48,698 nucleotides of DNA, taken from Colwellia sp. D2M02 (GTDB lineage: Bacteria; Pseudomonadota; Gammaproteobacteria; Enterobacterales; Alteromonadaceae). The notes under the pieces are model-generated. The model did no database searches. It was not told where the DNA came from and was given only the letters and a program-made list of their open reading frames with translations. A program made the translations under genes and the position numbers. The stretch lies in contig NZ_JAHKPW010000050.1 in the NCBI RefSeq assembly GCF_018860755.1, positions 5,803 to 54,500 on the forward strand. Direction: 5' to 3'. Of the stretch, positions 1 to 48,698 are shown in pieces. Each line of letters opens with the position of its first letter. Within the stretch, counting starts at the first letter, position 1.

Positions 1-40
1 TTTCAATTTGTTAAATATCTCTTAAGCCGAGTTCAGGTTA
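1..40 (-). repeat. MITE-like element, copy D (truncated by window edge)
   Basis: This is the terminal part of the TAACCTGA-ended element described at 39019-39227. Read on the minus strand it starts TAACCTGAACTCGGCTTAA and continues with the shared GAGATATTTAACAAATTGAAA module. The outer end lies one base beyond the stop codon of the small gene at 42-236. The rest of the element lies outside the window. Confidence 0.8.
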
Positions 41-41
41 A

Positions 42-236
42 CTAATGATTTTTGTCTGACTTAGTCGCTTTTATCTTTCGGTAACTCATCGCTGCCATCA
101 CAACAATAACCGGTGCTAGCCATAACAAATGAATTAAGGTTGAATTAGCAGCATTATGATCATGGCCAGAATGTGCTAAAACAGTAGCGCTGCTCAAAAA
201 AATAAGTACGCTAATAAATAATTTCGTTGCATTCAT
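42..236 (-). CDS. Small His-rich secreted or membrane peptide (64 aa)
   Basis: Not a family I can name. Residues 1-21 form a signal peptide (hydrophobic core, then VLA). The likely mature N-terminus carries a metal-binding-looking HSGHDH cluster (residues 22-27). Residues about 36-50 form a second hydrophobic helix, followed by a Lys-rich cytoplasmic-type tail. An AGGAG Shine-Dalgarno sits seven to eight bases upstream of the ATG. The His cluster next to a TM helix resembles small accessory peptides of metal transport genes, but that is only a suggestion. The stop codon is one base from a MITE-like repeat. The neighbouring gene at 314-742 has a Fur box, so an iron or metal theme is possible. 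Confidence 0.65.
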   Translation of the reverse strand: MNATKLFISVLIFLSSATVLAHSGHDHNAANSTLIHLLWLAPVIVVMAAMSYRKIKATKSDKNH

Positions 237-313
237 ATTTATCTAACTCCTGTTATATATAAATAATGTTATTGACGTGCGATAACCTCAAACATTGCGC
301 AAGCCACTTTTAG

Positions 314-742
314 CTAATGTAGTATCGGTTGTCTCGCTGCAACCTCAACGGCTATTTTTTGTAATGAAGCCAAACAGCTGTCACAAGCCGGATGCTTTTT
401 ACTGAATTCCAATAAAGGTGTTAACGTGCTCTTTAGAAATCGTAAAGCAATAAATTGAAACTCATCACTATAAGCAGGATGCTGTGAGATCTCTGTCATA
501 CGTTGATGCGGTATTTGTAAATAACGAAACGCTATTCTAGGTTTACTTTGCTCTTCATATAAAATAGCTAAATGATGAAAAGCTCCTACCCATGCCTGTA
601 ACAACGCTACATTTTCAATATCATCGCGCCACTTTTCCTCTAAGCATTCAATTGCTTGATGATAATATTCTTCTGCTTGAGCCCATAAATTATGATTAAA
701 GCTATAATTTGCTCTTTGTAATAACGCTTGCCATATTTCCAT
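314..742 (-). CDS. Small TPR-like helical protein under a Fur box (142 aa)
   Basis: All-helical cytoplasmic protein without signal peptide. Residues about 5-35 (A..A..YY.QAIECLEE) and 45-75 (AWVGAFHHLAILYEEQ...AFRYLQ) look like two tetratricopeptide-type helix pairs. A CDSC pair follows near residue 119. It resembles the short uncharacterised DUF2753-type proteins of Vibrio and relatives, but I assign this only from memory of length and pattern. The ATG at 740-742 follows a promoter whose -10 overlaps a Fur palindrome (760-780), so repression in iron-replete cells is a sound inference. Its role in iron metabolism is unknown. Confidence 0.7.
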   Translation of the reverse strand: MEIWQALLQRANYSFNHNLWAQAEEYYHQAIECLEEKWRDDIENVALLQAWVGAFHHLAILYEEQSKPRIAFRYLQIPHQRMTEISQHPAYSDEFQFIALRFLKSTLTPLLEFSKKHPACDSCLASLQKIAVEVAARQPILH

Positions 743-759
743 TCACAACAACCAAACAC

Positions 760-780
760 AAATGATAATGGTTATCATTT
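760..780 (-). promoter_or_regulatory. Fur box
   Basis: Perfect 9-3-9 inverted repeat AAATGATAA-TGG-TTATCATTT, close to the established Fur consensus GATAATGATAATCATTATC. It lies 18-38 bases upstream of the start of the 142-aa gene and overlaps its -10 box, the classic repressing position. Confidence 0.85.
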
Positions 781-805
781 TATTTAAAGTAAAGTTTTAT
801 GTAAA
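777..805 (-). promoter_or_regulatory. Sigma70 promoter of the Fur-controlled gene
   Basis: On the minus strand a -35 TTTACA (800-805) is followed by a 17-base spacer and a -10 TAAAAT (777-782). The -10 shares six bases with the Fur palindrome. Confidence 0.65.
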
Positions 806-935
806 GAAATAGTTGTTATTATTTTTTATTTAACTGCTCACTTAATCAGCAAATGTAATCACGCCCTGATAAATAAATAAAACAAATTACCTTCTCCAGT
901 ATAAGCATTGCGACACTTGTCGTTTTATCTGCTAG

Positions 936-957
936 CATTATGATAATTATTGATAAT
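936..957 (+). promoter_or_regulatory. Possible weak Fur-like site
   Basis: The segment CATTATGATAATTATTGATAAT contains GATAAT twice in direct orientation and matches about 13 of 19 Fur consensus positions. It lies about 15-35 bases before the thioesterase start. Much weaker than the box at 760-780. Confidence 0.3.
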
Positions 958-971
958 ATGCAGATCAGACC

Positions 972-1448
972 ATGAGCCAACCGCAACGCGATATAACCCT
1001 TAGATTTTTAGCCGAGCCTCAAGATGTTAATTTTGGTGGTAAAGTACACGGTGGCGCCGTAATGAAATGGATAGATTTAGCTGCTTATGCCTGTGCAGCT
1101 GGCTGGAGTGGCCGCTACTGCGTTACCGCTTATGCCGGTGGCATTCGTTTTGTTGCGCCCATTCATGTTGGTAGCTTAGTAGAGGTTGAGGCTAAGGTTA
1201 TTTATACTGGAAACTCTTCAATGCATATTGCCCTTGAAGTAAATGCTTGCGATCCAAAATCGCTTAATCGCCGCTTAACTACTCATTGTATTGTTATAAT
1301 GGTCGCGGTTGATCAAAACGGTCAATCAGAGAGCGTTCCACAATGGGTGCCAAAAACTGAAGCTGATAAAAAGCAGCATTCAACCGCAGTCAAACTCATG
1401 GAAATGCGTAAACAAATTGGCGAAGAAATGCAGATTTTTGTTGATTAA
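972..1448 (+). CDS. Acyl-CoA thioesterase, hotdog fold (YciA/ACOT type)
   Basis: Predicted cytosolic enzyme hydrolysing acyl-CoA to free fatty acid and CoA. The single hotdog domain spans about residues 5-125. Its signature region D18-VNFGGKVHGGAVMKWID has the Asn-Gly-Gly pattern and the helix Asp typical of the ACOT/YciA group, followed by RFVAPIHVGSLVEVEAKV, the usual beta-strand segment. At 158 aa it has the normal length for a one-domain member. The C-terminal 35 residues are charged helix. Start is ATG with a poor Shine-Dalgarno. Fifteen bases separate it from the nuclease gene downstream, so they may be co-transcribed. Confidence 0.85.
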   Translation: MSQPQRDITLRFLAEPQDVNFGGKVHGGAVMKWIDLAAYACAAGWSGRYCVTAYAGGIRFVAPIHVGSLVEVEAKVIYTGNSSMHIALEVNACDPKSLNRRLTTHCIVIMVAVDQNGQSESVPQWVPKTEADKKQHSTAVKLMEMRKQIGEEMQIFVD

Positions 1449-1463
1449 TTAACGGATAAGTTT

Positions 1464-2348
1464 ATGACTAAACACGTTATTAAAGCACTACTCTTACTTT
1501 GTTTGGTCTATGCTCAACCTAGCTTTGCTCTGGCTAAGCTAGGTCATCAATTAGTTTGTCAATTAGCTTTTGAACACTTACCTGAGAGTAAACAACAGCG
1601 AATAAAACAATTGCTCGCATTTATTCCTGCCAAAGAACAACGCCGCATTAACCGCTATAACCACACAAAAGAAAGTGATGAAATAACCTTTGCTAAAGCG
1701 TGTACTTGGGCAGATGCTATAAAAAAACAAGATAGCTACCAGCAATATAATGCTTGGCATTATATGAATCTACCAAGAAGTAACACTAACGTAATTGCTA
1801 ATAGCTGTGATAAAAATTGCCTACCGCAAGCTATTTTGTACCACCAAAATAAATTACAACACTTAGATGTTTCCTGGCAAAAAACACAAGCATTACTCTT
1901 TTTGGGGCATTGGCTGGGTGATATTCATCAACCCCTACATGTAAGCTACGCCAGCGACTTAGGAGGAAACAAGATCAAGCTTGCTAAGCAAAAGCAATGC
2001 ACAAACTTACATTGGTATTGGGACAGTTGTATTTTGGCTCAGTCGCAACGCACTTACGTGCAATGGCTAAGTTTATTAGCGGCGCAGTGGCATAAGAAAA
2101 GTACACCAGCTTATCAACCTGCACAAGTATGGCTATGGGCTGATCAAAGTTATCAGCTAGTGCGAAAAAATAGTTTTCAATACTGTCAGCTTGACAGCGC
2201 AGGCGAAGCAAGTAATAAACGCTGCGTACAACCACGAAAAACAGTAGTGCTCACTGATAATTATCAGCAAGTGCACTTACCCATTATGGAACAACAACTG
2301 CTGCTGGCAGCAAAGCGCCTACAAAAAGTATTAGAGGCTTCACTTTAG
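1464..2348 (+). CDS. Secreted S1/P1-type zinc nuclease
   Basis: Tri-zinc nuclease/phosphodiesterase, exported by a signal peptide (residues 1-22, cleavage after SFA). Family ligand motifs are present in order: GH at 27-28, WAD near 72, WHYMNLP near 97, the strong HWLGDIHQPLH motif near 148-158, and NLHWYWD near 182-188. Length 294 aa is usual for bacterial members. The mature N-terminus would be Leu23-Ala-Lys-Leu-Gly-His where fungal P1 has Trp1; the family uses the N-terminal amine and carbonyl of that residue for zinc, so the change need not abolish activity. Probably used to degrade extracellular or periplasmic nucleic acids for phosphate or nucleosides. Confidence 0.88.
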   Translation: MTKHVIKALLLLCLVYAQPSFALAKLGHQLVCQLAFEHLPESKQQRIKQLLAFIPAKEQRRINRYNHTKESDEITFAKACTWADAIKKQDSYQQYNAWHYMNLPRSNTNVIANSCDKNCLPQAILYHQNKLQHLDVSWQKTQALLFLGHWLGDIHQPLHVSYASDLGGNKIKLAKQKQCTNLHWYWDSCILAQSQRTYVQWLSLLAAQWHKKSTPAYQPAQVWLWADQSYQLVRKNSFQYCQLDSAGEASNKRCVQPRKTVVLTDNYQQVHLPIMEQQLLLAAKRLQKVLEASL

Positions 2349-2378
2349 TAAAAAATAAGTTTCATATCAGGTATCATT

Positions 2379-3653
2379 TTAGGTATCACTTTCACTCGAA
2401 CTTTCAAAATCCGTTAACGCCTTTAGCTGGGTTTTAACCTCTATCCACTGTGACATGTAACGCGTGCTTTTATGGTGATGATGATTAAGCATGCCGCCAA
2501 TAAAGTTTTGTTGCCGCTCTTGCGCTAAATTTTCAATTAATTGTGATAAGCGCAAGTTGAAGTTGCTCATTATTGCCGCTTGTTGATACAGTAACCTCGC
2601 ATTAATGGGCCCAAGATTACTTGCCAATTGCCAGCGATTTTTGTCTTGATATAACTCGACTGCAGCATCAGCAATAGTTTGAGGATCATTAGCAATAATA
2701 CCCGCCCAATCATTTGCTGTTTCCATGCTTTCTGCGCCAATATCTGTGGTCACTGAAGGCGTTGCACACATCATAGCTTCTGCTAATTTTCCTTTGATAC
2801 CTGCGCCAAAGCGCAGCGGTGCTAAGCATACTCGCGCTGATTGCATTGCTTGTACTGCATCATCAACCCAGCCCTTTACTAAAAAACCTGACTTAATATC
2901 GTGTAAATCAGTGGCTTTGGGCGGTGGATAAGCACCATAAACCGACAAATTAACATCAGGTAGCTGTTTTCTAATAAGTGGCCATACTTGTTGTTTTAAC
3001 CACAATACCGCATCCCAATTCGGCGCGTGCCTGAAGTTACCTATCACCATGAAACCATCACGTTCATCAAAACAAGGATTACCTTGATTCAATTGCTGCT
3101 CAGTAAACATAAAAGGGCAATAATGCAGTAACTGACTAGGTACATTAAATAACCGTGGTAGTAACTCCATTTCATATTGTGAAATCATTAAGCTTAAATC
3201 ACAGCGAAAAATAGCGGCGATTTCTCTTTTTGCTAGCTCAGACGATAATAAATCATTATCAGTCATCGCCACTCCTTGCTTATAAGCTTTGTGGCGCGCA
3301 TCACGTAAACTAAAGAGGTCTTCAGTATCAAGAATACGTAATGCTTGTGGGCAGTGCTCATTAACACGCCAACCAAATTGCTCTTCCATCATAAAGCGAT
3401 CATACATCACAGCATCAGGCTGTAACGCTTTAATAAAATCATCAAAACTACTATTGTTGAGTTCAATATTGGCAATATCAATATTTAAACTAGGCAGGTC
3501 AACCATATGCTCGCTTTGCTGAGCGGGACTGGTAAAAGTGATTTGATAGTTTTGCTGTTTGAATGCTTCAATTAGTTGCATCATGCGACTACCAGCCGCT
3601 GATGAATTTGGCTCTGGCCATACGTAGCCAATAATAAGGAGTTTTTTCATCAT
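2379..3653 (-). CDS. GT4-type glycosyltransferase (424 aa)
   Basis: Cytoplasmic GT-B-fold glycosyltransferase. The N-terminal Rossmann half begins KLLIIGYVWPEPNSSAAGSRM, as in GT4 enzymes that bind acceptor there. The C-terminal nucleotide-sugar half includes MVIGNFRHAPNWDAV, then VKGWVDD, and the family core APLRFGAGIKGKLAEAMMCATPSVTT followed by IGAESM. The G-x-K/E-x-x-x-A pattern (GKLAEAM) is the usual donor-phosphate region. The sugar and acceptor cannot be read from sequence. No other surface-polysaccharide genes are nearby, so it is an isolated transferase. It is convergent with the S1/P1 nuclease. Two ATGs in tandem (3653 and 3650) are possible starts. Confidence 0.85.
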   Translation of the reverse strand: MMKKLLIIGYVWPEPNSSAAGSRMMQLIEAFKQQNYQITFTSPAQQSEHMVDLPSLNIDIANIELNNSSFDDFIKALQPDAVMYDRFMMEEQFGWRVNEHCPQALRILDTEDLFSLRDARHKAYKQGVAMTDNDLLSSELAKREIAAIFRCDLSLMISQYEMELLPRLFNVPSQLLHYCPFMFTEQQLNQGNPCFDERDGFMVIGNFRHAPNWDAVLWLKQQVWPLIRKQLPDVNLSVYGAYPPPKATDLHDIKSGFLVKGWVDDAVQAMQSARVCLAPLRFGAGIKGKLAEAMMCATPSVTTDIGAESMETANDWAGIIANDPQTIADAAVELYQDKNRWQLASNLGPINARLLYQQAAIMSNFNLRLSQLIENLAQERQQNFIGGMLNHHHHKSTRYMSQWIEVKTQLKALTDFESSSESDT

Positions 3654-3684
3654 CGTATTTTATTTTACACCTGAATTTAACAAC

Positions 3685-3702
3685 TAACCTGAACTCAGGT
3701 TA
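3685..3702. repeat. Minimal MITE remnant: two terminal repeats fused
   Basis: TAACCTGA-AC-TCAGGTTA: the two 8-base tips of the TAACCTGA element family joined with only two bases between them. This is what nearly complete internal deletion of the element would leave. It lies between the glycosyltransferase start and the glutaredoxin gene end. Confidence 0.6.
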
Positions 3703-3751
3703 AAAAAATTAATTATATATTGAAGCTTAAAGAAGAATTAACAAAACTACC

Positions 3752-3779
3752 TTTTAGCGAGATGCTTACGACGCTAAAA
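3752..3779 (-). terminator. Weak hairpin after the glutaredoxin-like gene
   Basis: 8-bp stem TTTTAGCG/CGCTAAAA with a 12-base loop, four bases past the stop of the gene on the minus strand. The T tract after the stem is interrupted, so termination is uncertain. Confidence 0.35.
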
Positions 3780-3783
3780 TAAG

Positions 3784-4278
3784 TTAGCTGTTCACTGACG
3801 CGTTCTTCATAAACTGCTCATATTTACGCGTAAAGCCAGCAACACTAAAACCAGACATTTGATACTCCCCCATAAATATTAACGGAACACCTTTACCTTT
3901 AATTTGCTTAAATTCATGTTTATAGCGCGTCGATTTATCAATGTTTTTTTCAACATACTTAATGTTATGGGCAGCAAAGTGTTTTCGAGCTTTGGCACAA
4001 TAACCACAACTTGATGTGGTATACATCACCACGGTGTCGCTCAATCTATTTCGATAGATATCACCCTCAACAAGACTTGATGGCTCTTTAGTGTAGCTGC
4101 TACCTCGTGCATTAATCTGTTGTTCACTCAGTACTACGACTTTCTCTTCGGCTGGTGGCTTATCACCAAAATGTTTTTTTCCGTCTTTATCTGTCCACTG
4201 ATAAATCTTCGCATTAGCAATAAACGCTGAGGTTATCATTAACATTATTGATATTGCCAATAGCACACTTTTTTTCAT
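3784..4278 (-). CDS. Exported DUF4124-glutaredoxin fusion (164 aa)
   Basis: Signal peptide 1-23 (MKKSVLLAIS...ANA). A DUF4124 motif follows (IYQWTDKDGKKHFGDKPP, residues 25-42), then a glutaredoxin domain (about 82-158) with the redox centre C91-GY-C94 and cis-Pro132 (GVPLI). Predicted periplasmic thiol-disulfide protein; the partner is unknown. I start at the ATG at 4276-4278 because AAGGA lies eight bases before it. The upstream ATG at 4287 overlaps that Shine-Dalgarno and would leave none for itself. DUF4124 with a thioredoxin-fold partner is a known combination in gammaproteobacteria. It is followed by a weak hairpin and preceded by the fkpA terminator, so it is probably transcribed alone. 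Confidence 0.85.
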   Translation of the reverse strand: MKKSVLLAISIMLMITSAFIANAKIYQWTDKDGKKHFGDKPPAEEKVVVLSEQQINARGSSYTKEPSSLVEGDIYRNRLSDTVVMYTTSSCGYCAKARKHFAAHNIKYVEKNIDKSTRYKHEFKQIKGKGVPLIFMGEYQMSGFSVAGFTRKYEQFMKNASVNS

Positions 4279-4329
4279 TTCTAACATCCTTATTATCTAA
4301 TAAAAAATACTGCAGCTAAGCATAATAGC

Positions 4330-4376
4330 TTGCGCTTAATAAAAGCTCAACGCGAGCGTAAATACCTTAAGCGCAA
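4330..4376. repeat. 10-bp inverted repeat with nested hairpin
   Basis: TTGCGCTTAA (4330-4339) is mirrored by TTAAGCGCAA (4367-4376). Inside lies a smaller GCTC/GAGC hairpin. The structure abuts the T tract of the fkpA terminator and lies in the 5' region of the glutaredoxin-like gene. Function unknown. Confidence 0.5.
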
Positions 4377-4412
4377 CAAAACAAAAAGCCACGAATGAAA
4401 TCACTCGTGGCT
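4377..4412 (-). terminator. Rho-independent terminator of fkpA
   Basis: Perfect 8-bp stem AGCCACGA/TCGTGGCT (4387-4394 with 4405-4412). On the minus strand it is followed by TTTTTGTTTTG. It lies 25 bases past the fkpA stop. Confidence 0.85.
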
Positions 4413-4437
4413 CTAAAAACTTTATAACAAGTTATTG

Positions 4438-5205
4438 TTATTGTGCGGCTTGATCGCCTACCTGTGGTGCAGCTTCTTCCTGTTGAATTTCTAATAATTC
4501 AATTTCAAACTGAAGCACAGAGTTACCTGGAATACGTGGTGGGTTACCATTTGGGCCGTAAGCTAAATCTGATGGAATAGTAAAGGTATACTTTGAACCA
4601 ACAGACATTAATTGTACACCTTCAGTCCAACCTTTAATAACACGGTTAAGTGGGAAAACAGCAGGCTCATTACGATCGTATGAACTATCGAATGTTTCAC
4701 CGTTTAAGAAAGTACCTTTGTAATGTACTTTAACGGTATCTGTTGCTGCTGGCTTATCACCCTCGCCTTCAGTAACTACAACATATTGAATGCCTGACTC
4801 AGTTACTTGTACGCCTTCTTTCTTAGCATTTTCAGCTAAAAACTTGGTGCCTTCTGCTAACGCTGCTTCAGCTTCAGCGATAATCGCTTCTTGCTGTTTT
4901 TCTTTCATGGTTGCATCTAGGTTCATTAATAATGCTTGAATTTCTTCTTTTTCAATTAATGCTTTACCATCAATACTGTCAATAAAACCTCTAGTAATAA
5001 GCTCTTTATCTAACGTTAAGCCTAATTTGTCATGCTCTACTAGGTTACGCTCCATATACATACCAATTGAAGCACCTAAACCATAGGCTTGCTTTTGAAT
5101 TTCTGTTTCAAGTACTGGTGCTTTTACTTCTTCAACTGCTTTTTCTTGACAACCAGTAACTGCAACTAAGGCAAGTGCTACTAATGTAGGCTTAAAAAAT
5201 TTCAT
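4438..5205 (-). CDS. fkpA: FkpA/Mip-type FKBP peptidyl-prolyl isomerase lipoprotein
   Basis: Periplasmic peptidyl-prolyl cis-trans isomerase and chaperone. Residues 1-19 are a lipoprotein signal with lipobox VTGC (Cys19), so it is probably membrane anchored. The helical FKBP N-domain (dimerisation) spans about 35-125. The C-terminal FKBP fold (about 130-240) carries the classic features VKVHYKGTFLNGETFDSS, FPLNRVIKGWTEG and PSDLAYGPNGNPPRIPGNS. Length 255 aa is typical. GGAG lies seven bases before the ATG, and the gene has its own terminator. It sits next to slyX, as in enterics. E. coli FkpA is not a lipoprotein, so the anchoring is a lineage difference. Confidence 0.92.
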   Translation of the reverse strand: MKFFKPTLVALALVAVTGCQEKAVEEVKAPVLETEIQKQAYGLGASIGMYMERNLVEHDKLGLTLDKELITRGFIDSIDGKALIEKEEIQALLMNLDATMKEKQQEAIIAEAEAALAEGTKFLAENAKKEGVQVTESGIQYVVVTEGEGDKPAATDTVKVHYKGTFLNGETFDSSYDRNEPAVFPLNRVIKGWTEGVQLMSVGSKYTFTIPSDLAYGPNGNPPRIPGNSVLQFEIELLEIQQEEAAPQVGDQAAQ

Positions 5206-5341
5206 TTGTTTCTCCGTATATTATGAGCCACTAGGATTATGACCTAATGTTGTATTTAGGTTTTTTGAATATTAACACTAAACAATTTCAAAAAAGAACT
5301 TATACTAACGATAAATACCTAGATAAAAAAGTATTAATATT

Positions 5342-6331
5342 TTGTTTAAATGTAACTTACCATGTTTACTGTTAATTACCATAATGTTAACGGCTTGCCA
5401 GCCTGTTACACAGCAGCCGCTTGCTCGTTTAAAAATGACCGTTGACGGCGCTTATGCTGGCCAAATTAGCAACGATGGTAAATATAGTATTGTCTCTTCT
5501 ATACATCATGGTGTCAGTGTTTGGGATATCAAGACCAAACAGCGATTATATAATTGGGCGCAAGAACAAAATAGCAGTGACAACTTAGTATTATCTATCG
5601 ATATTAGCCAGAACAGTAGCCATGCATTAACGGCCAACAGGGAGAGCTTTGCTTTATGGAACTTAACTACAGGGCAATCTGAGGGTTACTGGAAAGTACG
5701 TGAGTCCAATATTCGCGATATTGCTATTGCCAATAATGGTGATTACGTACTTATTGGGAAAAGTAACGGTACGGTAGTACATGTAAGTATTGATAGTGGC
5801 AGGCGCTTAGAGTTTTTAGGGCACAAAGAAAAGATTAATAGTGTCGATATGCTGCCTAATGGCAGAGTTGCCATATCAGGGGGAAACGACTTTATTGCGT
5901 ATATTTGGGATACTGTTTCTGGACAAGTCATCTACCAGTTAAACCACAGCTCCCGAGTATCTAAAGTGGCGCTAGATGAACAAGCTCGCTTCGCTTTTTC
6001 AGCTGATAGCATGAAAGGCGCATACATTTGGGATTTAAAAACAGGTAAACGTATTAGCACGCTACAAGGAACTAAACGCCAAGAGGTATTTAGCAGCGTT
6101 CGCTTTTCTCCTGACGGAAAAACTTTAGTTACCGGTGCAGCTTCACGTAAAGTCAGTGTTTGGGATGTCAAAACAGGTCAACGACTTAGCCATTGGTTTG
6201 TAACACCAAAAGAAGCGAAAAGACCAACCGGCGCTGTTGTGTATAGTATCGCATTTAGCGATAATAACACCTTATTAACGATAAGCTCATCAGGATACGC
6301 TGAAACATGGCCAATGCCGAAATCACACTAA
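5342..6331 (+). CDS. WD40-repeat beta-propeller lipoprotein
   Basis: Extracytoplasmic beta-propeller, probably a protein-binding scaffold. A lipoprotein signal ends at LTAC (Cys19). At least five WD-type repeats are visible through their terminal motifs: VSVWDIKTKQ, FALWNLTTGQ, AYIWDTVSGQ, AYIWDLKTGK and VSVWDVKTGQ, each about 40 residues apart. The start is TTG at 5342: a stop at 5324 closes the frame upstream, and the first in-frame ATG lies inside the signal sequence. Ribosome binding is weak. The 3' end overlaps slyX by 25 bases, which implies co-transcription and coupling. No catalytic domain is present and the partner is unknown. Confidence 0.85.
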   Translation: MFKCNLPCLLLITIMLTACQPVTQQPLARLKMTVDGAYAGQISNDGKYSIVSSIHHGVSVWDIKTKQRLYNWAQEQNSSDNLVLSIDISQNSSHALTANRESFALWNLTTGQSEGYWKVRESNIRDIAIANNGDYVLIGKSNGTVVHVSIDSGRRLEFLGHKEKINSVDMLPNGRVAISGGNDFIAYIWDTVSGQVIYQLNHSSRVSKVALDEQARFAFSADSMKGAYIWDLKTGKRISTLQGTKRQEVFSSVRFSPDGKTLVTGAASRKVSVWDVKTGQRLSHWFVTPKEAKRPTGAVVYSIAFSDNNTLLTISSSGYAETWPMPKSH

Positions 6332-6573
6332 GTGCACACAGCGCTAATAACCAATATATTAAAGACTTAGAAGAGCGTGTTGACTCATTAGAGTCACGTA
6401 ATGTTTTTCAAGATGATGTTATTGATCAATTAAGCGAAGAGCTAGCTGTTCACCAACATGCTATTGCTGAGCTTAAGCAGCAAATTCAATTAGTGGCTAA
6501 TCGCCTAAAAGATGCGGGTAACTTGTCGTCTTCACAAACAGAAGAAGTAGAGCCGCCACCACCTCATTATTAA
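6307..6573 (+). CDS. slyX: SlyX family protein
   Basis: Short coiled-coil protein of unknown function. Residues about 18-70 form a continuous heptad helix (IKDLEERVDSLESRNVFQDDVIDQLSEEL), and the protein ends in the hallmark proline run PPPPHY. Length 88 aa is slightly above the E. coli homologue owing to an N-terminal extension. It begins inside the last 25 bases of the WD40 gene and has no separate Shine-Dalgarno, so translational coupling is likely. fkpA, yheV and yheS nearby support the name. Confidence 0.93.
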   Translation: MANAEITLSAHSANNQYIKDLEERVDSLESRNVFQDDVIDQLSEELAVHQHAIAELKQQIQLVANRLKDAGNLSSSQTEEVEPPPPHY

Positions 6574-6583
6574 ATATAACGCA

Positions 6584-6623
6584 GTTAAAAATCCTGAATG
6601 GCGATTAACGATTATTCAGGATT
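6584..6623 (-). terminator. Hairpin at the yheV/slyX convergent ends
   Basis: 10-bp stem AATCCTGAAT/ATTCAGGATT (6590-6599 with 6614-6623), loop 14. On the minus strand it is followed by a short T run (TTTTAACTG). The first arm includes the last codons of yheV. It may stop both converging transcripts. Confidence 0.55.
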
Positions 6624-6815
6624 AAAAACACCAATCACTTGCTCGTGCTGACGAACCGCCTTGGCCACTTGCGCCTCAGGTTGAACCATTTGCTCACCAC
6701 AACTAACACACGTTACTTTTTCAACGCTATTTTCTTTAGTTAACGCCATGGTGTCCATCGCTTTACATTTTGGGCAAACCGCCCCAGCGATAAATCGTTT
6801 TTTATGATTTGTCAT
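6612..6815 (-). CDS. yheV: YheV family putative zinc-ribbon protein
   Basis: 67-aa cytoplasmic protein of the YheV/DUF2387 family. Two Cys pairs, C14-PK-C17 and C36-VS-C39, predict a zinc ribbon. The core KRFIAGAVCPKC and the following MDTMA segment are typical. Function is not established. It is convergent with slyX and shares the hairpin at 6584-6623. In enterics yheV lies between slyX/slyD and the kef-yheS genes; here slyD and kefBG are missing from the block. Confidence 0.9.
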   Translation of the reverse strand: MTNHKKRFIAGAVCPKCKAMDTMALTKENSVEKVTCVSCGEQMVQPEAQVAKAVRQHEQVIGVFNPE

Positions 6816-6984
6816 AAACTCTATAGCTCTCTTTAACTAAGTTTTCACTCAAGCTAGCCATCTATAACAATGCTTAACTTAAAGTTAAATGAATAATATC
6901 GGTTATTTTACCTTGAATAGTGGCTATAGGAAAAGGGACAATGCATGCGCATTTTGCTTTCGATAAGATATTGAGGACTTACCA

Positions 6985-8913
6985 TTGATTACCGCAACAG
7001 ACCTAAGTTTAGATAGAGGGGCTAAAAACCTAATAAAATCATCTAGCTTCACTATTCATCCAAATCATAAAGTAGGCTTAGTGGGCAGTAACGGCTGTGG
7101 TAAGTCTTCACTTTTTGCCGCACTCTTAGGCGACTTAGCGCCAGATGCGGGTGATTTATCAATGCCAAATAGCTGGGATGTTGCCACGGTAAAGCAAGAA
7201 ACCCCTTCTTTAGAGCAATCAGCTCTTGATTATGTCATGGACGGCGACAAAGAATTTCGTCAATTAGAGCAAGAATTAGAACACGCTAGATCGACTCAAA
7301 ATGGTAACCTTGAAGCCACTATTATTAATAAAATTGATACGATCAACGGTTACAGTTTACCGGCTCGTGCTGGTGAGTTACTTCATGGCTTAGGTTTTTT
7401 ACAATCTCAGCTAAATAACCCTGTAAAAGACTTTTCAGGTGGTTGGCGCATGCGCTTAAACTTAGCACAAGCGTTAATCTCTCGTGCTGACTTATTACTG
7501 CTTGATGAACCAACCAACCATTTAGACTTAGATGCCGTTATTTGGCTACAACGTTGGTTAAAACGCTTCACTGGTACCTTAGTACTTATTTCTCATGATA
7601 GGGACTTTCTTGATACGGTTATTGGGCAAATTTTGCATATTGAACATCAACAAGCGAAATTATATAGCGGCAATTACACCGCTTTTGAACGCCAACGTGC
7701 TGAGCATTTGGCGCAGCAAGATGCACAGTATCAACGCCAACAAAAAGAAGCCGCTCATTTAACGGCTTTTGTTGATCGTTTTCGTGCAAAAGCCAGTAAA
7801 GCGAAACAGGCACAAAGCCGCTTAAAACGCTTAGAAAAACTCCCTGATTTAGCGCCAGCGCATGTCGATAGTCAATTCACTTTTAGCTTTGAAGAACCTG
7901 AAAACCTACCCTACCCGCTATTATCTCTAAAAGAAACTCAGTGTGGTTATGCTAAGTCAGATAAAAGCGAACAAGCAATTATTTTAGCCGATGTTGGTTT
8001 AACTTTAGTACCTGGTAGTCGCATTGGCTTACTTGGGCGAAATGGCGCAGGTAAATCAACGCTTATAAAATCACTGGCAGGTGAATTAGCAATACTCAGT
8101 GGCGAACGTTACTGCGCACAAGAGCTAAAAATTGGTTACTTTTCTCAACATCAATTAGAACAGCTGCATGCGCCATCTAGCCCTGTTGATCATATCCTAC
8201 GCGCAAAACCCACCTTAGGCGAACCACAAGCACGTACTTTTTTAGGTAAATTTGGCTTTAGTGGTGACCAAGCGCTAAGTCAGGTTAAAACCATGTCTGG
8301 TGGTGAAAAAGCACGTTTAGTACTAGCGTTAATCGTGCTAGAAAAGCCACAATTATTATTACTCGATGAACCAACTAACCATTTAGACTTAGAGATGCGC
8401 CAAGCCTTGGTCATGGCACTACAAAACTTTGGCGGCGCTATTATTCTGATTGCCCATGATAGATTTTTATTAGAGTCTTGTGTTGACGAGTTTTACTTAG
8501 TCGCGAACGGCACCGTAAAAGATTTCAGTGGCGATATAGATGATTACCAGCAATGGTTAAACGATGATAAAAAAGATACAGTAAAATCGAACAAAACTGA
8601 AAACAATAGCAATAATGAAAAAACGGTTGATAAAAAGCAATTACGCCAACAACAAGCCGAACTTAGAAAAATATCTGCGCCACTGAGAAAGAAAGCCGAT
8701 AAGCTTGAAAAAGATATTCAAACTTGGCAAAAAGAATTAGCCGAGGTAGAAGCGCTATTGAGTGATAGTGATATTTATCAAGCAGAGCGAAAGAGTGAAT
8801 TAACAACACAACTAAAACGCCAAGCTAGCTTAAAAAACGATATTGAAGAAAATGAAATGGTATGGCTAGAATTAGCAGAAGAAATTGAAGAAATAATGTC
8901 TGCTGCCAATTAA
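6985..8913 (+). CDS. yheS: ABC-F family ATPase YheS
   Basis: Soluble ribosome-associated ABC-F protein with two ATPase cassettes and no membrane domain. The first has Walker A GSNGCGKSS (34-42), signature FSGGW, and Walker B LLLLDEPTNHLD. A charged linker follows (about residues 230-290). The second has GRNGAGKST, MSGGEKARL and LLLLDEPTNHLD. The last about 100 residues form a Lys/Glu-rich coiled coil. Length 642 aa fits YheS. The start is TTG at 6985, supported by GAGGA seven bases upstream and by alignment of the N-terminus with family members. ABC-F proteins modulate translation at the ribosomal E site; the specific role of YheS is not settled. Confidence 0.93.
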   Translation: MITATDLSLDRGAKNLIKSSSFTIHPNHKVGLVGSNGCGKSSLFAALLGDLAPDAGDLSMPNSWDVATVKQETPSLEQSALDYVMDGDKEFRQLEQELEHARSTQNGNLEATIINKIDTINGYSLPARAGELLHGLGFLQSQLNNPVKDFSGGWRMRLNLAQALISRADLLLLDEPTNHLDLDAVIWLQRWLKRFTGTLVLISHDRDFLDTVIGQILHIEHQQAKLYSGNYTAFERQRAEHLAQQDAQYQRQQKEAAHLTAFVDRFRAKASKAKQAQSRLKRLEKLPDLAPAHVDSQFTFSFEEPENLPYPLLSLKETQCGYAKSDKSEQAIILADVGLTLVPGSRIGLLGRNGAGKSTLIKSLAGELAILSGERYCAQELKIGYFSQHQLEQLHAPSSPVDHILRAKPTLGEPQARTFLGKFGFSGDQALSQVKTMSGGEKARLVLALIVLEKPQLLLLDEPTNHLDLEMRQALVMALQNFGGAIILIAHDRFLLESCVDEFYLVANGTVKDFSGDIDDYQQWLNDDKKDTVKSNKTENNSNNEKTVDKKQLRQQQAELRKISAPLRKKADKLEKDIQTWQKELAEVEALLSDSDIYQAERKSELTTQLKRQASLKNDIEENEMVWLELAEEIEEIMSAAN

Positions 8914-8995
8914 CAAACATAACTATGAATTTCGCTCGTTTTAACCTATAGAGTACTATACCCTATAATAAACCATTGATTAAAAGGAATGAGTT

Positions 8996-9742
8996 ATGAA
9001 TAACACACTGAAAATATTGCTTTTTAGCACCTCGTTATTCGCTAGCACTACCACATTAGCTCAAGGAGCTGATTTAGATGCGGGTATTTATGAATTAAAT
9101 AGAGGCGAATTTAAAGCGGCTATTGCCGAGTTTACCCCGCTGGTTGAAGAAGGCTACTCTCCTGCACAATATCAAATGGCAATGATGCATAAAAACGGTT
9201 ATGGCATGCCGAAAGATATTGCCAAAGCGATTGAGTTATTAACATTATCAGCCGAGCAACATTACCCCGATGCTCAATTTGAATTGGCCTTGTTTTATAC
9301 TGAAGGAAAGTTTGTTAAAAAAGATTTAAAAAAAGCATTCGAGCTTACCAGTAAAGCTGCCTATAAAGGCTTAGCCAGTGCTCAATTTAATTTAGCGGTA
9401 ATGTATGCCACTGGCGAAGGCGTTAAGCAAGACGATTTTGCAGCCTCTCGTTGGTATAAAAGTGCTGCAGATCAGAACTACGCTTTAGCACAATACAATT
9501 TAGCCTTACTATATAGCGAAGGCAAAGGCATCGAAAAAAGTATTGAGCAGTCTTATATATGGAACACCATTGCCTCATGGAATGGCTACCCTGACGCTGA
9601 AACTAGCCGAAAAATTGATGAACGAGCGTTATCAAAACTTAAAATTGAACGCGGTCGTGAAAAAGCCAATGAAATTTATCAAAAAATACTAGACCAACAA
9701 GAAATTAAAGCGAAAATGGCTGATAACAAGTCAATATATTGA
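8996..9742 (+). CDS. Periplasmic Sel1-repeat protein (248 aa)
   Basis: Signal peptide 1-22 (ending TLAQ). Then come about four Sel1-like repeats of 36 residues (A.Y.LA.MY..G.G...D...A). Clear units are AQYQMAMMHKNGYGMPKD, AQFELALFYTEGKFVKKD, AQFNLAVMYATGEGVKQD and AQYNLALLYSEGKGIEKS. A Lys/Glu-rich helix ends the protein. Sel1 repeats act as protein-interaction scaffolds; the partner is unknown. AAGGA lies seven bases before the ATG. A second Sel1 protein is encoded at 47795-48421 but is not closely similar. Confidence 0.88.
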   Translation: MNNTLKILLFSTSLFASTTTLAQGADLDAGIYELNRGEFKAAIAEFTPLVEEGYSPAQYQMAMMHKNGYGMPKDIAKAIELLTLSAEQHYPDAQFELALFYTEGKFVKKDLKKAFELTSKAAYKGLASAQFNLAVMYATGEGVKQDDFAASRWYKSAADQNYALAQYNLALLYSEGKGIEKSIEQSYIWNTIASWNGYPDAETSRKIDERALSKLKIERGREKANEIYQKILDQQEIKAKMADNKSIY

Positions 9743-9850
9743 TCTACATCAGCAAGTTAACTAGGTGACTTAAGTACACTAGATATATGGAAAGTAACAA
9801 CGCCGTTGTTGTTACCTCACTTTATATTTACGAGTAATTAGGAGCCTATT

Positions 9851-9982
9851 ATGGATCTGTTATCAATGTTAACTAACGACCCTATTGTAATGTTTTCTTT
9901 TGGTGGCTTAGGGGTTGTATTAGCTATTTGTGCTTACTACATTTATTACTTTATTACGCATATTGTTAACGATAAAAAATAG
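9851..9982 (+). CDS. DUF3149-like single-span membrane peptide (43 aa)
   Basis: Short gene with a strong start: AGGAG five to six bases before the ATG. The product begins MDLLSMLTNDPIVMFSFGG. One transmembrane helix follows (about residues 12-36), and the end is short and charged (NDKK). The layout, LL..DP at the N-terminus, a single helix with aromatic end YYIYYF, then a polar tail, matches the tiny DUF3149 membrane proteins common in gammaproteobacteria. The family name is recalled, not searched. Function is unknown. The flanks 9743-9850 and 9983-10112 hold only a small GTAACAAC/GTTGTTAC inverted repeat near 9791-9812 and the promoter of the next gene. Confidence 0.75.
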   Translation: MDLLSMLTNDPIVMFSFGGLGVVLAICAYYIYYFITHIVNDKK

Positions 9983-10045
9983 TGTAATCGGGTTTAAATA
10001 CTCAAGTAGCTAAAATAGTGACACTTATTCTTGGTGATTATCTGT

Positions 10046-10074
10046 TTATATTTCATACAGACCTCTGCTATAAT
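10046..10074 (+). promoter_or_regulatory. Extended -10 promoter of the mini-flagellin gene
   Basis: TGCTATAAT (10066-10074) is an extended -10 element. The -35 region 17 bases upstream is poor (TTATAT). It looks like a sigma70 promoter; no sigma28 (flagellar) consensus was seen. Confidence 0.5.
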
Positions 10075-10112
10075 TACTGACATCGTCAACTCTTTAGTAG
10101 AGGTAATCTTTT

Positions 10113-10799
10113 ATGCTTAGCATCAATCAATCAAACAATAACTTAAGTTTTATTGAGCGTTTAAATCAACGAGCTGAGCAGCAAAGTGAGAAACTCGCTT
10201 CAGGTAAACGTATCAATAAAGCTGCTGATGATGCCGCAGGGCTACAAATAGCCAACCGCCTAACAAGCCAAATTAATGGCAATCAACAGTTAAGCTTTAA
10301 CGCACAAGATCAAGTTAACCTTAATACCGTAAAAACGGGTGCCTTATCTGCCATAACAGAAGGCTTAGAGCGCGCTAATGTATTGTCAGTACAATCAGGC
10401 AACCCACTTTACGATAGCAGTGCTATTCAAGACGAGCTAAATCAAATCACTGAAGAAATAAACACCGTGGCAAGTAATGTGCTCGGCCAAGAGAACTTTA
10501 TCAGTGGTCTTGATGCTAGTGATCCTCAAGCAACACAAACCGCTATTCAAGATACCGCAGAAATCGTTAATACTAGCGCAAGTGAGCTAGGGGCAAGTAG
10601 TAATAGTTTAGCTAGCCAAGTTAGTAGTTACGAAACCAGTGTAGTCAATGTTAGCGCTTCTCGCTCACGTATTGAAGATACTGATTTTGCTGCACAAACG
10701 AGCGAACAGCAGCAAACAGAAATACTATTACAAGCAGCAATTATCAATAAGAAAAATGAAGAAGAGCGTAAAGGGCTACTCTTCAATAAATTAGTTTAA
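10113..10799 (+). CDS. Orphan short flagellin-like protein (228 aa)
   Basis: The N-terminal half is typical flagellin D0/D1: a helix beginning LSINQSNNNLSFIERLNQ, the conserved SGKRINKAADDAAGLQIANR block (about 29-48), and the SAITEGLERANVLSVQSGN region. The C-terminal D1 part SRIEDTDFA is also kept (about 184-192). The exposed D2/D3 domains are absent. The C-terminal D0 helix is unusual, ending GLLFNKLV instead of the common SLL-type end. No other flagellar gene is in the window, and the promoter looks housekeeping. AGAGGT precedes the ATG. It may be a minor filament subunit, a secreted decoy, or a protein with another role. Confidence 0.85.
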   Translation: MLSINQSNNNLSFIERLNQRAEQQSEKLASGKRINKAADDAAGLQIANRLTSQINGNQQLSFNAQDQVNLNTVKTGALSAITEGLERANVLSVQSGNPLYDSSAIQDELNQITEEINTVASNVLGQENFISGLDASDPQATQTAIQDTAEIVNTSASELGASSNSLASQVSSYETSVVNVSASRSRIEDTDFAAQTSEQQQTEILLQAAIINKKNEEERKGLLFNKLV

Positions 10800-10932
10800 T
10801 ATCAGCTTTATGCATAAGTGCTCTTGTTAATAGCTGGTATACAAACTTCTAGCTTTTAACTTTCTTTATATCCCCCTTACCTGCTCTGAACTTGTTATAC
10901 TGCGCTTCGTCACTTTTTTAATGCAGGCTATT

Positions 10933-11208
10933 ATGATTATTCCATTCGAACAAATTGCTGATGAAACACTAACCGCCATTATCGAAGAGTTTATTGTGCG
11001 CGAGGGCGGTGATAATGGGGATATTGATATAAACAATGATCAAAAAATCACACAAGTTAAACAACAGCTCAAGCAAGGTAGCGTGGTAGTCGTTTATTCT
11101 GAGCTTTATGAAAGTGTAAATATACTGCCTAAAGCACAATTTATGCAGCAACTAGCGGAAAGTGAGCATGATGAGTTTACTCATCAAAATAACGATGAAT
11201 TTAAGTAA
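10933..11208 (+). CDS. yheU: YheU family protein (UPF0270)
   Basis: Small cytoplasmic protein of unknown function. The core IIPFEQIADETLTAIIEEF..REG...G followed by KI.QVKQQLKQGSVVVVYSELYESVNILP matches YheU closely. I start at the ATG at 10933 because its product aligns with the family N-terminus and an AGG lies just upstream; an ATG at 10921 has no ribosome site. The C-terminus (SEHDEFTHQNNDEFK) is longer than in enteric YheU. The TAA stop is formed by the first three bases of a MITE-like element. Proximity to yheS is conserved in enterics. Confidence 0.9.
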   Translation: MIIPFEQIADETLTAIIEEFIVREGGDNGDIDINNDQKITQVKQQLKQGSVVVVYSELYESVNILPKAQFMQQLAESEHDEFTHQNNDEFK

Positions 11209-11297
11209 CCTGAACTCGGTTTGAAAGACATTTAAAAAATTGAAATATCAGGAAAAATAACTACTAGAGAAACATTTGTTAAGCCGAAATCAGGTTA
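11206..11297 (+). repeat. MITE-like element, copy A (92 bp, short form)
   Basis: Begins TAACCTGAACTCGGTTTGAA and ends TTAAGCCGAAATCAGGTTA, an imperfect terminal inverted repeat of about 19 bases. It joins the left module (to GAAATATCAG) directly to the right module (GAAAAATAACTACTAGAGAA...) of the long copy at 39019-39227, so it is an internal-deletion form. Its first TAA is the yheU stop codon. Confidence 0.85.
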
Positions 11298-11298
11298 A

Positions 11299-11356
11299 GT
11301 AGGTTATCAGGTAATGATAAACCTACAGGCTAACAAGAGCAGCTTCCCGTAGGTTT
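11299..11356. repeat. Competing hairpins between two MITE copies
   Basis: GTAGGTT (11299-11305), AAACCTAC (11319-11326) and GTAGGTTT (11349-11356) allow the middle arm to pair with either neighbour. The first hairpin is extended by ATCA/TGAT inside its loop. No T tract follows either form. It sits in the overlapping 3' ends of yheU and the DUF1338 gene. Confidence 0.45.
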
Positions 11357-11398
11357 AAAGACTGAACAAACATCTACAACTAATCAGTTACGATTATT

Positions 11399-11515
11399 TA
11401 ACCTGAGTCCGATTTAAGAGATATTTAACACATTAAAATATCAGAACAAATTACTTTTCTGAATCGCTAACTTGATAGTTTTCTTCTTTTCATATGTTAA
11501 GCCGCTCTCAGGTTA
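11399..11515 (+). repeat. MITE-like element, copy B (117 bp)
   Basis: Begins TAACCTGAGTCCGATTTAA and ends TTAAGCCGCTCTCAGGTTA. It shares GAGATATTTAACA, the ATTACTTTTCTGAA block and the CTTGATAGTTTT...CATATG block with the long copy, then jumps straight to the right terminal repeat. The right end supplies the TAA stop of the gene at 11513-12313. Confidence 0.88.
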
Positions 11516-12313
11516 TTTAGCAACATTAGTACTATCAAATATTTTATCTGCTGAAGCGGCGACAAAGCCGGTGTATAACTCACCATTTGCTAATGGATAA
11601 CGTTTAGCAAACTCATAAAAGCAGCTTGGGATGGCTAGTGTTGTATCACTAAATTGCACTTGCGCTGTGTCAGCAAGCGTTGATGATTGTTCAAGCTTTA
11701 CTGCTTCATCGCCTTTCACTTCACCACCATTAGTATTTAGTGGATAACCCGCTGCTTTTAACGCCGCATTGACTTCTAGAATATCATCGTATTGTTCAAG
11801 GTGATTAATGCTAACCGTAAAGTGATTAGCACGATAACCCCATGCAGCAAGCCATGCTGCATATTCACTTTCAGCTAACAAGGTTTGGTAATCGGCTGAG
11901 CTAATGTTCCATAATTGCCCTGAATATAAAAAGTCAGCCCGGTCACTAACATCATCAGGTAGTTGGGCAACTAAGTCATTAATAATACGTTGCGCTTGTG
12001 CTGAAAATTCTTCAACGCGTAGTTCACTAATAAAAACTTTAGGCATAGTGCTATCAGGGTGTTCAAAGTGCTTAGCATCAAGCTTTTTCGCTGCAAAGTC
12101 ATATTGACCACATTCGGTATAGCCTAATGCTAATAAGTGCTTAGCTAATGCCGCTAAATTCACTTTAGTATTGTTAAAGGTGCGATACGCGACATGATCG
12201 TTAATCACATCAGCACCATTGCCTAATAAAGCGTGAATTTTTTCAGCTGATGGCGTAACTTGCAGGTATTGTTGCCAAATGTTGTCAAAAAGTGTGGTTA
12301 CTTGCGTTGTCAT
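11513..12313 (-). CDS. DUF1338 / 2-oxoadipate dioxygenase-decarboxylase-like protein
   Basis: Member of the DUF1338 family, whose characterised members (HglS/YdcJ) are non-haem iron enzymes converting 2-oxoadipate to D-2-hydroxyglutarate. The metal triad expected from that family is visible as H40 (NDHVAYRTF), H164 (RANHFTVSIN) and E234 (FYEFAKRYP). At 266 aa it is a short member, so its substrate may differ. I start at the ATG at 12311-12313, preceded by AGAGGA; a longer frame from 12388 has no ribosome site. The stop TAA is contributed by MITE copy B. It is probably monocistronic. Confidence 0.8.
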   Translation of the reverse strand: MTTQVTTLFDNIWQQYLQVTPSAEKIHALLGNGADVINDHVAYRTFNNTKVNLAALAKHLLALGYTECGQYDFAAKKLDAKHFEHPDSTMPKVFISELRVEEFSAQAQRIINDLVAQLPDDVSDRADFLYSGQLWNISSADYQTLLAESEYAAWLAAWGYRANHFTVSINHLEQYDDILEVNAALKAAGYPLNTNGGEVKGDEAVKLEQSSTLADTAQVQFSDTTLAIPSCFYEFAKRYPLANGELYTGFVAASADKIFDSTNVAK

Positions 12314-12466
12314 ATTGTTTCCTCTTGCTTTGTGTTCAATCGACATATTTTTAATATGTTCATCGTTAATAGGGGATGAGCAACTCAAATTCTACTTAAA
12401 AAAATAGATGATGAATTAGCTTAGATCAACGGATAGCGACAAAGTGTCAGAAAATAACAATAGGAT

Positions 12467-12501
12467 ATTTTTGATGGCAGCAATGGCTATCCATCAAAAA
12501 T
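12467..12501. repeat. 11-bp inverted repeat upstream of the DUF1338 gene
   Basis: ATTTTTGATGG (12467-12477) mirrored by CCATCAAAAAT (12491-12501), loop 13. In both directions the 3' side is A-rich, not T-rich, so it is not a typical intrinsic terminator. It lies in the 283-base gap between the DUF1338 start and the cysQ stop, where nothing else was seen. Confidence 0.45.
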
Positions 12502-12596
12502 TTAAATTTGATCAATACTCTTGAAGAAGCACGGACGATGTCCTGCTTGATGGTGTAAGGTATGCTGTTTTAAAATGCTGGTTAACATAAAATTAA

Positions 12597-13430
12597 TTAG
12601 TAATGTTGTCTATGCGCTTTAATAATACTTTGCCATGCAAAATCTCGAGAGCCTAAACTAACAAAGTCAGGGTTAAGTAAGCTCTCACGTTGATTATAAC
12701 TCAGTGGTTGAAATTCGCTATCTAAAATATTACCACCTGCTTGCTCTAAAATACATTGGCTTGCCCCAGTATCCCATTCACCAGTAACACCAACACGTAA
12801 ATAGCAGTCAGCTCCACCTTCAGCAATTAGGCAGTTTTTCAATGAGCAACTACCTAAAGCAATATAATCATAATTATATTGCTCATTAAGATATTGCCCC
12901 ATAAGTTCAAGTTGCTGGCGACGACTAATAGCCACTTTAATTTTTCGGTTCTCTTCAAAATTAGCAACCTGAATTGCATGACTCGCTTGGCTATTATCTT
13001 TAAAAGATCCTAAACCTTTTTGACCGTAATAAGTTAAGCAGTGATCAGGGGCATGAATAACACCAATGGTCGGGTGACCATTTTCAACTAACGCAATATT
13101 TACGGCGAAGTCTCCACTACCAATAATAAACTCACCGGTGCCGTCAATAGGGTCAAGTAACCAATAACGCGACCAGTTTTTTCGCTCACTTAATGCTAAT
13201 GCGCCAACCTCTTCAGATATAATTGGAATATCAGGTGTTAATGTTCTTAGTTGGTCCATTAAAACGTCATTTGAGGCTATATCGGCACTTGTTACTGGGC
13301 TTTCGTCATCTTTTAATTCAGCGGTATAGTTACCTTGTCGGTAATATTTCATTACCTCAACACCTGCTTTTTTCGCACTTTGTAATGCGACATTCAGTAG
13401 TTTATCTTGGATATTTTCGTTATTACTCAT
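12597..13430 (-). CDS. cysQ: 3'(2'),5'-bisphosphate nucleotidase CysQ
   Basis: Mg-dependent phosphatase of the inositol monophosphatase superfamily that hydrolyses PAP/PAPS from sulfate assimilation. Key residues: D45 with PVTSAD (45-50), E73-E74 (ISEEV), the catalytic motif D93-PIDGT (LLDPIDGTGEF), and the C-terminal GEWDTGASQ. Length 277 aa is near the usual 246-270. I use the ATG at 13428-13430: AGAGGT lies just upstream, and this start overlaps the last codons of nudE by 8 bases, giving translational coupling. A TTG further upstream is less likely. Confidence 0.88.
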   Translation of the reverse strand: MSNNENIQDKLLNVALQSAKKAGVEVMKYYRQGNYTAELKDDESPVTSADIASNDVLMDQLRTLTPDIPIISEEVGALALSERKNWSRYWLLDPIDGTGEFIIGSGDFAVNIALVENGHPTIGVIHAPDHCLTYYGQKGLGSFKDNSQASHAIQVANFEENRKIKVAISRRQQLELMGQYLNEQYNYDYIALGSCSLKNCLIAEGGADCYLRVGVTGEWDTGASQCILEQAGGNILDSEFQPLSYNQRESLLNPDFVSLGSRDFAWQSIIKAHRQHY

Positions 13431-13983
13431 GATTACCTCTGAATTTATCAATGACTAACATTAGGGCTGCAATACTACGTGCTTCGGTAAAATCATTTTG
13501 CTGCAATAAGCCTTTATAATCAGCGATAGGCCACTCAACTATTTCTAGTGGCTCAGGCTCATCACCCTCAAGTTTACATTCATATAAACCTTCTGCTAAA
13601 AATACGGTCATTTTAGCGTTAAAAAAAGCAGGAGCCATCATTAACTCTGCAACATATGAAAGTTTATCTGCACCAAAAAATATTTCTTCTTTCAACTCAC
13701 GGTTAGCCGCATTTTCAGCTTGTTCACCTGGATCGATCAACCCTTTAGGAAAACCTAACTGGTAACTGTGAGTACCAGCACAATATTCTCTGACTAATAC
13801 CATCGTATTTTTATTAATCATAGGTACTATCAATACCGCACCGCGACCAGATCCTAACATACGCTCGTATTGCCGTTTCTCACCATTACTGAACGTTAAA
13901 TCGATTTGTTCAATATTAAAAAGTGCACTTTTGGCAACAGTTCGTTTTCCTGTAATTTCTGGAAGTTGATTTTTATCTATCAT
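13423..13983 (-). CDS. nudE: ADP compounds hydrolase NudE (Nudix)
   Basis: Nudix hydrolase active on ADP-ribose, NADH and Ap3A-type compounds in E. coli. The Nudix box G83-LIDPGEQAENAANRELKEEI-FFG fits GX5EX7REUXEEXGU. The flanking ELGF-like SYQLGFPKGL and the LEGDEPEPLEIVEWP segment are specific to NudE. Most likely start is the ATG at 13981-13983; a GTG two codons upstream is possible. It overlaps cysQ by 8 bases and is divergent from yrfG, as nudE and yrfG are also neighbours in enterics. The pairing with cysQ links two enzymes that clear adenine-nucleotide by-products. Confidence 0.92.
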   Translation of the reverse strand: MIDKNQLPEITGKRTVAKSALFNIEQIDLTFSNGEKRQYERMLGSGRGAVLIVPMINKNTMVLVREYCAGTHSYQLGFPKGLIDPGEQAENAANRELKEEIFFGADKLSYVAELMMAPAFFNAKMTVFLAEGLYECKLEGDEPEPLEIVEWPIADYKGLLQQNDFTEARSIAALMLVIDKFRGNHE

Positions 13984-14063
13984 GAGCACAATACAATAAT
14001 TGAATAATTCAGTTAAGTTAACGCTATAATGACACGATAAATAACTCTTTTGGAATCATTAAA

Positions 14064-14720
14064 TTGTTAAATTGGTCAGAAATATCTACCGTTCTCATTG
14101 ATATGGACGGAACCATTTTAGATTTACATTTTGATAACCACTTTTGGTTAACACATTTACCTTTGCGTTATAGCCAAAAAATGGGCATTTCAGTCGAGGC
14201 CGCACAAAAAAAACTTGCGGCCCATTACCAGTCTGTTGCCGGCACTATTGAGTGGTACTGTTTAGATTACTGGGAAGCTCAAACAACAATGCCCATTAAG
14301 GAGCTCAAACGAGAAATAGAGCATTTAATTCAATTACGTGATGATGCCAAAAGTTTTTTAATGGCGCTAAAAGCCAGCGGTCGTGAAGTGGTACTGGTAA
14401 CCAATGCTCATCCTGATGCGTTATCATTAAAAATAGAGCGCACTCAACTTGATCAATATTTTGATGTTCTTTATTCCACCCATGAATTTGGTGTCACCAA
14501 AGAGTCACAGCTCCTTTGGCAACGTTTACAGCACAAACAAAATTTCAACAACGATAAAACGCTCTTTATCGACGATAGCATTGACATATTACACTCAGCC
14601 AAGCGTTTTGGTATCAAGCACTTATTGGCAGTTGCCAACCCTGACAGTAAAAAAGCAATGAATATTATCGACGACTTCCAGACGGTAACAGATTTCAGGT
14701 TATTAATTAAAGATCTTTAA
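14064..14720 (+). CDS. yrfG: HAD nucleotidase YrfG (GMP/IMP type)
   Basis: Haloacid-dehalogenase-fold phosphatase; the E. coli homologue dephosphorylates GMP and IMP. Motif I is DMDGTILDL with nucleophile D13 and acid/base D15, motif II is VTNAH, the motif III Lys lies in the GVTKES region, and motif IV is FIDDSIDIL. The N-terminal pattern LDLHFDNHFWLTHLP.RY is characteristic of YrfG. Start is TTG at 14064 (product MLNWSEISTV), with GGAA about nine bases upstream. Divergent from nudE. Length 218 aa is normal. Confidence 0.9.
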   Translation: MLNWSEISTVLIDMDGTILDLHFDNHFWLTHLPLRYSQKMGISVEAAQKKLAAHYQSVAGTIEWYCLDYWEAQTTMPIKELKREIEHLIQLRDDAKSFLMALKASGREVVLVTNAHPDALSLKIERTQLDQYFDVLYSTHEFGVTKESQLLWQRLQHKQNFNNDKTLFIDDSIDILHSAKRFGIKHLLAVANPDSKKAMNIIDDFQTVTDFRLLIKDL

Positions 14721-14795
14721 AACACCTAACATATTGAATCAATACGCTATCAGCACTAGCCTAGCAATTAAGTTTACAACTAAAGGAAGAATATT

Positions 14796-15989
14796 GTGAA
14801 CTATCGTAAGTACAGTATCGCTGCCGCATTATTACTAGCTTGCCCAGTATTTGCGGCTTCAGATCAATTTTTTGATAAATTAGATAATCAATTAGACGCC
14901 TCACAGTATTTATCTGAAAATGCTTATGGCTTTCTCCCTGTACCTATTATTATTACCGATCCGGCCGTCGAAGGCGGTTTAGGTATGATGGGCTTATTCT
15001 TTCATGAAAGTGAAGAAGAACGCAGTGCTCGACTCAAAGCAATGCAAGATGAAAATAACCAATCAGCAGCTGCTCACCTTATGCCACCAAGCGTCTCAGC
15101 GGCTATTGGCGCTTATACAGGTAATGACTCTTATTTTGTTGGTGGCGGCCATTTAGGCTTTTTCAAACAAGGGCGTATTCGTTATAAAGGTGGCATTGGT
15201 TATGGGAATATTAATATAGACTTTTATGGCTTTGGTGATGTGAATTTAAACAAGCCAATAGAAATAACCACCCAAGCTACCGGTGTTTTACAAACACTAA
15301 AATTTAAATTAGGTGACAGTAAGTTTTATTTTGGCCCCACTCAACGATATATTAATGCCAGTATTTCTCCCCAAAACACTAACGAATTAATTGATAATAT
15401 TCCCCCACAGTGGCAAGAATCCATCAGTAAGTTATTAACACGCGATGTAGCAACTTCAGGTGCAGGCTTTACCTTAGAGTATGACTCAAGAGATAACTTT
15501 TTCTCACCAACACAAGGCTTACGATATGAACTCAATCACTTATGGTTTGATGATAAAATAGGCTCAGATATTGATTACCAACTGACAGAGTTAACTGCAC
15601 TCAACTATTTTAAACTCTCAAAAAATTGGCGAACAGGCATTAGAGTCGCAGTCAATTATGCAAATTCAGATAACTTTTTACCGCCTTATGCAACCCCGGC
15701 TATTGATATGCGCGGTATTCCATCAGCCCGTTATCAAGGATTATCCGTTGCAATGTCAGCGCTAGAGTTAGTTTATAAAATTAACTTTCGCTGGGAAGTT
15801 AATGCCTTTGTGGGCGCAGGTAAAGCCAGTAATGATTTTTCTGACTTAGCCAGTAGCCAAAGTAAAGTCAGTAAAGGCCTTGGCTTTCGTTATCTTATTG
15901 CTAGACGTTATGGTTTTAATATGGGCGTAGATATAGCAAAGGGCCCAGAAGATACGGTATTTTATATTCAAGCGGGTTCAGCTTGGTAA
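14796..15989 (+). CDS. BamA/TamA-like outer-membrane barrel without POTRA domains
   Basis: Signal peptide 1-20 (ending VFAA). The remaining sequence reads as amphipathic beta-strands (SYFVGGGHLGFF, IRYKGGIGYGNINIDFYGFG), and the Omp85-type C-terminal barrel continues with GFTLEYDSRDNFFSPTQGLRYEL (about 225-250), a D15/surface-antigen hallmark. It ends with a terminal aromatic (GSAW), as expected for Bam recognition. No POTRA repeats fit in the short N-terminal region. At 397 aa it is a barrel-only member of unknown cargo. Start is GTG at 14796 with AAAGGAAGA upstream. It shares a bidirectional terminator with rplI. Confidence 0.82.
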   Translation: MNYRKYSIAAALLLACPVFAASDQFFDKLDNQLDASQYLSENAYGFLPVPIIITDPAVEGGLGMMGLFFHESEEERSARLKAMQDENNQSAAAHLMPPSVSAAIGAYTGNDSYFVGGGHLGFFKQGRIRYKGGIGYGNINIDFYGFGDVNLNKPIEITTQATGVLQTLKFKLGDSKFYFGPTQRYINASISPQNTNELIDNIPPQWQESISKLLTRDVATSGAGFTLEYDSRDNFFSPTQGLRYELNHLWFDDKIGSDIDYQLTELTALNYFKLSKNWRTGIRVAVNYANSDNFLPPYATPAIDMRGIPSARYQGLSVAMSALELVYKINFRWEVNAFVGAGKASNDFSDLASSQSKVSKGLGFRYLIARRYGFNMGVDIAKGPEDTVFYIQAGSAW

Positions 15990-16056
15990 TCACTTTACGT
16001 CAAATAACAGGCAATGCGTTAGTATAATGAACTTGCTATAAAATTAACGCACATAA

Positions 16057-16089
16057 AAAAACCGCAATCTCAAAGAGAGTGCGGTTTTT
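16057..16089. terminator. Bidirectional terminator between barrel gene and rplI
   Basis: AAAAACCGCA (16057-16066) pairs with TGCGGTTTTT (16080-16089). A/T tracts on both sides give a U tail in either direction, suiting the convergent genes. Confidence 0.88.
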
Positions 16090-16130
16090 ATTAATAACAT
16101 TGGTTACAGCATTACGCTATAACAACGTTA

Positions 16131-16583
16131 TTATGCTTCAGCGATAACAACAACTTTGATGCTAGTATCAACATCGTTGTGTAAGTGAATAGCGATATCG
16201 AATTCACCTGTTTCGCGGATTGCACCTAATGGTAAACGTACTTCAGCTTTAGTAACTTCTACGCCAGCTTCAGTGATCGCATCAGCGATATCACGAGTAC
16301 CAATAGAGCCGAATAATTTACCTTCGTCACCAGATTTTGATGCGATTGTAACTTCAGCTAATTCTGCTAATTTAGCAGCACGTGCTTGTGCAGCAGCTAA
16401 AACTGTAGCTAAGTTAGCTTCAATTTCAGCACGACGAGCTTCAAAGTGCTCAACGTTAGCTTGAGATGCAAAAACTGCTTTACCTTGTGGTAATAAGAAG
16501 TTACGAGCATAGCCAGATTTAACAGTTACCTTGTCACCAAGGCCGCCTAATTTGGCGATTTTATCTAGAAGAATTACTTCCAT
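16131..16583 (-). CDS. rplI: 50S ribosomal protein L9
   Basis: Large-subunit protein near the L1 stalk base. The N-terminal RNA-binding domain has [17 protein letters not shown] and the conserved [13 protein letters not shown] long central helix (about 42-75) connects to the C-terminal domain ([16 protein letters not shown]...[14 protein letters not shown]). Length 150 aa is standard. AGGGG lies seven to eight bases before the ATG. Last gene of the rpsF-priB-rpsR-rplI operon, 18 bases after rpsR. Confidence 0.98.
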
Positions 16584-16601
16584 TTTAAACCCCTTATTAG
16601 C

Positions 16602-16829
16602 TTACTTATGTAAGTCGGTGTATGGTAACAATGACAAGTAACGAGCGCGTTTGATCGCACGAGTTAATTGACGTTGATATTTAGCAGCAGTACCAGTGAT
16701 ACGGCTAGGAACAATTTTACCACTTTCAGTGATATAGTTTTTTAAAGTTGCAACATCTTTATAATCAATAGAAGTTGCGCCTTCCGCTGTGAAGCGGCAA
16801 AACTTACGACGTCTAAAAAAACGAGACAT
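16602..16829 (-). CDS. rpsR: 30S ribosomal protein S18
   Basis: Small-subunit platform protein that pairs with S6. Basic 75-aa protein with the standard segments [39 protein letters not shown] and [26 protein letters not shown] precedes the ATG. Third gene of the operon; S6 is encoded two genes upstream. Confidence 0.98.
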
Positions 16830-16879
16830 GGAGTTCTCCTAATATGGTTTTTTTATGCTAAAAATAGCGTAAAAAATCC

Positions 16880-17197
16880 TTAATTAATCATTTCTATCTG
16901 CTGGGCATGTAGTACTAAAAGCGGATTTCCGTTTCTAGATTCGTGACGATTAATAAAACCACTCACTTTCACCATACTACCAGCAACTAATTCACGCGTT
17001 AACTGTGATAATTCACCTGTTGCCACCACCTGTATTCTCACAAAAGCTTGGCGGTTAAAACCCCCTTCATTTTGAATAGACTTATGGTCTATTGAAAATT
17101 GGCTATGTGCTATACCTGCAGGGCTTGATGACTGTTTAGGCGCTTTCACGACTTCACCTGTCATCACCAGGTTATTCTCTGGAAGAGAGTCTTGCAT
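16880..17197 (-). CDS. priB: Primosomal replication protein PriB
   Basis: OB-fold ssDNA-binding protein that bridges PriA and DnaT in replication restart. The sequence reads N-x-x-x-x-TGEVVKAPKQSSSPAGIAHSQF, then AFVRIQVVATG, then KVSGFINRHESRNGNPLLVLHAQQIE, typical of PriB. Length 105 aa is normal. It sits between rpsF and rpsR, the conserved position in beta- and gammaproteobacteria. Confidence 0.96.
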   Translation of the reverse strand: MQDSLPENNLVMTGEVVKAPKQSSSPAGIAHSQFSIDHKSIQNEGGFNRQAFVRIQVVATGELSQLTRELVAGSMVKVSGFINRHESRNGNPLLVLHAQQIEMIN

Positions 17198-17242
17198 AGA
17201 TATTCTCTATTAAAATCTCAACGAGAGAGCCATCACAAATGA

Positions 17243-17656
17243 CTATTCTTCGCTAGCAGTTTCTTCAGACTTCTCTTGTGAAGAGCCTTCAGTTGCTTCT
17301 TGCGCAGGTGCATCATTTTTAACTTCACGACGGTCTTCTTTAGCAGCAGCCATAGGTGATGCTTCAGTTACCGCGTTTTTAGTACGCATGATCATGTTAC
17401 GAATAACAACATCGTTATAACGGAAAGAAGTTTCAAGTTCATCAATAACTGACTGTGGCGCTTCAATGTTCATAAGAACATAGTGTGCTTTATGTAATTT
17501 ATTGATTGGGTATGCTAATTGACGACGGCCCCAGTCTTCAAGACGGTGGATTTTGCCTTCAGCAGCATCGATCAAGTCTGTGTAGCGCTGGATCATACCA
17601 GACACTTGTTCACTCTGATCAGGGTGAACCATAAATACGATTTCGTAATGACGCAT
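17243..17656 (-). CDS. rpsF: 30S ribosomal protein S6
   Basis: Small-subunit protein binding S18. The ferredoxin-like core is clear: [46 protein letters not shown] and [16 protein letters not shown]. The C-terminus (about 105-137) is a long acidic tail rich in Glu and Ser, like the glutamylated tail of E. coli S6. AAGGAG lies before the ATG. First gene of the operon, behind a consensus-like promoter and a structured leader. Confidence 0.98.
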
Positions 17657-17745
17657 TACGAGCTCCTTACGGTTGTAGCCTCTTAATCTGGCTCAGCCAA
17701 CACCAGTATTGAGGCAAGGAACAAAAGTTCAGGCTGAATTAAGGA
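17657..17745 (-). promoter_or_regulatory. rpsF mRNA leader, candidate S6:S18 autoregulatory structure
   Basis: The 5' leader can fold: GCCTC pairs with GAGGC (17711-17715 and 17680-17684 on the plus strand), enclosing CTGG/CCAG and GGCT/AGCC stems. An unpaired ACAACCGTAAGGAG region with CCG follows just before the start. Leaders of rpsF that bind the S6:S18 complex through a CCG-containing motif are known in many bacteria; assignment here is inference from position and folding by eye. Confidence 0.4.
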
Positions 17746-17750
17746 CGCGT

Positions 17751-17779
17751 ATTATAGGCGCAAGACATATTAATAACAA
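17751..17779 (-). promoter_or_regulatory. Promoter of the rpsF operon
   Basis: On the minus strand -35 TTGTTA (17774-17779), a 17-base spacer and a perfect -10 TATAAT (17751-17756). Strong sigma70-type match in the right place for a ribosomal operon. Confidence 0.8.
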
Positions 17780-17803
17780 GCATAAAAATCACTCAAAGCG
17801 AAG

Positions 17804-18802
17804 TTAGTTGCCAATAAACTCACGCCCTGCAAATTCACTACGAAATGATTCAATGGCGCCGCGTTTTTGCATGGTTACAAATACCGTTTTTCCATCTTTG
17901 CCGCCAAAGGCAACATTAGTTGGATGCTGACCGGTTAATTGCACTTCACGTAATAATTCGCCTTGTGGCGAAACAATGGCAATAACGCCTTTGCCATAAC
18001 GTGCAATATATAAATTACCTTGCTTGTCGGTTCTCATACCATCTAAACCAAAATCATCAAAACTGATTAATAATTTTTTATGTTCAATATCACCTTGTGG
18101 CGTTAATGAGTACTGCCATACCTTACGTTGCACACTTTCATTAACATACAGGGTATTGTTATCAGGGCTTACTTCAACGCCATTAGTAGTGCCCATATTC
18201 GCTTCAAGTAATACCGCTTCACCTTGTGGTTTATCGCCTTGGCTACTACCCTGAGCTGAATTTGAGGTGTTAATACGCCATAATTGTCCCGAGCCATTTG
18301 CCCAATTAGGATCACTAGCAAATAAAATACCATTGGCCATAATGGCAATATCATTAGGTTGATTCATTTGTGCAGAATGGGCATAAACTTGTACTTTTTC
18401 GGCCGATACTGAATTATTGGCAAGATCTTGTGCCGCTATTTTTAAGACGTTGTGATTTACATAATCGGCAATATACATATTACCAATGCTATCAAAACGA
18501 ATACCATTACCCACTGAGCCATTAGGTAACGCAACCAATAGCTCAGCGTTGCTTTGCCCACTAACTTTACCAATAGTACCTTCTTGCTGATAATTGACCG
18601 CATATAAAGTGCCATTTTGAGCTACTGCTGGGCCTTCAACGCCTTGCGTAAATACACCATCAGTAATCCAGTCTGTGCTTTGATATAAAGGCACATTATT
18701 AACCTGATGAGCTGTTGTTGATGTAGAGTTTTTCGTACAAGCGCTTGCTAGTATTGTCATTGCACATACTAAAGCTACTTTAGTTAAATTATTCTGTTTC
18801 AT
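17804..18802 (-). CDS. SMP-30/gluconolactonase-like beta-propeller lipoprotein
   Basis: Six-bladed propeller of the SMP-30/LRE family: sugar lactonase or metal-dependent hydrolase type. Signal with lipobox LASAC (Cys22), so envelope-anchored. Motifs include PNDIAIMANGILFASDPNW, TTNGVEVSPDNNTLYVNES and GLDGMRTDKQGNLYIARYG, which in this family carry metal-binding Asn and Asp residues (N-G-x-x-x-x-P-D and D-G-x-x-x-D). Last gene of the D-amino-acid/amino-sugar operon, 109 bases after the GH20 gene. It may open a lactone formed from an oxidised sugar, but the substrate cannot be read. Confidence 0.8.
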   Translation of the reverse strand: MKQNNLTKVALVCAMTILASACTKNSTSTTAHQVNNVPLYQSTDWITDGVFTQGVEGPAVAQNGTLYAVNYQQEGTIGKVSGQSNAELLVALPNGSVGNGIRFDSIGNMYIADYVNHNVLKIAAQDLANNSVSAEKVQVYAHSAQMNQPNDIAIMANGILFASDPNWANGSGQLWRINTSNSAQGSSQGDKPQGEAVLLEANMGTTNGVEVSPDNNTLYVNESVQRKVWQYSLTPQGDIEHKKLLISFDDFGLDGMRTDKQGNLYIARYGKGVIAIVSPQGELLREVQLTGQHPTNVAFGGKDGKTVFVTMQKRGAIESFRSEFAGREFIGN

Positions 18803-18911
18803 TTAATACTCTCTGCTTTTATCAATAGGGTTTAGGGGCTGTTGACCTTTCAAACTTAAATTTGCAGCTATCTGTTTAGTATTTAAGCAAGGCAGCGCCT
18901 CTATGGTGTGA

Positions 18912-21470
18912 TTATTGACAACTTGCCATAAGCTCACGAATAACTGGCGCAGTCGCTAATACTATTTCTTGTTGTTTACTTTGTATTGCTAGTACTTGTT
19001 GGTTAATTGCAAGTTGCTGTGATTCGCTTAGTGGTAGACCTTGTTTACACGCAGAAATCACCTGTAACCCCAAATTATTTAAACGTTTAAAGTCTGCCAC
19101 ATAGCCTGATAAATCAGCTAATTTTTCATGTTTTGCTATTAACGCAGCTAATGAAGGTTCGCTTTGCTGCCAAGCTAGTATGCTGCTTTCAATAACACCT
19201 AGTGCTGACTTATTACCTTGCTGATAGGCCTGTAATTGGCGCTTTAATGCTAATAAACTAAAGCTCTCAACCGCTAAATAATCGACATATAGGTTTAATG
19301 GCGCTTGTTGGTGATATTGATTTTGCTGATATTTTATATGATGACGAGTGTAATACTGCGCTGGCGCTAACACTTGCGAAAATTCAGTTAACACCGCAAT
19401 ATCATTTACAACCTCCTCTGCTGAGGTATTATCATTAAGTAATTGCTGAAAACCATCTTGTTGCTGTTGTTTATGCTGCAAGCCAAGCACGTTAGCAGCA
19501 TAATCATCGATATAATGTAAGCGTTGATACATATAATTACTGTCTGTTAGGCTTTTAGCTGACCAAAAACGTTCAGCGATAGCAAATAAGCGCGGCCACG
19601 CCCGTAAATCAACATTATTTTCATCAATCATTTCAGCCCATAATGTTGCTTCACCACCAAGAATATTCTTCGCTTGCTCATTTGATAATAACGGTAATAA
19701 GTTGATTTGATTAACAACCGTTGCTTTTTGACTTGAGGTAGTTTTTGCCACTAAAGGATAATAACTATTACCAACAAAAATCACTCCCTGCAATGCAGCT
19801 GAATTAGAGGTATCTAGCTCAAAACGCATAGCACCCATCCAACTATCGTAATTAAAAACAACCTTATTGGCTTTAAACTCACTGAGTGATGAGAGTAAGG
19901 TAACTTCTTTATAAAAGTGATCATTTAGCTTTAAATAGGCACTAAAATTTGTTGCGGTGTCACTTTTATCAACACCATTATTATTGTCTGTGATCAGGGT
20001 TAACTCACCACGAACGCTACTGCCTTTTAAACGCGGCATGGTAAAAGAAAAAGACTGCCAAGTTTGATGCCCAGTTTTATTTATTTGAGTAGACTTATTA
20101 AGCCCTTGGTGATTGGTATAGGCAAGTGGGTCATTGCGGTAGTGATAACTAGTAGGCTGAGGTTGGTCAATATAATAACCTGCAGATAACAACGCTTGAT
20201 AGCCCTGCCCTGCAATATGATTAATAGATTCTAAACCGCGCCAGGATTGCACCACCACATCTTTAGGAAGGTCTTTGTGGAGTATTTCATCCCAGCCCAT
20301 CATTTTACGTTGGTGCTTCATTAATATTTTTTGGACTTTACCATTAAAAAAGCGGTGCAAATCCTCGCTATCGTGCAAGCCCTCTTTTACCATTAACGCT
20401 TGAATATCAGCATTTTCCTGCCATTGTTTAGGATTAACTTCATCGCCACCAATATGCAAATATGCATCAGGAAATAAAGTGGTAATCTCTTGAACCATTT
20501 TATCAACAAACAGATAAACATTTTCATTGCTGACATCTAATAACGGCTCAAAAACTCCCCAGTGGCGCTCCATTTCATAAACTTTTTGTTCTGCCATTAA
20601 CGCTGGATACGCAACCGCAATTGCAGAAGCATGACCTGGAATGTCAAACTCTGGCACGACACGAATCCCCAAATCACTAGCATACGCAACTACCGATTTA
20701 ATCTCAGCTTGGCTGTAATATAAGTTATCAGAAGCTAATTGATGCAATTTAGGATAAGCCTTTGATTCAATTCGCCACCCCTGATCATCAGTTAAATGCC
20801 AATGAAACACGTTGAGTTTAGCTCCAGCCATGCCGTCTAACTGACGTTTCACAGTAGCAACAGGCATAAAATGACGTGAACTGTCGAGTAAAAACCCGCG
20901 CCATTTAAAGCGCGGTTTATCATTAATATTCGCCTGAGTTAATGCTAAAGCATCCGTTTTAGCGTGTACATTATCGGTAATAAATGGCCGTGCGCCATGA
21001 GGTAAAGCCGCTAATTGCACTAAAGTTGTTAACCCCTGTAAAGCGCCAAATTCGGAATTAGCATTAAGTAATATTTTCGAGCTATTAATGGTGAGCTGGT
21101 AGCTTTCATCATCGCCTAATGCGGGTAATTGATAGGTTTGATTAGCAGAGTGAACTAACACAACAATATCTGCACTTTTCTTTGTGTTGGTAACCTCTAA
21201 CTTTTGAAAAGCAAAACCATTAATTTTTTTTAAATGCCGATTTAATCGCGCTAACGCCACTTTTTGTCGCTGCTCACTCATACCTTGTATAAAAATTTTA
21301 GGGGCAACAGATAAATGATAAAGCCCGTCTTTTATTTCGATTTGCTGCGGACAAGGCATTAACCCTAAACAACTTTCAATAGTAGCCTTTTGAGCGAATG
21401 CTGAAAAACACATTACTGTTAAACCCAATTTAAGGGTGATAAGTGGTAAAAAACTAGAGAGACGTCGCAC
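18912..21470 (-). CDS. GH20 beta-N-acetylhexosaminidase (852 aa)
   Basis: Exported enzyme removing terminal GlcNAc or GalNAc by substrate-assisted catalysis. Signal peptide 1-26. An N-terminal GH20b domain spans about 40-175. The TIM barrel starts at FKWRGFLLDSSRHFMPV (about 188-204), has HWHLTDDQGWRIES (223-236), VPEFDIPGHASA, and the catalytic pair D343-E344 in HIGGDEVNPKQW; W-rich elements such as VVQSWRG and GGEATLWAEMID follow. The region about 460-600 looks like an inserted beta domain. Start is GTG at 21470 with AGGAA five bases upstream. The location in the operon suggests that the substrate contains N-acetylated amino sugar, such as chito-oligomers or peptidoglycan fragments. Confidence 0.93.
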   Translation of the reverse strand: MRRLSSFLPLITLKLGLTVMCFSAFAQKATIESCLGLMPCPQQIEIKDGLYHLSVAPKIFIQGMSEQRQKVALARLNRHLKKINGFAFQKLEVTNTKKSADIVVLVHSANQTYQLPALGDDESYQLTINSSKILLNANSEFGALQGLTTLVQLAALPHGARPFITDNVHAKTDALALTQANINDKPRFKWRGFLLDSSRHFMPVATVKRQLDGMAGAKLNVFHWHLTDDQGWRIESKAYPKLHQLASDNLYYSQAEIKSVVAYASDLGIRVVPEFDIPGHASAIAVAYPALMAEQKVYEMERHWGVFEPLLDVSNENVYLFVDKMVQEITTLFPDAYLHIGGDEVNPKQWQENADIQALMVKEGLHDSEDLHRFFNGKVQKILMKHQRKMMGWDEILHKDLPKDVVVQSWRGLESINHIAGQGYQALLSAGYYIDQPQPTSYHYRNDPLAYTNHQGLNKSTQINKTGHQTWQSFSFTMPRLKGSSVRGELTLITDNNNGVDKSDTATNFSAYLKLNDHFYKEVTLLSSLSEFKANKVVFNYDSWMGAMRFELDTSNSAALQGVIFVGNSYYPLVAKTTSSQKATVVNQINLLPLLSNEQAKNILGGEATLWAEMIDENNVDLRAWPRLFAIAERFWSAKSLTDSNYMYQRLHYIDDYAANVLGLQHKQQQQDGFQQLLNDNTSAEEVVNDIAVLTEFSQVLAPAQYYTRHHIKYQQNQYHQQAPLNLYVDYLAVESFSLLALKRQLQAYQQGNKSALGVIESSILAWQQSEPSLAALIAKHEKLADLSGYVADFKRLNNLGLQVISACKQGLPLSESQQLAINQQVLAIQSKQQEIVLATAPVIRELMASCQ

Positions 21471-21522
21471 AATAATTCCTATGTATTTTAAAAGTTTTGA
21501 TATATTAGTGGCTAATAGTTGT

Positions 21523-22956
21523 CTATCCGCTTTGCTCTATTTCAGCAGCAGTAACGGTGTTATTAACTGGGGTACGCTTATAGGTAAGTAAGGTAACCGT
21601 TACACCTGCCAATGTAGCGCAAACAAGTGCTGGTAGTACTGAATTACCAAAAAAACTATTCCAGCTTTCATTAGTACTTACTAAAATAGCGCTGCTCATT
21701 CCGGCAATTAACGTAGCAATAGCACCTTGCCAGTTATACTTAGGCCATAAGCGACCTAACAGCCCACAAACACACATGCCAGACATTAGTACCGCAATCA
21801 TTTGCGTGATATAGGTAATAATATTGTTCGAGAGCATGGCAAACATTAAGGCAATACTAATGGTAATGACCAAACCGAGACGAGAAAAAAGCATCATGCG
21901 ATCAGCGGCAGGTTTTCTTGAAAAAATCGCTTGATAAATGTCTGTTAACAGTACGCTAACCCCAGCAATAGCGTCTGAACTAGCACTAGAGAGTGTTGCT
22001 GATATACCAGCAATAATAATTAATACACCTAAAGCAACCGGCATAACATTTAATGCGATATGAGGAAAAGCATACGCGGCATTTTCTAAATCTGCGGTCA
22101 TCGCATAAGCACTCATACCGATTAGCGCAGGAATAATAGAGAAGGCTAAATATAAAACGCCCGAATAAATGAAAGACTTACGAATAGTACTAACGTTTTT
22201 TCCTGAGTAAATGCGCTGTCTAAAAGACGGCGTTGCTAACACCCCCACCAATACAGCCAATGCGAGCGAAAGTGCAGGTAAAGCGCCCATTTTATCTAAA
22301 GCAAACCAACTGGTATTTTCTGTAGGTTGGTTATCAAGCATAGCTTGCCAACCACCAACATAATCAACAGAAAAATAAGCCATTAAAATAAAGCCAACAA
22401 ACAAAATAAGTGCTTGAATTGAGTCGGTCCATACCACGGCGGTATAACCACCAATAACAACATAAATAGCAAAACTAAGCGCGATAAGTAACTTAGCACT
22501 GCTTAGGTCTAAGCCTGTTAGCCATGATAAATACATACCACCGCCAATAATGTGCGCACCTAACCAGCCAATACTTGCGGCATAAATAATAAAAGCAATA
22601 ATATTTCTTACATAAATATTATTGCCAACATAATAAGCGAGCTCTTCACTCATGGTAGTGAAGTTAAGTTTTCGCACTGGCACAAAAAGCCAAGCAAGTA
22701 AGAGAATACCTACCGCTCCCCCTAAACCATAAAGAGCACCTGCCCAGCCATTATGATAAGCAAAACCGACCGCGCCCATTGACGATCCAGTGCCAACCAT
22801 AGTAGCAACCGTAGTACCTAGCGAAAGAAGTAAAGGAACATTACGGCCTGCTAATAAAAAATCGTCTCCCGATTTTTGCTTACGCGAAACTAACCAGCCA
22901 ATAGCGATCATCACCAACATGTAAGCGATAAAAGCAATAATAAATAATGTTTCCAT
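21523..22956 (-). CDS. Sodium:solute symporter (SSS family)
   Basis: Inner-membrane sodium-coupled transporter with about 13 predicted helices in 477 aa. Family features: an N-terminal helix then GDDFLLAGRNVPLLLSLGTTVATMVGTGSSMGAVGFAY (the TM1-TM2 sodium and substrate region of the LeuT fold), GGYTAVVWTDSIQALILFVG, and GISATLSSASSDAIAGVSVLLTDIY (TM8 with Ser residues expected for sodium coordination). The substrate is unknown; between RidA/D-aminoacylase and GH20 a free or acylated D-amino acid, or an amino sugar, is the best guess. 40 bases downstream of ridA and 52 upstream of GH20. Confidence 0.9.
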   Translation of the reverse strand: METLFIIAFIAYMLVMIAIGWLVSRKQKSGDDFLLAGRNVPLLLSLGTTVATMVGTGSSMGAVGFAYHNGWAGALYGLGGAVGILLLAWLFVPVRKLNFTTMSEELAYYVGNNIYVRNIIAFIIYAASIGWLGAHIIGGGMYLSWLTGLDLSSAKLLIALSFAIYVVIGGYTAVVWTDSIQALILFVGFILMAYFSVDYVGGWQAMLDNQPTENTSWFALDKMGALPALSLALAVLVGVLATPSFRQRIYSGKNVSTIRKSFIYSGVLYLAFSIIPALIGMSAYAMTADLENAAYAFPHIALNVMPVALGVLIIIAGISATLSSASSDAIAGVSVLLTDIYQAIFSRKPAADRMMLFSRLGLVITISIALMFAMLSNNIITYITQMIAVLMSGMCVCGLLGRLWPKYNWQGAIATLIAGMSSAILVSTNESWNSFFGNSVLPALVCATLAGVTVTLLTYKRTPVNNTVTAAEIEQSG

Positions 22957-22996
22957 ACCTGCCCTCTTAACTACTTTATGATTGAGTTATCAAACC

Positions 22997-23383
22997 TTAT
23001 GGAGCTTTATAACAAGTCACATCAACTTCAACTTTACAATCAACAACCAAGTCGGCCACTAAACAAATTCGCGCTGGAGGATGTTCACCAAAAAATTCTT
23101 TAAAGACTTTATTAAATGATTGGAAATATCGAGAATCAGTCAACACAACCGAAACATGAGTAACATGCTCAAGACCATAGTTAGCCTCGGTCATAATCTC
23201 GATACAGTTTTCAATAGCAATACGCGATTGTTCGATAATGCCACCTTCAACCACTTCACCATCTCGCATTGGTGTTTGACCTGAGACCTTTAACCAACCA
23301 CCCGCTTCAACTGCACGAGAAAAAGGTAAATGTTGTCCACCGGTACCTTTACCGCCTTCAACACCATAACGTTTAATTGTCAT
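22997..23383 (-). CDS. RidA family enamine/imine deaminase
   Basis: 128-aa member of the YjgF/YER057c/RidA family, which hydrolyses reactive enamines released by PLP dehydratases. The catalytic Arg is kept in HPPARICLVADLVVDCKVEVDVTCY, and LPFSRAVEAGGWLKVSGQTPMRDGE carries the usual N-terminal pattern. In the operon with a D-serine dehydratase-like enzyme, clearing 2-aminoacrylate-type intermediates is a natural role. It is not the typical housekeeping RidA sequence, so it is probably pathway specific. AAGGA precedes the ATG. Confidence 0.9.
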   Translation of the reverse strand: MTIKRYGVEGGKGTGGQHLPFSRAVEAGGWLKVSGQTPMRDGEVVEGGIIEQSRIAIENCIEIMTEANYGLEHVTHVSVVLTDSRYFQSFNKVFKEFFGEHPPARICLVADLVVDCKVEVDVTCYKAP

Positions 23384-23484
23384 TGTTTTTTCCTTACTTA
23401 TCTGACTTTATTTATAAAAATGGATTTATTTAAATTTATTTACATTCTTGACTATTTTTAGTGCTTATTGTGCTAGCAAACGTG

Positions 23485-25002
23485 TTAACAAACCTCGTTA
23501 TGAGTTAGAAAACGCCCTGCACCCTGCATTGAAACGGCGGCATTATTTTCATAACTGAGTTGACCATTAACCCAAACACACTTTATGCCTTTTGAGGTCG
23601 CCACAGGATTGGTAAAGCTAGCCACATCTTTAATGGTTTCAGGATCAAATAGCACCAAGTCAGCAAAGTAACCTTCGCGGATAAAACCACGCTGGTTAAG
23701 CTTAAATTCGGTTGCCGATAGCCCAGTCATTTTATGAATACCCTGCGCAAGCGCTAATACATTTTCATCACGACAATAATGCCCTAAAACACGTGGAAAA
23801 GTTCCCCACAGTCTTGGATGCGGATGAGGATCACAAGGTAAACCGTCTGAGCCAATCATGCTATAAGGTGCCCGCATAATGGTGCGAACATCCTCCTCAA
23901 ACATACCGTGATAAACAGCGCCAGCGGGTTGTAGTCGCTTAGCCGCCTCAAGTAATGACACTTGCCATTGCTCGGCAATTGCCGCTAAGGTTTGTTGCGC
24001 TTTTTCAGGGTGAGGCTCAGACCAGGTAATATAAACTTCAAAGTCTTCAGTAACTTGTGCTAAATCTAAAGTGCTAGAACTCGCATTATAAGGGTAACAA
24101 TCACAGCTAATATGCTGATTCTGTTGATTACTTTCTATATGGTTAAGTATTTCACCAGCACGCCCCCAGTTATTTTTTCCAGCACACTTTAAGTGTGAGA
24201 TAACCACCGGCACCTCGGCTTTCTTGCCTACACTAAAAGCTTCATCTAACGCATCAATAATGCCGTCAAATTCGGTACGTAAATGAGTTGAATAAATCGC
24301 GCTATAATCACCCAACAGCTGCACTAACGCTTGCACTTCTTCTGTAGGCGCGCAATTAGCATTATGATAGGCCAGCCCTGTACTGAAACCCTTGGCACCT
24401 TGCTCTAGCGCGCTGCGCAATAACAGCACCATTTGCTCAATTTCTACAGGTGTTGCTGCGCGATCTAATGAGTCCATCACTTGCGCTCTAAGACTTGTAT
24501 GCCCCACCAGTGCTGCCACATTAATAAAAGGCTTTATTTGCTTAAATTTAGTGACATACGCTTGTAAATTAGGAAAGCAAAACTCTTCAGGCTTACCAAG
24601 TAAATTTATTGGATCAATGGGGGCTTTATCTGACTGATATGGACTAGCGCTAATACCACAGTTACCAACAATAACACTAGTTACCCCTTGGCTAATTTTA
24701 TTGTGCATTTGAGGATTACGTAACACCTCAAGATCATCATGGGTATGCACATCAATAAAGCCTGGCGCTAATAGTAAACCCTCACCATCAATCAGTGTTG
24801 TAGCGTTCCAATGTTTCAGATCACCTATGGCAATAATTTTATCACCTTTAATAGCAACGTCTTGTTGAATACTCTTATAGCCACTGCCATCACACAACTC
24901 TGCATTAATAATTAAGGTATCAATAATAATCTCAGTTGAGTGCTTACTTGAGTTATTTAATGGGGCTGCATTATTTGGCACTTCCATTGTTTTTTTGTGC
25001 AC
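23485..25002 (-). CDS. N-acyl-D-amino-acid deacylase (D-aminoacylase)
   Basis: Amidohydrolase-fold zinc enzyme releasing D-amino acids from N-acyl derivatives. Metal and catalytic motifs: H86-T-H88 in GFIDVHTHDD, C115 in VGNCGIS (the Cys ligand typical of D-aminoacylases), His in YSTHLRTE and VISHLKCAG, and the catalytic Asp in MIGSDGLPCDPHPHPR. The C-terminal beta-sandwich is present (FADLVLFDP...). 505 aa is normal. The GTG at 25002 is supported by AGGGGA seven bases before it, and the gene starts 3 bases after the RpiR stop, so the two are coupled. Confidence 0.93.
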   Translation of the reverse strand: MHKKTMEVPNNAAPLNNSSKHSTEIIIDTLIINAELCDGSGYKSIQQDVAIKGDKIIAIGDLKHWNATTLIDGEGLLLAPGFIDVHTHDDLEVLRNPQMHNKISQGVTSVIVGNCGISASPYQSDKAPIDPINLLGKPEEFCFPNLQAYVTKFKQIKPFINVAALVGHTSLRAQVMDSLDRAATPVEIEQMVLLLRSALEQGAKGFSTGLAYHNANCAPTEEVQALVQLLGDYSAIYSTHLRTEFDGIIDALDEAFSVGKKAEVPVVISHLKCAGKNNWGRAGEILNHIESNQQNQHISCDCYPYNASSSTLDLAQVTEDFEVYITWSEPHPEKAQQTLAAIAEQWQVSLLEAAKRLQPAGAVYHGMFEEDVRTIMRAPYSMIGSDGLPCDPHPHPRLWGTFPRVLGHYCRDENVLALAQGIHKMTGLSATEFKLNQRGFIREGYFADLVLFDPETIKDVASFTNPVATSKGIKCVWVNGQLSYENNAAVSMQGAGRFLTHNEVC

Positions 25003-25005
25003 GTA

Positions 25006-25890
25006 CTAATCCCCTAATGGTAAGCGTTTAAGGTGCTCATTCATGCTATCGTTCCCTGTAGCATGCTGTTCACGGTGCGCATCAAGTTGTACTTTTAATC
25101 GGCGCAACTTCTCTCGTGATTTTCGTTGATTTTTCATCGCTAATTCACTGGATAAAATATCAATCGCCGCAAGCATTACATAACGAGAAGCGCTCGGTTT
25201 GAATATATAGTCACTTTCTTGTGTCGCTATCGGCAGGTGAAAGTCTGCTAAGTTAGCCAACTCTCCATCAGGGCAAATAGCAACAATAATAGCGCCATAC
25301 TCTTTCGCTATTTGCGTAGCATGATAAACATCAGGGCTTAAGCCACTAAGTGATAAGCACACCACAACATCATCATTATCAACCGTAGCAGCAGTCATAC
25401 GCATCATCATCGGATCGCTATGCGCGTTGCTTGGTATGCCTAAACGAAAAAAACGATTTTGACACTCTTGTGCCATCATGCTGCTGCCGCCGCCAACACC
25501 AAAAACCAAGGTATGTTTTGCTGCACAGATATGTTGTCCCGCTTGCTCAACCGTTTCATCTTCAATCAATCCAGCGTTTAAAGTTAGAATGTCGTGTATA
25601 GATTGATAAACATGAGAAATATCTTTTTTATCAACGGCATCTTCATTAATAAAGCGTTCACCAACGGCTGCCGATTGCGCTAGCTTTAATTTAAGTTCGC
25701 GGACATTCGCACAAGTTAAGGTACGTGCTAAACGGGTAATACTGGCGTGACTTACTTTAGCTTTTTCAGCTAATTCATTAATAGGGGCATTGGCCGCATA
25801 ATTGAGATCGGCCAAAATAAAGCGAGCAACCTTCTCCTCGGCGGGGCTAAAGTGCCCTAGACCGGCTTTAATTCTACTGACTATATCCAT
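25006..25890 (-). CDS. RpiR/MurR family transcriptional regulator
   Basis: Two-domain regulator: an N-terminal HTH_6 domain (about 1-77; PINELAEKAKVSHASITRLARTL is the helix-turn-helix) and a C-terminal SIS sugar-phosphate isomerase-like domain (about 120-255; HTLVFGVGGGSSMMAQECQNR and VVCLSLSGLSPDVYHATQIAKE are the phosphosugar-binding loops). RpiR proteins typically sense phosphorylated sugars, often amino sugars such as MurNAc-6-P or GlcNAc-6-P. It is the only regulator in the island and lies second in the operon, so it probably controls the operon and perhaps the divergent TonB receptor. Confidence 0.93.
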   Translation of the reverse strand: MDIVSRIKAGLGHFSPAEEKVARFILADLNYAANAPINELAEKAKVSHASITRLARTLTCANVRELKLKLAQSAAVGERFINEDAVDKKDISHVYQSIHDILTLNAGLIEDETVEQAGQHICAAKHTLVFGVGGGSSMMAQECQNRFFRLGIPSNAHSDPMMMRMTAATVDNDDVVVCLSLSGLSPDVYHATQIAKEYGAIIVAICPDGELANLADFHLPIATQESDYIFKPSASRYVMLAAIDILSSELAMKNQRKSREKLRRLKVQLDAHREQHATGNDSMNEHLKRLPLGD

Positions 25891-25929
25891 TGATTTACTC
25901 TATTTTAAAGGTTACTAATAATGGTTTAG

Positions 25930-27162
25930 CTAAAATAAGGTGGTTATGGTTTTTTCAACTGTGAAGTCTTGGTTTCTAATGCCGATATGTCGCCATTTAT
26001 CAAATGTTAAACACGGGTGTGAGCTTGAAAAAATCACTAAATCACCCGGTTTTAAGTCACAATCAAGGCTCACTTCCATCATGCAGTGTTGATCCATAAT
26101 TTTTACAACCTGCCAGCCATTAACTTTGCTTGGTTTATCATTACCTGGTCGGTAACTATATTCTGGTGTCGGTAGGCCCGCGTCAAAAGCAACATCACGT
26201 TTACCCAAACCAACAATCACCAACCCCGGCTCAGGGATTGAATGAACATAAGCCCATAACTCAAGGCTAGAAATCAAATCGCCAGCAATATCACAGGCTA
26301 ATTGACTACGTGCTACAATAGCATTTTGTGCTTCTTGATATATACCAGTGTCATGAATAAGATAACAACCAGGACGAATAACAACGGTAAAGTCAGAGGT
26401 TAAAGGCAATAATTCTTTAGCGACTACGTCATACCAAGCTGAACCTGCGCCGGTTAAAATAACCTCTGGCAGTGCAAATTTTTGTTGGGCAAGTAGGCGC
26501 TGTGCCAGTACTTTTACTTCATCAATAAATTGGCAAACTTGTTGATAAGAGTTGTCACCATGAATTACCCCTTCATAAAAGCTTAACCCTGTTAATTTCA
26601 AGCTACTACTTTGAGTGATTACATCCACTAAGCTATCAATATTAACAATATCACGCCAACCACAGCGCCCACCTTTAACACCCAGTTCAAGTAGAATATT
26701 CAAGGTAACACCACGACTTGAGAAATAATCATCAAGCGCTTTTGCGTTATCAATAGAGTCAACAAAACAATAAAGCTCAATATCTGTATCAATGATTAAG
26801 TCTGCAATGAGTTTAAAGTGATATAAACCAATAAGTTGATTCGCTAACATAATACGCTTAACGCCACTATTATAAGCATTAACCACTTGCGGGACAGTCG
26901 CCAGGGTAATCCCCCAACAGCCTTGCGCTAGTTGTAGCTGGAACAACTCAGGCGACATTGAGGTTTTGCCATGGGGCGCTAACTTTACCGCGGAGTCATC
27001 ACTAAAACGCTGCATCCAGCGGGCATTATTAGTTAATGCTTGCTCATTTAACACCGCAGTAGGGAAGCTCACCTCTTCGGCAAGTAAGTTCCAATTTTTT
27101 TGTGCATTATTAGTAACGCCGCTGCCTTTTTCTACCACAGCTTTTGTAAAGCTATTTTTCAT
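25930..27162 (-). CDS. D-serine dehydratase-like PLP enzyme (DSD/D-threonine aldolase family)
   Basis: Fold-III PLP enzyme with an alanine-racemase-type N-terminal barrel. The PLP Lys is K66 in LAPHGKTSMSP. The C-terminal zinc pair expected for eukaryotic-type D-serine dehydratase is H382 and C384 in SHPCLTFDKWRHI. Predicted to deaminate a D-amino acid such as D-serine or to cleave a beta-hydroxy-D-amino acid. In an operon with D-aminoacylase and RidA the order deacylation, deamination, enamine clearance is coherent. TAAGGT precedes the ATG. First gene of the leftward operon. Confidence 0.88.
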   Translation of the reverse strand: MKNSFTKAVVEKGSGVTNNAQKNWNLLAEEVSFPTAVLNEQALTNNARWMQRFSDDSAVKLAPHGKTSMSPELFQLQLAQGCWGITLATVPQVVNAYNSGVKRIMLANQLIGLYHFKLIADLIIDTDIELYCFVDSIDNAKALDDYFSSRGVTLNILLELGVKGGRCGWRDIVNIDSLVDVITQSSSLKLTGLSFYEGVIHGDNSYQQVCQFIDEVKVLAQRLLAQQKFALPEVILTGAGSAWYDVVAKELLPLTSDFTVVIRPGCYLIHDTGIYQEAQNAIVARSQLACDIAGDLISSLELWAYVHSIPEPGLVIVGLGKRDVAFDAGLPTPEYSYRPGNDKPSKVNGWQVVKIMDQHCMMEVSLDCDLKPGDLVIFSSSHPCLTFDKWRHIGIRNQDFTVEKTITTLF

Positions 27163-27689
27163 ACCTTAGACCTATTCGCCTTGCTTACTTACCTATGCTC
27201 ACTTACCTAGAAAGATATATCAACGAACAATATCATAATGGTCAATTAACAACCAAAAATGTAAATATATGTTGATTTTTACCACATACTAATGTTAAAA
27301 AGTAACAAGTTCAATACTTAATGATTGTTATTTTATAACCTTACGTATCAAAAAGACAATAACGTATAATAAGTTAATTTAAGTGAATAATAATTCATTG
27401 TGATATGGTGACTATATACCTAAACAGTGGGGCGGCTTAGGTAAATGTACATTAGTAATATATGCCATATTATTTCTGTACATATTAAGGAGAGCCTTTA
27501 TAAAAAACCTAATTATCAATATGTTAATTGGATTTAATATCAACTTTAATACATAGGTGTTCTTTATAGGGAGAGAATATTCACTTAATTAATAGAGTTG
27601 CTATGACAGGCGTAACAAGAAAAAAATAAATAAAACCTAAGGCTATATAAAGAGCCAAATATTAAAATAATAAATATTGAGGGTATACA
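27163..27689. promoter_or_regulatory. Divergent control region between the catabolic operon and TonB receptor 1
   Basis: 527-base AT-rich gap with no plausible gene. Visible symmetry: TACCTAA (27417-27423) mirrored by TTAGGTA (27437-27443) with a 13-base spacer, a TGAATAATAATTCA palindrome near 27384-27397, and two direct TGTACAT copies near 27446 and 27477. Any of these could be operators for the RpiR protein. GAGGG at the right end is the ribosome site of the receptor gene. Confidence 0.4.
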
Positions 27690-30600
27690 ATGTCGAGCAA
27701 GTTTGAGAGAAAACGCTTAGCAATCGCCATATCAGCGGCCGTTGCTTATTCGGTATCAACAGCAGCTTTTGCTGCTGATGACGTCAATAAAAAAGAAGTT
27801 AAAGATGAAGATCTTGAAGTAATACAAGTCGTCGGTATGCGTAATAGTATTAATAGTGCGCAAAACCTAAAACGCCATGCTGACACCGTTAAAGATGTAA
27901 TTACCGCTGCAGACATTGGTGCATTACCTGATGTATCAGTAACAGAAGCCTTGCAACGCTTACCTGGTGTGACTATCGAGCGCTTTGCATCATCAAGCGA
28001 TCCTAAGCACTTTGCTGATGAAGGTACCGGTGTACTAATACGTGGTTTAGACCGTGTTCGTAGTGAGGTAAATGGTCGCGATTCATTTAGTGCAAACCCA
28101 CATGGTGGTTTAAGTTATGAAGATTTCCCAGCAGAATTACTAGGTGCGGTAGAAGTTGTTAAAAACCAAACCGCTGATCTTATTTCTGGCGGTATCGCTG
28201 GTACTGTTAACTTAGTAACCCGTAAAGCGTTTGACTCTGAAGAGCCTGTTTTTGCTTTTACAGCAAAAGCAAACTACGGTGATTACCGTGAAGAAGTCAC
28301 ACCATCATTTAGTGCTCTTTTCTCAGATAGTTGGGATACTGATGCTGGTAAATTTGGGGTATTAGTTGCTGGCTCATATTCAGAACACAAAAGTCGTGGT
28401 GACGGCTTTGGTTTAGGTAACTTCCATAGTCGCGGTCCTGCCGATACTTTTTCATACGATGAGTGGGGTACACCAAGCCCAGGCGTAATCGCAGGGCAAT
28501 ATTCTAACCCTTGTATTCCAGGCGCTTCAGATTGGCGTGCTTGTGGTGCCGACTTGGGCGATACCGTTCAATATTCAGAGCAAGATGCTGCAAACTATAC
28601 TGCGCCGTTTGAAGCACAGGAACTTGAAGGTCAACCTGAAGGTTCAACTTGGTATGCGCCAGCAAGTTACACTATGACCAGTGCGGAAAATGATCGTAAG
28701 CGTCAAGGTTTAACCGCCTCTTTGCAATGGCAAAGTAATGACGAACGTATTACCGCAACCTTAGAACACATAAGCTCAGAAGCCTCATTAGAGTGGCGAG
28801 AGCATGTTATTGCCTCAGGTGACCGTGGTTTCTTATCTTATGCACCTAATGGTATACAATGGTTTGATGGCTATGAAGGGAATAATCAAGATTACCCATT
28901 AACGGTTGATAGCAACGGCTATGTAACCTCTGGTGTTGGTCGTGGTACTAGCCCTGATTTACCACTGCAATTCCGCTCACGTTACAACTATAATGAAAGT
29001 ACGGTTGATGACACTTCATTAAATGTAGTATTTAAAGCGACCGATCGTTTAACCGTTGCGTTTGATTATCAACATATTGATTCTGAACAAATTGTTCACA
29101 ATAACTCACTAACTTCACGTATCAATGGTAACCAAACTAGTGAGCATGCTCCATTCTTCCTAGATTTACGCGGTGATACCCCAACTTTAGAATATTTAAA
29201 TTCGAATACGTCTATGCCACCAGACGTGGATGCTGATACCAACCCTATTCTACGATTAGCAAGTGGTATGCAACAAGAAGAGCATAACGAAGCAAGTTCT
29301 GACGCGATTAAGTTAGACTTTGAATATGCCCTTGATGGTGCTTTTACCGCAATTAAAGCCGGTGTTTACTATTCAGAAAAAGAACTTACCGTTCGTGATA
29401 CTGATTATGAAGGCTGGCAAGCGCTAGGCACTCCGTGGAATGCTCAAGCTTCTTACAATGCTTCGCCGCAAGTAGAGCCTGGTTTATTCGATCGTATTAG
29501 TTTTGCTGACCATTACAAAGGCGATAGTTTAGTTGGTGCTAATAATAGCTTCTTATTCCCACGTATGGACTTAGCACAGAACTACGCTCAAACACTTCGA
29601 GATGGTTGTGGTACATGGAGCGCTAACGGTAATGCAATGGACGGTAGTGGCGGTTGTGCATTAGCTTATGCCGACGTAGGTGATCGCGTATTTAGTCACT
29701 TTGCTCCTCGTCATATTAGCTCAAGTGAAACTCAACGTACTGAGTTCTACGTACGTGGTGATTTTGATTTCGACATAAGCGATATTATTATTAAAGGTAA
29801 TGTTGGTCTACGTTATGTTGACTATCAACTACAATCAACTGGTGGTATTAATACACCAGCCACTGCTCGTCGCGGCACAAGTGAAAGTGATTCACTTTAC
29901 CAAGTAATGCTAAATGACTACCCAAGTATTTTCGCATTGGCTTCAGGTGAAAGCTTCGCTAGCACGGTTGATGGAACTGATTACACTACAATACTACCAA
30001 GCTTAAACTTAAGTTTTGGTCTTACTGATGAGTTAATTGTTCGATTTGGCGCTTCAAAAGGGCTTTACTACCCAAGCCTAGTCGACTCAGCTAACAAAAT
30101 GAACATTAGTTTAGATTACCAAGAAGTACTATTAGACCCTTCTCAAGGTAAAGATGAAGCGACTAACCCAACGGTTGATCTTAGAAACATTGAAATCAGC
30201 GCTAATGCACGTAATGCGTTTTTAGAGCCTGAAGAGTCAATAAACCTAGATTTAACAACCGAATGGTACTTTGCCGATGCTGGCTCTGTAACAGTTGGCT
30301 TGTTCCACAAAAAGCTTTCAAACATTATTCGTAACAAGCAATTTTCTACCGAAGTTGAAGTCGATGGTACCACTTACCCAGTATCAGCTTACGGCCCTGA
30401 TAACACAGGATCGGGCACAATTCGTGGTGTAGAACTTGCTTATAGTCAGTTCTACGATATGTTACCTGGCGTATTTAGTGGTTTAGGCATGCAGTTTAAC
30501 TATACCTATATTGATCAAAATGGTTTAGAAGATCCAAATACTTCACCTGCTGAGCAGCTACAATACAATGGTGCTGGTGTGCCAGTTACCGACAATCGTA

Positions 30601-30965
30601 ACTCGTTCCGCCAGTTTACTAACTTACCATTACAAGGGTATTCTGATCAGAACTTCAACATTGTCGGCATGTATGAAAAATACGACTTCTCACTTCGCCT
30701 AGCTTACACATGGCGCTCTGAGTATCTATTAACTTTACGTGAGTCTGAAGAGTTCGTCCCTGCTTACTCTGAAGCGCAAGGCATGATGGATGCTAGTCTT
30801 TTCTACAACATTACCGATAATGTCAAAATTGGCCTAACGGTAAATAATGTTTTAGATTCAGACACTAAAACTAAATATCAACAAAATCAGGAAGGGACAT
30901 TAACCGATGCCTTTACCTTTACGACAGACCGTCGTTACTCGTTGAGTCTTAGCGCTGTTTTCTAG
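27690..30965 (+). CDS. TonB-dependent outer-membrane receptor 1 (1091 aa)
   Basis: Energised outer-membrane importer of the Xanthomonas/Caulobacter-type TonB receptor group. Signal peptide 1-28, TonB-box-like EVIQVVGMR (about 43-51), and a plug domain about 60-190 with DIGALPDVSVTEALQRLPGVTIER and GGIAGTVNLVTRKAF. A 22-strand barrel follows, ending RRYSLSLSAVF with a terminal Phe. The extracellular loops are long, as in receptors for oligosaccharides or peptides and unlike short siderophore receptors. No Fur box is upstream. It is divergent from the D-amino-acid/GH20 operon and followed by halogenases, so its ligand is likely the compound that the island processes. Confidence 0.93.
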   Translation: MSSKFERKRLAIAISAAVAYSVSTAAFAADDVNKKEVKDEDLEVIQVVGMRNSINSAQNLKRHADTVKDVITAADIGALPDVSVTEALQRLPGVTIERFASSSDPKHFADEGTGVLIRGLDRVRSEVNGRDSFSANPHGGLSYEDFPAELLGAVEVVKNQTADLISGGIAGTVNLVTRKAFDSEEPVFAFTAKANYGDYREEVTPSFSALFSDSWDTDAGKFGVLVAGSYSEHKSRGDGFGLGNFHSRGPADTFSYDEWGTPSPGVIAGQYSNPCIPGASDWRACGADLGDTVQYSEQDAANYTAPFEAQELEGQPEGSTWYAPASYTMTSAENDRKRQGLTASLQWQSNDERITATLEHISSEASLEWREHVIASGDRGFLSYAPNGIQWFDGYEGNNQDYPLTVDSNGYVTSGVGRGTSPDLPLQFRSRYNYNESTVDDTSLNVVFKATDRLTVAFDYQHIDSEQIVHNNSLTSRINGNQTSEHAPFFLDLRGDTPTLEYLNSNTSMPPDVDADTNPILRLASGMQQEEHNEASSDAIKLDFEYALDGAFTAIKAGVYYSEKELTVRDTDYEGWQALGTPWNAQASYNASPQVEPGLFDRISFADHYKGDSLVGANNSFLFPRMDLAQNYAQTLRDGCGTWSANGNAMDGSGGCALAYADVGDRVFSHFAPRHISSSETQRTEFYVRGDFDFDISDIIIKGNVGLRYVDYQLQSTGGINTPATARRGTSESDSLYQVMLNDYPSIFALASGESFASTVDGTDYTTILPSLNLSFGLTDELIVRFGASKGLYYPSLVDSANKMNISLDYQEVLLDPSQGKDEATNPTVDLRNIEISANARNAFLEPEESINLDLTTEWYFADAGSVTVGLFHKKLSNIIRNKQFSTEVEVDGTTYPVSAYGPDNTGSGTIRGVELAYSQFYDMLPGVFSGLGMQFNYTYIDQNGLEDPNTSPAEQLQYNGAGVPVTDNRNSFRQFTNLPLQGYSDQNFNIVGMYEKYDFSLRLAYTWRSEYLLTLRESEEFVPAYSEAQGMMDASLFYNITDNVKIGLTVNNVLDSDTKTKYQQNQEGTLTDAFTFTTDRRYSLSLSAVF

Positions 30966-30992
30966 TAGCTAAAAAAGTAGAAAAGGTAATAT

Positions 30993-31030
30993 AAACGGCG
31001 CTGTAGCAATGCAGCGTCGTTTATTTACTT
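30993..31030 (+). terminator. Terminator after TonB receptor 1
   Basis: AAACGGCGCTG (30993-31003) pairs with CAGCGTCGTTT (31012-31022) with one G-U pair, loop 8, then a T-rich tail (TTATTTACTTT begins inside the stem end). This separates the receptor from the halogenase genes, at least partly. Confidence 0.65.
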
Positions 31031-31131
31031 TAGGGGCTGTAGAAAGTAATCTCGAAATATCAACGCCACTAATACAAGCTCACAAACCCACGAGAAAATA
31101 ATATAACACTTATTATAAATACGGCCTTATT

Positions 31132-32637
31132 ATGCAAAACGCTTTAAAATCTATCTGTATTGTTGGTGGCGGTACCGCCGGCTGGATGGCAGCAACACTC
31201 CTTTCAAGTGCTTTAAGAGGCAGTAAAATTCAAATTACTGTCGTGGAGTCACCTGATATTGCGACCATAGGTGTAGGTGAGTCTACCGTACCTTCAATGA
31301 TGGACTTTATACAAGCAAGTCAAATTAACTTAAAAGAGTTTATTCAAGCAACTTCTGCTACTTTCAAGTTAGGCATACGCTTTGATGACTGGTTAACCCA
31401 AGGCGAAAGCTATTTTCACCCTTTTGGTAAAGTGGGCAAAGACATCAACGGTTTTGAGTTTTATCAAGCCTGGTTGAAATCACTTGCTGATGGAGAAAAA
31501 TCACGCTGGCTTGACTTTTCTCCAAGCGCTATCATGGCTGAAAACGAACGTTTTATGTTACGCCCCGCAAAGCATGATAACTGGGTACTATCAAGTTATG
31601 CCCATGCGCTACATTTAGATGCCGTAAAAGTTGCTCACTATTTACGTGATCTTTGCCATAAACGCGGAGTTACTCGTATTGAAGCCACAGTGAAAAACGT
31701 TAATCTAGATGAAAAGGATTTTATAAAAAGTGTTGAACTTGACAATGACACAAGCCTTACCAGTGATTTTTTTATCGACTGCACTGGCTTTCACGGACTA
31801 TTAATTGAAAAGTCATTACAAGTTGGCTTTGAAGACTGGTCGCATTATTTACCTTGTAATCGCGCTGTTGCAGTACAAACTGAACAAGTAAATAACCCCG
31901 TTCCTTATACAATAGCAACCGCACAAAAAGCGGGTTGGTCTTGGAGCATTCCTTTACAGCATAGGGTGGGTAATGGTTATGTTTTTGCTAGCCAGTTCTG
32001 TAGTGACGAACAAGCAATGGAAACCTTACTTAAGCAAATCAAAGGGAAAATGCTAAATGAACCTAGAGTTATTCCGTTTACAACCGGAAGACGGAAAAAA
32101 ATATGGCACAATAACTGTTTAGCTTTAGGGTTAGCAGGTGGATTTTTAGAGCCCTTAGAGTCAACGGCTATTCATTTAGTTTATAAATCGCTGGTCCATT
32201 TTATCAAGCACTTCCCTGATAGCGACTTTGATGCTTATAACGAGCAAGCCTTTAACGACAACATTAATACCGATTACCAAGAAATTCGAGATTTTATTAT
32301 TTTACATTATTGCACTTCGGGTCGTGACGATAGTGATTTTTGGCAATGGTGCCAAACCATGCCTGTTCCTAAGTCGCTGAACGAGAAAATACGTAAGTTT
32401 CGAGAACGTGGTCAATTAGATCATACATTAGGCCAGTTTTTTACAAATGACAGTTGGTGTTCTATTTTAGAAGGAATGAAAATTCGTCCTAAAAAATACC
32501 ACCCGCTATTAGATGCGTTTCATCAGCAAGACCTAACCAATACATTAACTAAAAATATTAATGATATTCGTGCTACGGTAAAACAAATGCCTAATCACCA
32601 CGAATATATTCAAACGCATTGCCAAGCGTGTAATTAA
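31132..32637 (+). CDS. Flavin-dependent halogenase 1 (PrnA-like, 501 aa)
   Basis: Tryptophan-halogenase-family enzyme using FADH2, O2 and halide. FAD motif VGGGTAGWMA (11-20), GVGEST (47-52), catalytic Lys K79 in SATFKLGIRF (the same number as in PrnA), WSWSIP signature (269-274), and catalytic Glu E343 in FLEPLESTAIH. All expected residues are present, so I predict an active halogenase. The aromatic substrate is unknown; the substrate-binding C-terminal part differs from tryptophan-specific enzymes. Close relative of halogenase 4 (shared SHYLPCNRAV, GNGYVF and LESTAIHLV segments). First gene of a three-gene stretch with the cupin_8 gene (38-base gap) and halogenase 2. A 166-base gap with a terminator separates it from the receptor. 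Confidence 0.92.
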   Translation: MQNALKSICIVGGGTAGWMAATLLSSALRGSKIQITVVESPDIATIGVGESTVPSMMDFIQASQINLKEFIQATSATFKLGIRFDDWLTQGESYFHPFGKVGKDINGFEFYQAWLKSLADGEKSRWLDFSPSAIMAENERFMLRPAKHDNWVLSSYAHALHLDAVKVAHYLRDLCHKRGVTRIEATVKNVNLDEKDFIKSVELDNDTSLTSDFFIDCTGFHGLLIEKSLQVGFEDWSHYLPCNRAVAVQTEQVNNPVPYTIATAQKAGWSWSIPLQHRVGNGYVFASQFCSDEQAMETLLKQIKGKMLNEPRVIPFTTGRRKKIWHNNCLALGLAGGFLEPLESTAIHLVYKSLVHFIKHFPDSDFDAYNEQAFNDNINTDYQEIRDFIILHYCTSGRDDSDFWQWCQTMPVPKSLNEKIRKFRERGQLDHTLGQFFTNDSWCSILEGMKIRPKKYHPLLDAFHQQDLTNTLTKNINDIRATVKQMPNHHEYIQTHCQACN

Positions 32638-32675
32638 TTAAAAAGTAAGATTATGAAAGGTGTCAATAAAAGTAA

Positions 32676-33704
32676 ATGACCGTATATAAAAGCATTTCAG
32701 AGTACAACCTACATAGTGCAACATTAAGTGCCGCACAGTTTTTTCAAGAAGTTGCCCCTGCGCAAAAGCCTATCGTCATCCGTGGGTTTGTTAAAAACTG
32801 GCCATTAGTGGCTGCAGCTCAAAAATCACCTAACGCTTTTGTCGATTATTTAAATCAGTTTTATCAAGGGACAAAAGCCAAAATGCTCGTAGCTCCCCCC
32901 GCGGCTAACAAGCGCTTTTATTATAACGAAGAGATGACCGATGTTAACTATTTAAGTGGCGAAGAGCGTGTTGATCTTTTTCTAGGACGTTTACTTGAAC
33001 TAATTGATCGCGAGACTTACCCTGCCATTTCTATGCAAAATGCACGCACTAGCGATATTTTACCTGGCTTAGTTCAGGATAATCAGTCTGACTTCTTTCC
33101 TCACATTGAACCACGCTTATGGGTTGGTAATGAAGGCATTGTTAGCGCTCATTATGATGGCTCCGATAATATCGCGTGTGTTGTTGCAGGTCGCAGACGC
33201 TTTATACTTTTTCCACCCGAGCAAACAGCGAATTTATACCCTGGTTCACTCAACTTTACCCCTGCTGGAGCCCCAACAAGCTTAGTTAACTTTGCACAGC
33301 CTGATTATGAGCGTTATCCATTATTTAAACAGGCACAAGCCGCCGCATATAGCGCAGAGTTAGCCCCTGGTGACGCTATTTTCATTCCTATGCTTTGGTG
33401 GCACCACGTTGAATCTTTATCAAAAGTAAATGCGTTAATGAATTACTGGTGGAATGGTTCTTCCGCGCCAAATGCAATATCTCCTAGCCCTATTGATAGT
33501 TTAAATATAGCATTACTTGCTATGCGAGATTTGAGCCCTAAACAGCGCGATGCTTGGCGCTGCATGTTCGATCATTACTTGTTCAAACAAGGTGTCGATC
33601 CAGCTTCTTATATTCCTGAACATCAGCATCATTTACTCGGCGATTTATCCCCTGAATATATTACAGCGGTTAAAGAATACTTCGTTACCAAGCTTAAACA
33701 GTAA
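32676..33704 (+). CDS. Cupin_8 / JmjC-like Fe(II)/2-oxoglutarate oxygenase
   Basis: 342-aa single-domain JmjC-type protein of the FIH-1/cupin_8 group. The iron facial triad is complete: H159-Y-D161 (SAHYDGSDN) and distal H244 in the hallmark WWHHVESL. K/R residues after the strand (VVAGRRRFILFPP) fit 2-oxoglutarate binding. The N-terminal KPIVIRGFVKNWPL opening is typical. Substrates may be a protein side chain or a small molecule. It lies between halogenases 1 and 2, a grouping also seen near TonB receptors in Xanthomonas- and Caulobacter-type genomes. Shine-Dalgarno is weak (AAAGG about 14 bases upstream). Confidence 0.88.
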   Translation: MTVYKSISEYNLHSATLSAAQFFQEVAPAQKPIVIRGFVKNWPLVAAAQKSPNAFVDYLNQFYQGTKAKMLVAPPAANKRFYYNEEMTDVNYLSGEERVDLFLGRLLELIDRETYPAISMQNARTSDILPGLVQDNQSDFFPHIEPRLWVGNEGIVSAHYDGSDNIACVVAGRRRFILFPPEQTANLYPGSLNFTPAGAPTSLVNFAQPDYERYPLFKQAQAAAYSAELAPGDAIFIPMLWWHHVESLSKVNALMNYWWNGSSAPNAISPSPIDSLNIALLAMRDLSPKQRDAWRCMFDHYLFKQGVDPASYIPEHQHHLLGDLSPEYITAVKEYFVTKLKQ

Positions 33705-33746
33705 TTCCTCAAAGTACTTAAAATAATAAAGAATGAGCATAAAACA

Positions 33747-35252
33747 ATGTTAAATAATGACGGCAAGCCAAAAAAAATAGTAATTGTAGGTGGTGGTACT
33801 GCAGGTTGGATGGCAGCCAACTTACTCGCTTCTCGGTGGAAAAACACTGAAATTTGTTTAGTTGAATCCGAACAAATAGGCATTATTGGCGTGGGTGAAG
33901 GCAGTACACCGCATTTAAAATTATTTTTTGATGCCATAGGCGTTACTGACTCACAATGGATGCCCCATTGTAATGCCACCTACAAAAATGGTATTACTTT
34001 TGATAAGTGGTCAAACATTAAAGGTTTTGAGTCTTACTTTCATCCCTTTGCCGCACAAACTGACGATATGTTAACCGTACCGATTTTTTTCAAAAATATT
34101 CAAGCAAAAATGCAGGGCTATGATGTTAACGCACATCCTGATAGTTATTTTTTAGAGACCTATTTATCGAAAAATAACTTAGGGCCTTTACCTGCTGAAA
34201 GTTTCCCTTTTGGTATTGCTTACGGCTATCACTTTGATTCTGCACTGTTAGGGAAGTTCTTAGCTAAACATGCGCAAAGTCTAGGTGTAAAAAAAATCGT
34301 CAGTACTGTTAGTGACGTATTAGTACATAACGACGGTAATTTAAATGCAGTAAAGCTAAGTGATCAAACCTTACTTGAAGCCGACTTTTTCTTAGATTGT
34401 TCTGGTTTTAATTCGTTATTAATGCAAAAAACCTTAAAAGTTAACTATCAAAGCTTTAAAGATAATTTATTCAATGACTCTGCTGTTGTTATGCCCAGTG
34501 AAATATCATCAATACTGCCAGTAGAAACCAAAGCCACCGCACTTACTAACGGTTGGGCTTGGCAAATACCGTTACAAAACCGTTTTGGCAATGGTTATGT
34601 TTATAGCAGTGATTATATCAATGCCGATCAAGCTGAAACGGAACTGAGAGATCATTTAGGTTTATTAGATAGCGATGTCGAAGCAAGACATTTGAAAATG
34701 AAAGTAGGTAGGGTTGAAAAGCATTGGCATAAAAACTGTTTAGCGGTTGGGCTATCACAAGGTTTTATCGAGCCTTTAGAGGCAACAGCAATAGCACTTT
34801 CCTTTAATACCGTTTCGCAATTTATGCTTCACTATCAAGAGGGTGAAGGTACTAATAAATTTGAATCAGCATTTAATCAAGATATAAACTCAAGGTTTGA
34901 TGGCATTAGAGACTATGTGGTTTGCCACTACAAAGCCAACCAACGCCTTGATACTGATTATTGGCGAGATAATGCCAAAAATAGCAACATATCAGAGACG
35001 TTAGGTCGAATATTATACCTGTGGACCAATAGTCAAAATTTCGCTGACGATATGATTAAATATAAACTAATGGGCAGCTACCAGCCTAAGTCATGGGCTT
35101 GTATGTTGGCTGGTTATGGTGTATTCCCGCAGACAAGTACAAGTCAAACAATTGATTATACAGCGCATCACCAAGAAATGGCTGGTTTGGGTGACTTCAT
35201 TCGCCGTTGTGGCTTAAACTTTAACGCTCATAACAGCTTACTAACGCCCTAA
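33747..35252 (+). CDS. Flavin-dependent halogenase 2 (PrnA-like, divergent, 501 aa)
   Basis: FAD motif VGGGTAGWMA (14-23), GVGEGST instead of GVGEAT, catalytic Lys K80 (NATYKNGITF), WAWQIP (270-275), and catalytic Glu E345 in FIEPLEATAIA, where Ser of the usual LEST is Ala. Family core present, so probably active, but this is the most divergent of the five: it shares fewer stretches with the others and carries its own segment GPLPAESFPFGIAYGYHFD. A different substrate is likely. It follows the cupin_8 gene by 42 bases and is followed by a strong inverted repeat at 35285-35320. Confidence 0.9.
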   Translation: MLNNDGKPKKIVIVGGGTAGWMAANLLASRWKNTEICLVESEQIGIIGVGEGSTPHLKLFFDAIGVTDSQWMPHCNATYKNGITFDKWSNIKGFESYFHPFAAQTDDMLTVPIFFKNIQAKMQGYDVNAHPDSYFLETYLSKNNLGPLPAESFPFGIAYGYHFDSALLGKFLAKHAQSLGVKKIVSTVSDVLVHNDGNLNAVKLSDQTLLEADFFLDCSGFNSLLMQKTLKVNYQSFKDNLFNDSAVVMPSEISSILPVETKATALTNGWAWQIPLQNRFGNGYVYSSDYINADQAETELRDHLGLLDSDVEARHLKMKVGRVEKHWHKNCLAVGLSQGFIEPLEATAIALSFNTVSQFMLHYQEGEGTNKFESAFNQDINSRFDGIRDYVVCHYKANQRLDTDYWRDNAKNSNISETLGRILYLWTNSQNFADDMIKYKLMGSYQPKSWACMLAGYGVFPQTSTSQTIDYTAHHQEMAGLGDFIRRCGLNFNAHNSLLTP

Positions 35253-35284
35253 GAATAACGCCCTAAGAAATAAGATAACTTTTC

Positions 35285-35320
35285 GCACCTTCGATAAAAC
35301 GTACATATTATCGAAGGTGC
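35285..35320 (+). terminator. Hairpin after halogenase 2
   Basis: 13-bp perfect stem GCACCTTCGATAA/TTATCGAAGGTGC (35285-35297 with 35308-35320), loop 10. No immediate T tract follows, so it may end transcripts inefficiently or protect the mRNA 3' end. Confidence 0.5.
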
Positions 35321-35441
35321 CTCACATAGCTTTTCCTGCACAACCTCACTTCTCATATTTTCTTATCGTTAACGGTTATAAGTTAAACATAATGATTTAT
35401 TAATAAACAAAAAAAATGGTTGCTTTCCTCTCTCCTAGAAT

Positions 35442-35486
35442 GTTACAAATTAACAACCTACACGGAAGTAAGTGTTAATTTGTAAC
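35442..35486. repeat. 14-bp perfect inverted repeat upstream of TonB receptor 2
   Basis: GTTACAAATTAACA (35442-35455) mirrored by TGTTAATTTGTAAC (35473-35486), spacer 17. About 390 bases before the receptor start in a 622-base gap (35253-35874) without a gene. Could be a two-site operator or a cruciform. Confidence 0.55.
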
Positions 35487-35534
35487 TTAAGTGGCAAATA
35501 ATCATTCCTAAAATGTGGGTTGAAAGTGGATTGA

Positions 35535-35552
35535 TAGTTAATTTATTAACTA
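35535..35552. promoter_or_regulatory. Palindrome TAGTTAAT-TT-ATTAACTA
   Basis: Perfect 8-2-8 symmetry in the same gap. The AT-rich inner part recalls the AATTAACA arm of the neighbouring repeat. Candidate regulator site; no known consensus is claimed. Confidence 0.4.
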
Positions 35553-35668
35553 TTAATCATAGAGTTAATGCTTTTAACAAATTCATGCCTCGCCCTTACA
35601 CACACTGCTTGCTTGAATATTAACGCATTTAACTTCTTTGAATAAAATCACTTTCTCTTATTGGTATT

Positions 35669-35787
35669 TACCTGTATGCAGGTACTTTTTTGTTCATAAA
35701 TTGCAACGTGTATTTATAAAAATGACAGCGTTCGACATTTAAATGAAAAAGCAGTAGAAAAGTACCTGAATGCATTTGAAAAGTACC
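35669..35787. promoter_or_regulatory. Candidate operator cluster for TonB receptor 2
   Basis: TACCTG-TATG-CAGGTA (35669-35684) is a palindrome. GGTACTTTT continues from its right arm (35681-35689), and the same word occurs inverted twice more as AAAAGTACC (35758-35766 and 35779-35787). Three copies of one word, about 90 to 200 bases before the start codon, suggest binding sites for a dimeric regulator. Confidence 0.45.
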
Positions 35788-35874
35788 ACTATTGTTTTAA
35801 ATACCAGAGAAAATTGAACTGAAAACGTACTAACTCTAATTATAAATAATAAAAAACATGTTAAGGGTCCTATT

Positions 35875-38800
35875 GTGTCAAATATAAAATTTAAAAAAAG
35901 TTTGTTATCAACAAGCATAGCTGTAGTCTTATCTACCAGCGCTGTTCCATATGCAATGGCTGCAGAAGATACCGCTAGCTCAGTAAAAGATGATGTAGAA
36001 GTAATACAGGTTTCAGGTATTCGTGGTAGTACCAAAGCAAGTATTAACGGCAAACGCTTTGCTACTTCTCAAGTAGACGGTATTGCAGCAGAAGACATTG
36101 GTAAATTACCAGATGTTACTATTGCTGACTCATTACAACGTATTACTGGTGTTCAAGTTGAACGTACCGCTGGTGAAGGCGGTCCTGTTGCAATTCGTGG
36201 TTTACCTCAAATTGGTTCAACCCTAAATGGTGAAGTATTTTTAAGTGCAACGACCATTGATTCATCGGGTGCCGACTTTGGTGATTTACCATCACAATTA
36301 TTCTCAGGTGTAGATGTGTATAAATCATCTGAAGCTGCACGCACTGCTGGCGGTATTTCAGGCTCTATAGATTTACACACGCGTCGTCCTTTCGATATGG
36401 ATAGCGGTTGGACATTTAACGCTGGTGCTGACGTAACTCGTGGCTCTATTAGTCAAGAAAGTGATCCAAACCTAAATGGTTTAGTAAGTTATAACTCGGA
36501 TCGTTTTGGTGTGTTATTTTCTGCAGTAACACAAGAAGTTACTTTAGCGACTGACTATAACGGCTATTTCGATACCTCTGAAAATGGTGGCATTGGCGCA
36601 GCAAACAACAACTTTACTTGGGGTCCAAACCCACAAGGTAACACTACTCGTCATGTAGTACCGCAAGGTTTTTCTGCCTTTAACAAAGAAGAGACTCGTG
36701 AGCGTCAAGGTTACCAGTTATCTTTACAAGCGGACTTAGGTGAAGGTTTCGAGCTAACTTTTGATGCATTTTACACAGATCAGCAACGCTTCAATAATCG
36801 TCAAGGTTTCTCACAAAATAACCGTTGGAACTCATTTAATGACTACGCTTACCCTGTTGATGGGGATAGCTGGACAGGCGATACCTTTACTGATAAAAAT
36901 GGCGATTTATGGGGTGGGGTTAATGAATTTGCCTTAAAACCTTACCGTATGCAGACTTTTACTCAAGTTAACGGCAATGAAGAAAAGTCTAAAAACCTTA
37001 ACCTAGAATTAAACTACAACAATGGTGGTAACTTAACCGGCCAAGTACGTATGACACGTGCTACAGCAACTAAGAAAATGCGTCATGGTTACGGCGAAGG
37101 CGATATGTTAAGTATTGACCAAGGCACTTTGGTTACAGGCCCAGGTCAATTTTCACAAGGTGAAAACTGTGGACCTAACGACGTTATTGTTGGCGATCGT
37201 GGTGGTTGTTATGCCACATTCGCACCAGGTGGCATTCAAGATGATTCTTTCTTATTACAATACAATGCAGCGAATGGCTCTCCAATATTTAGTGGTTTCG
37301 ATCAAATGGTTAATGGTGGCCAAGGTATGCAAAGTGTTGCCGATTACATGGGCAATATAGACTCTTACCATATTGGCGCTTTCTCTTCAGAAGGTAACAC
37401 TGATGATGACGCATCAATTAACACCTTCAGCACCAAGTGGAATTATGCCTTTGATGATATGCCATTTATTACCAGTGTAGATTTTGGTGTACGTTACATG
37501 GAACGTGAAGTAGATCATGACCAATTTACCTACACTTCTGAGTTTGGTGATGGTTGTGATATTGCACAGTGGAAAGCGGTTGACCAATACCATACTAATG
37601 CTACTTGTGAAGGCAACCCAGCAGCAGGTGAATACTTAACTGCAGATGTTGGTGACCTTGCAGCAGGTACGTGGGTTCCTTACACGCTTTTACCACCAAC
37701 ACGTTTAGACGAACATACAACGGTTAGTCAAATGTCTAACTTTGGTAGTGCACAAGGTATTCCTACCATGTGGGCTATTGATCCAAGTAACTTTAAAAAC
37801 CCACGCCAGTTCCATTTAGACACGTTCGGCAATGTTCAACGTACTGAAAATGGTGGTGCTACTTATGATGTTGGTTTAGAAGAGTTTAGCTACTTCTTAC
37901 AAGCTAATTTCGAACAAGGTATTGTAAGTGGTAACTTTGGTTTAAAAGTTATTGAAACTGACTTATACGTTAAGCAAAACTTAACAGGTCCTAATCTACC
38001 ACACAGTGGTTTAGGTCCAGATGTAGGTGATGCCGTTACGACCAGAGATTATACAGATTACTTACCATCGCTTAACGTTGCTGTAGCCGCAACTGATGAT
38101 ATTATCTTCCGTTTTGCTTACTCTAAAAATGTTGAATCACTAGACCTTGCTAACTGGGGTGGCGGTAAAACCGTAGGTAAAGTTAACAGTGATGATTGTG
38201 ATTGTTTACGCGTAGTAAACGGTACTCTGACGGGTAACCCGAGTTTAGATCCATGGCGTTCAGAGAACTTCTCATTAACGGCTGAGTGGTATAATGGTGA
38301 TGCATCTATGATGTTCATTTCTGCCTACAAAATTGATATTGAAAGCTTTACGACTCCAGGTACTGTAATGATCGACGAGCCTGATGATGATGGCATCAGC
38401 CGTGGTCCATGGCCTTTTTCAACTCAAGTACAAGGCGATGGCGGTTATGTTAATGGTATTGAAGTCGGAGCAAGAGTCGCTTTTAATGACTTTATGGATA
38501 TCCCGTTCATTAATAACTTAGGCTTAGATGCTAACTATACTTACAGTGATAGCAGCCAAGGTACAAAAGATGTATCAGGCAACGATATGCCTTTCATTGG
38601 TAATTCAAGAGACACTTACAACTTAGTGTTATGGTATGAGCAAGAAGAATTTTCAACGCGTTTTGCCTGGAACTCACGTAGCCCACGCTTAATGACTGAA
38701 GGCTCTGATGCTGTTGGCCGTCAAGCATTGTATCAAGATACTTACTCACAACTTGATTTCAACGCCAACTTCCATGTTACTGAAAACGTAGATGTATTTA

Positions 38801-38919
38801 TTAATGGTTCAAACATTTTAGAAGAAGTTCAACAGACTTATTTAGAGTTTTCTTCACAAAAAGCGTTCCGTAATGAATATGAAGCACGTTGGACATTAGG
38901 TGCTCGTGTAACATTCTAA
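35875..38919 (+). CDS. TonB-dependent outer-membrane receptor 2 (1014 aa)
   Basis: Signal peptide about 1-29 (VPYAMAAED), TonB-box-like EVIQVSGIRGS (about 42-52), and a plug with DIGKLPDVTIADSLQRITGVQVER, VAIRGLPQIGSTLNGEVF and AGGISGSIDLHTRRPF. The barrel ends TLGARVTF with terminal Phe. It belongs to the same Xanthomonas/Caulobacter-type group as receptor 1 but is clearly a different protein, not a recent duplicate. Start is GTG at 35875 with AAGGG seven bases upstream. A strong terminator follows. It stands between halogenases 2 and 3 with long control regions on the left, so it is probably transcribed alone and separately regulated. Confidence 0.93.
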   Translation: MSNIKFKKSLLSTSIAVVLSTSAVPYAMAAEDTASSVKDDVEVIQVSGIRGSTKASINGKRFATSQVDGIAAEDIGKLPDVTIADSLQRITGVQVERTAGEGGPVAIRGLPQIGSTLNGEVFLSATTIDSSGADFGDLPSQLFSGVDVYKSSEAARTAGGISGSIDLHTRRPFDMDSGWTFNAGADVTRGSISQESDPNLNGLVSYNSDRFGVLFSAVTQEVTLATDYNGYFDTSENGGIGAANNNFTWGPNPQGNTTRHVVPQGFSAFNKEETRERQGYQLSLQADLGEGFELTFDAFYTDQQRFNNRQGFSQNNRWNSFNDYAYPVDGDSWTGDTFTDKNGDLWGGVNEFALKPYRMQTFTQVNGNEEKSKNLNLELNYNNGGNLTGQVRMTRATATKKMRHGYGEGDMLSIDQGTLVTGPGQFSQGENCGPNDVIVGDRGGCYATFAPGGIQDDSFLLQYNAANGSPIFSGFDQMVNGGQGMQSVADYMGNIDSYHIGAFSSEGNTDDDASINTFSTKWNYAFDDMPFITSVDFGVRYMEREVDHDQFTYTSEFGDGCDIAQWKAVDQYHTNATCEGNPAAGEYLTADVGDLAAGTWVPYTLLPPTRLDEHTTVSQMSNFGSAQGIPTMWAIDPSNFKNPRQFHLDTFGNVQRTENGGATYDVGLEEFSYFLQANFEQGIVSGNFGLKVIETDLYVKQNLTGPNLPHSGLGPDVGDAVTTRDYTDYLPSLNVAVAATDDIIFRFAYSKNVESLDLANWGGGKTVGKVNSDDCDCLRVVNGTLTGNPSLDPWRSENFSLTAEWYNGDASMMFISAYKIDIESFTTPGTVMIDEPDDDGISRGPWPFSTQVQGDGGYVNGIEVGARVAFNDFMDIPFINNLGLDANYTYSDSSQGTKDVSGNDMPFIGNSRDTYNLVLWYEQEEFSTRFAWNSRSPRLMTEGSDAVGRQALYQDTYSQLDFNANFHVTENVDVFINGSNILEEVQQTYLEFSSQKAFRNEYEARWTLGARVTF

Positions 38920-38983
38920 TTTAACGATTAAATACTATACACTTTAGCGTAACTTTCACAAAATGTGCGGGTTGCGCACTTTA

Positions 38984-39015
38984 AAAACGCCGCATATTTT
39001 GCGGCGTTTTTGTCT
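38984..39015 (+). terminator. Rho-independent terminator of TonB receptor 2
   Basis: AAAACGCCGC (38984-38993) pairs with GCGGCGTTTT (39001-39010), loop ATATTTT, followed by TGTCT. A smaller GTGCG/CGCAC hairpin precedes it. MITE copy C begins only a few bases beyond. Confidence 0.9.
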
Positions 39016-39018
39016 AGT

Positions 39019-39227
39019 TAACCTGAACTTGGTTTAAGAGATATTTAACAAATTGAAATATCAGCAAAAATTACTTTTCTGAACCGATAGCTTGATAGTT
39101 TTTCTTTTTTTCATATGATAAACAAGGAAAATTTCGCGTCAATAGCTGGCCTATTGCAAGTAAATTTAACGAAGAAGTTAGGAAAAATAGCTGCTAGAGA
39201 AACATTTGTTAAGCCGATCTCAGGTTA
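39019..39227 (+). repeat. MITE-like element, copy C (209 bp, long form)
   Basis: Ends TAACCTGAACTTGGTTTAA and TTAAGCCGATCTCAGGTTA. Internal modules: GAGATATTTAACAAATTGAAA, ATTACTTTTCTGAACCGA, CTTGATAG...CATATG, a central part with ATTTCGCGTCAATAGCTGG, and GGAAAAATAGCTGCTAGAGAA. No open reading frame of note, so it would need a transposase elsewhere. It fills most of the 410-base gap 38920-39329; the remaining 100 bases before halogenase 3 show no clear promoter. Confidence 0.88.
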
Positions 39228-39329
39228 GTTATATTAGTACTATGTATTAAATAAGGGCTGAATAAAATATGATATTCCCCTACTAGTACTCACTGGTTAC
39301 TTATTACAATAAATAATGAGAAAATAAAG

Positions 39330-40856
39330 ATGACATCAAACGAGATCACATCAATTGTGATTGCTGGTGGTGGTACGTCCGGTTGGATGACTGCAGCAGC
39401 ACTAAGCCATCACTTTACTTCCACCTTCCCTGATAAAAAAATAGCGATAACCTTAGTCGAGTCATCACAATTAGGTACTATTGGAGTTGGTGAAGCAACT
39501 ATTCCGACGCTACGTCGATTTTATCAAAAGCTCGGATTTACTGATATTGATGTTATCAAAGCCACCAATGCTACCTGTAAATTAGGTATCGAATTTAAAG
39601 GCTGGACTGATAATAACAGTAACTTCATTCATCCCTTTGGTTTATTTGGGCAAGGTACCAAAGAAGTTCCCTTTATTCACTATTGGCTTAAAGCACAAAA
39701 AAACGCTAGCACCAACAGCAATGATCTCAATGACTTCTCTCTTGGGGTAAACTTAGCTCAGCAAAACAAATTCTTTTTTCCTCCCGAAAAGCCTAACAGC
39801 CAACTCGATATATTTGACTGGGCTTTACATTTTGATGCCGCACTTTTTGCCAACCTCATGCGCGAATATTCAGTCAATCACGGGGTTCAGCTAATTGACA
39901 ATATTATTGAAGTCGTCAATATTTCTCCAACTTCTGGCAACATTGACTCCTTAACCTTTAAAGACGGGACATCAGTCTCCGCTGATTTGTTTATCGACTG
40001 TTCAGGCTTTAAAGCATTACTTATTGAAGGTGCTTTAAAAACTGGATTTGATAATTGGAGTCATTGGCTATTTAACGATAGCGCTGTTGCAGTACAAAGT
40101 AAAATCACTTCTACTCCTATCACGCGCACTATTTCTCAAGCAAAATCTGCGGGTTGGCAATGGCAAATCCCTTTACAAAATCGCATGGGTAATGGTTATG
40201 TTTTTAGTAGTCAATATCTTGATAAAGAGTCTGCAAAAGCATCGTTACTCGCAGATATTGACGGTGATATTTTACATGAACCAAGAAGCTTCACCTTTAC
40301 GCCAGGCAGGAGAAAAAAAGCATGGAATAAAAACTGTATCGCCGTAGGGCTTTCCTCAGGCTTTTTAGAACCTTTAGAAAGTACCAGTATCGCCTTAGTT
40401 GAAACAGCTATTGAAAAAATAATTCTATCGTTTAACACTCCTCATTATAACGATAATGACATCAATCGCTTCAATGAAGTAAATGCTCTTGAGTATGAAC
40501 GAGTAAGAGACTTTATTATTTTTCACTATAAGGCGAATCAACGTAATGACAGCCCTATGTGGCAACGCTACAGAGATATGGAAATACCTGAGAAACTCGC
40601 TGAAAAAATGCAGCAGTTTAAAGAAACGGGTAATATTATTCGCTACCCATGGGAAATTTTTGGTGCTGATAGCTGGCTGGCAGTATTTAATGGCTTAAAC
40701 TATTTACCAACAAATTATGATGCTAGAGCAGATAAAATGGATAATGACTATTTACAGCTACATTTAGAAAAAATGAAAAAAATAATCAAACAGCAAGTCG
40801 ATAATGCACCAACGCATACACAGTTTTTGGTGAAATATTGTGGCTACCAACCCTAA
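39330..40856 (+). CDS. Flavin-dependent halogenase 3 (PrnA-like, 508 aa)
   Basis: FAD motif AGGGTSGWM (12-20), GVGEATIP (52-59), catalytic Lys K84 in NATCKLGIEF, WQWQIPLQNR signature, and catalytic Glu in FLEPLESTSIALV. All expected catalytic residues are present. An insert around STNSNDLNDFSLG is not seen in halogenases 1 and 4. Nearest to halogenase 5 in the GIEF.GW region. It is 34 bases upstream of halogenase 4, so they form a pair. The MITE copy C separates this pair from the receptor. Confidence 0.92.
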   Translation: MTSNEITSIVIAGGGTSGWMTAAALSHHFTSTFPDKKIAITLVESSQLGTIGVGEATIPTLRRFYQKLGFTDIDVIKATNATCKLGIEFKGWTDNNSNFIHPFGLFGQGTKEVPFIHYWLKAQKNASTNSNDLNDFSLGVNLAQQNKFFFPPEKPNSQLDIFDWALHFDAALFANLMREYSVNHGVQLIDNIIEVVNISPTSGNIDSLTFKDGTSVSADLFIDCSGFKALLIEGALKTGFDNWSHWLFNDSAVAVQSKITSTPITRTISQAKSAGWQWQIPLQNRMGNGYVFSSQYLDKESAKASLLADIDGDILHEPRSFTFTPGRRKKAWNKNCIAVGLSSGFLEPLESTSIALVETAIEKIILSFNTPHYNDNDINRFNEVNALEYERVRDFIIFHYKANQRNDSPMWQRYRDMEIPEKLAEKMQQFKETGNIIRYPWEIFGADSWLAVFNGLNYLPTNYDARADKMDNDYLQLHLEKMKKIIKQQVDNAPTHTQFLVKYCGYQP

Positions 40857-40890
40857 TAATAAGTTAGTAATTTAAATAAGAGTGAAACAA

Positions 40891-42405
40891 ATGCAGGTCA
40901 CGGAAAACACAATTAAAAAGTTTGTTATTGTTGGAGGAGGCACCGCTGGTTGGGTTGCTGCAGCAACGTTAGGAAATATTTTCAAAGATAGTGATGTTAC
41001 TGTTGAGCTAGTTGAATCGCCTGATGTTGCCATTATCGGTGTTGGTGAAGCAACTATACCACCTTTTTTAGAAACTATTCGCAGCCTTGGTATTGATGAA
41101 GCGGAGTTTATTAAAGCAACGCAAGCAAGCTTTAAGTGGGGTATTCGTTTTGAGAACTGGCATAAAAAAGATCACGCTTACTTCCACCCTTTTGGCTCTT
41201 TAGGTCGAGATATTGATGGACACGAGTTTTATCAATGTTGGCTAAAATCAAAAGCAGAAGGTGATGAAACGCCTTTAATGGCACACTCTCCTGAGTCGGT
41301 ATTATCAGATCATAATCGATTTTTTCTCCCGTTTAAAGCAATGGGAACGCCTTTAGCATCTGCACATTATGCTTTGCATTTAGATGCGGTATTGGTTGGT
41401 CGTTATTTAAGAGACTTCGCTAAAAGTATTGGGGTTATTCGCACAGAAGGGCATGTTGAAGCGGTTATTAAAAATGAACAAGGTTTTATCAATAGTGTTA
41501 CTTTAAAAGATGGACGTGAGGTCAACGGTGACTTCTTCATTGATTGCACAGGATTTAAAGGCTTATTAATCGAGGAAGCCTTACAGACAGGTTATGACGA
41601 CTGGTCTCATTATTTACCCTGCAATAGAGCCGTTACTGTTCAAACAAAAAATATCGGTGAAACAACTCCTTATACAACATCAAGAGCACAAAATGCAGGT
41701 TGGACGTGGCGTATTCCACTACAGCATAGAACGGGCAACGGTTATGTTTTTTGTGATAAATACTGCAGTGATGAAGACGCTATTGCCACTTTACTAGCCA
41801 ACATAGAGGGAGAGCCTATTACTACACCTAAAGTGATCCCTTTTGTTACAGGGATCCGTAAACAAGCTTGGAATAAAAACTGTTTGGCCCTTGGTTTAGC
41901 GCAAGGCTTTCTTGAACCATTAGAGTCTACCGCGATTCATTTGGTTTCAAAAACTTTAGCTTTTTTTGTGCGTTTATTTCCAACAAAAGAATGTAACCCT
42001 ATATTGATGTCTGAGTTTAACCGTCGTGTAAAAGCCGACTATGAAGAAATTCGTGATTTTCTGGTACTGCATTACTCCGCCACAGAGCGTGATGACACTG
42101 AATTTTGGCGTTGGTGTCAAAACATGGAGATACCTGCAACTTTACAAAAAAAATTAGACTTCTTTAAAGTTTCAGGTGGATTAATTCCTGGTGTTGAAGA
42201 ATTATTTCAGCCAACCAGTTGGTATGCAGTATTAGATGGTATGGGTATCACACCTAAAAATTATAACCCAACATTAGATGCCTTAAATTACTCGCAGTTA
42301 AATAAAAGTTTAACCAGTGGTAAGCAAGCAATTGAACAAGTAGTTAAATTACAACCAAGTCATGATGAATTTATTCAACAATACTGCCGAGCGCCAATAC
42401 CTTAA
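40891..42405 (+). CDS. Flavin-dependent halogenase 4 (PrnA-like, 504 aa)
   Basis: FAD motif VGGGTAGWVA, GVGEATIP, catalytic Lys K82 in QASFKWGIRF, WTWRIPLQHR, and catalytic Glu in FLEPLESTAIHLV. Predicted active. Closely related to halogenase 1 (shared FHPFG...GRDI-G-EFYQ.WLKS and DWSHYLPCNRAV segments), pointing to duplication inside or before the island. I start at the ATG at 40891 because AAGAG lies eight bases before it; a GTG at 40882 overlaps that site. It ends just before a bidirectional terminator facing halogenase 5. Confidence 0.92.
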   Translation: MQVTENTIKKFVIVGGGTAGWVAAATLGNIFKDSDVTVELVESPDVAIIGVGEATIPPFLETIRSLGIDEAEFIKATQASFKWGIRFENWHKKDHAYFHPFGSLGRDIDGHEFYQCWLKSKAEGDETPLMAHSPESVLSDHNRFFLPFKAMGTPLASAHYALHLDAVLVGRYLRDFAKSIGVIRTEGHVEAVIKNEQGFINSVTLKDGREVNGDFFIDCTGFKGLLIEEALQTGYDDWSHYLPCNRAVTVQTKNIGETTPYTTSRAQNAGWTWRIPLQHRTGNGYVFCDKYCSDEDAIATLLANIEGEPITTPKVIPFVTGIRKQAWNKNCLALGLAQGFLEPLESTAIHLVSKTLAFFVRLFPTKECNPILMSEFNRRVKADYEEIRDFLVLHYSATERDDTEFWRWCQNMEIPATLQKKLDFFKVSGGLIPGVEELFQPTSWYAVLDGMGITPKNYNPTLDALNYSQLNKSLTSGKQAIEQVVKLQPSHDEFIQQYCRAPIP

Positions 42406-42419
42406 TTACTTTTTAAAAT

Positions 42420-42458
42420 AACCAAAAAGGAAGTGCTAAACGCACTCCCTTTTTGGTT
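42420..42458. terminator. Bidirectional terminator between halogenases 4 and 5
   Basis: AACCAAAAAGG (42420-42430) pairs with CCTTTTTGGTT (42448-42458), with an inner AGTGC/GCACT stem and a TAAAC loop. Sixteen base pairs in total with one mismatch. T run on either strand; fits the convergent genes. Confidence 0.85.
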
Positions 42459-42495
42459 ACTCGACTAAGTTAACACGATCAATGAATCACTTTAC

Positions 42496-44007
42496 TTAAA
42501 GATCACTTTTCGCACGACAATGCTTTTCAATAAAAGCTTGGTGCGACATCGCTTGCTCTGCCGCGCCATAAATAGAGTTACGCATTTGCATTAATTTTTG
42601 CTCTATCATCTTTGAGTCAAGGTTTTTAATCCGAACATCATAGCGCTGCGGCACAACCTTAAAGCCGTGATACATCGACAGCCAACTAGCCTCTTCAAAC
42701 GACTCATGATCATGCATCACAATATGTCCTTGGCTTTTAAATACCTCAATTTTATGTGCTAACGTGTCAGATATTTTCATTTGCTGGCAGTAGCGCCAAA
42801 ACTCAGTATCGTCACGCTTGGTTAACTTATAATGCATAGCTAAAAAGTCAACAATACGGTCAAGCTCTGTGCTGTGCAAACGGTTTACCTCAGCAATATC
42901 AGCTTCATTGAATGATTTATCTGGGAAGAAAGTTAAGAGTTTAGCCAACGCCGTTTGAATTAAAGAAATCCCTAACGACTCTAGTGGCTCAAGAAAACCG
43001 CCTGCTAGCCCTAAAGAAAAACAGTTTTTATGCCAGGTTTTTTCTCGTCGCCCTAATGGAAAAGTGAAGTGTCTAACATCATTAATGGTTTGACCTTGAA
43101 CGCTTGCCAGTAGGCTATCTTCAGCGGCTTGTTTGTCGCTAAACTCGCTGCTGTAAATGTAGCCATTCCCCATACGGTGTTGCAATGGAATTTGCCACTG
43201 CCAACCCGCCTCTTTAGCAATAGCGCGCGTATAAGGCAGTGGTCTTCCTGCCAACTCAGTTTGTACAGCAACCGCACTATTACAAGGTAACCACTGACTT
43301 AAATCATCTAAACCAATGCCCATAGCACCTTCAATTAATAACCCTTTAAAACCTGAGCAATCAATAAATAAATCACCAAAAATACAACGTCCATCATCAA
43401 GTTCAACCGATTCAATAAAACCCGATTCCTTATTTAAATGAACCTTATCAACATTAGCGAGAATATGTTCAACCCCTTGTTTAACCGAAAAATCAGTTAA
43501 GAACTTGCCATATAAGGCGGCATCTAAATGATACGCATAAGAATAGTCAGCCATAGGGTTAGTAGGATTTGGGTGCGGCTGGGCAAAATTACCCTGTTTA
43601 GCTAACACACAAGCAAAGCTGTAATCTTGCAAATCCAATGAATAACCTTCACTGTTGAGCTTGTTAATATAATGATGAAACTCTACGTTATCGACTTTCA
43701 TGCCGTAGTCAGCAAACGGGTGGAAAAAGCGCGTGTCTTTTTGGTGCCAACCTTCAAACTCAATACCGAGTTTAAAAGTAGCTTGTGTTGCTTTAATTAA
43801 CTCAACTTCATCAATACCTAAGTTTCGATTAAATGAAACAATATTAGGGATAGTTGCTTCACCAACACCTACGGTATTGATGCTAGGCGACTCAATTAAG
43901 GTAACGGTAATATTTTTATCTTTAACGTAGCGTGACAAGCTAGCTGCAGCCATCCACCCCGTTGTACCACCGCCAACAATTACAATTTTTTCAATGCCCT
44001 CTGACAT
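42496..44007 (-). CDS. Flavin-dependent halogenase 5 (PrnA-like, 503 aa)
   Basis: FAD motif VGGGTTGWMA (11-20), GVGEATIP, catalytic Lys K79 in QATFKLGIEF, WQWQIPLQHR, and catalytic Glu in FLEPLESLGIS. The Thr after Ser of LEST, whose backbone helps hold halide in PrnA-type enzymes, is Leu here; since the contact is through the main chain, activity may be kept. It is the only halogenase on the minus strand, with its own upstream gap (44008-44190, no clear promoter), so it is an independent unit. Nearest to halogenase 3. Confidence 0.92.
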   Translation of the reverse strand: MSEGIEKIVIVGGGTTGWMAAASLSRYVKDKNITVTLIESPSINTVGVGEATIPNIVSFNRNLGIDEVELIKATQATFKLGIEFEGWHQKDTRFFHPFADYGMKVDNVEFHHYINKLNSEGYSLDLQDYSFACVLAKQGNFAQPHPNPTNPMADYSYAYHLDAALYGKFLTDFSVKQGVEHILANVDKVHLNKESGFIESVELDDGRCIFGDLFIDCSGFKGLLIEGAMGIGLDDLSQWLPCNSAVAVQTELAGRPLPYTRAIAKEAGWQWQIPLQHRMGNGYIYSSEFSDKQAAEDSLLASVQGQTINDVRHFTFPLGRREKTWHKNCFSLGLAGGFLEPLESLGISLIQTALAKLLTFFPDKSFNEADIAEVNRLHSTELDRIVDFLAMHYKLTKRDDTEFWRYCQQMKISDTLAHKIEVFKSQGHIVMHDHESFEEASWLSMYHGFKVVPQRYDVRIKNLDSKMIEQKLMQMRNSIYGAAEQAMSHQAFIEKHCRAKSDL

Positions 44008-44190
44008 AACCGTTCACCGTAAATCCATCATCAAAACAGGTATATTACCTTACTATAATGTTCTTAAAAAACATACAGAAGAAGCTGATATAACCCACAA
44101 TTGAATACGCTATTTTCATCTATTTTATACGCGAAAGTTTGGCTCTGAAAGCTCAGCCTAAATTAGACTCTGTTGATGCCTTAACGAAAA

Positions 44191-44231
44191 AAACCGATGA
44201 GGTTAATCTATATGATTTACCTCATCGGTTT
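44191..44231 (-). terminator. Terminator downstream of rlmB
   Basis: AAACCGATGAGGT (44191-44203) pairs with ACCTCATCGGTTT (44219-44231), with further TAATC/GATTT pairing in the loop. On the minus strand it runs into TTTTTTTCGTT. Can also act on the plus strand (TATATATTTTT). Confidence 0.8.
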
Positions 44232-44263
44232 ATATATTTTTCGCTTTATATTCGTAGCGATTA

Positions 44264-44298
44264 GTGTTTAGTGTTTAGTGTTTAGTGTTTAGTGTTTA
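44264..44298. repeat. Five tandem copies of the 7-mer GTGTTTA at the rlmB stop
   Basis: Exact heptamer tandem array. On the minus strand it reads TAAACAC repeated, and the first TAA is the rlmB stop codon. Copy-number change would alter only the 3' untranslated region. Confidence 0.9.
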
Positions 44299-45051
44299 AG
44301 CAGAGCGTTGACGCACTATTTCAAATAAACAAATACCTGTTGCCACAGATACGTTTAAGCTAGAAACACTACCTGCCATAGGAAGTTTCACTAGCTGATC
44401 ACAATTTTCTCGCGTTAGTCGACGCATGCCCTTACCTTCTGCCCCCATCACTAACGCCATCGGACCTGAAAGTTTGGTCTCATAAAGGCAAGTGTCTGTT
44501 TCGCCGGCAGTACCAATAATCCACACACCCATTTGTTGTAATTGCTTCATAGTACGTACTAAGTTAGTCACTTGCACTAAGGGTACATATTCTGCTGCAC
44601 CAACCGCTACTTTACGCACAGTTGGTGTTAAGCGTGCGGCATTGTCTTTCGGTACAATAATCGCTTGTACACCTGCGGCGTCAGCATTACGTAAACAAGC
44701 GCCTAAATTATGCGTGTCGGTAACACCATCTAAAATAAGTAAAAATGGAGGTTGACCTTTTTTCTCTGCACTAGCAAGAATGTCGTCTAAATCATTTTCG
44801 GTAAAAACTTTACCCGGCCTAACACGCGCAACCACACCTTGGTGCTGCTCACCCTCGCTTTTTTCATCAAGAAATTTACGCTGTACCATTTGTGTTGAAA
44901 TACCGTACTTACGCGCTAAGTTAATAATTGGCATAAGGCGTTCATCTTCTCGGCCTTTTAATAACCAAATCTCAATAAAACGCTCGGGAGCGCTGTCAAT
45001 TAAGGCATTAATTGCGTGAATACCAAAAACTAACTCTTCATTTTTCGCCAT
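44296..45051 (-). CDS. rlmB: 23S rRNA (guanosine2251-2'-O)-methyltransferase RlmB
   Basis: SpoU-family knotted methyltransferase modifying Gm2251 of 23S rRNA. An N-terminal substrate-binding domain (about 1-75; [11 protein letters not shown]) precedes SpoU motifs 1 ([20 protein letters not shown]), 2 ([15 protein letters not shown]) and 3 ([19 protein letters not shown]). 251 aa is standard. AAGAG precedes the ATG. Downstream of rnr by about 100 bases on the same strand, as in enterics. The stop lies in a heptamer tandem repeat. Confidence 0.96.
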
Positions 45052-45080
45052 GTTTTTCTCTTTTAAAATTATTACTGCAC

Positions 45081-45098
45081 CGCTTTATTTATAAAGCG
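45081..45098. repeat. Small palindrome between rnr and rlmB
   Basis: CGCTTTAT-TT-ATAAAGCG in the gap between the two genes. No T tract beyond it on the minus strand, so it is more likely an mRNA processing or stability hairpin than a terminator. Confidence 0.4.
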
Positions 45099-45150
45099 TT
45101 GCCGTTAACCACTTATTGGTTGGTCTCATATAGTTTATAACTTTAGGAAA

Positions 45151-47619
45151 CTATTTCGCTTTTTTACGGGCATTTTTTCCAGGACGCTTTTTACGTTCAG
45201 TGCGCTTTTTTGCTTTGCGTTTCTCAGTTTTTACTTTACTACCGTTTTTATCTGTCGCTTTTGTTTTTTTAGTACCACTAGTTGTAGCTGCTTTACTTGA
45301 ACTTGAGCGACCTCCAGTTTTAGCTTTACCTTTGCCCTGACGTTTTGATGGCTTATCTGTTTGGCTAGCGACTCCCTCAATAGTTAAGTCGATCTTTTTC
45401 TCATCAAGGTGAACTGCCGCAACACGCACGTTAACTTCATCGCCAACACGGTATTTAATGCCTGAGTTTTCACCCGTTAAGCACATTCTGACATCATCAA
45501 AATGATAAAAATCTCGCCCTAACGAGGTAATGTGTACTAAACCTTCAATATGTAAATCCGCTAAACGAACAAACATGCCAAAATTAGTAACGGTAGAGAT
45601 AACACCAGTGAATTCATCACCAATGTGGTCTTGCATAAACTCACACTTCAGCCAGTCGGCAACATCGCGTGTTGCTTCGTCGGCTCGACGTTCGGTCATT
45701 GAGCAGTGCTCACCTAACTCAATAACTTCGGCAAGTTTATAGTCATAAAAGCCTGCATTCGCTGCTGAACTGTCTACTGAATTTTTTGTTGAATTGTTTG
45801 TTGAATGATCTGCTGATTGCGCTAACAATTGCTCTTGTAAAATAGCTTTAATCACCCGATGTACCACTAAATCAGGGTAGCGACGAATAGGTGAGGTAAA
45901 GTGACTATATGACTCTAACGCTAAACCAAAATGCCCTAAGTTATCACTTTGGTAAACCGCTTGACGCATAGAGCGCAATAACATGGTTTGAATAAGCTCT
46001 TGGTCTGGGCGACCTGCTACTTTCGCTAAAATATCGCCATAGTCTCTTGGCTCTGGTGATTCTTTTGCAGGTAACGATAAACCTAATTCATTCAAGTAGG
46101 TAACAAAGTTTTTATACTTGTCTTCACTCGGTTTGTCATGAACTCGGAATAAGCCCGGTTTATTATGTTGCTCAATAAATTGTGCGGTAGCGACATTAGC
46201 TAAAATCATACATTCTTCAATGATTTTATGGGCGTCGTTACGAATAAGGGGTACAACGCTATCAATTTTTTTATCTTCATTAAACAAGAAGATAGACTCT
46301 TCTGTTTCAAAGGCTATCGCGCCACGCTTACTGCGAGCATCACTTAAAGCTAAGTACATTTTTTCAAGGTTTTCTAAATCAGCAACTTGCGCTGCATATT
46401 CACTACGTAACGCGTCATCGCCCGTTAAAATGGCAGCGACTTTTGTATAGGTAAAACGTGCGTGTGATTGCATTACCGCAGGGTAAAATTCGCTAGTAGT
46501 TAATGCGCCGTTAGCGCTCACCGTCATTTCACAAACCATACACAACCGATCAACATGCGGGTTCAATGAACACAAACCGTTAGAAAGTTTTTCAGGTAAC
46601 ATCGGAATAACTTGGCTTGGGAAATAAACCGAGTTACCACGAGAAATAGCTTCATCATCAAGCGCGCTACCGTGGCGAACATAATAACTAACATCGGCGA
46701 TAGCAACCCATAAGCGCCAACTACCATCACCTTCAGGGCGACAATAAACCGCATCATCAAAATCTCGCGCATCTTCACCATCAATCGTGACTAACGGTAA
46801 CTCTCGTAAATCTCGACGGGGTAGCTTTGCACTTTCTTCGACTTCATCAGCAATGCTGGCTAACTCTTCGGTAATTGTATGAGAAAATTGATGCGGTAAA
46901 TCATGGGCACGTAAGGCAATTTCAATTTCCATACCTGGCGCTAAATGGTCACCTAATACTTCAACCACTTTACCTATAGCGTGTGAGCGTTTGGTAGGTC
47001 GTTGTAGTAATTCAACGACCACCATTTGACCATGGCGAGCCCCCATTTTAGCTTCAGGGTCTATGGTGATTTCTTGCTTAATTTTAGTGTCTTCGGGAAT
47101 AACAGTGCAAACATGATGATCAACATAAAAACGCCCTACAAATGGCGCTTTTCTTGGTTCAATAACATCAATAATTTTAACTTCTTTACGACCTTTGCGA
47201 TCAACACGGTCAACTAAAATAGCCTCAACAATATCGCCATGAAAAACACGCTGCATTTCATGAGACGAAATATAAAAGTCTTTCCCGCGTTTATCCGTAA
47301 TACTGCTGTCATCAGGACTAAAGAAACCAAAACCGTCACGATGCCCAATAACCTTGCCAGTAAGCAGGCTACTTTTTGCCGGTATCGCGTACTGCTTAAA
47401 CTTATTAAACACCAACTGACCACTGTTTTCCATGGCACGTAAACGACGTTTCAAACCAATTAATTGATAGTCTTCATCATACTTGAGTGTTTTAGCTAGA
47501 GCTTTAAAGGTCGGCGGCGGTGAGCATTTTTCAATAACAGATAACAATAGCTCACGAGAAGCTACAGGCTTTTCATATTTTTGTGCTTCGCGTTTAGCGT
47601 GTGGGTCTTGAAATGTCAC
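45151..47619 (-). CDS. rnr: Ribonuclease R
   Basis: 3'-5' exoribonuclease able to degrade structured RNA; important in cold and RNA quality control. Order: N-terminal helix-turn-helix (about 20-75), cold-shock domains with GKVIGHRDGFGFFSPDD, the RNB catalytic domain with ITIDGEDARDFDDAVYC (Asp cluster), a C-terminal S1 domain (EFTGVISTVTNFGMFVRLADLHIEG), and a long basic tail of Lys/Arg (about 755-822). A low-complexity Asn/Ser insert (STNNSTKNSVDSS) lies between RNB and S1. Start is GTG at 47619, whose product aligns with E. coli RNase R; no good Shine-Dalgarno is visible. Upstream partner of rlmB. Confidence 0.96.
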   Translation of the reverse strand: MTFQDPHAKREAQKYEKPVASRELLLSVIEKCSPPPTFKALAKTLKYDEDYQLIGLKRRLRAMENSGQLVFNKFKQYAIPAKSSLLTGKVIGHRDGFGFFSPDDSSITDKRGKDFYISSHEMQRVFHGDIVEAILVDRVDRKGRKEVKIIDVIEPRKAPFVGRFYVDHHVCTVIPEDTKIKQEITIDPEAKMGARHGQMVVVELLQRPTKRSHAIGKVVEVLGDHLAPGMEIEIALRAHDLPHQFSHTITEELASIADEVEESAKLPRRDLRELPLVTIDGEDARDFDDAVYCRPEGDGSWRLWVAIADVSYYVRHGSALDDEAISRGNSVYFPSQVIPMLPEKLSNGLCSLNPHVDRLCMVCEMTVSANGALTTSEFYPAVMQSHARFTYTKVAAILTGDDALRSEYAAQVADLENLEKMYLALSDARSKRGAIAFETEESIFLFNEDKKIDSVVPLIRNDAHKIIEECMILANVATAQFIEQHNKPGLFRVHDKPSEDKYKNFVTYLNELGLSLPAKESPEPRDYGDILAKVAGRPDQELIQTMLLRSMRQAVYQSDNLGHFGLALESYSHFTSPIRRYPDLVVHRVIKAILQEQLLAQSADHSTNNSTKNSVDSSAANAGFYDYKLAEVIELGEHCSMTERRADEATRDVADWLKCEFMQDHIGDEFTGVISTVTNFGMFVRLADLHIEGLVHITSLGRDFYHFDDVRMCLTGENSGIKYRVGDEVNVRVAAVHLDEKKIDLTIEGVASQTDKPSKRQGKGKAKTGGRSSSSKAATTSGTKKTKATDKNGSKVKTEKRKAKKRTERKKRPGKNARKKAK

Positions 47620-47726
47620 TATATTAAGTCAGTATATAAAGGATTAACTGCTATCAGTATATCACGTTATCTGTAGAATTTTATTACCAAAATAGTGTGG
47701 CTGTTTCTTTGGGCTGCTTTTAAATA

Positions 47727-47785
47727 GTTAGAGCGGGCGATAGCACTTTTGATAAGACAACTTCAGCGTGTTTTATCGCTCTAAC
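47727..47785 (-). terminator. Hairpin downstream of the second Sel1 gene
   Basis: GTTAGAGCG (47727-47735) pairs with CGCTCTAAC (47777-47785), with partial inner pairing around GATA/TATC. On the minus strand a short T-rich stretch follows (TATTTAAAAG). Imperfect. Confidence 0.4.
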
Positions 47786-47794
47786 CCGAAAAGC

Positions 47795-48421
47795 TTAATT
47801 GGTGTAACTGCGCCTTTTAGCGTCTTCAATCACTTGAGGTGGCATTTTAGTGGCTAACTGTGCAAGTAACTGGCTAATTTTTTTATGTGTTTTTTTATCA
47901 TCAGTTAGTGAATTATGTAGTTGCGAATATAAGGCTGGATAGTCGAGCGGACTGCCATAACCTTGCTCATACAAACTCGCTAAACGCATTTGCGCTTTTA
48001 AATTATTTAATGAGGCTGCAGTTTTTAAATAAACAATCGCTTTATCAATATCAACCTGCATAAACTTACCAATATGATAATAGCGTCCAAGTTGCTCTAG
48101 CCCTTCTGATAAACCTTGATCGGCCGCTAAATTCATATAGTGCAATCCCAACGGAATATCTTTTTTCACACACACACCAAAGGCAAGCATATCGCCCCAT
48201 AAAAATTGATACGATGGCATATTCGCTTTATTGGCTCGCGCTTCAATATCTTGCACTAACTGACACTCATCTAATACCACTTGGCTTAAATGTTTGTTTT
48301 CTTTGATTAAGTCAAGTAATTGATCGTCTGTATATATTTGCACAGCTTGCATGTTGGCACTTTGTGCTAATGAAGAGAAAGCCATCAAGCCACTGAACAA
48401 TATTGTCAATAAAATGCGCAT
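47795..48421 (-). CDS. Secreted Sel1-repeat protein (208 aa)
   Basis: Signal peptide 1-20 (MRILLTILFSGLMAFSSLAQ). A region with Cys residues follows (ECQLV near 53, FGVC near 83). Then come two to three Sel1-like units, for example LGLHYMNLAADQGLSEGLEQLGRYYHIG and AIVYLKTAASLNNLKAQMRLASLYEQGYG. Probably a periplasmic interaction scaffold of unknown partner. I use the ATG at 48419-48421 because AGGA lies seven bases before it and the signal peptide starts there; a longer frame from 48448 adds nine residues without a ribosome site. Confidence 0.82.
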   Translation of the reverse strand: MRILLTILFSGLMAFSSLAQSANMQAVQIYTDDQLLDLIKENKHLSQVVLDECQLVQDIEARANKANMPSYQFLWGDMLAFGVCVKKDIPLGLHYMNLAADQGLSEGLEQLGRYYHIGKFMQVDIDKAIVYLKTAASLNNLKAQMRLASLYEQGYGSPLDYPALYSQLHNSLTDDKKTHKKISQLLAQLATKMPPQVIEDAKRRSYTN

Positions 48422-48530
48422 AAAAAATCCTATGGTAAAGCAATTCACTTTTGAATCTATATTATATGCTCTGAAAAATAGAGTTAACTACAACAATAAA
48501 TTACCCAAAGCTAACTAGGTTATCGGCAAT

Positions 48531-48598
48531 GTGATGACAAATATGATGTATAAATTAGATTAATATTTATAACGCTCAGCTACATTAAATGTCATCAC
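48531..48598. repeat. Distant 9-bp inverted repeat GTGATGACA/TGTCATCAC
   Basis: Arms at 48531-48539 and 48590-48598 with 50 bases between. In the 277-base end gap with no gene. Weak feature; could be operator half-sites or the border of a degenerate repeat. Confidence 0.35.
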
Positions 48599-48664
48599 TT
48601 ATTTAGATAATATTTATGCAAACTGCTGACCAAGTTTTAGCGGCATGAATATTTAAACCAAGCT

Positions 48665-48698
48665 GCTATTGACGCGAATTTTGCCTTGCTTATCATAT
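48665..48698 (-). repeat. MITE-like element, copy E (internal part, cut by window edge)
   Basis: On the minus strand these 34 bases match the interior of copy C (ATATGATAAACAAGG...CGCGTCAATAGC) at about 30 of 34 positions. The bases to the left do not resemble the rest of copy C, so this is a rearranged or partial copy. Confidence 0.65.

What the first reader, a model, noticed from the sequence alone, without database searches (positions are those of the whole stretch)
31132..44007. Five complete flavin-dependent halogenases with two TonB receptors in 16 kb
Halogenases 1-5 each carry GGGTxGW, a catalytic Lys in the motif xATxK/QASFK, WxWxIP and a Glu in EPLE. Five such genes in one locus is a high number. 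Established knowledge: PrnA-like halogenases placed next to TonB receptors in Xanthomonas and Caulobacter relatives have been shown in some cases to prefer bromination and to act on indole-type compounds, not on tryptophan. A seawater organism has bromide available. Inference: this island makes or modifies a halogenated aromatic linked to the imported ligand.
Basis: partly seen in the sequence, partly recalled or inferred. Interest (0 to 1): 0.92.

Follow-up and report, generated by a model that had tools for sequence, protein, structure and literature searches.

The report
Halogenase cluster for chitin-sugar uptake
A marine Colwellia relative carries five different, apparently intact halogenase genes, but they seem to belong to two outer-membrane chitin-sugar import modules under one genetic switch rather than to a natural-product pathway, which suggests a new, testable role for a class of halogenases whose purpose is unclear.

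Summary
Confirmed: five intact flavin-dependent halogenase genes (H1-H5) and two TonB-dependent receptors (T1, T2) lie at 27690-44007. All five keep GGGTxGW, the catalytic Lys and Glu, and WxWxIP. They are old paralogues (33-50% identical).

The cluster is two modules side by side. Module A, T1-H1-Cupin_8-H2, is divergent from a gene set matching the ong (oxidised-chitin catabolism) cluster. Module B is T2-H3-H4-H5. Relatives carry each module without the other, often beside chitin-related genes. A paired palindrome (GTTAN5TAAC twice, 32-33 bp apart) occurs at only two places in the 4.01 Mb genome: upstream of T1 and upstream of T2. Both modules are therefore probably OngR-controlled.

In 120 loci of this and related genomes, 160 of 176 halogenases lie within 6 kb of such a receptor, and halogenase clades follow the sugar type. 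Linked accessory enzymes (FIH-like Cupin_8; DUF6445 with a prolyl/lysyl-hydroxylase-like fold) resemble protein hydroxylases. Best hypothesis: the halogenases brominate an aromatic residue of a protein partner, perhaps the receptor. Untested; receptors showed no tryptophan enrichment.

The parts
17804..18802 (-). SMP-30/gluconolactonase-like protein, possible lactonase for C1-oxidised sugar
   Evidence: PF08450, 124.5 bits; a 55% identical gene lies next to the H5 relative in Thalassotalea litorea L176
18912..21470 (-). ongA-like GH20 beta-hexosaminidase
   Evidence: PF00728 333 bits; type as in the published ong cluster
21523..22956 (-). ongIT-like sodium:solute symporter
   Evidence: PF00474, TIGR00813 below cut-off
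22997..23383 (-). ongD-like RidA protein
   Evidence: PF01042
23485..25002 (-). ongB-like amidohydrolase (D-aminoacylase type deacetylase)
   Evidence: PF07969
25006..25890 (-). ongR-like RpiR/MurR family regulator
   Evidence: PF01418 + PF01380; best NCBIfam HexR, below cut-off
25930..27162 (-). ongC-like PLP D-amino-acid dehydratase
   Evidence: PF14031 + PF01168
27294..27339 (.). paired palindrome GTTAN5TAAC, 33 bp apart: candidate OngR operator between ongC and T1
   Evidence: one of only two places in the genome; also at ongC-T1 in L026 and L041
27690..30965 (+). T1, TonB-dependent receptor (ongOT-1 position)
   Evidence: TIGR01782 560 bits
30991..31024 (+). hairpin between T1 and H1, possible attenuator
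31132..32637 (+). H1 flavin-dependent halogenase
   Evidence: PF04820 572 bits; motifs; nearest PDB 9luq, 6frl
32676..33704 (+). Cupin_8 / FIH-like Fe(II)/2-oxoglutarate oxygenase
   Evidence: PF13621 237 bits; best PDB match human FIH, with HYD and HH in the aligned stretch
33747..35252 (+). H2 flavin-dependent halogenase, different clade
   Evidence: PF04820 413 bits; nearest PDB 6nsd, 8fov
35442..35486 (.). paired palindrome GTTAN5TAAC, 32 bp apart, upstream of T2: second candidate OngR operator
   Evidence: no pair in the T2 locus L020 of G001
35875..38919 (+). T2, TonB-dependent receptor
   Evidence: TIGR01782 484 bits
38983..39011 (+). perfect 12-bp inverted repeat after T2 ending in a T run, terminator-like
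   Evidence: not in the scan list
39330..40856 (+). H3 flavin-dependent halogenase, closest to BrvH (50.5% identity)
40882..42405 (+). H4 flavin-dependent halogenase (start perhaps ATG at 40891, as the frame in L020 suggests)
42496..44007 (-). H5 flavin-dependent halogenase

Best explanation
The five halogenases are dedicated accessory enzymes of two outer-membrane uptake modules for chitin-derived, probably C1-oxidised, oligosaccharides. Shown here by sequence: module A (T1-H1-Cupin_8-H2) and module B (T2-H3-H4-H5) are separate conserved units in relatives, brought together here beside an ong-like catabolic operon. Inferred from a paired palindrome: both are switched on together by the RpiR-type regulator OngR when oxidised chitin sugar is present. 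Inferred from homology: each enzyme forms HOBr/HOCl at FAD and passes it along the tunnel to the catalytic Lys, which with Glu halogenates an electron-rich aromatic ring in an open pocket. Hypothesis: the ring is a Trp, Tyr or similar side chain of a protein partner made by the same operon (the TonB-dependent receptor is the first candidate), with the FIH-like Cupin_8 enzyme hydroxylating the same partner, so that each receptor module carries its own set of oxidative protein-modifying enzymes.
Against: No substrate was tested. Linked receptors are not richer in Trp than unlinked ones (1.28% in 103 against 1.26% in 29, p = 0.57); the largest Trp column difference was 59% against 31%. The halogenases start at or near the FAD motif and so look cytoplasmic, while receptors leave the cell unfolded; modification would have to precede export or act on another protein. 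ongC- and ongR-like genes also occur in a genome (G047) with no halogenase match, and the published 8-gene ong cluster lists none, so halogenases are not needed for the catabolism itself. One copy of module B lies beside a GH9, not a chitin gene. Foldseek's own top rows for DUF6445 are mixed 2OG oxygenases, mostly of small molecules, and the VIA-align list also holds some (PasI, PolD, EasH). OngR binding is inferred from the palindromes alone; 10 of 61 genomes have such a pair without ongC and 2 of 61 have the reversed control pattern.
Confidence: 0.42

Rival explanations
1. The enzymes brominate a free small aromatic such as indole or a simple phenol, giving a diffusible antimicrobial or signal that guards a sugar source, switched on together with the sugar uptake genes.
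For: BrvH brominates indole in vitro and prefers bromide; the five keep the HPF motif next to the ring site (its role recalled); a sea organism has bromide (established knowledge).
Against: In a PF01212 search the window genome gave only weak matches (best 40.8 bits in a 551-aa frame, against 281.7 in G036), so no tryptophanase and no obvious indole source. Free-indole activity is shared by SrpI, whose likely real substrate is a peptide. One metabolite would not explain three distinct halogenases kept apart per receptor.
Confidence: 0.25
2. The enzymes act on the same protein partner but as flavin hydroxylases or oxidases in vivo, like QhpG or LodB relatives, with halogenation a side activity.
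For: Weak below-cut-off matches to QhpG, LodB and GoxB models; partners are oxygenase families. The final Pro of WxWxIP is kept in only 104 of 174.
Against: Lys and Glu of the halogenation tunnel are both kept in 172 of 174 and each Trp of WxW in 172 of 174; monooxygenases do not need them (established knowledge).
Confidence: 0.15
3. The island makes or modifies a halogenated aromatic carried by, or linked to, the imported ligand.
For: Halogenases next to receptors.
Against: The receptors sit in chitin, GlcNAc, starch and beta-glucan loci where these could be labelled; no biosynthetic genes among the 29 window proteins searched and no conserved small ORF seen between the genes.
Confidence: 0.06
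4. The quintet is a chance pile-up of redundant paralogues with no joint function.
For: Modules A and B occur apart in relatives.
Against: Shared paired palindrome found nowhere else in the genome; intact catalytic residues in all five; 33-50% identity, not recent duplicates.
Confidence: 0.1

Closest known systems
BrvH (PDB 6frl), metagenomic brominase from Botany Bay (PMC5945002, passages)
   Same: H3 50.5% and H1, H4, H5 41-42% identical; same motifs and loop length; brvH also lies beside another halogenase gene
   Different: No natural role is given for BrvH in the passages read; here the enzymes sit in a sugar-uptake locus with an FIH-like oxygenase; H2 is of another clade
6y1w (Xanthomonas campestris enzyme, name recalled as Xcc4156) and 9luq
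   Same: 40-45% identical to H1, H3, H4, H5; 9luq is the best PDB match of H1 and H5
   Different: In the leaf order of the tree 6y1w stands among halogenases of beta-glucan loci and 9luq near those of starch and unlabelled loci, apart from H1-H5 (leaf order only)
PrnA / RebH / PyrH tryptophan halogenases
   Same: Family, FAD motif, Lys, Glu, WxWxIP
   Different: Residues that hold the Trp amino and carboxyl groups are not evident; no natural-product genes around
SrpI and MibH peptide halogenases (PMC10286304, PMC12615548, passages)
   Same: Flavin-dependent; SrpI has the same in vitro signature as BrvH (indole yes, free Trp no); MibH needs a hydroxylated substrate
   Different: No RiPP precursor found here; substrate unknown; their sequences were not compared with H1-H5
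ong oxidative chitin cluster of Pseudoalteromonas ACAM 620 (PMC9537276, passages)
   Same: Receptor gene, C-R-B-D genes, symporter and GH20
   Different: kdgK not in the island, a gluconolactonase-like gene added; T2, the Cupin_8 gene and the five halogenases are not in the published 8-gene list

Membership tests
Flavin-dependent halogenases (Trp_halogenase PF04820) | FAD motif GxGxxG | tested here: met
   GGGT[AST]GW in 5 of 5
Flavin-dependent halogenases (Trp_halogenase PF04820) | WxWxIP | tested here: met
   5 of 5
Flavin-dependent halogenases (Trp_halogenase PF04820) | catalytic Lys (K79 PrnA) and Glu (E346 PrnA) | tested here: met
   5 of 5 in the alignment with BrvH, 6y1w, 9luq and PyrH; both kept in 172 of 174 sequences, references included
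Flavin-dependent halogenases (Trp_halogenase PF04820) | FADH2- and halide-dependent halogenation in vitro | not testable with these tools
   needs purified protein
Tryptophan halogenases proper (PrnA/RebH/PyrH) | lid loop with residues binding the Trp amino and carboxyl groups (RebH Y454, Y455, E461) | tested here: not met
   H1, H3, H4, H5 have the BrvH-length loop; H2 has a PyrH-length loop but no Tyr-Tyr there; judged by eye on the alignment, mapping RebH to PyrH recalled
BrvH-type indole brominases | short substrate loop and nearest relationship to BrvH-type chains | tested here: met
   H1, H3, H4, H5 only: nearest PDB chains 6frl, 6y1w, 9luq. H2 not:
RiPP peptide halogenases (MibH, SrpI) | precursor peptide gene nearby | tested here: not met
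   small ORFs in 6 gaps listed; blastn of 5 gaps to stretches of 4 other genomes shows only short matches, the strongest upstream of ongC/T1 and of T2; no formal coding test
ong cluster | ongC, ongR, ongB, ongD, ongIT and ongA types with a TonB-dependent receptor | tested here: met
   Pfam types and order against the published description; identity to the ACAM 620 proteins not tested
ong cluster | kdgK in the cluster | tested here: not met
   the 7 ORFs of 120 aa or more at 17804-27162 were all searched in Pfam; none is a sugar kinase
Natural-product gene cluster | core biosynthetic genes (NRPS, PKS, RiPP, terpene) | tested here: not met
   none among 29 of the 35 window ORFs of 120 aa or more; the other 6 were not searched

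The most novel reading that the evidence does not exclude
Sugar-specific TonB-dependent receptors across Proteobacteria carry private sets of oxidative protein-modifying enzymes (flavin halogenases, FIH-like Cupin_8, a prolyl/lysyl-hydroxylase-like DUF6445, and SapC, whose fold matched nothing in the PDB), and halogenation of an envelope protein, possibly the receptor, tunes nutrient capture or blocks phage or toxin binding; as far as I know this would be the first dedicated halogenation of a bacterial protein outside peptide natural products.
Probability: 0.25. Interest if true: 0.93.

Novelty: new variant of a known kind. Interest (0 to 1): 0.63.

Why it matters
Many BrvH-like halogenases of marine and soil bacteria have, as far as I know, no assigned natural role and tend to be read as hidden natural-product enzymes. 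The data here tie them to sugar receptors, sugar by sugar, and in this genome probably to one regulator and one inducer (GlcNAc1A). That tells an experimenter under which condition to look for expression, and which proteins to put in the mass spectrometer first. It also warns genome miners that counts of halogenases in such genomes need not mean halogenated natural products.

Tried and rejected
RiPP precursor: small ORFs in the intergenic gaps were listed and the gaps compared with relatives; nothing protein-like stood out as conserved.

Receptor Trp as target: composition and column comparison of 103 linked and 29 unlinked receptors gave no Trp enrichment; shifts in H, M and N and in single columns are confounded by ancestry. 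The unlinked set rests on listed halogenases only; unlisted weaker ones in G008 could sit near some of them.

Free indole: no tryptophanase found.

A palindrome at 35529-35558 was first taken as an operator but has no second copy in the window. GTTAN5TAAC was chosen after seeing conserved sequence upstream of ongC, so the pattern is post hoc; counts and reversed controls are.

The structures of H1-H5 were not predicted: the two jobs went to SapC and DUF6445, so fold and tunnel geometry rest on homology. In the 80 GTDB loci (the best 80 of at least 585), 5 show no halogenase in my map although each was fetched by a match, presumably a fault of my simple ORF caller. Two of the 122 halogenase clusters (both in G051) were not fetched. 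Sugar-locus labels rest on one Pfam-searched representative per gene family; 33 of 120 loci and 47 of 174 tree tips had no label and were left out of that count.

Papers: ten searches of the CC-licensed PMC library; passages seen of six papers, none read whole. 'halogenase' with 'TonB' gave 14 papers, none on this linkage judging by the listing; subscription journals are mostly not held, so I cannot say the linkage is unpublished.
Full report
Observation. Pfam Trp_halogenase scores run from 413 to 585 bits, both receptors pass TIGR01782, and every motif named is present in 5 of 5. The five are 33-50% identical to each other, so they are not recent copies.

Setting. The island lies between the rpsF and rplI genes (16131-17656) and rlmB (44296-45051), which is followed by an ORF that I read as rnr from its sequence (45151-47619, not searched). 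Left of T1, on the minus strand, are a D-serine dehydratase-like enzyme, an RpiR regulator, an amidohydrolase, RidA, a sodium symporter, a GH20 hexosaminidase and a gluconolactonase-like protein. This is the gene content and order, less kdgK, of the ong cluster, which in Pseudoalteromonas takes up and degrades C1-oxidised chitooligosaccharides: ongOT-1, ongCRBD and ongIT-kdgK-ongA, with OngR repressing ongOT-1 and ongCRBD (PMC9537276, passages). The main text of that paper has no 'halogenase'.

Two modules. Among 61 genomes of the genus and order, the 150 listed halogenase matches form 122 clusters; this quintet is the largest. T1-H1-Cupin_8-H2 recurs in G008 (L026) and G035 (L041) beside ongC and ongR genes, at 72-83% identity for these four genes, and in Colwellia sp. 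1_MG-2023 (L188), without ong genes in the 21 kb seen, between two GH18 genes. G008 has no T2 match at E 1e-200; G035 was not in that search. T2-H3-H4-H5 recurs in G001 (L020; 72-82%), which has no ongC match; there it lies beside the same rpsF-rplI operon but at its other end, downstream of rplI, with a polysaccharide deacetylase carrying CBM5/12 two genes beyond T2. It also recurs in Thalassotalea litorea (L176; 60-67%) beside a GH20 and a gluconolactonase-like gene, and in Cellvibrionaceae AOL6 (L190; 50-54%), there beside a GH9 gene, which speaks against a purely chitin role. By best BLAST match the three halogenases of module B have stayed distinct across these genera. In the best 80 loci of a scan of one genome per species (at least 585 relatives found), counts per locus in my map were 0 in 5, 1 in 33, 2 in 22, 3 in 14 and 4 in 6, and 43 of 55 full-length loci had a receptor. 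The genus is probably GTDB's Colwellia: G026:C53 has the length and match place of C. psychrerythraea ND2E contig ctg7.

General rule. Of 176 halogenases in 120 loci (the window's included), 160 have a receptor within 6 kb; 9 of the 16 misses are at contig ends. In five genomes, 16 of 47 receptors over the cut-off are linked to a listed halogenase, and G012, with no receptor over the cut-off, has no halogenase match. Neighbours include SapC (60 loci), Cupin_8 (22) and DUF6445 (20), named from one representative each or from the window gene. Loci were labelled by neighbours as GlcNAc (28), beta-glucan (29), starch (26) or ong (2); 33 had no label. On a FastTree tree of 174 halogenases these labels change 8 times over 127 labelled tips, against 54-70 (mean 62.7) in 300 shuffles. 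Shared ancestry makes some agreement inevitable, but it shows that halogenase types tend to stay with one kind of sugar locus. Lys is kept in 173 of 174 and Glu in 172 of 174.

One switch. Between ongC and T1 lie two GTTAN5TAAC palindromes 33 bp apart (27294, 27327), also in L026 and L041. Upstream of T2 lie two more, 32 bp apart (35442, 35474); L020 has no such pair. The paired pattern occurs at two places in the whole genome, both here, and at none when read backwards. In 61 genomes it occurs in 13, the reversed control in 2; the three genus members with ongC (G000, G008, G035) have it at ongC-T1, two outside the genus with ongC (G047, G056) lack it, and 10 genomes have it without ongC. Distances to the receptor starts are alike (351 and 389 bp from the coordinates). 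I infer that OngR controls both modules; binding is not shown.

Verdict. This is a new variant of a known kind: mostly BrvH-type halogenases in a composite, probably co-regulated chitin-uptake island, with a concrete way to find their purpose.

Noticed in passing
L021:11608-12378 (own genome, contig C1) and 59 other loci: SapC (PF07277), next to halogenases and receptors, gives a confident AlphaFold model (pLDDT 90.6) with no PDB fold match by Foldseek or VIA-align.
   Followed up: partly
L021:12407-13165 (own genome, contig C1): DUF6445 (PF20043) has an HxD...H...R pattern and a prolyl/lysyl-hydroxylase-like predicted fold; Pfam calls it a family of unknown function.
   Followed up: yes
L129:10797-12329 and L131:7677-9167: Two halogenase homologues, each beside a normal one and with no receptor within 6 kb (L131 near a contig end), lack the catalytic Glu (Q) or both Lys and Glu (S, G).
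   Followed up: no
17804-18802: Gluconolactonase-like gene at the end of the ong-like operon; a relative sits beside module B in Thalassotalea, so it may be a module B gene.
   Followed up: partly
30991-31024: Strong hairpin between T1 and H1 that could be an attenuator setting receptor-to-halogenase dosage.
   Followed up: no
L188:3247-6021: A GH18 protein with a C-terminal LytTR DNA-binding domain match in one frame next to module A.
   Followed up: no
G000:C2:35889-36986: Weak PF04820 matches (35-37 bits) in a 416-aa open frame, perhaps another FAD enzyme.
   Followed up: no
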